Shown here: positions 1-64,000 of the stretch, piece by piece
How the letters are laid out: every line of letters starts with the position of its first letter
Position numbering within the stretch: the stretch's first letter is position 1
NCBI RefSeq assembly: GCF_964204645.1
Contig: NC_134027.1
Coordinates: 6,684,485-6,748,484, forward strand
Direction: 5' to 3'
DNA: 64,000 nucleotides
DNA from: Tubulanus polymorphus
Lineage: Eukaryota > Nemertea > Palaeonemertea > Tubulaniformes > Tubulanidae
The notes under the pieces: model-generated
Told to the model about the DNA's origin: nothing
The model's input: only the letters and a program-made list of their open reading frames with translations
The model's database searches: none
Program-made: the position numbers and the translations under genes

Positions 1-842
1 GAGTTTTGATTGAAGTCATTTGGTTCATTCGCCCACTTTGCGTGTCAAGCACTATGCTATGCCATAGATTAATATCGTGTGAATCTGTCATCTTGAAAAT
101 CATTGAGTCAAGAGTATAAAACATTTATACGTCGCGTTGCGTCCTGGCATCAGATTCAGCTTTCGATTGGTCGCATCCGCTTGTTCGTGTGTACTTGGAA
201 GTGATTATGAATCAAAAAGGTATCCATATCACATAGCACTTAACTGCAGTTCTAAGTCACAGTTAGTAAGCCGATATTTTCAGAATGAAATTGAAGATTA
301 AAAGAGCACAAAGGACAGGTTGAAGATTGTCACTCGAACAAACTTTTCTATCGCAATTGTTTATGACATTCTATTCACTCCACCGTTCGAGAATTCATCA
401 GTGTAGACGAGGGAAACGTCTTCGTAACTCCTGACATAGAGTGAAACACCGATTTATTATGGCTGAATTGATGTCCCCCGAGGATATCTGGTGCTGTATT
501 CTATACGGGGACATTATAATTGCTTTAAAAATTCATACACTCTAAGAGTAATAGCTTGTCGAACGGAGGAACTATGTGCAGGTGTGTGAAACGTTGGCAA
601 TAAATAGAAGAGTGCGTAATCTTATGAGAGTTCATGTTCCCCCAAAAAAAGAAATCTCGCTAAGGAATACACGAAGCGGAGATAATTTTTTGATAAGTGT
701 ATTTGGCCGGCATGCAAGAGCACATCTATTTTTCAGTTTATAAACGCACGCGTGATTTTGATCATGCACTTGATTATTCTGTTGGACTAAGAGCCTTCGA
801 TTAATCATTCATTGATTGCCGCGAATTAGGAACACAACTTAC

Positions 843-3800
843 CTGTTCGACTTCTAGTTTTCCCCCGAAAGGCGTGTAGTCCATGCATGTTCTACTGTAT
901 TGTACAATCAGCGAATTGAGTACCGAGCTTCCGTAGCCCTGAAGGGACACCCCAGTCAGAATCCTTTCCTCGGGAAATTTGATCACTTGCCACGAAAGTC
1001 CATTACGTGTAAACGACATTCGCAGCCGCCACTTATTTCTTGTGTTAAACGTGTTGCTTTTACACTGATCGACATCTAAATCACAAAGAGAGGAAATGTG
1101 ATATACGACTTGTGATCTTACTTACTTTAAGATGTTTTATGGCAAACGAAATCATGTATGATTGGAAAGATATAAATACGTTTAAGATCACATAAACAAT
1201 CCCTTATTGCGATTAATAAGAATGAATAAAATCTAATTTTCTCCAAAAATTGCCGCAAATGTAATGTAGGTTTGAATAATTTTGATTAATAAAGTAAATG
1301 TTGAATTAGGAATCACTGATCAGAAGGCTTGTCGCTTAAAGTGGATGGGCATAAGACGGAACATTAACGTACGGAAGCACAAGGAATCGCCTCGCGGGCT
1401 ATTTTCTATTGGTAGAATTAGCTTATCTAACCGAAACTCGTTCACGAAGAGGATACTTCCTAATTCAGTTAAAATTTGATTCAACGTGAAATATATTTTA
1501 CGAACTCGTTGGACGATGGTCAAGAACATCGCGATGAAATTTTGAAAACTTTCTTCCAAACGCAGCCATGCAGACAACAACAGATTCCTGTAGATTAGCA
1601 CTTACCACATCCTAGAGGCTGAAGACGCATCGTTGGTTCGTTGTAATAGCCCAGTACACGCAATCGCAAACATCTCGCCAGGAATACATCGTGAAAAAGT
1701 GTTGTTACTACCGCATGAGCGTCATGATTACCAGTGTAATTCTTAAAGATATTCATCAATGTTGTTGATTACCAGTGCGATTCATAAGAAATGTTTTTTT
1801 ATTCACAAATTATTCGAGAAAGAAATTAATTAAACCATAGCTTTGACATTCATTGGTCAACCAATGAAGGCTATCTCAGGGCAGGGGAATGTTTGTATCT
1901 ATCATTTACTCCCAACTTACTTGCAAATAGCCAGCTGTAGTGGTGATAGGTGTGAATCTTTCACAGTCAAGGCTATGGTAAACTTGGAAATTCGTCACCC
2001 AATGTTTCCTAGATGAATATCCCTGAGTATTTAAACCGGTCACTAAATATACCCTCCGCAGGTTCACCTTGAAAGGTCGGATAGAAAATAGCAGCTGGTC
2101 ATTTAACAATAAACGTACACAATGGAACAATCTATGTTTTTGGTTCGACTCCATTTTCATGGCCATTAAAAATACGCTAGCACTCAGCCGTGCATGGCGT
2201 ATCATTGCATTTCAACATTTCATCCTCGAGCAAGCATCCAGGTTTACCAACTTTTACCCTCAAAAAGTTGATTTCCGTTATAGTTAATGAATAATTAATC
2301 TTAAGAGCTTCGGTTACCACATTTTCTGAGACGCCCAGTTTATATGCTATTGGATAGACGTAAAAATTAAAAATTTTGGCATTCTGAAAATATTTCCGGA
2401 TTCATTCAGAACCGTCGACTCGCGTGTAGTATCGACGTGATCTCGATCCGATGAGAATTGACGTTTGTAAAATCGTTCGTCGAGACTTTTCCCACGGGAT
2501 ATTGCGATTGCTTCACAGTCAATCGATTTGGTTTTCATTCTGCTGGCGCTGCTTCTCATGATGATCGCAGTGCTCGATCACGCGCCGACCCAACATCAGA
2601 AACATCTCACGTCATGACGCAATTGTCAAAGCGGAAACTTTTATCTTGAAAGTCTTCATCGCCCCTGGTCCATACTCACATACATAACACACATGACATG
2701 CACACACGTAGCTGGGTGTGACTTAAATAGATATATTTGAATATATAACAAGTTGAAGTGATTCGACCAAGGGACAAACGTCATTAATGTGAGGCTTTTT
2801 GTGAAGCTCTTATGAATTGATTCAAAATATTACTCGATTTGTCTCCGTTCTCCTACATTTTTAGGATGATATCGATAATCAAAAGATAGAGCTTTGTTAC
2901 GCTGCTTAATTCGTGCAACTGAACGCAACCAGAAGATATCCCGCCGGACACGCGAAATATCAGCTTATTCATCGGATTACTATCATCATCTGACGTGCAC
3001 CACCGGCATCCGACAAAAATCATGCCATAATTAAAATTCAACATAGCCGTGTGGGCGCGTGATTTAGTTTGAAGCCGAGAGGAAAAAACGAAGTTCGAGT
3101 CGATCCGAGGCAACTCTTCACAAATGTGACGCCACGCATGTCGTCTATCGCCGTGTCAAATGAACAAATATCAATTCTGATTGATTGTATCGAAAATTCA
3201 TTGAAATTCTCGGCAAATATTTCGAGCATCGTTTCGGAGATAGTAATTTCGATTCGGCATGTACAAAATCGGATAAATCAAATGTACTTCAGTAGGAAAG
3301 GTATTCTCAGATCGCCTATTGAATTATAAATCAAAATAAAACGCTTCTGCAAGACGTTCATAAATTGAAGTGAAAATAAAAAATTGCATTACGAAAAGAG
3401 CCACTTAAACGAAAGAATCTCTGAATATCGCTCAGAGAATTACAACTGTAAATTGCAGAGATTTCGCCTTTTCTAGAATTGTTTTTATGCGATCAATTTT
3501 GCTGCGCGTTCCATCAATTTTATTGACGTATACAAAAGGACGGAAACATGTTGAACACGTCTTACTTTTCACAAACGAGCTTCATTCACATTCGAAAAGC
3601 TATTTCAGGGGATTGCTTCAGATCTATACCATTGGAAAATGGTTACCTCCAAAATAGATGACAACCTTACCTCTATAAAACCTTCTCTAGTGGATCTAAG
3701 AATCTTAAAGTCGTTACGAAAAAGTTGTTCTATATTGTTCGTAGATTCTTCGAATGTTTGCCTATATATCTCTTCTACTGGTAGCGGTGAGTGACAGTCG

Positions 3801-6800
3801 GGTGGGCCTTCGGGTTCTGAGGGAAAGATAATTTTTAGATCATTTTAAGGATGATGTCACTTCGCTGTAGGCTGCGAACTGTTAAATTATGAATTCGCCT
3901 CACACAAGCATATCTTTTTGAAGATAATCTTCATTTATTACACCTACGCTGACGCCGGGTTAAGGCATTCAAGTGACTTACATTGAGCGAAAACCCACAA
4001 TATAGACCCCTAACAACTGCTATTGTTTTATTCCTTACGTTTCGGATGGAATACTTCCATCCATCTTCAGAGTTAATTTGTTTTCGTTCAATGATATTCA
4101 AGACTGGTCTCGACTAGTTCATTTACGATTGGCTTACAGTTTGAAGGGAAGACAAAATAAAGATATTTTAAAAGATATTGCGGATATAGCATTTCACATT
4201 CTCGCTATCTATTCTCGTCGCTATAATTTTTCACCTCCGATATAATAGGAATAGACCGGGAATGATAAATTAGTTCATGTCAAATGACTGTCAAATTAAT
4301 TCAATTTCTCGCGTAAAAGTAAACTGGAGATTATAGGCCTATATGAAAGGTTCATAAGATATAATTGCTCAAAGCACTTTTTCATTTGACACCCACGAAC
4401 ATCCAAAGTAAAATTCAATAAAGCGTGTGTAGAATACTTCTGAAAAGCTGAGCTCGTTTACATCAGCGTTTACATGTACTACTTGGACTTTCCTTTAAAA
4501 CTCCGATCAGTGATAGATAGAATTATATAAGAAAAAAAAATTCACAAAATATCGTTTTTAATCAAATTAGATTCTGGAAACCGTAATGCGATTTGCATTA
4601 ATCGATAACCATTAGCTCACTGGTGTAAAGTAGCCAATTGAAATCGCATTGGAGCTGAAAGTATTAGGTGTAAAAGGTTGTCGCTCGATCGCGGTTCAAG
4701 GCAATGTCGACTGATATCCATGGAAATCCGGCCGACGTTTCGTCCACAGGCGACGGAGTGATTTTTTATGAGACTGATATTGTGTAAATAATTATGTATA
4801 CAAATATATAAATGGCAAAAAAGAAAAGTCTGTTTACGATATGATAAAAGCAATTAAAAAGTAATTTGTTTCGATTCGTAAAAATACTCTCAGAGTGAAA
4901 TTGATACCCAATCGCTTTTGCCCCCGGTTTAATCATAGTCAAGGATTTTTTGAGAAAAGTCACTGTATCATAATTACATATAGTTCATTCATAAACTGTA
5001 CTTTACCTAACACATTCTTAAATATATCTTTCCATCCAATTGCATTTCCCTGAAAATAGATGAAATGTATACATTATTCAAGGTAAATCGAAGAAATCGG
5101 TACTCAAAAAAGAAACTCATTAATTTCTAGACATCTACTCGACTTATTTGAAATTTCTACCGGATAAACAAAATGGAGAAAAACTAATTCGGCATTGGTA
5201 TCCATCTAATGTTTCGTTTTAGGTAGGCAATACTATCGTGTTCGTCTGACAAGCGGATTATTTTCCACTACGAATTAATTCCGAACAAATCTTCAACTCA
5301 TATTTCTTCATATGTGCAGAGGAGGAATGAAAAACGAATTCAATTTGGTTAATAAATTCACCATTTATGATGCAACTTCTTTATCCAGAGGCCTATATCT
5401 TTTGAAGAGGCCTATATTATTTTCACCAATAACACGGGTATAGTGAAACAAAACAAAGCGTCTTCAATCCAGGTTTTTTTTCGATCCAGGATTTCGGTTT
5501 GTTTTAATTGAGCTTTAATTACCGGAAAGGTTATGATATGTAAATTGTAATCTCAAAGTACAGATTATAAAGCGAAGATTTCGAAGATTCAACGGAGATT
5601 ATCAATGAACTGTAATCGTATGCTTGCTTTGTGTTTTCTCTGCATCTTCCTGATAAAATTTTGATATATCTGTATCGTATTAAGAGGTAGTATCTTATAC
5701 AATGACATAATCTCAACGCTTGATTGACGAATAAATATTCTATTGAAATAAATCGCTGGCGACGAACGAATGAGGTATTCACAGGTTCAATCACCTTTTT
5801 ATCCCGTTTTCTCAAATTAAGGAACATTGAAGAAAATAATGTAATCCACCCACAATCATAGCGTTTATTGGCCAATCCATCATTCTAAACGTTATCTTCA
5901 GCAGGCAAGTTCAGAGGGATGGTGCATTGCATTGTATCGTAAGGAGGTGACGGCGGTTTCACCGAGTTCCGTATAGAGTTTCATTTATCCTCAATTATTT
6001 ACCACCCGTTTTCACTCACCGGTCACGCCAGGTGCATGTTCATAGATTTACACACAGAACTTGCGTGATATGTACGGAAGATCCTAGGGAAATATTCGGG
6101 GGGGGGGGGGTAGTTTTCGTTTTTATAAAACTAGTTTATTCCGAGTTACATTTTGTATTCATTTCTAAGTTGTTTTATTTTCATTGTTGAATAATTTCAG
6201 CGAGTTCTACACTAAACTTCGTTTCAACAAGATGAGTCATCGGTAGCGTGTGAACATGGCTTGAAAGTATAGATCTCTGTGTCGTTGCCATTTTGCACAA
6301 GAGTTGCGTTACAGAAATCCAGTTTAATGGTACTCCGTCGTCTGTCTGCGCTAATCATTCAAAAGGACTGTTAAAACCCATTGGAAAGGCATCTCAGATA
6401 GAATCTGTTACATTAAACATTGCACCAACTTTCCATAGTTTTTAGATGATATTCACGATCACAAAAGCAGAAATGGGCGCGTGTCACTCGTGAGACTTTC
6501 GGGATAAAGTAGATCTTTAGGTATGGAAATAGAAAGAGACAGCCTACTCTCTATCAGTACTTAACTCATCGTCAGATATGAAACATTGCCGTATTGGGGA
6601 TTTGTCCGATAAAACGTGGTTGAAATGATTTATCAGTTCAGAAGAGAGAATTAGAGAGCGATGCTTACAACGGTGTGTATTTCAATATAAAAAGTACGAG
6701 CCATTCAAAAAGCGTTATCCCTCTGTTAAGTTTTCGTTTTCTATTCAATGCTCAATATTAACCGGTTACATTACAATTAACAGGAATCTGGTTATCCATG

Positions 6801-6965
6801 AATTTAAATCATTTTGAAAGAAACACAGCTTATGGATTTTGGCACGAGTAGACTGTGTATTCTAAAAGTTCTAATGATAACGTTTATACTCACGTGAATA
6901 GCGATTAAACATTGTAACAACAGGATGAACAGACGTGTAAAAGTTGCCAAAAGGCTTTTCTTCAT
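843..6965 (-). CDS. Secreted tandem discoidin (F5/8 type C) domain protein, 5' part; continues past the left edge
   Basis: Exons joined by splice sites and phase: 6965-6894, 5049-5007, 3816-3671, 2148-1921, 1741-1606, 1075-843 (286 codons, in frame). Exon 1 is a signal peptide (MKKSLLATFTRLFILLLQ) ending at a GTGAGT donor. Exons 2-3 encode a short unrecognised linker containing PPDCHSPLPVEEIYRQTF. Exons 4-5 form one discoidin domain: an opening Cys (LFHC), VYLVTGLNTQGYSS, NYTGNHDAHAVVTTLF, and the closing RLRVLGYYNEPTMRLQPLGC. Exon 6 starts a second domain (ILTGVSLQGYGSS, LIVQYSRTC) whose second half was not found in bases 1-842. Discoidin domains bind carbohydrates, phospholipids or collagen outside the cell. 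The acceptor of exon 4 (base 2148) is weak. An alternative 66-base exon at 2383-2318 also fits phase 0. Other domains may follow outside the window. The family call is firm; the full identity is not. Confidence 0.72.
4038..4070 (-). repeat. Hammerhead-like core motif, probable retroelement relic
   Basis: On the minus strand the sequence reads CTGAAGA, then an 8-bp perfect hairpin (GGATGGAA-GTA-TTCCATCC), then GAAAC. That matches the hammerhead ribozyme core CUGANGA / stem II / GAAA. Such motifs are known in Penelope-like elements and retrozymes. I could not find convincing stems I and III, so this is likely a fragment. Confidence 0.35.
6098..6110. repeat. Homopolymer run of 13 G
   Basis: An uninterrupted run of thirteen G on the plus strand lies in the first intron of the discoidin gene. 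It could form a G-quadruplex with neighbours and is prone to sequencing or assembly length error. Confidence 0.9.
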
Positions 6966-9900
6966 TTTCCTGATTATCTGAAAAAAGTAGAATATGAATG
7001 TACACTCCGCAATGGTGGAGATACGTAATGTTATCACTAGGATAAGCGAGGACTGTGTTGCAAAAAGTAACGCCGCGCATTACGGAATTGTACGAATATC
7101 AGCAATGCAAACTTCTCCGAGATTCTGACCAAAAGTCGTTTTCAAATTAGTCGCCATATCGTGTGTTTTCACACGCGAGGTGGATACCGCTGAGGGGGCA
7201 GATTCTTTGGGAATGGCTTATTGTCTTGTCCAGTCGACGGGTACGCCATTCCTTCGGGGAAACATGTAATTAGGACGTGTCCGCTCCAATATGAAGTCAC
7301 ATCACGCCACAGAGGATGAAATCACCAACAACGCTCTGAGTGATGAGCATATGAAAATATTGATAATGACATCGATCAATAGAACGGGGACCATATAAAT
7401 TAGTAATGGGATAATTAGTGAATTATTCTGTTAATTCGCTCGTGGTCTCTATCAAACTATTGATGTTTAAAGATTGGCCAGATACGTGCAGAATGGAAAG
7501 TCTAATCGCAAATTGATTTCATTTCCAACCTTTTATTAGTTTGATGATGAAAGCATGGAATCTTACACTAGTCAAGTCCATGGTGACAGTAAGCGTAAGC
7601 GCTCTCTGCGTTATACCGAGCGTCCCAAGATATGTTGCGTGTTTTTACAACGGAAATAATTGAAGCCGAGCACTTCACTTGCATCTTAAAGCCTCCTGCA
7701 TGCGGAAATTTGGCCGGCCCGGATAATCCCGAAGAAAAATACGTCGATGGTTGCATAATGAATAGTAGACTATCAGATTTTGTTTACACGCGGTAGGACC
7801 GATAATAGACACGGTCAATACTGCCATAAAACCGAGAAAAAACTTAGGCCAATATAACGGTTTATTTCTAATGAACATCCAACCAGATCTTAGCTTTTAT
7901 TGGTTTATGGCTGAATAGTGTGATTGGAAATATTTTCATTTTCGACAATGAATTCGTTGAAGCATGGAGTTTAGAGTCCATGGATGACGCAATCTGTTAA
8001 ATCACATGTTTCTTCGAATCAGTTTTGAGTCAATGTATCTGTGATAAGAGCCTCCATCAGGAAAAATGGAACTATAATTCCATTGCGCCAGTCTTAATTG
8101 TAACTGCTTCCTGAATTAAAGAGAACTAAACTGCTAAGATAAAAGTTTCGATAAAACACTTTCAAAGTTCAATTTATGTGTTAACGTGGTCTATCATTCC
8201 CAGTTGGAATTCCTTACATCACTGGTTTAGAATGGCTTTCAAAGTGATTTCAAAATGGCTTTCATCATCGCCTTTATTTAGCTCTATTTAGTTACCAGAA
8301 ACGTTGTTCGAGTATTTCTGATCCACGTCGTAAGGTATTCCCACTGATGGGATAATATTGTATAGTGCTGATTTTGTCGTCGACTCGACAGTATTGGAAA
8401 TTTCCAATCACTCAAAAACATCTGTAAAAGAATTGTCTAAACAGTCGCATAACGTTAATAACCTTATCTGTGTATTACCATAAATCGGATAAGAATCCGC
8501 AATTTACCACGCTACTCTCGAGACAAGAGGACTTAAAAGACACGTAGTCCGACCACTTAGAATCGCTAGCTGCGATCATCAAGATACTAATTGAGAAACC
8601 GACCACCAGGTAACGACAACAGCGTGAGGAGTTGTCGGCACACTTGAAAAAGGATGAACATTCCCCCAGCCAGTGTCCTCTTCAACATGCAAGATGATTA
8701 GCGATCAATGAAATCATATATGAAAATCTCACTTCAAGGGTTATTCAACATTGATCCGATTTTAGTATTTGGGGCCACTGCTGGTTGGGCCCAAAGTGCT
8801 ACTTACCAAGCACCATTATTGAATATGGATATTTTCAAAATTCTTTTTTTGAAGCTTCTTTGGTTTTTCTTTGAAATATGGTGTCAACATTGAAAGGTTG
8901 GAACACTCTGCTGCAAGAGTTCATAGCTGCCCGAAATAGTGCTGTTCCAATCCCTCTCATATTCTGCCTCTTATTCTAACAAAAGAGCTAATGTTAACAT
9001 TTCCCAATTACGACAAATTCAAAATGATCTACATCAAATGCATTGGTTGTTGTTTTGTTGCTCCCATCCCTGTACGATATTTACTAAGGCGCGTTCTATA
9101 TCTGAAATAGCGCCCAATGTATGTGAAATGAAAACAGTAATCGTGTATAATGTAACCAGAAGATGAATCAGAAATATATCTCCCCTACTTTAGGCTGTTT
9201 ACTCGCCGACGTTCATTCATCCACATCCAAAAGTATTTGCATATCATTACTGGTTGGGAAAGAGGAGGTAGGATTTTCTGTGCGGTAAACGTCATAGGAA
9301 CGGAAGTTGAATATTAGATAAGTAATCGTAGATCGAAGGGATTATAATGACGAGGTAGTGCTACAGTTTAGAATAACAAATCAAGAAATTGATGACGATT
9401 GCCAGTTAACAATTTCAAATGACAATTTCCGAATTTCTTAATGTCAACTGTGTTTGGGAACTTTTTCGATTTAATCATCGGTGCACATTCGTTCGTATGG
9501 CAGGTAACGCATTGCATTCCATTGGCCCATCCATGGTTGTGGCAAAAGGTGATCTTTTAGTCATATATCTACGCCAGAGGATTGAATTCCGATACATACA
9601 AAATACCACATTACATACCCCAAGGCACGGGTAAGGCTAAGATCTGGACTTAAGGGCCATTAATATTACGATGAAGCGAATACGGAATGTCCCGTGTGTT
9701 GTATTAATTATCGACAGCTAAGGGCATAAATCGACCTCATCGACAGAAGAAAGATATTGAAGATAGAATAGACAATGCTTCATTGTAAACCACACCGAAG
9801 CAGCATCTGTGAGATGTGCCATGTGTATATGGCATTTGTAAACTTGTCAAAGTCGCAACTTAGTTGAAGCATAATCAATCATAAGTGTATAAATGACGAT

Positions 9901-12588
9901 ATTTTCGGGTTTTTTTCGAATAAATTCTAAATCGTACACTTTTTATCACGTGCTAAATGCTAATTTTTCATGAAATAAACAGTGATACACAGAATGATTA
10001 TGACCTTTAGCTTTTCAAATTAGTTAATTTCGTTATGTTTTTCTACAGCCGCTGTTAGGGATTATCAAACATTCTGGGCATTTCACAAAAAATTGTTAAC
10101 CCCGGTGTGAGAAATTAATCTGTACGATAGTAAAAAGTTAATTCCTTCAATAGCTTATTACCCTCTGGTGCAGGTAGTTGTGTTGAGGTAGATAATGACA
10201 CGTGACAAAATCAGCTTTGAGCAGCCAGTTGTTCTGATAAATCGCGTGAATACGAAGGTCATTTTTACGGTCAACATGTCAGAAACAGGAAGAGATATGT
10301 ATATTGTGGGCCTAGATACGAGTTTATCTGCGGAAGAAGACACTATCAAGAATCCTTATAATCAGCATACCATGTCCCCACTCATTAATTTAGATATCCG
10401 TAGTGATAATCGATACCTATTTTGAAATTAATCTTTCATTTTTCAGAGAAGGTTTCGTCTCGATGGCATTCTCCTTTTATGTGACATCCACCGATAGGTT
10501 GTTTTTTTTTCTTGCGACTCTATTTACTTACTGCAAGGGAACTATTAAAGGTAACAGTAAGATCAAAATAGCCACGTTACAAGGGCCGAAAATCAATTAA
10601 TCCTAACGTGTGTCAGTTGCTAATCCTAGTTTATCAGGTATTGAGGATTATCCAGCCCATCAACCTGATACTTAAACCCGCCAATTGTGAGTGCAATATA
10701 TTGAGACTCTTGGTAAATATAACATCAACTCTCGCAGACTGCTATCTTCTTCCATCATTTCAGTATCGATGTCTTCTATACTTCGGGCTATATATATCCA
10801 CGCACTCAATGAACAGACCCTGATAAACGATGATAGCGTTCGAGAAATGAACGTCATTCAGGCGGCAACGAAGTAAATGCGTCCCATCAACGGATCATCA
10901 TCATTTACGTATGATTTTGCTAGATTCGAAATGATTTGCAGATTGTTTTCTTTTCTTTGCTTACATAATGCTTTACGCCTTTATGCGACGGTAAAAAATG
11001 GTAGGTATTCAAAGGAAGACACATACGTGATATCTATTGCCTTACTGTGTCGACGTAAAGGCTACGGGAAATCATAGCGCGATCAATTCTCATATATTCA
11101 ATCAGCGCCTGATCCAAACCAGGAAACAAGAACGGATATTCGACGGTAATTTTCACCCTGTCAACCGCATTGCCCGATTACGATAGTTGCAATTAAGTTA
11201 ACGTAATAAAAGAATTGAAGGAACGCCAAACAAACTCGCATCATGGTTCAAGAGCGGTTCAAGAATCCTCACCGCGAAAGGCAATACGAATTCCATGGTT
11301 ATAAGAATAACAGGGGTGTGTCATCCCAACTGATAGAAAAGTGGGGATATTTCAACGAGATTTTGTGGTATATAACATACGTTTATGATTATAAAGCTAT
11401 TCCTTCTGTATTAGAAATTGTACACTAATTACAAGTCTATTCTTTATGTTGCGATCATGTTACATGCAATGAAGCCTCTAATCCATTAATTAGACACCAC
11501 CCGCCATTAGAAAAAAAGTTAATGTCTGGGTCTTTTAACAAGATGTACGTCACGGTGAATGTGGTTTTTTTTATACATCTCAGCACGAAGGCAAATATTT
11601 GATATAGATTGCCATTAGCGTTACGCCTGGAGTACAATTGGAAAAACAGGGCAATGGAAGATACATAAAAGGGAAAATCACACGACAAATGTTTCAGCAT
11701 TCACACGATGAATTCAAATATTCACACAACAGCATCCAGAGTTCTGATGAAATAAATGTGGTGATGGTGGCCAAATGCATCAGCCAATATATGTATACTC
11801 ATCGTCGATTCGTCTGCGGTAGATTTCGATCTAATCGCGTGATATTCGATTTGACGCCCACATTTGATTCTCATCAGACATACGCGGAACACGTATTTAT
11901 GCAAAAAAACGACGTTTTCATATTACGTGCTTTCAATTATCTGCAGAACCAGAGCCGCATTTAAATGTTACAGACTGTGATCTATTCACATTATTCAAGA
12001 AATCTTGCAGTGGAGTCCGCCATCACAGCATAGTGTTTACAAAGACTATTCCTTTTGTCTTTCTTTAATCTAGTCATAAACTAGCATATCATAGGCAGAC
12101 GAAACGCACTGGTTCAGCATGGTTTTTATGTTTAAGTATTAATGATTCATCGATATTCTTTTTTCAGAATTTATTCTACAAAGGCAGTGCATATTTTTGT
12201 GGCTATCAATGATTCCGATCAACAGAGAAGTCATAGAAAGCCGCAAGAAAACAGCCTTTATTTAGTTTGCGACGTTTAATGGCTCGGATAAGTCAAACTT
12301 AATAGCAAAACAAAGCTAAGCGTGAAACCAAACAAGAGCCCATTGTGCGAGAAACGACGCGCACAATCAAAATGAAACAATAGGCACCGTAAAAGCTTTT
12401 CCCAACCGTACATAACAATATCATACCGAGCGTAAAACGTAGATTCTTATTGTAAATGAAGCTACGAAGAACGATAAAATTCTCTTCAGTAAACTTTGCA
12501 ACTCTTAACTTAATGCGATATTGAATGATTTTTTTTTTTTAATGAGAAATCAATTTCGAAATTTTCATTTCGTGAAAATCAAACTTAC

Positions 12589-12847
12589 TTGAAATTTGTA
12601 ACGTTTCGCTTCTACGCCGGAGAAATATTTGCGGTTTTGCTGGCTTTGAAAATCTGCAAACGGTGGTCGAAAGATAACTTGCAGGTTTCAGTCGGTCGCC
12701 ACTGATTGAACATATAATGCTGACATTCACTGCATGTTGATTATGAGAGCGGATAAATCCTGCGAGTTGCGCGACACTGTCCGTCGTCGTCTGTCCACAG
12801 AGTTCAGAAATAGTTACGATGGTGGTTTGTTGCCGAGATGAACACAC
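12589..12847 (-). other. Possible upstream (5' UTR) exon
   Basis: An open stretch on the minus strand ends at a consensus donor (TTTCAA|GTAAGT at 12589). The signal-peptide exon of the discoidin gene is preceded by a good acceptor (TTTTTTCAG near 6978), so an upstream noncoding exon must exist. This is the best donor I saw in the preceding 6 kb. Nothing in the translated sequence is recognisable, so the assignment is a guess. Confidence 0.2.
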
Positions 12848-15292
12848 GACAGAGTCCCCATAAAGCGTACAAGCTCAAATCGATGTAATGGTATCTGTAT
12901 CACCGGAGTGTTCGCGTCGCTTCGTAAGAATCTATCGGGTCGGATACTAAACAAACGTAACACGGTCTAATGATATATATGATCTGCTTTCATATAACTT
13001 AAAAGGGAAACGCAAGCCATTTCTATGTTAAGTGTATTTCATTTCTTAATTTCATTAACTATCTCTTTAGTTTCTCGCCTTCGTAAAGACGCATCTTTAA
13101 AACACTAAGTACAATGTATATATACATTTTGTTTTCAAATAAGGCGCGTAATGCATTTCATCGCATTATTACATTATCAAATAACCTGGATGCAGATCAT
13201 GCGGCCAATTTTTACGGTAAGATAAAATTCTCATTGCAGAACTAGTAAAGCTTTACGAGATTTCGCCTAATGCAAATTTTACACTCCGTTTATAACCGCG
13301 GGTTTATTGATATTGACATGTCTTTAAGGGAAATTGTTTGAAGAACACGAACTCACCACGAACGTTCGTTCCTAATGAAAATTTGGTCATAATTAATTCG
13401 CTATTGATTCTTCGTCGTTTATAGATTTACTTATTTTAGCTTACAGTTGATAGAGGCCATTTTGTTAGGGTACTTTTGTCCTGTATTGTTGAGTCGTTGT
13501 TGGTTTTCTCTTTTTTTTAACTATCTGTGATGCGTGTTTTATCATATCTCATTGGTCCATATATGGATTTTTCACCTTCGGCAGCATTCAACCGTAGGAA
13601 TCTCTAGTTTTCAGTGTTGTAATTCATTTCTCAAATTTGCAACAATGCGACATGAGAGCGATATAAAAACCTGCGGCCAGTTTTTGCCACGCGCGTAAAA
13701 ATGCAGGGCACTCAAATTCGGTATTTCTAGTAAAAATTCTCGAAAAAAATGCAAATTATCTTTTGTAAATAAAAATTTAGCACACGCCGTGGTTATTCGG
13801 GACACCATCAAAAATATTGAAAGGATGCTTAGAAGTTGAGATTAGAGCCGAAAACTATAAGAAACATTCAATGGTTCTCTCGCAGATTAGATTGAGCAGT
13901 TTCTTTTAGATAAGATATCATGCTACTGTAGAGCGTATCAGTAAACAATATGATACAATCAAATTGACAAGGCTAATCTGAATCACTGATTGCACTGGCC
14001 AACAAAAATCTACGTGCGTGGGTGGCGTCTTCGCTGTAGAATTGAGGGAAACGATTTTTTCCATGAAAAGTTGCAACCCAGACAAGTCAGTTGACCTGCT
14101 TTTCCCAATACTGGCACCAATGATTGGACGATTATTGTGTTTGGAGTATTGGTTACGATTTAATTTCGTCAGTTAGGAATGAGTTGTTACGACTTAAAAT
14201 GAAAAATCTAAGTCCATGGCTATAACATGGACTCTAGCGTTCATGGTTATATTGAAGTTTTTTTAAAATGAAAATGGCTCTTGTAACAACCAAAACAGAT
14301 TCCGAATGTTTCCAACGAAACTCCGACGCCATCTGTTGAAGATCTTTGTCCCTTTCTTGGCTCTGAAAATTGTGGCGGTTGATTCTGCCAGTGAATAAAA
14401 GGAATCACACACGACTGACAGGATTGCTTATATCTTGAAACTTAAACCAGCTATACTGCATAGGCATGAGGCAATTTACGACTATGTAGAACAAAAGGAA
14501 AAGAGATTTGAATGTAAATGACTTTTTTTCATCGTATTCAACATCAACAATATATAGCGTAAATACAAGGCTGGACGATATGTGCGCTAAAATCTCTCGA
14601 AATATGCTTTTTGATCCTTTACATTAAAATAAGATAAACAAGGGATCACATTTTTGGCCAGCGAAAAAACTGGGCTATTCGTGATATATCTTTAATTTAG
14701 ATAATCTAATTCATTTTGTCATGGTTCATTCACGTTTAATACTTATGTATATATCAGTTTGACAGATGACCTTTTATACAAGAGGCACAAATAAAGCTTG
14801 CTTAAGGCACCACGAAAAATATATCGCAGAATTAATCATCAATCACAGTATTATCTATTTGTCTTATCCCAATCCAATTTGAGCTTTTACATTGAGTAGT
14901 GCTTGGATCTTCATATAGTTCTATATACATAACATGATAACAATGGTAATAAGCATTTCCAAAAAATGGTGAATTCTGAAATTATTCCGAATCAATGAAA
15001 TAAAAACTAAATGAAATAAAAGTTCATTACTCAACACACGATGTGCTGAGTTGCAGAATACAGTAATATTTTGATAAAGCGTCTTATGTTAATCACAAAT
15101 CTAGATCTAACTATAATTCATATTTTTACATTTTTTTTCAGTTGAATGGTTGAGGCACTATTAACAGACATTTACAGGATAAAATACATAGGCACCATTG
15201 AAAAACAAATGTCGTGCCTACAGCAGAATAGATACAATATACGTAGATGAACTAGTATTTGTACAGTTACGGCAGTATTCGGCTTATCACCC

Positions 15293-15436
15293 CTGGGGCC
15301 GGTTGCATAGTCATGGCTTAGACTTAAGACCAGTCTAAGACCAACTTAGTTCTATAGCCAATCTAACAACTTAAGACCAGTCTTAAGATTTAAGACCACT
15401 TTTTGACTTAAGTCACGACTGTGCAACTGGCCCCAG
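15293..15436. mobile_element. 144-bp MITE-like palindromic element
   Basis: The ends are inverted copies: CTGGGGCCGGTTGCATAGTC on the left and the complement of GACTGTGCAACTGGCCCCAG on the right, with a few mismatches. The interior repeats TTAAGACCA-type words in both orientations, so nearly the whole element can fold on itself. No ORF. Ends of the GGGGCCGGTTGCA type recur in many invertebrate MITEs. No clear target-site duplication. Confidence 0.7.
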
Positions 15437-16263
15437 ATCATACAGGCTCGTATCCATTATGACGAGTAGATAGATATATTCTCAGTTTTTCGAAGTTGCT
15501 AAGCAAAACCCGCAGTTGATGATATCAGAGATTATTCTAACAGCTTCGAGGTTTTAACTTAACCTCGTCAGCTGTGGGTTATCAACTTATCAACTAAGTA
15601 TCCATTATGTATTCTGTCAACGCGAATTATTACCGCTTTAAACAGCTTTTCATTTTAAGATTTACAATTCCATATGCTGTACACGTATAAAACCCCCGTT
15701 TACCCAACAAACACTTTAAACTTTAACTAGCCGTATCCATCATTGCATCCTACACTTTTCATCCCAGCCGTCAAATTTCCGACATTTCCATCGGAAGATA
15801 CCATGGAAACGTGGTTGGTGCTTTCGAAAACTCCAATCGAGAGGTGTTGTCATGCCGTTTGAGGTAGATTCCTCTGAATAACACCGCACACGGCTGCCCA
15901 TTTATCACAAAATGTTGTTTCGAGTTAACCGTGTAAGGAGAAATAGTTATATAGATGGCTCTGTGGCAGTTCATAAGAAAAAGTACCAACCAACACGACA
16001 ATAGTTAACAGCGAAAATGCCCTTAATGAATATTGTATAACACGAATTCATGAATGATCATAACAATCTTATAAATCACCTGGATATAGGCCGCTCATCG
16101 AGAGTGGAATTAGAAAACCACTCACCTAGAATCAACAGTTTTCTACATAGCGTAATATATATATGATACAAATCCTGAGCCGAAGCCTGAAAGAGATCGC
16201 CATCCTAGAGTGTCGGTATTGGATTGTCTCGCTTTGGGCTAATAGATGTGAAATCTGAACTAT

Positions 16264-19200
16264 TCAAACAGTTTCAGCATCACCAGTTACTTCCGATATT
16301 GAAGGGTAATCCGGAACCACAGTGAAACTGCCGTACATTCCATTTTCCTCCAAGAAGTCGGAATTGTATTCTAAATCTAAGTAAAGCTGAAAATATGAAA
16401 ACACGTATAACTTTATTCAAGGAACTTTATAATTCCGCAGTTATCGGATGAATGAATACCTCGTTCGAAGTTAACTGCAATATCCGGTCAAATTTCTCAA
16501 CGAGTTCACCGAAGTTGGGTCTATCAGCCGGTTCCGCTCGCCAACACTGTAACATTATCGTGTATCTGAAAATACCGCATCAACGTTATTTCGTTTTTTT
16601 TTAGAGGGCAGTGCTAACACTTTCTTGTATATAGTTTAGTTAGTTCTTAGAATATGATTGTGTGTTATGTATGTAATGTTATATTATACATGTTAAAACC
16701 ATATTATGAAAAAATTATCATTATCATCATCATCATACATTTCTTCATCGCAGTAATCTGGTCGACTCATTCTGTATCCAGACTTCAGCATCTCAAATAT
16801 CTGCTCGACTGGAATACCGGGATATGGGGAACCTCCAAGTGTAGCAATTTCCCAGAGTAAAACACCAAATGACCACACATCACTTTTTGTAGTATACTGT
16901 CCGCTGAGTAATGACTCCGGGCTCATCCATTTGAACGGAAGGCGGCCCTGAAGTAACAAGTCATTATAATGAATGCTTAAGCAGTTCGTGACGAGGAATA
17001 TACGTTTCAGTAATGAACCTACTTTTGTTACTTTAAAGTAGTATCCATTTTCGTAAACTTCTCTAGCGAGACCGAAATCAGATATTTTCGCTACCATATT
17101 ATCAGCCAGTAATATGTTGCGCGCTGCAAGATCCCGGTGAATGCACTGAAAAATTTGAATTATTCATTGGATATCGTTAAAATGGAAATTAATTGCATGC
17201 ACAACTTTCCTGCTCTGGGGTCCACAAAGAGATAAAAGGTTTCCGAAATCCTGCTATGGAAATATTTTTGACAGTGGTTCATTAATCTCGAGATACAGAA
17301 TTAGTTCTAGGCAAGAGGGCTAATTCATTTTTATGCATCTTTTCTATTAGTGTTCTCCGTCAGAAAATCTGTTTACTACCAAACGAACCCAAACCGTTTT
17401 TCCACTACAAAACACATCCATACTGCGCGAATATAAAGCAAGTTACAGCTGCTCTCGAAGTCGGCTTTTGATCTCTCACAACAACAACTTTTTTTTGCAA
17501 AAATCTAGAGTGGTGTCTTACTTATGTTTGATAATACCGACCTTGACACTCCCAAGATGTCGCATGCCTTTAGCTATTTGCCAGATGATGGATATCAATT
17601 CGTTATCTTTCATCAACGAATATGTTCTACTTTTCTCATGATGGGAAGGGGACTTTCGGCCGTCAATCGACTCCATCTCGACGTCGTGACGTTTCTTTTT
17701 CAAGTAATTAAGAAGATTACCCGGTTCCGCGTATTCCATGACAATCATCAGTCGACCTGAAGAAAAAATCTTCTTTCATCAGAGGTCACGTCGCAACATT
17801 CCCCTCAATTAATGGATTCTACGTGTTGGTGCAACAACACCCACTCAATCCATAGCAAATCAATGTATATGTAGTGCAAGGCAGCAAAAAATTGGAAATC
17901 TAACCATTCTTGAAACTAGCTCCGAGCAAGTTGACGATATTAGGATGATGTCCAACGTAAAGCATTTGCTCCAGTTCAGTCTTCAAAGCTTCTTGCTCTT
18001 CAATCGATGCGTTTGCTATAAAAGATGCAGCACATAGTGCATAACTATTATGATATGTGTCTATCCAATGTTAATCTTATTTCAGTAGATCTTCGATGAA
18101 TTTTGGTATCATTTACCTCTTAGTTTTTTAACGGCCACTTTCAGCGGTGTTTGGTTTCCATTGTGATTCGACAAGTACGCCTCGAACACCTGACCGAAGG
18201 CTCCTTGTCCCAACAGCGCGCCTAGTGTGATATTCTTCTGGTGGATGAAGTACTTTGGCGCTAGAAAACTAATGTAAACATTGTCCACGGATTGCTGTAG
18301 CTCAAATGCGCTAGTCATTGACTGCGTTTCCTGCAATAAGAGGAAACTAGTTGAACCTTTCCGAAAGATAATACCTTCTGAGCAGCTTTCCATGGCGAGA
18401 ACGCAGTGTTGAGAAATGACCTGGCATTTAAGAAACACGAACGTATCTATCTATTTGTAATCTCGCTCCTTCAAATCCCATCTTCTGATGCTTGTTTCGT
18501 ATTGTCGTGGTGCAGTTTTAGAAATAGGATGGATCATCAACATTTATAGCATGAATGAGGTAAATAAGGCATATCATATTTTCATATCAAAAAGAAGGCA
18601 AATAAGAAGGGGAATTCACTGTTGCCAGTCGCGTCGATATGGAGCAAAGAGGCAATTCTATCGATTAGAAGCTTTCTTCAATTCACCTCGTAAAGCGGAT
18701 TTTCTGATTTTCCAGACTTTCTCTTCCTGATTAAGATGACCACGATGACGATGAAGCAAACGCCACCTACAACTGCACCTACTACTCCGGCGATCCAATG
18801 AACAACATATTCCCAATCTACAATATACACAGAATTGTATAGCTGAGGAGCAACTTACCTCCAAACATAAATGCTTTCCAAATATTTCTAATCGTTAAGA
18901 AAAGATATTAGAGAAATATGGAGATGTTGAATGTCTGGAAAGTTGTCAGCAAAATACCACTATTAATGAGAATATATATTTCCCAAATTGACAAAAATCA
19001 AGATATTCTATTCATTTTCATGTCGTATGGCATCAATCTAAGAAATCCTAACCGTTTCATGGCATTTCGTGAATATTTTTATTTTTGATACTCCTCTGGC
19101 AAAGAAAAAATCTGATCACATTCTCCTCCAAATCGATGAAAACAAAGAAATGTTTGAAGCTAACTCTAACAACCGATGAAAGAGATTGTTTTGATAATTT

Positions 19201-22200
19201 CTTTCGATGTATAATAAATAATAACCAGTATCGGCCGCAGGTGTTTCCTCTAGCATATCCTTTTTGTAGGATTATCAGTATTTCTTACCATTTTTGTTCG
19301 CTTCATCAGACGATTCTTGTTCTGCGCTGTTTATTTCGCTTTGAGTGGATGGCGGCGTCATTAGACCTGGAATAAATGAAACATGTCGTGACTGCTGATA
19401 TCAGAAAGAGAGAGAGAGAGAGAAAATGTTAACGATATTTTTAATAGTGTTTTAGAATTTCAAAAGAGTGAAATTAAAGTAGTGGCACGTTGATTACATG
19501 TCACGAAATGATCAATCAACTATGATAGATAAGTCAATGATACCTTGTTCGATGAGTTCTTGGTTAGGATACTCCTGACATTCGCCGTAACGAGGGTTGG
19601 TAACTTGAACGAATGTGCCGAATACGCAAACGCACGAATTAATGCTATCCCTTCCAGAATCAGCTTCGGTCGTCGAATACATCGGACATGGTTTACAGCT
19701 TAGGGGGCCCGAGTGGTCTTTGTACGAGTTTATGGGACACGCTGAAAATTTAGAAAGACCATATAGATCGATACATAAGAATCGCCAAAAGACGATATTG
19801 ATATCACGTTATATGATCCCTGTACATAAACTTTATATGATATATGTAATTGTCTTAAACTGTTTGATACAAATTTTCATGTAAAACATAATTCTTCATT
19901 TGCCCGAATCAGCCACCATAACGAAACTGGATCAAATGGGAATTGAAATTTGTTCACTGTTTTCAAGAAATTATTTTCTTTTTCGTCCTTTGATTCGAAG
20001 AATGAATTCTATACGAGCTATACCGTACAATCGTGCTTATCGTGCTTTCAATTATTCGCATCTTTTTGAACGGGTGCGTTGAGAGATGTAGTGAAATATA
20101 CAAGACGAGTAGTGTTGCTATTGACACGGAATCTTCTCTTCAATTAGTCGTAATAACCCCCACCGCCTAATTTTACGGTCTTGTTGGCAATAAATCGGTG
20201 TTGCTATTTATCGAGAAAAAGTGGCCTCACGTTTGCTGGTAAGACCTTTCAGTAACGTCTCAAACGCTGTCATAAACTAGGAGCAATAAAACACATAATT
20301 ACGTTCGCAGTTGCCTTCCTGGTCTTGGGTATAGCCGGGCATACAATCGCAACTGGTAGACGCCTCGAAATGCGTCTTGAAACCAGGCTTACAAACGGTG
20401 CATGGGTAGTTGCCGGGTTGACTTTTGTACGTACCAGTGGGACATACTGTGAAGAAAACAATTTAACTATCATAAACAAATTATGCATGATTAGTAAATA
20501 ATGAAGGCTGGTTTATTACAGAAATTCTCTGTTTGCCTATCACGCCCATCCCTCCTTCGAGGTATTCGAATAATACACAGAAATCACGAAGTTTATAGTT
20601 AACGAAGCTAATCTCAACCTGATCCCTTGACAAGTTCGCCACCAGTGCAAGAATGGCCGTACAAATTTGGCATGCATAGATGCATGCAACATAGAGAAAT
20701 CAGCTGGGGCAAAGTGCGGAAATTGTTGCATTACGTACGTACTCGTGTATTTTTCAAAGATATGTATAAAAATTAATTTACCACACCGAAATCTCTGTGG
20801 ATCCTATGCAGTTAACTTAATTCTATTCAAGAGAATTATTCCATTAATTCGTATTACCTTCGCAACGTTGAGACGTTTCGTTGAACGTATATCCCGCCAT
20901 ACATATGCAATCAGCCGGCGTAGTGGTATTGCCGAAATAAGACGTAGAGAACGGTGGGCAACTTTTACACGAATCTGTCACCATTTTCAGCCTGTGTTGC
21001 CCGTATGATCCGGCAGGACAAACTAGAATGAATATCAGTTCCAAATGCGAATGAAAGTCCTAGAAGGTGAGGTATCTTTTTATGATCTACGAAGTACTTA
21101 TTTGTAATTCTCACCAAAACAGTTCGAGTTCGCACAAACGCACGTGGTTGAATCTGAGACATGGTTTCGTTTCGCACAAACTCTATTTCGAAGAAGGCTG
21201 CACTCAATGTCACCTCGTGAATCGATGTTACAAATTCGGGGCGAATATTCTGAACGCGAATGTTGATGAGAGAGGTTAAATCAAACTGATTGAAAATTAG
21301 ATCCAACACATTTATGCGCTTTAATGCGCTCTATATGTATAAATCTGATTTAAAGAAGCTTACAAAGATCTAACAAAATGGCTATTTTTGGTCGACCTTA
21401 ATAGTAATATTAACAGACTTTTTTTCAACATTAGAAGAACGAACGCCAGAAATTTGAACTAACGTGATTTCAAAAATGTCAAGGGGCTTACCACAGGTCA
21501 TATCTCGCAGCGAGGCTTCTGAAACTTGGATACCGTTCAGATGAGCCGGTGAGTGACATATAGGTACGCTCAATACGGTTTCGTTTGGTTCGTTTTGGTG
21601 ACGGTACCATCGTGCGAACCAAATAAAACGACAATCGCAATGAAACAAGTTGTTGCCAAACTTTCTATAATAGATGATTACATTAAGTGTCGTCATTTGA
21701 ATCAATAGCGAATCGTAATGTATCAAGGTAAACCCTGGTAATCTGTATCACTTCTAGATTTATCGATATTGCTAGGTTTCTATGATACATGAAAATACGT
21801 AGTACTTACATGTTTCCAGCTTGCATTTGTAGAAGACGATCAAGAAGTGTCCGCGGCAGAGTTCTTAACTGATTCCTATCAAGCCATCTACAATCGTATT
21901 GGAAGACCTTTAACCTTTTTGTTTTGATAATTGAGGCGACTTTGATTAATAATAATCAGTATGAGTGAATATAGATATGCGTATATTCTACAAAACCCTG
22001 CGACAAAAACAAATGTCGTTATCGGATTTGTTTATCGAAGCGGGAGGGAATATGTTGAATAACATTTTCCATGCATTATCCTACCTAGCGGCGAGTTTTT
22101 AAAGTCTATATCATGATGCACGATTTCGCATTGGACGTAGTTTATCACCGCACAGAGACCACTTCCTCATAGCGCACTCAGCAACTGTTTTTCGCGCTGA

Positions 22201-25200
22201 CGGCTTTCTTTAGATAAACATGGTGGTCCATTTGGCCAGAGCTAGTCAACCCTCCAGGACTAGGCGACAACAAACCACGAGTGCCACAGGAAGCACATAA
22301 ATCAACATTATGACCGTGGTCAGATATTGGATATGTGGGATATGTATTCATGGAACAATATATTCGTGCGAAAAGCAATTTTCCTCAAACAATAAATCTT
22401 GCAGAAGCTAGTTCATGTTAGCCAATGAAATCGTGACACTCCGAATGCATTTTTTAATACAAAGTCAGGGAAAAATGATCGTCGACGACCTTATGAAAAT
22501 CGAATAGTTGTGATAACAAAACTAAAACTAGACAAGGGCTTCATACTTTTTCGAAGTTCTTCGACCTAAGTGGGTGGCGACGATAAGGTTTCTCTAAAGG
22601 TGGGATGTTTTATGTTTGTAGGATACTTACAACGTAATTAGCTTCGTCAATCCAGTAAACGCGTGATGTTTGATTTCATAGATCAGGTTCTGTGATAGAT
22701 ACCTTCAAAGAGGATATTTTACAAGAAGTAGTTTGTGCAAACCAGAGCGTGTGATAAGTTGGGGAATAGCGCAAACATAAGAGATGGACACTCTCTCATA
22801 GAATTAACTTACGATCATTGTATTGATAGTTTTAAAACAGGACAAACCCGGGCTATTGCAGTGAAATTCCAGTACAACCCTGAGAGTGAAGAGGTATTGG
22901 CTAAATATAAAAAGCTCCTGGTTGCAAATCCCATATTTGATTACAGAGACACGTCCCTCTTAACCATAACCCAAATATTCATGAAACTGTACGCTTTTTG
23001 AGAAGCCGCGGTAGTACAAATGATCTCAACTTGTTCCTTATTAAGTGTAAATCAGACCATTTATAGTATATGATTGACTTCGTGAAATGTTTATCATTAC
23101 ATTATGTAGTTTTCAATTGCATTTTCCGTCGTCGGTCTTATAAGTAATTATCATTATTTTGCAATAAAAGAAAGATTTCTTTGCCAATAAAAAAGCCATT
23201 ATCTAATTAGATTAGGTTGACACCATTGGAGTATAATGTAGGTGAATTACTATGATTCCAATGGTGGGTTTTGACATCTAAAACTGATCATTTTATGTGT
23301 TACATTCGCGTCTAGGCTTCTGCAGTGTTATTCGTATTTTGTCTCTCATTTCTGAGGAAGTCTAAATGACGTAAGAAGCTGTACGAATGTCGTTGAATTT
23401 TGTTGATAACAATTTATATCCGGATGTGTTTCTTCATAGACTCTCCACACTAATGTCGTTTTGATCAATAAAGATATTTCTAAATCTAGATTATTTACGG
23501 TTGTTTGCTACAACTCCCGATTACCAAGGAGTTACGTGCATGCCATGTTTTTCATTCCTGCTTAGCGATCACTTACATGTAACTTAATGAATTGAGAAGA
23601 CTGAGGCCATCAGGGACTACAGTAATTCGATTCTTTTTCAGATCTCTGGAAAGAAAACTGTATAATTTTAGTATCGTGAAAAGAATTTTGTGTTAAATCA
23701 ATGAAACGGTTTAAATCAAGCCTTACTCAAGCCTATTTATAGCAGGATTGATTTCGATATAATTAAATGTTAATATGATTATAGAGAAATCTAAGATATC
23801 GAGTGTTTTCACGTTACATTTCTAATGTGGTCCTAATGCGATGCATTTAGAATCTCTTTTGATTATTATCATTTCATCGAATGTGTTCATTTATTATCTA
23901 ATACACAATTCTACTACTTCGGGCGGATTGATTCCTATCCAATTCAACCCGAATGAATCAAATCTTGCCATATTCCTATCACGGTGAGTTTCATCATGAC
24001 ATACACATATACATTGTATTCGACAGTGCGGTTTAACCCTGGGAAGTCGAACGTTCGCGCAAAAAGCACTGAATATTTTACTTACAGTGTGCGAAGGTGA
24101 TTAAGATGACGAAGGGCGTCAATAGGAATAGACATTAAGCTGTTTTCCGAGAGCATTCTGTAGATAAAGAAAAAAAATTTGAATTATTGCCAGGAGAAAA
24201 GAAATAACGATAGGAAATCCTTGAACTAACGGAATTGAAATTGATTTCATCCTTATTTGCCATGAGCAATCCTTGCTTTGCCCGGAGTAACTCGGAACCC
24301 AATTCCAGTTAAGCTCAGAATAAAAAATCAGTTTGTTTTCAAGGTTAGAACTGTGGAATCAGGTCGACTCGGATGTTAATCATCGGACCTATGAAATGAG
24401 ATTTTTTGTCCAATTAGGGCAACACTCACAGATCTGCCAAGTTTGGCGTCGTGGCAAAAATTTTATCGTCGATAACTTCTACTGCACATCGTCGGATGTT
24501 CCTGAAAAATTAATCGTATCATTATAAGCACATGGACAGAAATGATCGAATTATTCATTCTCGAAATGCTCGACCCTCCTATCCGCCGAAAATGTAGAGC
24601 ATTCTAAAAATCTTATAGATAGCTCACCCAACCGCCCAGAGGCTAGCTTGGATCAGTTATAATGCTGAAGCCCAATATACACGACGAACCATTTTTTCCC
24701 GCGAAACCAGGCATTTCATCTGAACGCACAAGGAGGGGGAACGCACGGAAACATGCTTATGTCTCGGTTTTCTGTGTTTCCGTGCGTCGTGTGTGTTGGG
24801 CTTTAAAAACTGGCGCTTTTATCTCGATCATCAGTCAACAGGATTAAACCCTTTGATGAAAATTAAGCGATTTCAACTCAAGAGTTGACTCTTAACTCAC
24901 AACTTTGAAACTGGGCCCAAAGCTAAAACTGGCTTTGGTTCATTCATCGAATCTAAATCTGTATGTAAATCGTTGTATCGCATCGAGTCTAAATCGAGTC
25001 ATGGTTTATTTCAATAAGCGCAAAAATCAACTTACAGACGTCTAAGACGCGACAATCCGGTGAATACCGCAGGGTCTCTTAACGTATCATTAAGCGGATT
25101 GGCCATCAAATTACTGCGAATAAAAACGATTCATTAGAAAAACCGGTTAGATTACACAAGCGCTTCTTAATCAAAATCTACGATAATACTGAAAATTATC

Positions 25201-27353
25201 CGGACCGAACCCATACATTTGTATCCAATATGCTATTGAAGGTGTTCATTTCATGTCGTATCATTCTATGGAATTTTTCCATAAAGACAGTAAAATCAGC
25301 ATTTCTCAAGAAGAAACAATTATGGAAATACTCACATAGTATGTAAGTTCTGCAGATTACGAAACGATCCCGGTTCGATGATATTTATCCTGTTAAAATC
25401 CAGTCGCCTGCGATAATGTATTAATTAAAGTAAGTTCTTTGTCACAAAAGCATTATCCATTACTTTTTATATATAACTTACAAAAATTGTAAGCTGGAGC
25501 ACTCCTTCAGTAATGTGTTATTGATTCGATTAAGCTGGTTTCCGGCAATTTCCCTGAAAAATTGGAAAAAAAAACTGGAATAGAAAACAGCTCGCCTCAT
25601 CACCAAATGTAAAAGTGATTTATAATTATCACGGAGATCAAATCAATTATCGAATCATACGTACAGAGTTATCAAATATCTAAGGCCTTTACAGATGTTG
25701 TCTGGAAGTGTTCCAATCATATTATCATTCAGATATCTGCAGAGAAAGTAACCAATTATAACCAATGTGAATAAAATAAAGTGACAAGAAATTCGTCTGA
25801 CCCATCACATGCCAGTTTCCGCCACGGTGATTGGCTGATATTAACTAATTGCGAAAGCGGGTGAGAGAGAATTTTATACTGATGAAGAGGTTTGGGTATT
25901 TTGTCAGAATCTGTTCGCCCGCTCCATGAGAAAACTGACATGAGAGTTATATATAATATTACGAGACTATTTTGCCTTCGTGATTTCTAAAAGTTCTACG
26001 TTATTCCATAAAGCACATAAGATGATCTACAGTTAGTAAAAAATCATTAATACAGTTTTATTGTACTGGTAATGATAGATGTACGTATACAGTATACTGA
26101 GTATTCAGTCGCGCGCTTTACCGCTCCAATAGCAGCCCCTTAATTAAGACCTTTATAAATCTTCCTCTAGATCCTACTTATTATCAATCTATGAAGCCTT
26201 GACAGAACAGATAGTTCGAGCAACAAGTATATTAAAAACAGCCACTATCGGCGGAGTTAGGTTTCTTGCGAATGAAAAATTAAAACGACACTTCAAACGT
26301 ATATTGATTTTTCATTAATCATGTCTCGGTACGTACCGTCTCATTGTGCCATTCATCAAAGTTTATTGAGATTGAAGCGCGACCTAAACATTGCCAAATA
26401 ACGACCACAATAAATTTCGCTAATTCAATCGATGAGTCCGTAAAGTCCCTGATGATCAATCATCAAATTCACCAGATATCGAAACAGTCTAAATTTAATT
26501 TTGGTTTCCGTGTCAACAATATAATGTAACTGGTGATACACGCGCAATCACACTAATTGTAGCCATTGTGGATTCTCAGATTGTCTTCGTTTCCAGGAAT
26601 CATCTTTCGAGGAAAAGGCTTTAATTGCTCGTAAACCCAATCTACTAGCTCTTGACTTTGCATCTCTACTTTATTTCAAATGGGGATCTCTGCACAGACA
26701 ACGTTTTGAAAACTTTAAAACTGATGTACTTACATTGATTCAATGTTGGGCAAATTACTAAAATCGATAGTGGAAACGTCGGTAATATCATTCCTTTGAA
26801 GATCTCTAGAATAGAATATTAAGCAAGTATTAGATAATTGACGAAGAGAATAAGATTCGTGATGTCTATGTTTTAAAAGGAATTTACTCACAAAATGAGC
26901 AGGCTTTCTTTGATTTTTTGTGGAATGCCAACTACTAACTCGCGGATGTCAGTTATTGAATTTCCGGCTAGATTGCTGAAAATTAAGGTGGTCAAACGTG
27001 CATTTTCTATCAAAAGAATGTTACTGTCATAGCTAAAGTCAAAGTAGAGCCGACAGGAAAAAAGTTATTTCGAACAGAAAACATGGTTTGAAATTCCTGT
27101 CTTAAACTTCCTGAGAAAGTCATGAATGTTGCATCACTTCGTGCATATACTTACATAGAATGGAGACTACGAAGGTGTCCTAAACTACTCATTTTCATTT
27201 GAGAAATGGAATTTTCTTCAATGTATCTACAGGAGAGAAACAATAAAATAAACAGCCTACGTATATTCTTCAAGTGCGTCTTGTAAATATGATAATGTTT
27301 TATTCGCGATTTAAATTAAAATATAAAGTAGCAGGAATAGACACAAAATAATG

Positions 27354-27388
<35 letters not shown>

Positions 27389-30300
27389 ACGCTGGGCGAC
27401 TGGTGAAGTTAACATAATTACCTGAAGGGCCCAGTCGCCCACACACTCACGTTCGTGCACATTCATACCCCATTCATTACCATTGAAAATATAGTTCCAT
27501 GACATTTGGTACTTTAAATTGAATCGATCAGAAATATGTAACAATCTAAACATATTGAGAAATGAAATACCTCTTTACAGTATTTCCAAAGGATGCGAGG
27601 GATTGACATGATTTCAGATTTTTTATGTACTGAGTTCCAGAGTTTTGGGCCTTTGTAGATTATTGTAAATTGTATATAGTTATTCTATAGATATTCATTA
27701 TTTGCATAGATGAATATGCATGATATGAGGTCTAAAGGTGATTCAAATGTACCTGGTATACGTGAGAAATGTACTTATATAAATAAGAATGCTAGACAAC
27801 ACATATTAGATCCTTATTTTATGCAAATGAAATGTTTCATGTTAGCCGCATCGCCACACAGGGATTAACGTGATGTGGGGCATGCGTTAATTGCTTGATT
27901 CTAACGGACTAAGGGAAAATCATCGACATCCACAAACCTGATATTATGAATATGATATTATCATATACCTATTACTAGAAGTAAAGTGAAAATTGTACCC
28001 TAGAAACTCCCTTTTCAGGTTGATTTCTCACTGTGTACGAGCGGCTTACAGTTTTAGTTTGTTTCTTTAGTTTGTTTCTGAATAGAAAGTATGATGTTCA
28101 AGCTCGCACTTCAAGGCTGGATTACCACGGAATACAGTAAATGACTAGCGTCACTCAGGAATTGCAAATGGAAATGTAAATGTTGCTTCCTTATTTGGAG
28201 ATATGTGAGTCGGCTAATTTTAGATATCGGTTAGAGCCTTATCAAATCTCAGAAGGTCACACCGTTAATTACACCTTGAGATCGGCAATTATTAACCAGT
28301 TACAGAACTGTTCTTTAAAGCAATGACCTCAAACCTAACCTTGCATGTATAAGTAATTAATATTAGATTAGCTCATATGAGATTGGATCGGATGAGAGAT
28401 GAGATGAGGTAAGGTGTATAACGACTTAAACATAGCATATTTGTATACTCGCGAGACATTCTTTTCTTGCGGTCGTTCGTCTTTGCTGATGCCATTCACG
28501 TAACAGGCATTCGAGAAAATACACCGATTTATACGGAGTGCGCGTTATGATGGTACATTGATTGAAGAAGTTGCAAAATTGTGACGTCGAATGGCCTCAA
28601 CGTTATCTGCCCATGAATATCATCGCACAGCTCGTGGAACGATGATCGTTCTTTTTCCAGGAAAGCGCACGAACCCAATGAAGTGCCACATAGGGTATCA
28701 TATATAGTTCGAAAGTTGGAAACGGTTATTTCAAACTGAAGGCCATCGTCTCCAAGGTGAGAAGCTAGATTCTCAGTTAATTACCGGAAGTGGGAGGAAA
28801 TTGCAACGACACTTATCATTCTGATCTTTCTACCGGTAAATCAATAGATGACACATCGATCCAAAACAGTTTCTAAACCCATCCCAATCTTTGAATTTGA
28901 AGATAGACAAAAAATAACCCAACTTGTTCAATCATTGGGAGACCATCTCTGCAAAATGTGACTTCCTCCTATTTGGCCATAAACATCTTACTTTAAATAG
29001 AAATATTCAGTTATCATCAATAACCTCCAACTTCATATCGAATTACAATAAGCCATCTATGTATTTATCAATATATCCATCCATCTATCTATCTATTCAA
29101 TACGTATTTTTACGTCTTGCATGAAGCTTATAAGGCGTATGTAATTTTTGATAAAATGTTTTTCCTCTTGAAATAGATATTGAAAAATCTTTCAATTAAA
29201 ATAAAGCAAGATACAAAGCACACAAGCTGAGGGCAGGCAGCGTTACTGAAAGCGTACACCGATGCCTTTTGTAACGTGAAATTGATTTTGACTTTTACTT
29301 TTCAACCCGAGGAGCTTTTACATCTGACATAAGCAGTTTAATTCCATTTACGTGAATGTGAATAATACGTATAGAATTACGGGGTTTATGGTTTTTTTTG
29401 TGCAGAAAAAAAGATTAAATTATGAAAAAAAAAACAGTATTCCTATTAGAATTGCGAATCGGTTTCACTATTGCCCATAAAGTTATCAAGATCAAAAGAG
29501 GATTTCTAGGCAGACGTGCAGATAATCAAATTTAGATTGTTAATTGTTTAATCAACAGTTAGCTTGAACTAAAGAAAAATTGATTTCTAATTAATGTTCT
29601 CCAGTTTATCATCGGACAGGAACTAATCACTTCTGATAGAGCATATAATGAGACAATTAATTATACGTTAATCGTGTTGAAGGATAAACTTTGCTTTTGC
29701 CATCAATTAAAAAATCACAAGGGAAAAGGATTTCTATTTCTGTTCATCGTTTTTTTTTCTGGCGATTTCGAAACTGTCAGAAATTAAACCATTACATCAA
29801 TTGCAAGATCAATTTATCAAAATTATCATTTTATCAAAAAAGTGAGGGCAACACCACGACAAGCTAGTGATTTAATATGTTTGATAATTCTGGTTGAATG
29901 AATTAACGCGGAAAAATGAACTTCTATTAAAGTGATTATGTTTCTGGGAGCTACAGAAAAATAGAAATAATTGTCGTCAGGATAATGCTGTATCAAAATC
30001 AATGGTCTGATATACCAGTGCGTTGTATTCACTTAATCAAATCGGGGACGATCCAGTAGTTTGAAATGAAGTCCTAAAACATTCTAATGCCTCTTCGAAT
30101 TTTCCTCTTCCAATGGAACGCCGTAACAATTTCCGCGAAAAGGTCAGTCGCAAGAGTCATATATAGCGAAAGACATACACATAAATTGGCCACAGATATA
30201 TATCGCTTTTTGCTGAATACAAATTGTCCCATCTCGTTTACCTGCAAAGATGACCCGGTTCGTAAATGATGAGAAATGGCAACTAATTGCAGGGATTGGT

Positions 30301-33300
30301 GGTAACGTTGGGCGGAAATTGGAGCTGTTCTTACGTAAATTAATCACTATGCTAGTCAATCTTCTCATAGAGACGAACAAAAACGTAAGTTCCTGTCAAC
30401 ATAGAGGGAATTTACTGCGATATGTAATGCCACTGACTCGAGGCGACATGGGATGTCATCGCATCAACCTTTGTTTATACACATTTCTCGTCAACCGAGC
30501 TGCTATAGACATTGTATGCGTTCTCAAAATGTCTACTAATTGGTTATAAATTACTGGCAAAATGAAGATTTGGATTGAACTTTTTTACATGATGTCAGCT
30601 CAAGGATTTTATCGGGATTCCGTTGCCAAGTTAAGCAAGGATTCATTGCCTCAAAAGGATGTTATCATGTACATTGAACACCGTTCATTGACGCATTATA
30701 ACATTCGAAGATATCGAACTGGGATCATTTGTCTCTAAAGCCCCAGATAACGAATGGAATATTATCGCCATTAGGTATCAACTAACAAAGACATGTCGGG
30801 CATAGGTACGGAAGCGTACATAGGACAACCATTGAACTATTGCCGTTATTGCGGGCCAAGTCAAAATTATTTCAACACTAATCCACATTCTTAACTATCA
30901 TTGGTAGGCTCTAATGTTGCTTATGGGGACCGGTCTCTTCGTCTTCAACTTCGGCTGGAAGCGACCGAACCTTGGCGAAGCGAGGATGAAATATATTGTA
31001 GGTCTGTATACTGAAAATGCGTGCGATGATCTCCATTTATGATTCTAGGACAAAAGACGTTACAGTGCATTAAATTCTCGGTCGCTTTGGAGGTGTGGAA
31101 ACAACAGATTGGAATACATTGCGACATCGAGCGTTAAATCAACAGACGCAGACGAAGAACAATCAGACTTCATTAGAGCGTGGGTATTTTCCATCGAGAG
31201 ATCGCATTTTGATTATCGAAGAAAACACCACAAGATGCTTCAACAAGTTTGTTCGCGATACTTTATCGCTAGAAACTTTGTGTCTATTTCGCGACGCCAC
31301 GATTCGGGTGATATACCATCGATTTACTCGTGGAAACAACACAATTAAAGAAATTGAAAAAATGCATTTAAGATAATGAACTGAGTATTTGTATGGATCT
31401 CCCGTCTTTTGGTATTTCCATGCACAAACTGTCCGATTGTGTATGTGTGAACAAGCTGCTTTTGATTCGTTGGCAGTGATCAATGTGACCAATTGGAAAT
31501 AATGATTGGCTTTCGGCATTTCATTCTTTCAAGCTTTTGGCCACAATGGAACCGGTAGTACATAGCAATCCATCGCATTACAGCTACATTTTATTATCAG
31601 ACTGAGGTTCCAGATCCGATGGAACGTATCAGGGTTATCGAATATGTCCACGGTTCTTTTCCCAGTTATGAACTAATTATTCAATATGGCAATACTGCCG
31701 TATCGTAAACCGGGGCTTTCTGCAACACTCCGTCAAAACTTATTTTTCTGGGGAAACCAATTTTCCCAATTTGAATGTCTAGGATACGATCAGTTTGATG
31801 GACTTTATATATTTGTTGAAACTGAACATCAACATTGTCTTAGCAACTGACTTAATAGTCCATGTCACTTTAGATAGATCATAATAATAGGTAAATACCA
31901 CTGTCATATTAATGATTCGATAACATCCGAAGTGTTAGAACGTAATTATAAAGCTCAATTAAAATCATGACGATTTACCCATATCAGCTAATGAAATATG
32001 ATCGTTTGAACAATGGAGAAAAAAGATGAAGTTGCGTTCCACGAGTAGCATGCCTTACTACACGACCTGATCCCCGACAAAGACACCACCGCACTGTAAG
32101 AATAGAAAAACCGTTACCCTGGAGTATCGATGACAACAGGTTGTCGCTGTAATTACACCGGCTTATGTAAAGATCGAAAAGTACGCGTAAAAAATGTCTG
32201 CCGCCATAGCGCAGGATGACGCGTATGGAGATCTCAACACCTGCCGATAGCCATCCTTCATTTTTGTTTTATTCAAGTGTCAATTCTTAATCTTATAGAC
32301 GCGACATGCTTAAGCGGGTCAAAACAAATTTATGCGTATGATCTACTGCATTACTTCTTCTTTCGACTTATATCATTTGATTTATATACATGCATTTTCA
32401 ACACAGTTAATTCGTTCATTCGAACAATGGTGTCTGAAGAATGCCGAACACGCATAAAATGTACATCGCATTGTTTAGATCAAATACAGAAAAATCATCC
32501 AATCGAAAAATTAAGATTCGTTAATCTCTCCTGCAGACTACTTGGAAACAGCTCTCTTCTCTATCACCGCCGGTTATGTTATACGTCGTTATTAGGATCA
32601 AATTGATGTGTGATCTAAAGCTTGGACAGTACGGGGATCATATTAATCGTGATGCGGTAGTCTTTAAAATGTAATATCTATCTATTTGTGGAAACAAGTA
32701 AAGATCTGACAAAGAGACGCACCCACATTCTGCATGATACATACACGAAAGGCAATAAAATTGAGTCAAACTTGATGAATTATACGGGCGATCATAAAAA
32801 TTACATCTGTTACTTTATGGAATATTAAGCATTAAGTATTAAGGTAGCATATGCATGTTTGTATTGGTCAGAGATATCTATGATACATCAAATGTTCGTG
32901 TGGGAATACTGTTTCATATGAAAATGAACTCTGTGCCGAATGCATAGTGAATATGAATATCTAACTTACTATTTCAAGGACCAATCTGAAGGCAATATGG
33001 TAATTCAACAATATATAGATAGTATGAAATGATAGATTTTTCATATCTCAAAGAAGAAATCTTCTCACGGAGGAAAATACAAAGCCAACAAAAATACTTT
33101 GAAGTCTTGCCTAATGCTTGATTGCATTGTCCTTTTCATTGTCTTCCGTGGATCAAATTTTCCAAGGAATAAAGTATCACATTTAGGCGACGGTTAGACT
33201 GCATCTGTTATTTTATCTGTCACGCACGCACAACTTTGAATCCGTGTGATAGTTTAAGGGCAGTAAATGACACATTCGTTTACCATATTATTGTGTGGTT

Positions 33301-36152
33301 ACAGCTGCAGGGGCGGATCCAGAATATAAAGGAGAGGCGCTCCGCTGGCCTACCGCCAGATAATTTTAGAAAATTAGTCTCTTTTTCATGCAATCTGAGT
33401 GTATTTAGGCACTGCATGACCATTTCATTCATACATTCGAAATGTACCCTTGACTTTGATAAGTAACATTAAACAACTGAAAATAGATTATACGATGGAA
33501 ATTTACCAACGGGGGGTGCTCTAGTACTGTACCCAACGCACCCCTGGATCCGCGCCTGAGCTGGATCTGGTGTGCTTCATCAATGCGGTCCGTCATCAGA
33601 CTATCAATTAAAGAGGTACGCGGTAATAATGCCAGAAGTAAAAATGCCAGGGGTGTAGAAATGCCAGAGATAAAAATGCCAGGGGTGTAGAAATGCCAGA
33701 GGTAAAAATGCCAGAGGAAATAGGGAAGGGTAAATTGATTCCATTTTTATGAGAAACAAGTATATCAAAACTTATAAACTATTCATCAAATTGTTGCTTT
33801 GATGTAATGAATTACAGCAAACTGACTCGTCGGAAACTTTCTGATTTCAATTATAATACCTATTATTATATCTAGAGATATGCTTTATTTGAACTGTGTA
33901 TTCAATATGTAAACTCAAAACTCTGTGCATTAATTTGTTAATATTCATAAATTTAGAAAAGCGTTATATATTTCTTGCTATGTCAGACTTTATTTTACAA
34001 ATTTGTGATTCTCTTTGTTCTATAAATTTGTCACTCATTTTTTTTTTTTTTTATGATCATAGGAATATGTTTTGTATATTGTATATCTAAAATGTGCATT
34101 CATTACGTAAAATCTAGTATAAATAAGAATATCAGGTCCAATGTTAATGAAATCTTCGCTTAATTTCCCTCATATTTCCTTCTGGCATTTTTACCTCTGG
34201 CATTTTTACCTATGAAGTGATTTTTACTTCATGCATTTTTACTTCTGGCATTATAACCTGGATTCAATTAAATATGTTTCATTTTTTGTTGAGAGGCGGA
34301 CAGCAAGTACCGCTAAAAAGGCAAAGGTCGGAATACATCGATATACTCGATTAATTTGACATTTGCCATGCCCGTTCCATAAACTCATCTAGCTGTATGA
34401 ATTCTACCAGCCACTAAATTCATAGACATAAATCTTCCGAGATGCTTTCATGGAATTAAATGAAAAGGTTTTCGCATTTCAAGTATGATAATAAAATACG
34501 AGTAAACGATTTTTAGAACTTCGCAACATCTTCCCAGGAGATAGACCCCGGAAATAAAGTGAATTCGTATCATGACAGGTACACACCGTACGATAACCCC
34601 TAGCCGTTATTCAATTAGAATAATGTATCATATACACCACACCTGTTACAAGCTTTAAATCAGATTTGATAACATAAGTCCGTACTGATTAAGCCTTTGT
34701 TTTGGATATGATATTATGGGCCACGTATATCTCCTATTATTTTGTAGATAGTTCCCTGAGTGCAGAATTTTACGTTGTTGCCTGGTTTTCACTTTCGAGT
34801 AAACTATAGCTAGTCCAACTGAGGGTGTCATAAATCTGAATATGCGTGAAAAATATAATTTTGAGTTATTTCTGCATTGGGGTTTTGGTTACGGTCGAAC
34901 TGATGGAAACATTGTTTCGATTTTTCTGGGATTCAAACATGATAACAAGTCGTTTGCAACCTGGAGAGACATTTACCTTACTCTACCGATATCTTCTTGG
35001 CGTGGGGCGTCGGGGCATCTAAAGCCATAGCTCAGAGTAGGAATTTTTATCAACGAATCTCGCAAAAATATAGATATGATTTATCTTTATATTCTCGTAG
35101 TACCCTGATTATTGATTTGGTTACGCGTACGGTGTGAGTGGGAGGATGATTAACTATCATCAGAGGCGCAATTCTGGGACAGATCTCAGAATTCCAAACT
35201 ATTTATTTCCCTGTGGTAACTGTTACCCACAGCTGTGGAACTACGGTCCACGGTACACACAATGTTATCCAGGGACGCGCACTGCCATTTCAATCATTAG
35301 GGGTGTGTCAGTGTCCATTTTTCTGACGGTTTAAATGATCTTTCTTTACAATCGACGAACATCCTTCCGTAATCAAGTACGTAGTTTATGGACCGACGAT
35401 GGGAAACGCACCAATTATTCCATTATGTTTGATTTACGCATACGTCGCCCGATTCGAAAACCGAGAACATCAAAACTGGGTTAGCTACAAACGTTTGCAT
35501 CGGAAATGCGCTAAGAAAATGAAAATGCTCACTTCGAAAAACTATGAACATATTATGTTTTTTAGCGACTAAATCTGCTATGAAAACCCCACAAGCAGCA
35601 GAATACCCAACTAAATATTTGATGTTCGTTCTGTTTATGTGGAGATGAAGGAACCTAAGTTGGGTGAATGTCGTAGTAAAGAGTACGCGTTATCAAATCA
35701 CCGTCAAAGCTTCGATATCCTGTATAATAACTCGTTGATAGTTACACCGAATTGTTTTGATAAACTTACGCTGAATTCGTAAATTGGGGCGATGAGAAAT
35801 CCTTTTAAAATCTCCGCTCATCCCAGAATAATAGCCCTGACACTTTGAGAATCAATCAGTCCCAACTTAAAGAAATAGAATATAATACGCTATCCAACAC
35901 CATAAAAAATACATATATCTATACTCACAAGTGTTTGGTAATGTCTGGAATGTTTGAAAGCACCGAATCAACATTTTCACTACCGATAAAGCTGCAATTC
36001 GTAATGAAACCTTCGTGGCCCACTGGCCGACATGTACAACCGTTCGGGCAATTTAGTTTCTCGGCTGTTACGGCCGAAACAACTTTTAACAGAAGAAAAA
36101 TCGCTAAAAAGTCGAATAGCGACCATTTCGGGCGATACGAATTCACGATCAT
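16264..36152 (-). CDS. Receptor tyrosine kinase with LRR and GCC2/GCC3 ectodomain
   Basis: 27 exons: 36152-35929, 27226-27155, 26975-26892, 26805-26734, 25736-25665, 25553-25482, 25407-25336, 25113-25036, 24501-24430, 24157-24086, 23645-23577, 22702-22631, 21887-21810, 21664-21492, 21249-21115, 21022-20858, 20446-20303, 19741-19544, 19366-19289, 18817-18687, 18330-18117, 18015-17905, 17756-17542, 17145-17023, 16947-16739, 16565-16460, 16386-16264; 3,234 bases, 1,077 residues. Order: signal peptide; LRRNT (CPNGCTC); 12 LRRs, one per exon, all phase 2, mostly 72 bases; LRRCT ([13 protein letters not shown]); a six-Cys module; three GCC2/GCC3-type modules ([24 protein letters not shown]); a membrane span about residues 672-697. 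Kinase: GQGAFG from 752, Lys about 779 (VAVKK), HRDLAARN 894-901, DFG 914-916, [24 protein letters not shown]. Tail: [16 protein letters not shown], resembling the YLDL site of FGFR and RET. It should be a plasma-membrane receptor; the ligand is unknown. The donor after GSVK (GTCGGT) is weak; extra small exons cannot be excluded. Confidence 0.88.
16721..16738. repeat. (ATC)n microsatellite touching a kinase splice donor
   Basis: A run of ATC triplets on the plus strand starts immediately inside the intron after kinase exon 16947-16739. On the minus strand the donor GTATGATGATGATG is therefore part of the repeat. Confidence 0.8.
19407..19422. repeat. (AG)n microsatellite
   Basis: Eight AG units in the intron between the third GCC2/GCC3-type exon and the juxtamembrane exon of the receptor kinase. 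Confidence 0.85.
24668..24803. mobile_element. 136-bp inverted-repeat element in a kinase intron
   Basis: The left end AAGCCCAATATACACGACG is an imperfect inverted copy of the right end CGTCGTGTGTGTTGGGCTT. Inside, CGCACGGAAACA and TGTTTCCGTGCG form a second perfect inverted pair. No ORF. It lies between the LRR exons at 25113-25036 and 24501-24430. It looks like a MITE; I could not fix a target-site duplication. Confidence 0.55.
27354..27386. repeat. (TA)n microsatellite
   Basis: About sixteen TA units, followed at once by an 11-bp inverted repeat (27393-27441). Confidence 0.9.
27393..27441. repeat. Short inverted repeat, 11-bp arms
   Basis: TGGGCGACTGG and its perfect complement CCAGTCGCCCA are separated by 27 bases. 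It sits directly beside the (TA)n tract, a pairing common where a small element has inserted into TA-rich DNA. Confidence 0.7.
33308..33558. mobile_element. 251-bp nonautonomous DNA transposon with 5-bp target duplication
   Basis: Starts CAGGGGCGGATCCAG and ends CTGGATCCGCGCCTG, inverted copies of each other with one mismatch. AGCTG flanks it on both sides (33303-33307 and 33559-33563), consistent with a target-site duplication. It has no transposase. CAGGGGCGGATCCAG-type ends are widespread in invertebrate MITEs; I do not assign a superfamily. Confidence 0.75.
33622..34258. mobile_element. 637-bp element with long inverted ends built of tandem ATGCCAG units
   Basis: The left end begins GGTAATAATGCCAGAAGTAA and the right end is its inverted copy (GGTTATAATGCCAGAAGTAA on the minus strand). 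Within both ends a unit of about 15 bases, ATGCCAG followed by RGGTAWAA-like sequence, repeats several times: five further copies on the left, and on the right two clean and two degenerate copies in inverse orientation. The AT-rich centre has no supportable ORF. It begins 64 bases after the previous element. Confidence 0.72.
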
Positions 36153-38489
36153 ATTTTCATTTCCATAACTTTCAATTTTTTATAAATTCCAATGACTTTA
36201 TCAATCGAAACCAAATTCAGCTGGTGAATTCGGCAGACTAATTTAAGGTTAATTCAAATCGTACGTTAGCGTACGTTATCCGTTTCCGTATCGATATTTT
36301 CCGGTAGATAAGTTACAATCGATAAATCGATGAATCGTTAAGCATAAGTAACACGTATTCATAACCACTTGTAGAGTAACATTATCCTACCGTTACATCT
36401 TTACCGGGATTGCTGTCGATCATATCGTTTGAAATTCAGCGATAATATCATAATAAGATCATCCGGCTTGATGTTTTAATGTTATGAAACATTAATGCCA
36501 TGCATAATCATTCGTGGATATCTGTTTTTCCGAAATGTTTTCGTGGAAGCGCGCGTGCGTCCCTTTTGTAGTCTGTAGCAAACAACACAACACATAACGA
36601 TGACATCCGCCACCACCATGTCGTTACTCTATCTGGTGGCAATTCCGTTTACTCAGAACGTGCCAAGCTGTTGCCGTAGCAAATCGCAATCCATTGCCAT
36701 CTGACATTAATGCACGACTAGCGAAATACCCGCCGAAATCATGCATGGGTACGTTGGTTAGGGCTAATGTTTTGGTATATTAGGATATGATGCTTTTTGT
36801 ATTAATACTACACAGACTTAGGCGTTAGAGATACAAAACAAACATTGCTAGAAGCTTAAGAAAGGTTCAAACTAAATGCACCTCTGAGCTGACGGTGAAT
36901 CTCCCCGTGCTCGTGGATCCCATGAGATAACGGTATTTTATCCAGCGCAGCCGTTCGATTCTTTGCCCGTGATTTGGAATGGTGTATTATATAATGAAGA
37001 TTTATTGCTTTTCTAATTGCTGCATCTACGATATCCCGTTGTACAATCATTGGTATATTATCTTTAACAGAATTTAGTAGGGAGATACTTTTGGGTCAGC
37101 GGTTTCGGAAAGTTATATATATTTCGCATTATTTTAAGAATTTATAGCGGTCTAAAACATTTCAGTCTTAACCATTGAGCCACGACTTCTTGCTGTTTCC
37201 CGCAAAGCCATCCAGATAGCCGGAGTTCCAGACGTAAGACCATCTTTCTGTAGATGTGAAATCCATCATCCGTTCATCTGAAGTGAATTATTTCAGGCCA
37301 CAAGCAAATGTTTTAGTAAATGAAAAGTGTTTTATATTTTTTTCCTAAATGTTAATCGCCCCAAAGAGCGGAAGCCGATTTGGTGGTTCTATCAATCAGT
37401 GTAATAATGAAATTTCAGATTTTCGTATATTTCAGTGATGCAACCGCAACGTACAGCACCCAAACCTTGCTGATAAACACACCTTGTTAACTTAATTCTG
37501 ACTACCTCGTAACACCATGCAATATCATGTGCAAGATACGATAGTCAAACGAATCTCTTGTTCCATGCGTTATGGCATCGTGCGTCGAAATTACTTCAAC
37601 ACCTGAACGAACGACAAGACCCACTAATTCTAGAATTAGTGCAACATGTCACGCGAATTCATTTAGCTTGTGTTGCCACGGTGGGATAGATACTCTTCCA
37701 GTGTGAAAATAAATTCAGTCAGAGATATGCCGATTATTGCCACATTGAGACGGGGACTCCTGATTAGAGCGTGGGAGATCGAAAGTAATGATAATGAGGT
37801 TTACATGGCTGCAGTGAAAACACGAACGCGCAGGCCACATTTTAATGAACGGATGCGATTTTGTGGCACTCGGAATACAGAGGAAACGTCACAATTTTCC
37901 GTCACATTCGACGTCTAATTAACACTCTGGATCGAAGCCAATATCCTAAAAGAACTGCGCAAAATTTGCGCGATTTCATGTTATGACTTCTAAGAAGATG
38001 TCAATCTAACAAAACAATCTTTTATGTCAAAAACAAATGTATGGCGGATTTCAGTCTGAATTCCGAGAAAACAACATGTAAATGACAAAACAATCGAACT
38101 ATCAAACAAGAGTACCGACGAAAGATATCTTTTAAGTGTAGTCCAATTAAAACAGAATGGTTACATATATTGCTGAGGTTAATAATAGTATCGCGTGGCA
38201 CGTATTTTGGAAAATAAATGATTTACATCTTGGAACTTGAAGCGCTCGCAACTGACCGCGACAATTACCCAACTCATGGTGAAAAACAACACGAAGTAAA
38301 TTGGTTTACTGTTACTGCAATTGTCATTTCGGGGGGTAAACGTGTATCCAATGTTATAACGCGGATCTAACAGTGATGTCAAGATTGTTGAATTACACCA
38401 CGTATGCCTGGGAAAAAATCAGTAAACGTTCCAAGGACGGACCTCTCCGTGATAATTCCATCAATAGGCGAACAAATGAAATAAATTGT
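36153..38489. other. Spacer of about 2.3 kb without a supportable gene
   Basis: It separates the start of the receptor kinase from the 3' end of the SHIPPO-repeat gene. It must contain the kinase promoter and 5' UTR. I see only short ORFs without motifs, and no repeat longer than a 16-bp palindrome near 37.62 kb. Confidence 0.55.
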
Positions 38490-38495
38490 TTTATT
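38490..38495 (-). terminator. Polyadenylation signal of the SHIPPO-repeat gene
   Basis: AATAAA on the minus strand, 79 bases after the stop codon. Confidence 0.6.
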
Positions 38496-38573
38496 AGACA
38501 ATCCACAAAATAAAGAAATTTTAATATGAAACAAGTACACCACCTACAAAGTTCAAATGATATTGCAAGAGTT

Positions 38574-39965
38574 TTAACTTGGATCCCGGATACGACTTGC
38601 CTCTATGCCGGAATATACCATTGGACTAGCCCTGCTCTTCAGGGTTACTTTGGGACCGTTTTGGATACCTTTAATCGTTTGGGCTCCAACAAGTACATAC
38701 TTGTTCGCAGCCGGCGATACGAAACTACTGGTTGATTTGTTGCGCACAGAAATACTGTAACTCGGCCCTGAGTTTTCAACGCCTGGGTAGTAGGTAGCTG
38801 GCCCGGGGTATTCACCACTTTTACACGGTCGCTCGAATCTTTTTGCCATGCTTATCTGCGGAGCTACGTTATTTTCCTGCCGGATGTTGTATTTGTTTGG
38901 ACCTGGTACATCGTATTTCGAATCGCAAGCTCGTTTCCCCATCGTGTGTTTCGGTCCGTCGTTCCGCGTAAACTCCCGCGAGAGATCGTAGCTGCCCGGA
39001 CCGGGAACGTTGAATTGCTGTACCTCGTCCGCTAAAGTGGGGACGGTTCTCTTGCGGAAGGTGTATGCTGCAGCGTTCGGTAGATTGATTGAAGTTACCG
39101 TATATTTCTCAGGTCCTGGATGCGGCATTGTCTCCGTTCGTTCAAACCAGCGATAAGCTAGTGGAGCCGTCTTTGCGTTTGTTATTTTTTCCGGCAATGT
39201 GTACATATTCGGAGCCGGGACATTCTGTTTAGAATTATGAGCGATATCTTTTTGACGACTGGAGATAGACTTAGCTACTGACTGTCCTATCGTCGAACTT
39301 ATGTCATATGCGCCCGGTGCTGGGTAGTTATCACGTACAACTGCTGGGAGACGCTTAGCAAATGAATAGGCGGGCCCCGGTGCGGTGGTGATAGTATACT
39401 CAGCTGGACCAGGTCGTATCTCTGGTAAAAAACATTCGCGTCTGCTTGATCCAAATGACTTCATCGGGCCTCCGCCAACACAAAAATTTGGTTTATAGTT
39501 TGGTCCTGGTGTGGTGAATCCGTGGGTATCGACGGGTTGGACTAGACCATGCGGTGGCCCACTGATACAACTCTGCTTCCATTTCAAACCCATTGTATAT
39601 TTAGCTCCACTTGTTCCAGTTGCCATATGGTTAACATTGTATTGAGAAGGAGGAGGTACCGTCGATATACCACGTTGAGTAGTCCTCCCTTTTCCTTTAA
39701 TCGTTACCGTCTTCGTTCGCCATTGCATATTCTTCGAGGTATTGTAATCGGCTGGTCCGACGTTGTACGGTGGCAATGGAGACAGTTTTCTGCCACCTAT
39801 TGAATATTCTGCAGCTTTGCTTTTGGTCAGGACGATATTTGGACTGTAGTCAGAGGGGGCAGGATTACAGGTTCCATGCGATGACAATGGAGTACCACCA
39901 GGCGGTGGAATGTACTCACCCATCGCTGTCCGGTGTATCGGTGGTCTTTGCGAAGGAGGTTTCAT
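38574..39965 (-). CDS. SHIPPO-repeat protein, CIMAP/ODF3 family
   Basis: One 463-residue reading frame from ATG 39965. I chose this ATG rather than one at 40010 because a clean acceptor (TATCTTTTAG) lies ten bases before it; the upstream exon is then noncoding. The protein carries about twelve Pro-Gly-Pro type motifs spread evenly (VGPADY, TPGPNY, RPGPAEY, HPGPEKY, VPGPGSYD, VPGPNKY, YPGPATYY), the signature of SHIPPO repeats. Family members such as ODF3/CIMAP1 and STPG proteins sit on microtubules of sperm tails and cilia. At 463 residues it is nearly twice the length of mammalian ODF3 (about 254), so exact orthology is open. It is divergently transcribed from the EFCAB12-like gene. Confidence 0.9.
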   Translation of the reverse strand: MKPPSQRPPIHRTAMGEYIPPPGGTPLSSHGTCNPAPSDYSPNIVLTKSKAAEYSIGGRKLSPLPPYNVGPADYNTSKNMQWRTKTVTIKGKGRTTQRGISTVPPPSQYNVNHMATGTSGAKYTMGLKWKQSCISGPPHGLVQPVDTHGFTTPGPNYKPNFCVGGGPMKSFGSSRRECFLPEIRPGPAEYTITTAPGPAYSFAKRLPAVVRDNYPAPGAYDISSTIGQSVAKSISSRQKDIAHNSKQNVPAPNMYTLPEKITNAKTAPLAYRWFERTETMPHPGPEKYTVTSINLPNAAAYTFRKRTVPTLADEVQQFNVPGPGSYDLSREFTRNDGPKHTMGKRACDSKYDVPGPNKYNIRQENNVAPQISMAKRFERPCKSGEYPGPATYYPGVENSGPSYSISVRNKSTSSFVSPAANKYVLVGAQTIKGIQNGPKVTLKSRASPMVYSGIEASRIRDPS

Positions 39966-39975
39966 TGTTGATTTC

Positions 39976-40315
39976 CTAAAAGATAAAAGTACAAGGTATT
40001 GATTAAACATGATTCTCTTCTAAATGAAGTAAATAGATATAGTGATTCATATTGCTATGCACCATTATATACATTTCATATTTTTTCAAATAATGATGTT
40101 GCCACACCTTTTTGAAAGTGACTTTGAACTATGCGATGTCGACTTTTTCACCTCTGCATCGCTTGGTTCACCAATTCCCCATTCGTCTATTCGCTTCCCC
40201 CAAAGTCCAGCCATCGTTGCAGGGGCCATGTTGGTGTACTTGTCGTGTTGTCTGGTGAAAATTGCCAGGGAACTGAACTAGCAACGGTGGTAACCATGCA
40301 CAAGACAAAAACGCT
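39976..40315. promoter_or_regulatory. Shared divergent promoter of two ciliary genes
   Basis: About 340 bases separate the first coding exons of the SHIPPO-repeat gene (minus) and the EFCAB12-like gene (plus). Near the plus-strand start, AGCAACGGTGGTAACC contains two RGYAAC-type RFX half sites in direct repeat, and ATTGCCAGGGAAC at 40261 is an imperfect X-box. RFX factors drive ciliary genes. None of these sites is a full consensus, so the regulation is inferred. Confidence 0.45.
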
Positions 40316-42070
40316 ATGATGGAGAACCTTCAAACTCCTGACGCTAAAAGTATTAGTAACCATGTTATCGACGATCTTAAACAATACTCATCGAGGGATT
40401 TAAAGCACACAAAATTTTATCGTTGCGCCAAACGATCATTTACTGATGAAAAAATTCGCAGCAGACGAATTACAGCACCACTGCATACATCGGAAAAGGC
40501 AGGCATGTGGTCCATGTCAGCAAGATGTACCCCACACAGCCAGGTGTCGCCGCCGACGCTTAAACATGAAAAGAAACCGACATATTCACAAAGAGAGGAA
40601 GCCATGGATGTAATTGAATATGATGATTGGTTGAGACAGCGGAAGAAAATGCGACATGAATTGTCTAAAATGGGCATGAGCGAAGGTTATCTAGCGAGAA
40701 AACCAAATCTGACGCCCATAGAAAGTCGTCTGTTAGAAAGGATGCGAAACGCAAGAGCTGTGAAACGTGTCAAGTCTGCCAAGACGCTGGTACAAGTGAA
40801 TATAACTCTGACGCAGGAAGAGATCGATGAACGGCGTCGACGTCGATGTACGAAAGCCTTACAGATCATAGAAAAACACATTAAGTTGAAACGAATGCGA
40901 CTGCTCGATCTGTTTAAGTCTATCGATAAAGACAAATCATGGACTGTCACGAGAGACGAATTCAAATTGGCGATAGATCGTGCCGGAATTGCGCTTCCCG
41001 GTCCCGTTATGAATGACCTGATATTCGCTCTCGACGCTAACAATAAAAACGAACTGGACTACAGGGAATTGGCCAAAGCATTGGGTGAATGGAAGATAAC
41101 CAAACGAGAAGTGAGAAAAAAGTTGGACCTCGGTGTCAACGAGGATCTGCCAGGGTTTAATCGCCGCCAAGGAATTCTTATACATTCCGATGAAATGGGT
41201 AAAACAAGCGCTACCGTGTTTGAACAGTTCAGATTGATTAACCAGCTGACCACCAGAAGGAATACGCAGTCACTCCTACCGCAGATAGCGACGTTCCTTA
41301 ATAGCACTGGACAGCCACAACATCGGCAACAACAGAAAGAAAGGAAGACGGAGAAAAAGATCAAACGTCAAAATCGCGTGGAGGTAATAAAAGCGATCAC
41401 AGATCACAGTAAACCGAGCGCCCTGACTGATGAAAATACGGCCGACCAGCTTAATCAATTCAGAGCCAAACAGCTGAAGGAATATTATAAGATTATGGAG
41501 CTGTGTAAAGAACGAAGTATAATATTTTCCGACGCCCTGTTGGAAAAGGCGCTTCTCTATCCAGCAGATCAGTCATACGAGGACATAGTGAATAAAAAAA
41601 TGATCAGTGTACCGGGGGATCAACTTCTGTCGTGTAAGTTCGCTCAGATAAAACCGCGGCTGCCCTCGCCAGACCACACGTACAAACGTTCGCAGTCGGG
41701 TAAATTACTGATGGATGAACGAAAATTTTATCCAGCCGCTTCACTGTTAGATACAGCACCTACCCGAGTCGATTTATCGACGGGTAAAGCTTACGTTTCG
41801 AGAAAAGTTGACTGTTGGTTGACGTTTGAAGAGTATTGCAAATTGACAAAAAATATCGCCAGATATCGAGATGTAAGTGGAGTGAAAGAGAACGCCTTCT
41901 GGCCCGGTGAACTGCTGGATAAATTGAGATTATACATGGACGACGAGAAGAACGTATACGGTGCAAATACAGCTTTCAGACTTGTGCAAACAAGTGTGCC
42001 AGCCTATCCGGGTTACAACAGTATCGAATCGTGGCCTGAAAATGAAAGTGGTTATGTCATGCTGCCATGA
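40316..42070 (+). CDS. EFCAB12: EFCAB12-like EF-hand protein
   Basis: A single 584-residue frame opening MMENLQTPDAK. The middle holds two EF-hand loops: DKDKSWTVTRDE (about residues 203-214) and DANNKNELDYRE (about 240-251). Both have acidic residues at loop positions 1 and 12. The first has D-x-D-x-S ligands; the second has N and K at positions 3 and 5, so its calcium affinity may be weak. The region before the EF-hands (EYDDWLRQRKKMRHELSKMG, SRLLERMRNARAVKR) and the ordering fit EFCAB12, a poorly characterised protein of ciliated tissues. It is head to head with a SHIPPO-repeat gene, which supports an axonemal role. The stop codon overlaps a perfect 17-bp hairpin. Confidence 0.8.
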   Translation: MMENLQTPDAKSISNHVIDDLKQYSSRDLKHTKFYRCAKRSFTDEKIRSRRITAPLHTSEKAGMWSMSARCTPHSQVSPPTLKHEKKPTYSQREEAMDVIEYDDWLRQRKKMRHELSKMGMSEGYLARKPNLTPIESRLLERMRNARAVKRVKSAKTLVQVNITLTQEEIDERRRRRCTKALQIIEKHIKLKRMRLLDLFKSIDKDKSWTVTRDEFKLAIDRAGIALPGPVMNDLIFALDANNKNELDYRELAKALGEWKITKREVRKKLDLGVNEDLPGFNRRQGILIHSDEMGKTSATVFEQFRLINQLTTRRNTQSLLPQIATFLNSTGQPQHRQQQKERKTEKKIKRQNRVEVIKAITDHSKPSALTDENTADQLNQFRAKQLKEYYKIMELCKERSIIFSDALLEKALLYPADQSYEDIVNKKMISVPGDQLLSCKFAQIKPRLPSPDHTYKRSQSGKLLMDERKFYPAASLLDTAPTRVDLSTGKAYVSRKVDCWLTFEEYCKLTKNIARYRDVSGVKENAFWPGELLDKLRLYMDDEKNVYGANTAFRLVQTSVPAYPGYNSIESWPENESGYVMLP

Positions 42071-42107
42071 AAACGTCCTGACTATATAATTATAGTCAGG
42101 ACGTTTT
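42070..42107 (+). repeat. Perfect 17-bp hairpin at the EFCAB12 stop codon
   Basis: AAAACGTCCTGACTATA, a four-base TAAT loop, then its exact complement. The first A is the last base of the TGA stop codon. It could form a stable stem in the 3' UTR of either convergent transcript. Confidence 0.85.
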
Positions 42108-42121
42108 GTCCTATCTTACTT

Positions 42122-42127
42122 TTTATT
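42122..42127 (-). terminator. Possible polyadenylation signal for the minus-strand gene at 42.3-43.3 kb
   Basis: AATAAA on the minus strand, 221 bases after that gene's stop codon. It lies inside the plus-strand 3' UTR of the EFCAB12-like gene. Confidence 0.4.
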
Positions 42128-42238
42128 TGCCAGGAAAAAAACAAGGAACAAATGTTTAAACTTAAAATATATTTTTGATTGGCCAACTCTCAGTCTATAC
42201 AGTACCCTTATAAAGAGAACAAAAATAGAAATTCTTAA

Positions 42239-42244
42239 AATAAA
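42239..42244 (+). terminator. Polyadenylation signal of the EFCAB12-like gene
   Basis: AATAAA on the plus strand, 169 bases after the stop codon. Confidence 0.5.
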
Positions 42245-42347
42245 TCAATGTTTTTTAATCGTAAACAGATTTTGCTTGATATATAGACAACATAGCGAAA
42301 AAGAAACGAATGTATGAAATCTTCTGTACACCCGATGACAAGGCGAT

Positions 42348-43277
42348 TTAATAATTCTTCCTTAGGTTGGATTTCCTCTTTTTCTTGATAATAGTTGGGT
42401 CATCGTCGAAGGACAAATACACTTTTACAGGAGAAGGTGTTGGTGTGAAAATATAGCGCCACCTCTGAGTGCGGTCCGTTTCGTCGGGTGTCTTTTTACC
42501 TTCGATGTGGGGAAAAAATTTGCTTTTACCGTCGTAGTGTACGCACGATAATAACGTATTCGTCCTCGAAAAATCGTTTCGTTGCAGTTTTTTATTCGAA
42601 TTGCTTCGGAAGGAATTATCGAATTTATCGTAACGTTCTCTTTCGTATCGATTCGAAAATGAAACGCGACCTTGATCGATTGGCGGCAGACGAGAAAACG
42701 AACGTAAATTAGAGTTTTTTCGACATTTTTCGCCTTCGATTTTCCTTCGAATGTACAAATCTCTAGACTGTTGTTTCAATGTGTATTTGGGTTCTTCGTT
42801 CAACGCTAGAGGAGCAAGCGATCCCCTCTTCAGGTTTTCATTCGAATTCTTAAACTTCGGCTTCGTTGGGGATTTCCTCGTGTGGTTTGCGTACGTAGAA
42901 AATGAAGTTCCGGTATCGAATGGATTATCAATATCCAAACTATCGTTAGTATCATCGTGCCAAACTGTTACGGCGAACTTAGGTTCATAGTCATTTTGAG
43001 GCGTGGCCGGTAGGCTGATCAGCCCGACTTTTACGCAGTCACTAAATAAACCCAATCTGCTGATATCTTTCCAGTCGCTATTTTCGCGTTGCAACTCCTC
43101 GATTAATTTCATTTCACCGTCCTGTAGAAGTCTTTTGTACTTAGTGAATTCCTCGTAAGTAATGTCGATGTTGAAAAATCGGCGAACGCCATTTTTATCG
43201 AAGTACCGTCGTGTGGATTTGACCTTGGAGAGGACAGATCTACCCGACTTGGCTTTCATAGAGCTTCGCAGCATCAT
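42348..43277 (-). CDS. Unrecognised basic protein, about 309 residues
   Basis: An open frame of 310 codons from ATG 43277 (MMLRSSMKAKSGRSVLSK). I do not recognise it. The first part is predicted structured (YFDKNGVRRFFNIDITYEEF, then DGEMKLIEELQRENSDWKDI, helix-like). The rest is rich in Lys, Arg, Ser and Asn and looks disordered; it ends KKKRKSNLRKNY. The frame stays open upstream to an acceptor-like CAATTGCAG at 43319, so an earlier exon may supply the true start; the non-ATG stretch there is hydrophobic (LIYVYVVW). It runs tail to tail with the EFCAB12-like gene and in the same direction as the ankyrin-repeat gene. Length and coding bias argue it is real. Confidence 0.65.
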   Translation of the reverse strand: MMLRSSMKAKSGRSVLSKVKSTRRYFDKNGVRRFFNIDITYEEFTKYKRLLQDGEMKLIEELQRENSDWKDISRLGLFSDCVKVGLISLPATPQNDYEPKFAVTVWHDDTNDSLDIDNPFDTGTSFSTYANHTRKSPTKPKFKNSNENLKRGSLAPLALNEEPKYTLKQQSRDLYIRRKIEGEKCRKNSNLRSFSRLPPIDQGRVSFSNRYERERYDKFDNSFRSNSNKKLQRNDFSRTNTLLSCVHYDGKSKFFPHIEGKKTPDETDRTQRWRYIFTPTPSPVKVYLSFDDDPTIIKKKRKSNLRKNY

Positions 43278-43434
43278 ATTGCTGCTTTCCCAAACTACAT
43301 ATACGTATATCAAACCTGCAATTGGATATTTGAAAATGTTTTATATAACGACAGGCGATCCGTCAATTTTGTGATTAAAACATCAATCATGTATGTATTA
43401 AATGTTTTGCATAACAATTTGATGCAAATTTCAC

Positions 43435-43563
43435 CTGAGTATATGGGATTTCCAGAACGTTCCGGGACACGTTATACAGCCATCGATCTTCACCGTATTT
43501 GCGGACGACGCGAGAACGTATTTCCTCGATCCCGGCAAGGAGCAGTAAAATTAGTACCGACAG
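43435..43563 (-). other. Possible coding exon with a hydrophobic start
   Basis: Between an acceptor-like ATGATTAG and a donor (CTCAG|GTGAAA) lies a 43-codon open stretch beginning LSVLILLLLAGIEEIR and ending SRNVLEIPYTQ. It looks like a signal or anchor segment. Its phase (0) does not match the upstream opening of the neighbouring 309-residue frame (which needs phase 1), so I do not join them. No initiator ATG is visible. Confidence 0.25.
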
Positions 43564-44532
43564 CTAATCATCGACTATATAAAACAGCGACCGCCGGTGC
43601 TAATTCCCACGACGATAAGAAACGAATAACGTTTGTTTAAAGGAATTCACACGGTATCAGCATGATTTATACCGGAGTGAATGATATTTAGAACAAGTCC
43701 GCATATGATTATAGATGTGTTGCTTTATACAGATAGCTACAATTATTTCTCAAAGCACACACGATATGAATTCTCAACATTTAAATAAAACACGTAACAC
43801 TCGTACATAAATACTTCACGCAAATGATATATACACACAATTTCCAATGTTTTTGTCAACTTCTATAATGATAATGGTATATCTGCGATGTAAACGTTCG
43901 TGACTTCGGTTGTGTCGTCGGCTTCCATTAGCTCCGCATAATTAGTGTTTAATTCTGCGACGCGTTCAATGGAAATGATTCAAATTATCACGTACGAATT
44001 CAGTAGAATATTTCACCTTAAACATTATATACAACGCACCATCTCCTTCATATTCAAAAGAACATCCGAGCACGAAAAATAGAATATATATATATATACG
44101 TTCATATCCTACGGGTCACACGCATGTAAGATGTGTGCGTGATTTTCTCAACATAAATCGAAAAATTGTCTCAGTATTGAATAGTTGTTTGTTCAATCCT
44201 TTCATCGGAAACATTTTCGGTTAATGATTCACAATTTTCCCATTCGCCACACGCGTATGCTATCAAATAGACAATGGCAACGCATGGATCGAATTTATAC
44301 GATACGCATTTTGTTTCTCGTCCTTTTTTCAAATCGTTGAATTTTTCATATCCGTATTTCACATGTTCATTAATTTAATCCTATCCGCTACCGTGGAACA
44401 CGTCAATCTATCTGATTTTTAACGCGCGTGCGTCGATGGCTTCCATAGATATGAAAGGGCGACAGTAAAAATGTTGAATTGATTGTCATGTTCGCATCAC
44501 GAAATGAATTACTTTTTCTTCTCGTCTCGAGA

Positions 44533-45921
44533 TTAATGCAGCCCTAGAGATGGCAATCCGGATGTTACGGCGATGCTGTGACGTGCTCCTCTGCCGCGTA
44601 GTTTCGACGCGAATTTCATTCCAGCAAAAACCGTTGAAAGGGAATTTCCGGAGTCTTTTCCACCGGTTTGGTTCTTCAGACGTCCTTTCAGTTTGACGAT
44701 ATCGCTTCCTGAAGATGAGGGCGAATCCGGTTCGGTGGAGGGCTTCAAGTTGATTGCTTTCGAATTCTTTCTTTGAAATGATTTATTTTTACCAGTATGA
44801 TGGATACTGTCCAACAGATCGGCGGCTCTCTTCGGTGAGTTGAAAGGTGAACGACACCTGGCATTACTCATTTGCGACGAACGACCGCTAACTGTGATAT
44901 CATCCTCCTCGGCTTCTGAGTCCGAATGATCGTGAAATGTTGCCACCGCGGGCTGGCGGTATGACGATGAACGCTGAGGTGCAAAATCCGTCAGAATTTG
45001 CCGCACGATTTCGAAACTCGTGGCAGGTCGTTTTTTCATCATTCTCACCGTGGTTTGGGGGCTTTTTAACTCGCTGTAATCGTTAATTGAGATTACGCTG
45101 CTGACAGGCTTGGATTCCTCGCTTTCTACTATGATAGTTGGTATCGGTGTGTTGCAGCGATTGGTGACAGCAGGGGCAGACGTACAACGAGAACGGGGTT
45201 TTCTAACATTAGTCGTATCTCGGTACGACGAACGACCCCTATGTGAATGGTCAATACCCGTCGAGGCTCTGGTTATGTACGACGGAATTTCGACAAGCCT
45301 CTCATTTTTACGCCCAATCGGTATGAAATTCATTTCGAACGGGTCAACTTCGTCCGGTATTGGTAAAACCAATTTCAGCCAATCTAAAGCTGACTTGAAC
45401 ATAAATCTGTCTCTTAATTTCAATGAAGCTTTGTATTTGTAAACAAAAATTTTAGCTACGCCTAAATTTCCGGCGGCACATGCGCACATCAGAGGCGTCA
45501 TCCCGTCGACGTTATAAGCATTGATAAAACACCCATACGTTTTTATTTCCGGAAGAAATAGTTCGGCAATTTCCGTCAATCCCAAATAAGCCATGTAATG
45601 GTAAACTGTATTCCCGTACTTATCAGAGTGGTTTATATCGCAATCATCTTTAAGAAGAATCTTGATAACTCCAAGTTGGTTTTTCAAAACTGCGTGCGCC
45701 AAAACCCCTCGCCCCAGTTTATCGAGGGCATCTCGGTCCGCACCATTATCTAGTAAAGCTTTGACCAGAACGGAAGCGGTAGAACTAGTCGGTATATCAC
45801 AACATTTCATCAACGGACTCAATCCCCCAACGCCCTTCACATTCGGATCCGAACCCAAATCTAAGAGCAGAAGAAACTGTTTGTAACGACCATCTTTGAG
45901 AGCTTTGTGTAAACCCGTCAT
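44533..45921 (-). CDS. Ankyrin-repeat protein
   Basis: 462 residues from ATG 45921 (MTGLHKALKDGRYKQFLLLL). The frame is open further upstream (CAKKLFENLGYAYTIERSK) to a possible acceptor TTCTCAG near 46013, so the mature start may lie in another exon. The first 190 residues hold four to five ankyrin repeats: GSDPNVKGVGGLSPLMKCCD, NGADRDALDKLGRGVLAHAV, DCDINHSDKYGNTVYHYMAY, NAYNVDGMTPLMCACAAGN. The C-terminal 250 residues are Ser/Arg/Pro-rich and likely disordered. Ankyrin repeats bind proteins. I cannot place it in a named subfamily. It is transcribed in the same direction as the 309-residue gene about 1.2 kb downstream. Confidence 0.82.
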   Translation of the reverse strand: MTGLHKALKDGRYKQFLLLLDLGSDPNVKGVGGLSPLMKCCDIPTSSTASVLVKALLDNGADRDALDKLGRGVLAHAVLKNQLGVIKILLKDDCDINHSDKYGNTVYHYMAYLGLTEIAELFLPEIKTYGCFINAYNVDGMTPLMCACAAGNLGVAKIFVYKYKASLKLRDRFMFKSALDWLKLVLPIPDEVDPFEMNFIPIGRKNERLVEIPSYITRASTGIDHSHRGRSSYRDTTNVRKPRSRCTSAPAVTNRCNTPIPTIIVESEESKPVSSVISINDYSELKSPQTTVRMMKKRPATSFEIVRQILTDFAPQRSSSYRQPAVATFHDHSDSEAEEDDITVSGRSSQMSNARCRSPFNSPKRAADLLDSIHHTGKNKSFQRKNSKAINLKPSTEPDSPSSSGSDIVKLKGRLKNQTGGKDSGNSLSTVFAGMKFASKLRGRGARHSIAVTSGLPSLGLH

Positions 45922-47297
45922 TTTAGAGCGCTCTATGGTATACGCATACCCAAGATTTTCAAACAACTTCTTCGCACAGTAATTGCTATAGTTCGTAGTA
46001 TTCTTGTCAAAATCACTGAGAATCTAGGCCGATATTCGTGAGCGGCATCGTTGAATATTCTTCAATTTGTCAATTAGCCGCCATAGACATAATGACAAAT
46101 TCACACGCGTGCGTCAATTAACTTTCGCAAAGGCAGTTCTTGGCAACGATAAACCATACAAAACATCGTCTTTCATTCCCCACCGATGACGGACAGCAAT
46201 TAAATGTCGCCGTGTTAGGTACATATCCTATACATCCGCGAGATGATTCGAAATTCACCCGATATAGTTGCATTCCGATCGATCTCGAGGTTTTTCTTTT
46301 AGATATGCATCAATTGCGCCGATCGCGTGCCTCCAAATATTCGCTTCACTCTACCATTGATGATGTGTTCGATGTTTCCCTGGTAGCGACCGAAAATACG
46401 GTACCAATAAACCTATTGTTAAATACAACTACGTCAATCAGCAGAGCCGTTAACATTTAATGACCTCAGGTCGCAGTTTCCTTTCTGATATATTCTATAC
46501 TATAGACATGCATAAAAGCTTGAATATCATCCGGTAGAGTCGCTTGTTTTCTTGTCGCTTATGTCCGTAATATAACGACCGTTTGATTTTCGTTATCTGG
46601 TTTCCGACCGAGGTCTAGAAGTTGAACGGAGTGCACAAATATCTGTGTCTTTATCGCTAAATCTGCACGAATTCGACATAGATTTTTTACGCAAACGGGC
46701 GTCAGTTCGTATTCGCAGGAGAAATGAGTAAATAAAAAAAAATCACCGTAACCGGTATATTTCTTTTTTTAAAGATTCTTTTAGATTTTAAGATTATGCT
46801 TCAAATGATTAGTCGTTAAGATATTATAGAAAATCAAATACGGCACAAAGAAAATCGAGGTTATTCAGCCACCCGATGTTAGAGCCGTGAAGGATTTCGT
46901 AAGACGATCCGCCGCGACCAACCTATCATTGCTTACCGTACACTAGCGCCACTATCATCGGGTTTGTAACCAGCCCTGGTAAGCCATGTAGGCCGCGGCA
47001 TTTTTAGGGCGGTTTTATTTAAGCAAAAACTCTGAAACAAAATTTATCTTTCGTACCACTAATATTGCCAACAAATATTATTATCTAATCTTTCTTTATT
47101 CCCCTTTGATATTAAAGCTAAATACTTTAGCGATAAATAGTTATCTTCGAATATGCTGTCATATATTCATATTTATCATCATGATAATTTTCATCATTAT
47201 CTATTATCGCATCATTTATAAAGATTATTAACGTACAAAAAAGATACCGTCTAATAAACATTTCCATCATTTACTGACGATTCAATTCATTCTTTAT
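45922..47297. other. Divergent spacer between the ankyrin gene and eIF4E3
   Basis: About 1.4 kb. It should contain the ankyrin gene's 5' UTR (and perhaps an upstream exon) and the eIF4E3 promoter. A 106-codon plus-strand ORF at 46140-46460 has no motif or splice context and I do not call it a gene. Confidence 0.5.
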
Positions 47298-47334
47298 TGA
47301 CGTCATGATGACGTCAATTGTTTTGATCATGTGA
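47298..47334 (+). promoter_or_regulatory. Double CRE and M-box upstream of eIF4E3
   Basis: Two perfect TGACGTCA sites (47298-47305 and 47309-47316) lie within a 26-bp palindrome, followed by TCATGTGA (47327-47334), an M-box/CLEAR-like E-box. The start codon at 47346 is only 11 bases further. CREB/ATF and MiT/TFE factors bind such sites. The transcription start was not determined. Confidence 0.6.
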
Positions 47335-47345
47335 CCTGTGTCAAG

Positions 47346-49167
47346 ATGGCGTCCTCTAGAGTCGAACCTAAATTTGAGCTTAACGATGAAATCGAAGACG
47401 ATCCTATATCCCCAAAGCTACACAAAGAGGCGATCTCTTCGATCGAGAATTCCGAAGTAACTGGAGTTCCATTAAGCACACCTTGGACCTTCTGGCTCGA
47501 CAAGTAAGCCTGTAGTTTGGTGTTATTTCATTGTTATTGTCCTGTGTGGTTGTCAAAATCAATAAATCACCTTGACATTATATAGTCCGAGATCAGCTGT
47601 TTTTGACATTTCCTGATACGTAATAAACTTTAAATAAATTGAATGACGGTTATTGCTTTTGAAATAGATACAAGGCTTGTCTCATTATATCGAGCTTGTA
47701 GACCTAGAGGGCATCTCCTGTCAAGACCAACAAATTGTTGTTGTCTGTCATCAAAACTGCAATGAATTCTTTTTAAATATTTTTGGGCCTGATTTTACTA
47801 GATTTTGTTTAATATTTTTCAGAGCTGTTCGTGGTGCTACGGCTTCTGAATATGAAGCTAATTTGAACAAAATATTTACTGTAAATACTGTTCAGGTAAT
47901 TTTGTAGGTGATATAGATCTTTTTGTTCATTTGTTTAGCCCCAAATAATCTAACCAATGCCATCAAATTTTTCAGGGATTTTGGAGTGTATACAATAACA
48001 TACCCGATGTTGATCGATTGTCTAGTCGCTATAGTTATCATTTAATGAGAGGACAAAGAAGACCAATCTGGTAAGTAGAAAAAACGAAATGAAAGCAGTT
48101 TTTGTTGCAATATGTAATCAATCACGTAGGCCTACTAGATCACTATTGAAAATTTTTTTTAGGGAAGATGATGGCAATTGTCGCGGTGGAAATTGGAAAT
48201 TAAAATGCTCAAAAGGCGATGCAGTAAGTAGCAGGTTTTTACATAGAGTGTGAATGCCAAAAATCTTTGAAAGTTTGTTCAAGCTCACATGACGAATTTC
48301 TTTTTAAGCGTCATGTGTGGAAGGAACTACTGCTGGCCGCTATTGGAGAACAATTCTCTGAATACATGGCTGAAGGTATTAATAAACATTTCAAAATGTA
48401 TAAGTTGAAAAAATAATCAGGATTCAGTACTTAACTGATTCCAAAAGCGATAACCAACATTTTGTTGCATTGTTGTAGGTGATGAAGTAATAGGCTTAAG
48501 TATAAGTATACGCGAACGAGATGATATTATTCAAATCTGGAATTTAGATGCTCACCTCAATGAGAAATCACGTGCAATCGATCGTGTAAAAGAACTCCTA
48601 CCAGATGTTACATTTACTGCCATATTTTATAAAGGTGATTGATATGAATTGATTTGTCTCGACACTAGCAGAGTGACCACAATACATCCTCTTCCAAATT
48701 GCCAGTGTTTTCCCGGTAAAAGCAGAACATTCCCGGCCAGTGCTCTGATGAATGGCAGTAGGAATGTCCCAACAGTTGTTATCGTATCGTGACAGACCCA
48801 AATAGTAAACTAGCCCAGTTAATATTCCGTCTTTCAGCTAAGATAATTCAATACGAATTTGAACTTACAATATGAAATGAAGATTGTAAAGTTATAAATT
48901 TCCGATAAAACTAAATCCACAGGGAAAAGGCATGAGCAACAAACACTATTCCCCTCTTTTTCCAGAGTTTTTATTAAATTTCCTGTATTATTTTGCCCGA
49001 CAGAAATAGTTCCGTTTCCCAGAAACATAGTCACTCTGTCTAGATTCTCCTACGTTGCAGCCTACCTCCTGTTACAGTTCAGTTTTTTATACATATAACT
49101 TTTTGTTGTAGAATTTCAAACCCATCAGGCATTCGAGGCGGATAAAGTGGCATCATTGAAAGGGTGA
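47346..49167 (+). CDS. EIF4E3: Eukaryotic translation initiation factor 4E, class III
   Basis: Seven exons: 47346-47503, 47823-47895, 47976-48070, 48163-48223, 48309-48375, 48479-48634, 49112-49167; 666 bases, 221 residues, matching the family length. It binds the mRNA 5' cap. PWTFWLDK carries the conserved Trp of the N-terminal sheet, [14 protein letters not shown] and [17 protein letters not shown] follow, the latter with the second cap-stacking Trp; then [34 protein letters not shown]. At the position of the first cap-stacking Trp of eIF4E1 this protein has Tyr ([11 protein letters not shown]). Substitution there is diagnostic of class III, which is why I call eIF4E3 rather than eIF4E1 or 4EHP. 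The ATG context CAAGATGGCGTCC fits a YY1/TISU start. Confidence 0.95.
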
Positions 49168-49301
49168 ATTTTCACGCGGAAGTTAGGCTTGTTATTTAAA
49201 AGTATGTTGCTGTGTACGATGTACATAGACTGCAACAAGACGTCATGATATACATAAGAAATAGAGATTGTCATGAGATCCTGTTGAAAGATATATATTT
49301 A

Positions 49302-49340
49302 AATAAACGATGATATATTAGTCGTGTGTGTGTGTGTGCG
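49302..49340 (+). terminator. Polyadenylation signal and GU-rich element of eIF4E3
   Basis: AATAAA at 49302-49307 is followed about 15 bases later by GTCGTGTGTGTGTGTGTGCG, the usual order of a poly(A) signal and its GU-rich downstream element. Confidence 0.65.
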
Positions 49341-52300
49341 CAATACAATGTAGCAGAAACAGTTTTGTGTTCGTTTCATTTCATGCCGGTGAGAACACAA
49401 AATGAGATATTGCGGAGAACTCCAATTAAAATCTTTTCTTGACAGTATTTTCTAAAAGGAGTTATTTTAATTACATGTTCTGTATGATTACGACATGGAA
49501 CATTTATTCATACATGTTCATGTCACCTACGTGACTACCTGTAGGTAGAACTGATGGCAAGGACAGAGCTATGATCCTGTGTTTTTTATGTTGAATGTTG
49601 ATTAATTTTGTATCTTGTTTATTTGCTTCGAAAAAAAAACAATTGCTGAATAGCATGATTTTCCTATACCTGTACATTCGAAGTTCTGTGTGAAAATCCT
49701 TATACTTCTGTTGTAAAGATTTGTGATGTATAAATGGGTGTACGTACATGGCAACCCCTGGAATGTTATCTAAAATTGCAATTTGCATCGAAAGGCTTGC
49801 CAAATGAATAACAAATTCTTACTTGAAAGATACTAATATCAGCTTTACCAAAAATTTTGTATCCAACTATTCGCATAAATAATTCTTGAAGAAAATAATT
49901 GCTCCTAGCTAAGAAATGAGTGAACAAAAGATTTTTTAGAGGCCAAGTACAAGTGATCAAATACCAAAATGGTCAGTGCAATAATATGTTTACATCTTTT
50001 TGAAGAACTGTGATATAAGAGCATGATAACATTTGTTATAGATTGCTAATCGTCAACTCCAAACATTGAGATGTAACTCCAAACCGCATTTATAATCTTC
50101 TTAGATCAAAAGATATTTTGTGTGTTATTTTTGCCAGAACTAGCTGGAGTCTTCTAGGCTTGTTCTTAGATAAATAAGTTTTAGTAGTTTCTTCTTGCGT
50201 GCTTAGTCAAACTATCTACAATGCATGTTATCAGTCATTCTCAATTGGAACATTTTGTTGTACCTCAATTATATGATATTTGATAAGTCAACTCTTCCAT
50301 ATTCAGCTCCAGAAATCTGTCAGATTTAACCTTCCCCATGAGGACGAGTTGAATGAAAGGAGGTAGTGTAGTCATTATACTTACTGACCTACATCAGAAA
50401 ATACAGATTATCAACTTTTAACTCAATAAATTATAATTAACTTGTGCTAAGTCAAATAATTGATGAAAAGCACGTCAATGATTATAGAAATACATTTTTA
50501 TTTATATCAAATGAAATTATGTAATTGTTGAAACCGTGATTATGAGTTTTGCTGAGTAATCAAGAACTTTCTGATCATGACAATAAGCATTCCACTGTTT
50601 TTTTTTCTGCATGAAATTAATAAACACTGAAGTTTCATATAGTTTTACAAAGTTTTGGCACGAAGGAAGACATCATTTCAATATCCCCTGCAAATCATTT
50701 ATACTTAAGTTTATTTTGTTGTTGATGTAGTTGATGTTATTAAGCCTATGATATTGTTTTCAACTTTTTATGTGAAACCCTCCTCATGAATGATAATTCA
50801 AAGTAGATAATTGAAAGAAAAATTACAAATTTACCTGCATGAGACATATCATGAACGAAGAAACATAGAAATTGAAATGATGTAGGCTACGTCTGATTTT
50901 TACGGAGATGAACGTTTGAAACTAACAACCCAAAGTTAACATCAACTGGATTCTCTATAACCTAGTCTGCAAGGTTCACCATCTTGACGTAAAGGAAAAA
51001 CTACCGTAGGTGGATTTTGCTCAAGCCAGAAGCTGGGTAGTGGAAATGCTAGTACAGAATTCCGGTACTGAGACAAGTGATGTTTTCATCTATTTAATAG
51101 TGAAGATATCATTAACTGTGATAATGCTAGTTAAATGAGCATGTTGTAAAAATGTTGAAACATAACGTTATCAATGAATTACCAAGAACTAATAAATGCA
51201 ATATTACATAAAATTATAATATCAGTTAGTTATCTCTGGTGGCTTATTCGTTGGCATTGTTATACCATGAACACCAATTGATGGGAGCTGAGAAACTTCT
51301 CCACCTTTTTGTAAGATTCACTGATTTCGAAATCTACTGTCCAGTAGGACACTGAGTGATATTCTTTTAGTATCAAGTAGCTAGCACCACTGAAGCACAT
51401 CCATTTTATTGTAGGAAAGACAAGAATCTTGTGGCTTGCTACTAAATTACTAATTTTCAATTTCTAACATGATATGAATAGGAAATAGCACATGAGATAT
51501 AACCATGGACTCTAAAACGAGTCCATAATAAAACGTACTAAGCCACAAAGCTAATAAAAATCCACATAAATCTTCGATCACTGAACTAAATGACCTCCAC
51601 ATGAATGTTATGATAGAAAGAAATCTCAGGTTTCATGATCATGATCAAATATATTTTCAATGCCAAAGGTTCCAAGAGTTAATCTACCCAGGTTAATTCC
51701 GGCAATATGGATGATTTATAGAAATGGATAAAGTCATACAGCTTTGGTAGGAATACATACCAAACTCTAGCAAAGCTTGAACTAAGCTCATAAATGTCAC
51801 ACCGGAAAGGAATAAATGTCAAACGACACAATTTCATACCTAATGAGGCTTTGCCAGAGAAAATTAACTAATCTACTAAATACAGTATATCTCTGTAATA
51901 ATTACCAATTTATTCAGAATATCTAATATCAAAACCACTTCATGCATGATTTACAACAAACTTCCTGGTAAACAATAAATGCTAATTTTGAAGTTCTATA
52001 CTTGTTAGAACCACATCCAATTGTCATAAATAGTTCACATTTTTCAGTCATATCCAATGAATTCCAGTTCAATGCGGTCATATATCCCTGAATATCTGTA
52101 AAGCTGACTGAGATCCAGATCCACGGGTCCTTTTTACAGGTACTTGAAATTATCATCCTCGCATCCAATAGCTACAATATATGAAATTTTATTTAACATT
52201 TTTCAAAACAACATTTCAGTAAGCGTGATATAAACTTTCTGTGTTACAACAATAATATAAGATAAGATACCACAATACGAAAGAAGTCAGAAAAATTTCC

Positions 52301-54293
52301 TCAAGCTTATATTTCATTCGACATTTTGACTATATCCTTATAGTCATCATCAGACTATGCCCTCATAGTCATATTCTGGAATACTAAGGAAACTTTTTGG
52401 CCTCGTTTTTCTATTGTATCATGGGATTTTATCTGATACAACATTTCGGTCTCATTGAAGACCATCGAATTGTAATGGGTAAATGGGGTAGATTTTTTAC
52501 CTGCTATAATACTGGTAACCTAGTTTTTCAACAAAGGTCTATGACCTATACCCTGCCAAGTATAGATATCTGAACATATGTAGAAACTACCATCTTGCAA
52601 TACAGAGGGAATGTGCAACAGGTTTCATCCACTATTCAGTAATCCTGTCAATGAAGAGATAAATGTAATCATTATTTTCAAGAACACAATGAAACAATAG
52701 CTGAAAAATTACGTTGATTAATTAGTGCTGATACATTATTTTTCAGGTGTAAGTTATTCGGAATTGTATCTGCGCGTATTTTAGTGTTAATATCGACAGG
52801 GATTAAATACAGTTTTTAGAGATGACACACTTGCGCCTATGATTATTCTATTATAAATGCGTTAGTAACAACGAATTTGGAAACACGTTTAAGCGAATCA
52901 TGAACTGAACCAGATGCCACTTTTTGGGCGAAAAACAATTTGACAAAATATCCACGACCGTCGTAGATCATGGGAAGAATAAAAACCCGATCCATGTGTT
53001 TATCGCATTCACATGGTATTTATTGCACCTAGGCGCAATGAAGCTTGACACCGCTTCTATTAATGGCAAAAACATCTAAGGATTGATAAAGCATCGCAAA
53101 GATATTTTTCCTAAGACAATAATGTCCATTTAACACTAATTCACACATAGAAGTATCATAACAACAAGCCAGTTCTGGTTTATTGCTTCACATCTTTCTG
53201 GTTTTTCGGAAGCTTAATATCAAACAAATTCTCCGATAGCTTTCTGATTAGATGGACATGCACATGTACAATCATGTATATATACATCTAGATACGCAGA
53301 AAAATGTATACACGGGTATACTCGAACGCCGAACTGAATTTTCCTTTTACCGCGCTTGATTTTATAACCGCAAAGAAGAAAGCTTTTTGTTTTAAGAACC
53401 GCGATAACCGATCAACAATTTCCAACGGTAAATCATTCATTTTTATCCCTTTCGGATCAAGTTAATCGACAAATTATTCTTTATCATTAGCAGAGATTTA
53501 GTCTTTTACTTACCATACCTGGATGGCAACCACTGGTCTTGCTTTGAACTTGTCAGGACTTCCAACATCTGGACATAAACTACATTGCATGTACACATGG
53601 GACAGATGTAATAACTGTTCAATCATCATATCACTTTCATACATTACACCTTGGAGCACTAACACACAGTACTTTCACACTCCAAAATCCAGACTTTAAA
53701 AACTGGTTAATGAAATTCTATATACACCTTCTGACGTCACGACATCCAGAATCTAAAATCCAGATTTTAGGCACAAGCAATGTCCGAGATAAACAGGGCA
53801 ACTAACAATTTAGAAAGGAATTTCATACACTGTTCTCAGCATTCGATCACAAGTCATCTAATCATTCATACCAGCTGCCAGAAACCAAAATTGATGTTGA
53901 AAATCAAGAAGTTTAGACATCACAACGGTTGTTTTCTACAGACAGGCACTAGCTTTAACCCTGAAAATTTGGCAATAATTTCAAAATAAATAGTTACTAA
54001 TGTCTGATGAGTTAAAAACCAGTCCATATAAAAACAAACATGAGATATAAATGATATGAGGTAATCGAGGCAAATGACAATCTACAAATGACACTTTTAT
54101 TACATAAAACGAATCCATTTATTTTGCATTTAGTATTGTACATTACATTTTTGTTAACAGATAAAGCCAAGAAAAACGTTCTAGATGCTACTGGTAATTA
54201 ATACTTCCGAGCACCTGAACTTTGTACATCACTATAACAAAGTACTTTTGCACGATTCAACATTCATGTTGCACTGGGCGTTGCACTTATATT
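49341..54293. other. Gene-free spacer of about 5 kb
   Basis: Between the eIF4E3 and NCOA5 3' ends. All ORFs are short and without motif. It contains a pair of related small hairpins at 52328-52370 and otherwise AT-rich sequence. No tRNA or other RNA gene recognised. Confidence 0.6.
52328..52370 (-). repeat. Two similar 18-base hairpins flanking CTGATGA
   Basis: GACTATATCCTTATAGTC and GACTATGCCCTCATAGTC, each a perfect 7-bp stem with a four-base loop, are spaced by seven bases. On the minus strand the spacer gives CTGATGA between the two stems, the hammerhead core with stem I and stem II closed. The required GAAA after stem II reads AAAA, so this would be a decayed copy. Confidence 0.4.
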
Positions 54294-54299
54294 TTATTG
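54294..54299 (-). terminator. Candidate polyadenylation signal of NCOA5
   Basis: AATAAA on the minus strand, about 170 bases after the stop codon. Two further AATAAA copies follow at 54118-54123 and 54096-54101. Confidence 0.45.
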
Positions 54300-54469
54300 G
54301 TATTATCTAAAATGAATAGGCCACATCAAAATTACTTGTAAGTAAAGATTTCAGTGTCAACTGACTTCATAGTGCAATACATGATCTAAGACAGAGTGGC
54401 CAGAAATACAAAACCATGTACCGAATGACCTATTTACAATTAGAAATGCTTGGAAAATCATCGATTCAA

Positions 54470-57400
54470 CTAATAAGGTACCATAGACCTCATAGCATTA
54501 GGACCAGGGGGACCGGGTGGTGGTGGAGGGGCTTGTCCTCTTACCATACCAGGACCCATCATACGTGCCGATCTCATCTGCATCTGTACGGATAAATCTT
54601 GTGCCTGCTGCTGCTGCTGTTGTTGGGAACTGCTGACAGAAGATGCGATATTTCGAATTAAATCTGGACCGCTTTGAATAAGATTATTAAGAGCTTTCTG
54701 GATATTAGGATTGTCCAGATTTAACTGAGTCGTTGGGATCTTTGGCTGTTGCGGGGATGGTGTCAACCTGTGAGCTTGTTGATATTGCGGCATCATCTCT
54801 TGTTGCGGAGTAGAAGATTGCATCGAATATACAGGCATCTGAAACTGTGGTGACTGGAGCAGAGCACCAGATGATTGGGAAACTGGTGCTTGCAGCTGCG
54901 GTGCCATTGGTCCAGAGGAAAGAGGTGATGAAATAGTAGGCTTTGGCTTGACTTCACTTTCTGGCTGAGGCAATGGTGTACCAGGATTCAAAATACTCAA
55001 TATTTTAGCTTGCAGCTGAGCCTGTTGTTGCTTAAGATCTTCTTTAGGAGGAGTTGCTGAAAAATAGCATATACAGAAATGTTAAGTGATGTTCCACACA
55101 ATATAATACCCATTAAACGGTGGTTAGACTTGAGGAATTCAATAAGAATAGAATCCCACCTGAAAAGCAGACATTTAGATGCATTTAGACAAGTCATGAA
55201 AATTGACACAACTACACTACCACCAGGAAAAAGCGTTTAACGCCGCAGACTTACCAGCTTTCTTGTTTTGCTCCATCTCTTTTAATAAAGTACTGCGTCT
55301 TTCGGCTATGAAATCACGAACCTTATCAAGTTCTTCCATAGCAAGGTGACGACCATCGGCCAACAGATTAAGCAAGTAAGCCACATCGGGCTCTGGCGGT
55401 AATATATCACCAGGTCGAGAACCTGGCTTTTCACGGCTTTGCTGTATGTATTTCTCAAAGTTACGCGCAACTAGATTCATCGCATCATCCAAGGGCATAT
55501 TTCTGTGCTCTGAGAGGAGAAAAGATAAAACATAAAACTTACACACAATTCTTTATTAGAATTTATTCAGTTATGCATACAATTCTTTAATAACATAAAA
55601 GTAAAGATCGATCATAATAGAATGCGTTTACCAAATAAGAAAGGTCACAAGGCCTGAAAACCTTGTCGCTTCAATTCAACCTGACATAGATGATAAAGGT
55701 TATGCAACGGGACAAAAAAGCAAATATCAAATACCAGTTACGAATGACAAATTCAACATTTCAAGCTCGAAAAAATATTTTATTTTCCAAATTATAACTT
55801 AACATATGAATGTGATGATTATGCCAATATTTGTAGTCGAAATGAGTGACAATTTGTCAAACATGACATACGCTGCCGGAAACTTCAAAAATCCTTCATC
55901 CACAATAAAAACAAGTCATTCCTTATACGTATAACAAGGAAAACATGAAAAATTTCTGTATAAAAATATGTCCTTTATTTCACACCGAATATTCGAAGTA
56001 GAAAATCACGCAACCCTTGGGACAACATCATAGCATCTTGTAGTTTGTTGCAGAGGCTTGACTTGGAGGTGTCTATAGATGATAGAACTGGCTTCAGAAA
56101 AAACCCTGTTTGACAGTTTACTATACCGCAAATGACACTGCCAGGTGTGCCAAATCAAGTCTATACAGTTATTTATAGTAGAAACTGGCATTATGTATGC
56201 CAAATGGCAATCATGGAAGAGAATTATGATTTCAACCTAAAGAAATTGTTTGACAATCACATAAAAAAACAGAAAAAACCAACTTGAGTTAAACACTAAC
56301 TAACCTTGCGGAGTTCCGATGAGTATGTTAAGCGTGATAGATCGATGTAGTTCATTTTGTTCATTAGCAAAGATCACATAGAGAATTCCACGACGCATAC
56401 AACTTTCTAGAGCTCCTTTCGGTGACATATCTGCTGTCAATACGACGCAGCCAACCATCATACCGATACTCTTTAATCTCTTGTCCAATAGATCACCATA
56501 CGGCCTAAATCGAGAACAATCAAGTGGCCTTCGTCAAAACCATTTTTCAGCCTTCCTTCACGCTTTGTACCGGTATATCAAAAGTCGCTAAAGAAGTTTC
56601 CTTCAAACCAGATATATCGTACATACCTGAGTAACCTGTCAGTTATGTAAATCATAGTATCAACTGGAGGATTCGCTTGACCTGTAGGAGCAGGATACGA
56701 ATCGCGATATACATCTTGCGCAGTTGTCATCCCATAGGTATCTCTTCTGTAATAAAATAGATATCCAGTAATGTATAAATACACTCCTATGTCTGTACAT
56801 AAAGGACGAGGCGTAAAAATGCAGACCACAGTTATTGAACTTCACAGGATTTGTCTCGGTCAAAAATGTATGGATGGACTAGCATACCTATACGGATCAT
56901 TCATCGGTGGCCGGCGATAGGGATCATCCACTGGCGCTCGTCTGTACACATCCGGCGTCATCCGTTCATCTCTTCAAAAACAATATTATTTCTTATAATC
57001 CATATTTTGAATATTATAGTAATACTGTGTCGTATATAGAGTGTAATACGTATATACGACACAGTATTACCATAATATTCAAATGTGGCCACATGATGTA
57101 CCTATATGGATCCCTCGGTGGTCCTCTAAGTGGTGAACGTTCTCTTAGTAATCCAGGTGAGCTAAAATGAAAGTAAAATACAAGATAGCGTTAGATAAGC
57201 CTACATTTTGTGCATACAAATTGTGTATGAATTGTGTTAACTACGAAGAATGCAAACATACCTGGGTCTATACGGTTGCCTTCTGCCATCCATAGCCATC
57301 TTCACATCTACAAAAGAATTGTGTCTTAAGGTTATAATCAATTCAATAGAAGGTAAAAATACTAACTCAACAAAGGGAAACAAAAGGGAACGCAATAGTG

Positions 57401-58145
57401 TCATCAATTCATTCTTACCCATACGATAACCGTGATAAAGTGAACCGTTTTCAGCCTCTACTGCTCGCTTTGCATCTTCCTCATTTTTGAATTGAATAAA
57501 ACCGTAGCTTTTATGCAGAGAAACACCTAAAACAGAAGGTAAATAACAGCTCTACAACGGTATCGGAGATATGGTAGAAATTTCGACTAATATCCGCCGA
57601 CGAAATGAGAAAAGATTTCGACACTACACTTTTTTTACATGATAGACAGACAAAAATATGTAGAAATAGAAACAACACGAATTCGTAGCAAATTTCTGAA
57701 CATAAATGCCTTGTTGGAATTGCAAAACACCACAATACAGTTCGAAGAATAGCATTTATTAGCATATAAGACAATTATTATGTAGATGTAAAATTTGTGC
57801 AATATGAGAAGCCTGCGTTTTACCTACGATCTCGCCATGTTTGGCGAACCAATTTTCAAAAGCTTCGCGAGTCATTTGGTTGGAATTAGTCGGTAAATTT
57901 GCGGCGAACACTCGGCTTTTCATCAATTCCGGATCGGAACTGTTCGTAAAATTTTTCCTCAGCGCTAATGGAATGGGACTTCGCCGACGATGCATGGGAC
58001 TATCACTCCTCCGTTTAAAAATCTTATTCGGACTTCGGCTGCGACTGCGCCTGCTTGTACTGCGACTTCTTCTTCTGTCTGGCGAACCGGGCGACCTACG
58101 ACGGTCCGATCCTTTCGGACTACGCGATCGAGAGCGACTGGGCAT
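54470..58145 (-). CDS. NCOA5: Nuclear receptor coactivator 5
   Basis: Nine coding exons: 58145-57824, 57526-57419, 57307-57262, 57161-57102, 56971-56888, 56746-56627, 56504-56305, 55509-55255, 55056-54470; 1,782 bases, 593 residues (human about 579). An Arg/Ser-rich N terminus (SRSRSRSPK, SRRSRSRSPN) precedes an RRM (RVFAANLP, SYGFIQF; about 78-150). An Arg/Pro/Tyr region with DPYR repeats follows, then an anticodon-binding-like fold (GMMVGCVVLTADMSPKGALE), a segment with LLNLL (an LxxLL-type motif near 359-363), and a Gln/Pro-rich tail with seven Gln. This layout is that of NCOA5/CIA, a nuclear coregulator of hormone-receptor transcription. The first coding exon has an acceptor at 58170, so a 5' UTR exon lies upstream. 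Confidence 0.93.
57000..57088. repeat. 89-base hairpin filling a 130-base NCOA5 intron
   Basis: Arms of about 38 bases (TAATACTGTGTCGTATATA at the core, perfect; a few mismatches further out) flank a 12-base loop. The intron between exons 57161-57102 and 56971-56888 is 130 bases, so about two thirds of it is the palindrome. Confidence 0.8.
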
Positions 58146-59269
58146 ATTTGCGGTACGTTTATCATTCAATCTACAACAAAAATTGACAGCGAAATTCAAT
58201 TTGAGTTGAATATGAAAAATTCTTTCTAGCAATCTGATAGAAAAAAGTTTTCAGCTATCAATTTTTATGGCTAATCGTCCTGATGATTTATGGCTTTTCA
58301 ACGGACAAATACAATATTGATTATTTCATTATGTTTGACTTTATGAAGATTCAATGAACGACATTAGCATCTAATATACCAACCTAGATAAACCTGCGCG
58401 TAGAAAATCAAAATGTGTGGAATTTTAGAAATGGTCATGTAACTTGGCAGCCGATAAAAAAACAAGACGCCAACTGTTGTCATACCAAACCAGATTATTC
58501 AAAATTCAAAATACATGCAAACACTCGAACCAGAAGACAAAAACGCAAAACGCGAATGATCATGTTCAAAACTGCAGCCAATATCATCATTATATTCAGG
58601 TCTGAGTAGCATTAAGCAAAATATAACTTATGAAAATAAGCAACTTGTATCATTGCTTAGTTGTCAGTCTGGTTAGGCAACCATAAAAACAACATACCGG
58701 TAACTGGGAGTTCTCTATATGTCATATGATAAGGCCTAATTGCTATGAACTCCATCATAAATAATCATTGTTGTATCTAAGGGCTGAGGCAATGATATGA
58801 TTTTTGATTATTGCAAATGTTTTTACCATTATCGCTAGTCTTTTGCCTAAAACATATCTGAAGAACTCCTATCTGTACATGCAACACCAGAGAAAATGAT
58901 TAGTAAACAAACAGCTTTTTTTCATACTTTCTAGACCTTTCTAGCACTAATAAATGTGGCGTTGGAACCGGCGCGACTGCAGCAGAGAAAGCTGCGGCAA
59001 TAATTTACTGAATGACCATTTTTTTCTTTAAATACTATGTTTTTGACAAATTGAAGTAAATTCGCCACACCAATAAAACCAGAACCTGTCAAAATCGGCC
59101 GCGGCAATCAAAAATTTCTTCCAACGCGCTTGATAGTTAGCTTATTTGAAAATACATGTATTTCATGTATCATTTATTACTAAATTGACAAGTACTGACC
59201 TAGAGAAAACAAAAAGGCAAAACAAGACAGCATCAGCTACAGTCACTCTGGATGGAGATTCATTTTTTC

Positions 59270-59434
59270 CACATGGGCTCGTATTTGAAGTTTGGAGGTG
59301 AACTGTAGCTTATTAGATCATCCAGTATCCCTGGTACTATACATATAAGAAAGTTCTTTATATATATATAGTACCAGGGATACTGGATGATCTAGGCTAC
59401 AGTTCACCCCAATCTTCAAATACGAGCCCCTGTG
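59270..59434. mobile_element. 165-bp palindromic MITE-like element
   Basis: GGGCTCGTATTTGAAG and GATCATCCAGTATCCCTGGTACTATA reappear as near-perfect inverted copies in the right half; the centre is a (TA)n-rich loop. No ORF. It lies upstream of NCOA5, in its 5' flank or first intron. Confidence 0.78.
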
Positions 59435-60099
59435 ATTTTTTCAAGTAGCCTACTTTGAATCCTTATCCTACCGAAGCTTACCCTAAAATCGGAGAAGTGT
59501 AATATACAGTGAAAAGACCTCAACATATATTCTTGTTAGTTGTGGGTCAATCATAATGTTATCTTGATTAATTCAATCTCGCGCTTGCTTTATTATGTTT
59601 TATGTTTATAAGGCCTAAATTTGAATTTGGATTTATTTTAGGCTTAATTTAGCCTTGTTGGTAATTCCGGAAGGTAAAAAGGAGCCGTAGTACCAATAAC
59701 AAATATATAAATATATACTGCACACTTACTTGTGATCCTATAGTCGTTATTCTACTAGTTCAACGATCAAAAGGCATGCAAACTTACACATCAAATCCAA
59801 AAAACATGTTTGAAATCACCAAAACTGGAAAAAAATAGATAATGGAGTCTTGATATTTCCTACTATTCACAGTCCGTGACGTCATCAAAGCGAGTCAATA
59901 AATTCAATTCAATTATTTTTTTTTATGGGAAAGTGTAAAAACCGGATTGGGATTAGCTCGGTGGAGACGGCCTTATGTTGGTCCTTTGACCACCGCGACG
60001 CATCTTGGCATTTAGTATTAAAATAGGGATGATTTTCCCTTTTATTTAATTTTCCAAGGCGGTCGGAGTAAAATTCTGACTTGTGTACATGTTTTATTA

Positions 60100-60255
60100 C
60101 TAATAGCTTTTATAATCGGCCGGCTTGTCGTTTTCGCCATCGGGATCCCAGACGCCTACGGGTAAACTAAAAGGCAATGCGGTGGGCCGAGTCTGACGTA
60201 GCATCTCCTTCCGCAGAAGGCCTACATACTCCAACGTTTTCAGATTAAAAATCAT
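60100..60255 (-). CDS. Small ORF of 51 codons, unknown
   Basis: ATG 60255 to stop 60100, starting MIFNLKTLEYVGLLRKEMLR and ending DGENDKPADYKSY. It is richer in GC than its surroundings and lies between NCOA5 and the transglutaminase, on the same strand as both. The sequence has a basic amphipathic N-terminal half and an acidic tail, and no repeat character. AATAAA follows four bases after the stop. It might be a microprotein, or the last exon of a spliced gene entering at TATGTAG|GCC. I do not recognise it. Confidence 0.4.
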   Translation of the reverse strand: MIFNLKTLEYVGLLRKEMLRQTRPTALPFSLPVGVWDPDGENDKPADYKSY

Positions 60256-60532
60256 GCAACACAATAAGATATGAATATTTTATTGCAATGAATGTTAAAT
60301 TGTCGGATATAAAATTAAACAATAAAATAGCGATTAACAGGTAATGAATATTTTTTTGCATGCGAAGCTTGTGATTTTCTAATTTGAGTATTCTATACTG
60401 ATTAACAATAATTGCGTAATGAACTCATTGAAATTATACGATAGCTTATAAATAGAGAATAGATAATCAATAAGAATACACCTTTGAATAGGATGATACG
60501 ACTTTGTGACTGATGACTGACCAATTATTTTT

Positions 60533-60538
60533 TTTATT
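60533..60538 (-). terminator. Candidate polyadenylation signal of the transglutaminase gene
   Basis: AATAAA on the minus strand, about 140 bases after the stop codon. Confidence 0.35.
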
Positions 60539-60674
60539 TCTAGTACCTCTCAGATCTTAATGAGATCCGGCGTTCTAAGTACCTGATACTTGACTAGTAT
60601 ATATTTAAGAAGGATGATTTTGCAATTTGTCACAATGTTAATCATTAATGGGTGTAAATCCCTTCTTTATGTAT

Positions 60675-63600
60675 TTAGACTTTCTGTATTTCAACAACAG
60701 CCGATCCGGTGATGTTTGTCAATTGTCGTGAGTTGAAACTGCAAATTATTTCTCTTTTGCCCTGGAATTTTGGAGTCAGGTGAATTTTTTCAATCAAGAC
60801 TTTACCTGGATTTATTGACTTTCTGAAAAAAGAAAAATTAAGAAATATATATGTTTTGTAGCGTGCGATTTTGTGGAAGATAGATAATATTCAGTATTTA
60901 ATTAAGTAAACGTCTTGTGAAAAACTAACCTGACCGATACGGATAGGGTGCGAGCAATTCCTGGACCCTCTATACTGATAACACCTTGTGTCAAGGGAAC
61001 AGACAGCGGATTTGTGAATTTTACCGTCACTTCGAACGCGTAACCAACTTTAGGCTTATCGGTTGAAACCTGAAAATTATAGGTTAGTTAAGTGAAACTC
61101 AATATGCAATGTTTAAAAATACAAAAATGCTTTGTCCGATTTGTGACAATTCGTAAGCCTACCTGGACATCGAGATCTGGTTTTTCAATTTCAAGTGATT
61201 CGGTAGTTGTAAATCGTTGCCCAGTTTCCTCGACCTTCGCGTTGCAATAAATTTTGACCGTAGCGTCGCAGTCGAGTTTGTCCAAATAATTCACTGCCAT
61301 CAATGGCAGCTCGAATTCAGAAGCTAGATGATAGATATACATTTACTGTAAACTAACACATTCATACAAGTCCAAATCAAGATTTTATGGTAGACTTCAC
61401 TTTATGTTTACGAGTATTCTAAGAGCAAAATATCAAGTGTTTTTTCAATACAGAATTGTATTTCGAATACGTACTAGAATTCGGTTCCAATATGGTTGTA
61501 TTTTTCTCTTTAGTCAGGGTTTCTCCGGGTATTCCCGTATAGTAAGCGGCAGCCGCTACTATAGTGATATCGACGGTCCTTTTTTCTCCTGTCTTATTTC
61601 TCATCTTTAGAATGAATTTCATGTTCCCATTTAGTTCTATCGAATCATCAAAATCGAATGCCACATCACGTGAAGTGTCCTTTACTGTCAAATCTTGTTG
61701 TCGACTACTGTAATTGTATGCTTTTGCCAAAGCTACTTTTTCTTCTTCACACCCTATAATGCGAATAAAACCGATATTCTAGTTTTAGTTAAACACAAAT
61801 CAAGCTCATTATAGCTACCTTCGGTATAACATTCAAAGGTTTCATCATTAGACGAACAAGCATTACTTTTATGCAGCTTGATCGTCAATAGAAAGGTTTG
61901 ATCTTGAAATAGGGATTAACCCTGTTATCTATTAATTTGGTAGATTTCGTTTGGTTTGGTTTTGATTGGTGTCCCTTGCAAACCCACCACACGTGTCTCG
62001 AACGAAACGTGGGGGTTGGATTTTGAAATCGAGGTACAGATAGTTGTGTGATCGGCGGTCGAATTAACATATCTTTTTGTTTTTAAAAATCGAAGTACCG
62101 GTACACAATTGAAAAGTATCGGTTCATTCATTGAACAATCTTCCGTTGCTTCATCTTACCATCTGGGTGCTTGTACAATGGCGTCAAATCCTGGCGTCCA
62201 TTTCCTCCGACTTCCTTCGTACTGATATATTTTCCGATGCAACTATTATTTACGTTTATCATCTCCAGGTTTCCATTCGCATCAACCAGCCATTCGACCT
62301 TGTCACCATTCACTTCAGCAAATATGAATTTCGAATCATAACCGATGTAAACTTCTCCATTCTTGACAGCGGTTAACGGTGCTGGTCCACAACGCATTAC
62401 TCCTTTAAATATATTTCAATCGTTTATCTTTATGAATTCAGGAGATTGGACAAATAACAGTTTTTGTTTGTTTTGTGCTTACCCTCAGACACCTCTTGTG
62501 GTGTGGCATCGTGGGCTTGCCATCCGTCGTAACCTTTTGGCAAATCGGTACGTGCCATCCAGGACTCATTCCAAACATGGAAATTCCTGCGGAAATATAA
62601 TGTCAGTGCTATTATATCGCAAATTTCCACACCTTTTTTGTATGAAGTCCTCCTTCAAAGGAAGTAAATTCTTCGTCGAAGTAGAACTCATGAAAGTAAA
62701 TCCACTTCTTAAGACTTACCAGATGGAATCGTTAAGTCTGTTTCTTGGTTCACCGCTGTTTTTGTCCCAGTGAAAGTCAATCGACATACTACCGTCATTG
62801 TCGTGGGCAGATTCAAAATTAGTCACACTTCGAGTTGGTATACCAAGAGTTCTAAGCACTACAAGAAAAATGTATATGTTTTAAAATGTGTTTAGAAGCA
62901 ATGCCAATATTCAGAGAGAAAATACATTGTGGATAATTCGACATTGCTAGAAATATTATTTTAATTTCGTACAGGTAGTGACGAGGCCAGAAAACACCCA
63001 GCATTGACCATATTTAACTTCATTTTTCGTGCGCATATATTCCTCCAGGATAGCAACGCTGCCATTCCAAGCGACTGGAGGGGTTCCTCCACCATAATCA
63101 CCGCTCCAATTACCAGTTAATACGCCCCCGTCGTTATCGTTACTGTTTGCCTAAAATAGACGTTTCGAATTAATTAGCAAGATGATGATTGGAGTGAAAA
63201 ATTCCCGATGTAATGTGTAAAGATGAATGTACTCACCAATGCCGATATAGCCCTAACTACCAGTACCGGATTACCACGAGCCTGATCAGAGAGATCGGCT
63301 AGATCCAATAGTCTCATTGCCGCCAACAAACAAACATCTTCAAACTAATATATAGATTAACGTAACTTTATTTAGATTATACGTAGCATTAAGACCTTCA
63401 ATGTAGACCTTATAGTTTGTCATTAGAGCTAGAGAACTTCAGCTCGTGGGGAATCTAGGATAAGATATAATGGAAAATGGTACAGAATAAGCCATTGGCT
63501 GTGGACGGTTTTGGAACTGCTTTGATACCTGGCCAAAATTCCATGGTTTTCCCATAAAACGCTTTTGGCTTCCGATCCATATTCGTCCAGTCTCATTGAG

Positions 63601-64000
63601 AACATACTCCTCGCGCTCAGCTGTATCACCCATGTAAACATTATCGTCTACAAAAACCAACAAGAAAACTTAATTGATAATTCAAATCATCTCAAAGTGC
63701 CCCGGTGACAAGAATTATAACTGACATTATATCAATTTGCAATAATGCAAATCGAAAAGGATCTCAATACCGTCTAATACCATATCAATCAACGCATACC
63801 GTTATTCCATGGGTTAAACAGCACATGGATGTCATCTTCGACTTCATGGCGGAACATGTACGCATCTTCATCCTTATCCTCATACTGCGTTACAATAAAC
63901 AGAGTCCAGGGAGCGACGATGCAATGAGACGGTGTCATCACTTCGTACTTGATTGTTTTGCCAACGGACTCCAATATCTTTGCACCCCATTTTCCTTTGT
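60675..64000 (-). CDS. Transglutaminase (factor XIII / annulin type), N terminus beyond the right edge
   Basis: Eleven exons: 64000-63800, 63647-63529, 63344-63237, 63150-62973, 62858-62720, 62586-62483, 62402-62160, 61753-61475, 61323-61163, 61069-60930, 60822-60675. The enzyme forms glutamyl-lysine crosslinks between proteins in a calcium-dependent way. The first exon ends the N-terminal sandwich domain (VLFNPWNN). The core has all three catalytic residues: Cys in [10 protein letters not shown] (codon 63003-63001), His in NFHVWNESW (62579-62577) and Asp in [10 protein letters not shown] (62510-62508), with the usual 23-residue His-Asp spacing. The flanking [14 protein letters not shown] and [20 protein letters not shown] are family-typical. 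The last four exons make the two beta-barrel domains. The upstream exons that would tell intracellular from secreted forms are outside the window. Confidence 0.95.

Follow-up and report, generated by a model that had tools for sequence, protein, structure and literature searches.

The tyrosine kinase receptor ApLRRTK from Aplysia californica (NP_001232922) contains a signal peptide, 8-9 LRRs, a GCC2_GCC3 region, a transmembrane (TM) segment and an FGFR-like kinase (Pollak et al. 2014, PMC4200351). The protein is located on neurons and enhances the effects of FGF. In HEK cells it increases the activity of tyrosine kinases, and it stimulates neurite outgrowth via its own kinase, MAPK and CREB (PMC4200351). 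In the same study ApLRRTK was proposed to be an FGFR which is devoid of the Ig domains and has LRRs instead (PMC4200351). A tree published in 2016 placed it in the FGFR/RET group with no preference between the two. Because orthologues of its kinase in other molluscs and in amphioxus show no homology in the ectodomain, a recent association of both parts was suggested (PMC5176290).

In this paper we concentrate on a stretch of 64,000 nucleotides (the window, G000 C3:6684485-6748484) from an assembly of 267.8 Mb in about 12 large contigs, which was searched as a whole. The window probably harbours an intact gene, present in a single copy, which encodes a receptor tyrosine kinase (RTK) of the ApLRRTK type. 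The preliminary description had considered the architecture of this receptor to be undescribed. This does not hold, as ApLRRTK is a named receptor with such a layout (LRR-GCC2/GCC3-TM-FGFR-class kinase) known since 2014 (PMC4200351), and the architecture is therefore not new in kind. Its main interest is that it is found intact in a second, different lophotrochozoan genome.

Gene model and exon order

On the minus strand, 27 exons with GT..AG splice sites were spliced in silico into a single frame, which runs from 36152 to 16264. The predicted CDS, known here from genomic DNA alone, comprises 3,234 nt, is free of internal stops and encodes 1,077 amino acids followed by a stop codon, which exactly reproduces the coordinates and the length given before. 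The domains follow each other in the order signal peptide, LRRNT, 12 LRRs, LRRCT, six-Cys module, three GCC2/GCC3 modules, one TM helix and a split tyrosine kinase. The exons are (window positions):

Exon 1, 35929..36152, minus strand: start codon, signal peptide (hydrophobic stretch at residues ~10-30), LRRNT
Exon 2, 27155..27226, minus strand: LRR 1, 72 nt, phase 2-2
Exon 3, 26892..26975, minus strand: LRR 2, 84 nt, phase 2-2
Exon 4, 26734..26805, minus strand: LRR 3
Exon 5, 25665..25736, minus strand: LRR 4
Exon 6, 25482..25553, minus strand: LRR 5
Exon 7, 25336..25407, minus strand: LRR 6
Exon 8, 25036..25113, minus strand: LRR 7, 78 nt
Exon 9, 24430..24501, minus strand: LRR 8
Exon 10, 24086..24157, minus strand: LRR 9
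Exon 11, 23577..23645, minus strand: LRR 10, 69 nt
Exon 12, 22631..22702, minus strand: LRR 11
Exon 13, 21810..21887, minus strand: LRR 12, 78 nt
Exon 14, 21492..21664, minus strand: LRRCT, by Cys pattern and PDB alignments to residue 428
Exon 15, 21115..21249, minus strand: six-Cys module C-x9-C-x7-C-x11-C-x-C-x4-C, phase 1-1, without Pfam match
Exon 16, 20858..21022, minus strand: GCC2/GCC3 module 1, phase 1-1
Exon 17, 20303..20446, minus strand: GCC2/GCC3 module 2, phase 1-1
Exon 18, 19544..19741, minus strand: GCC2/GCC3 module 3, phase 1-1, PF07699 with 29.1 bits (above cut-off)
Exon 19, 19289..19366, minus strand: stalk
Exon 20, 18687..18817, minus strand: transmembrane helix (residues ~672-697), NPLY juxtamembrane motif (707-710)
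Exon 21, 18117..18330, minus strand: juxtamembrane region, glycine loop, VAVK lysine
Exon 22, 17905..18015, minus strand: kinase N-lobe (alpha C)
Exon 23, 17542..17756, minus strand: hinge, kinase insert, alpha E
Exon 24, 17023..17145, minus strand: an 11-letter protein stretch, activation loop YY
Exon 25, 16739..16947, minus strand: kinase C-lobe (SPES, DVWSFG)
Exon 26, 16460..16565, minus strand: end of the kinase domain and tail LTSNE
Exon 27, 16264..16386, minus strand: C-tail from LYLDL (PLC-gamma-type site), stop codon

Exons 2-13 encode one LRR each (69-84 nt, all twelve in phase 2-2), exons 16-18 one GCC2/GCC3 module each (all three in phase 1-1), and exons 21-27 the cytoplasmic part. 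The sole long intron is intron 1 with 8.7 kb, in which the ORF list contains no additional LRR exons. A short tandem motif (ctctggcatttt / aaaaatgccaga) is present in this intron at 33590-33715 and 34170-34255, in opposite orientations, and the pair resembles the termini of a small transposon.

That two adjacent genes, one for an LRR/GCC protein and one for an RTK, have been wrongly joined is very improbable. The introns in the region where ectodomain, TM and kinase meet measure only 177 (18-19), 471 (19-20) and 356 bp (20-21), which leaves little room for separate gene ends and makes two genes implausible. Furthermore, the phases are compatible and the frame is unbroken across exons 18-21, the LRR-GCC half has no TM of its own upstream of exon 20, and neither half shows independent ends. 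The receptor gene is confirmed as real and complete.

Ectodomain modules and kinase class

In the spliced protein Pfam recognises LRR_8 in 8 stretches (E 1.3e-44) and Ephrin_rec_like, which is the current name of the GCC2/GCC3 family (E 1.8e-12). When the GCC modules were tested exon by exon, module 3 alone passed the curated cut-off of 23.1 bits (29.1 bits); modules 1 and 2 are individually weak (19.8 and 14.6 bits). All three have the Cys spacing C-x13-16-C-x2-C-x13-17-C-x-C-x11-15-C in common. Own Pfam matches of LRRNT and LRRCT were looked for and not found, and both were called by their Cys patterns, C-x3-C-x-C in exon 1 and C-x-C..C..C in exon 14, and by PDB alignments (TLR7, FLRT2, LRRC4B) which extend to residue ~428. 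The six-Cys module also has no counterpart in Pfam, and neither the Ig family nor a cadherin-like ectodomain is found among the Pfam matches to the spliced protein. Taken together, Pfam (kinase, LRRs, Ephrin_rec_like) and the Cys patterns bear out the domain order of the preliminary description. The PDB solenoids which resemble the LRR part are LGR, ALS, TLR and FLRT/LRRTM, a likeness that does not identify a ligand.

The tyrosine kinase comprises residues 746-1027 (Pfam, E 2.1e-91), and every catalytic motif is intact, as had been claimed: the glycine loop GQGAFGQV (752), VAVK (776), HRDLAARN (894), DFG (914) and YY (926-927). The top PDB kinases are FGFR1-3 (E ~1e-89 to 1e-93), and the best pairwise kinase scores are those of FGFR3 (51%) and FGFR1 (49%). 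A tail-inclusive alignment carries on past the kinase, with LTSNELYLDL in the window receptor and LTSNQEYLDL in FGFR1. In FGFRs the tail region LTSNxxYLDL holds the docking tyrosine for PLC-gamma, and by sequence this site is retained in the YLDL of the C-tail. The juxtamembrane NPLY is an NPxY motif; Trk uses a motif of this type for PTB adaptors.

A kinase tree was calculated in which the window gene was accompanied by four kinases from the PDB and by 12 others that had been assembled from this genome. The window kinase lies within the FGFR/VEGFR/RET group (support 91/96), with VEGFR as its neighbour at modest support (86/81). Together with the PDB matches this upholds the earlier assignment to an FGFR/RET-like kinase. 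A grouping with the Trk-like kinase of the genome was rejected (p-AU 1.7e-6). Constraining the window kinase to the RET clade gives a p-AU of 0.148, and to the FGFR clade, which is not recovered in the free tree, 0.225, so that neither is rejected. By sequence, the window receptor has a kinase of the FGFR/VEGFR/RET class, within which the tree does not decide between FGFR, RET and VEGFR. The 2016 placement of ApLRRTK in the FGFR/RET group, with no preference, agrees with this (PMC5176290).

With respect to intron positions, five of the six in the kinase of the window gene are also present in the VEGFR-like gene of the genome. The introns 892/phase 0 and 933/phase 0 are common to the window gene, the genome's FGFR and the VEGFR-like gene and are absent from three FN3-type orphan kinases of the genome, which use other positions. 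The introns 820/1 and 1038/0 are shared with the VEGFR-like gene only.

The pairwise scores, the FGFR type of the C-tail and the fact that the FGFR clade is not rejected would fit a true FGFR of the Ig-type clade in which the Ig domains were lost and LRRs acquired, comparable to the 2014 proposal for Aplysia. However, we consider this origin doubtful, as the free tree sets the window kinase beside VEGFR and does not separate FGFR, RET and VEGFR. Moreover, the genome has kept a separate canonical Ig-type FGFR, and the window receptor is therefore not its replacement.

Genomic surroundings

The preliminary description had also suggested a lineage-specific family. An expansion within the genome is unsupported, because the Cys-module region matches itself only in the whole genome and all other kinase loci stay at or below 63% identity. 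By the former measure the receptor is single copy.

The canonical Ig-type FGFR is encoded at G000 C2:21357001-21369548 (L031/L004). Its tail keeps EEYLEL, and the kinase introns found in it (4/4) lie at intron positions of the window gene. The genome further encodes a VEGFR-like kinase, Trk-like kinases and three orphan RTKs (L006/L032, L007/L033, L015/L034) with FGFR/RET-class kinases and, by eye, FN3-like ectodomains, which are possibly Nork-like lophotrochozoan receptors. There are two FGF matches and one neurotrophin (NGF family) match (L049, G000 C1:4657311-4657610, E 2.4e-15), the latter being a potential ligand of the Trk-like kinases. The same insulin-receptor-like kinase exons occur twice, at C13:32533-35757 (L010) and C3:3456741-3459965 (L011); the C13 contig is 244 kb long and the duplicate is probably an uncollapsed haplotig. 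A compact Hox cluster at G000 C6:5318222-5634756 (L035-L043, L046) consists of ten genes on one strand within ~316 kb. Its members include Lox5-, Lox4- and Lox2-like genes, with a Lox5-like para-peptide (KLNGP) and UbdA-like tails, which we take to be a lophotrochozoan mark. A search of the assembly for mitochondrial COX1 was negative, and the families of mollusc haemocyanin and annelid linker proteins had no match, which carries no information because the controls were negative as well.

Within the window the receptor gene is intron-rich, and three long uninterrupted ORFs adjoining it are apparently single-exon genes. They encode a sperm-tail SHIPPO repeat protein (38574-40019, minus strand), an EF-hand protein (40277-42070, plus strand) and an ankyrin-repeat protein (44533-46023, minus strand). 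Exons of neighbouring genes, all on the minus strand, show a transglutaminase C-terminal match (61419-61778), an RRM match (57237-57551) and a sub-threshold F5/8 type C match (1906-2211).

Comparison with known receptors

ApLRRTK was compared by its published description, that is by architecture and kinase class. Both receptors have a signal peptide, tandem LRRs, GCC2_GCC3, a single TM and a kinase in this order, no Ig, and a kinase of the FGFR/RET class and not of the Trk class. The window receptor differs by its 12 LRRs (8-9 were called in ApLRRTK), by a shorter ectodomain (TM at ~672-697 versus 922-944) and by the additional six-Cys module recognised in it. From architecture and kinase class only, we infer orthology of the two genes; the longer ectodomain and the lower number of LRRs in Aplysia count against it.

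These two differences would also fit a convergent fusion, in which LRRs and GCC2/GCC3 joined an FGFR/RET-class kinase independently of Aplysia and the similarity to ApLRRTK is a resemblance only. The LRR exons (2-2) and GCC exons (1-1) are symmetrical and exon shuffling is therefore easy. In addition, the published orthologues of the ApLRRTK kinase reportedly do not have its ectodomain, so that an independent fusion is possible (PMC5176290). Nevertheless, we regard convergence as quite unlikely, because the unusual order of LRRs, GCC2/GCC3, TM and FGFR-class kinase without Ig is common to both receptors, and one assembly is more economical than two independent ones.

The full architecture in a second genome, which in size and number of large contigs differs from that of Aplysia, argues that it is more widespread than Aplysia, and the window gene speaks against a fusion restricted to Aplysia unless the same fusion occurred twice. 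We give an even chance to the idea that LRR-GCC2/GCC3-kinase receptors are an old lophotrochozoan class, which exists beside the canonical FGFR and has its own undiscovered ligand, and not a recent fusion in Aplysia. If this is true, the published recent joining of ectodomain and kinase in Aplysia would be wrong. ApLRRTK is an orphan receptor on which long-term synaptic facilitation depends in a classic model of memory. Its origin has been explained either as an FGFR without Ig domains or by a recent fusion, and a second intact case, in a genome that also has a canonical FGFR, makes both directly testable. The window gene can be used to date the fusion, to separate LRRTK from FGFR and to indicate conserved LRR surfaces for ligand searches.

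With regard to function, the 12-repeat LRR solenoid would bind an extracellular protein ligand or an LRR-bearing partner, with the Cys modules as stalk. Ligand-induced dimerisation would allow the split FGFR-class kinase to trans-phosphorylate the YY of the activation loop. The phosphorylated tail tyrosine in YLDL would then recruit PLC-gamma, the juxtamembrane NPLY might bind a PTB adaptor of the Shc/FRS2 type, and both could lead to Ras-MAPK. This is the best-supported reading of a mechanism which in the window gene is established at the level of motifs only. By analogy to Aplysia, MAPK/CREB signalling and a neuronal role may be expected in the window species.

With Eph receptors the window receptor has the Ephrin_rec_like module alone in common; ephrin-binding domain, FN3 domains and SAM tail are unmatched in Pfam. 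Trk (NTRK) is likewise an LRR-bearing RTK with an NPxY juxtamembrane motif, but its ectodomain combines few LRRs with Ig, unlike the 12 LRRs without Ig found here. The RET and VEGFR/PDGFR classes belong to the same kinase superclade and differ by cadherin-like or Ig ectodomains. FGFRs (human FGFR1-3 and the genome's own on C2) possess an Ig ectodomain where the window receptor has LRRs and Cys modules, while they share with it a split kinase with ~46-51% identity, the YY activation loop and the PLC-gamma tail site.
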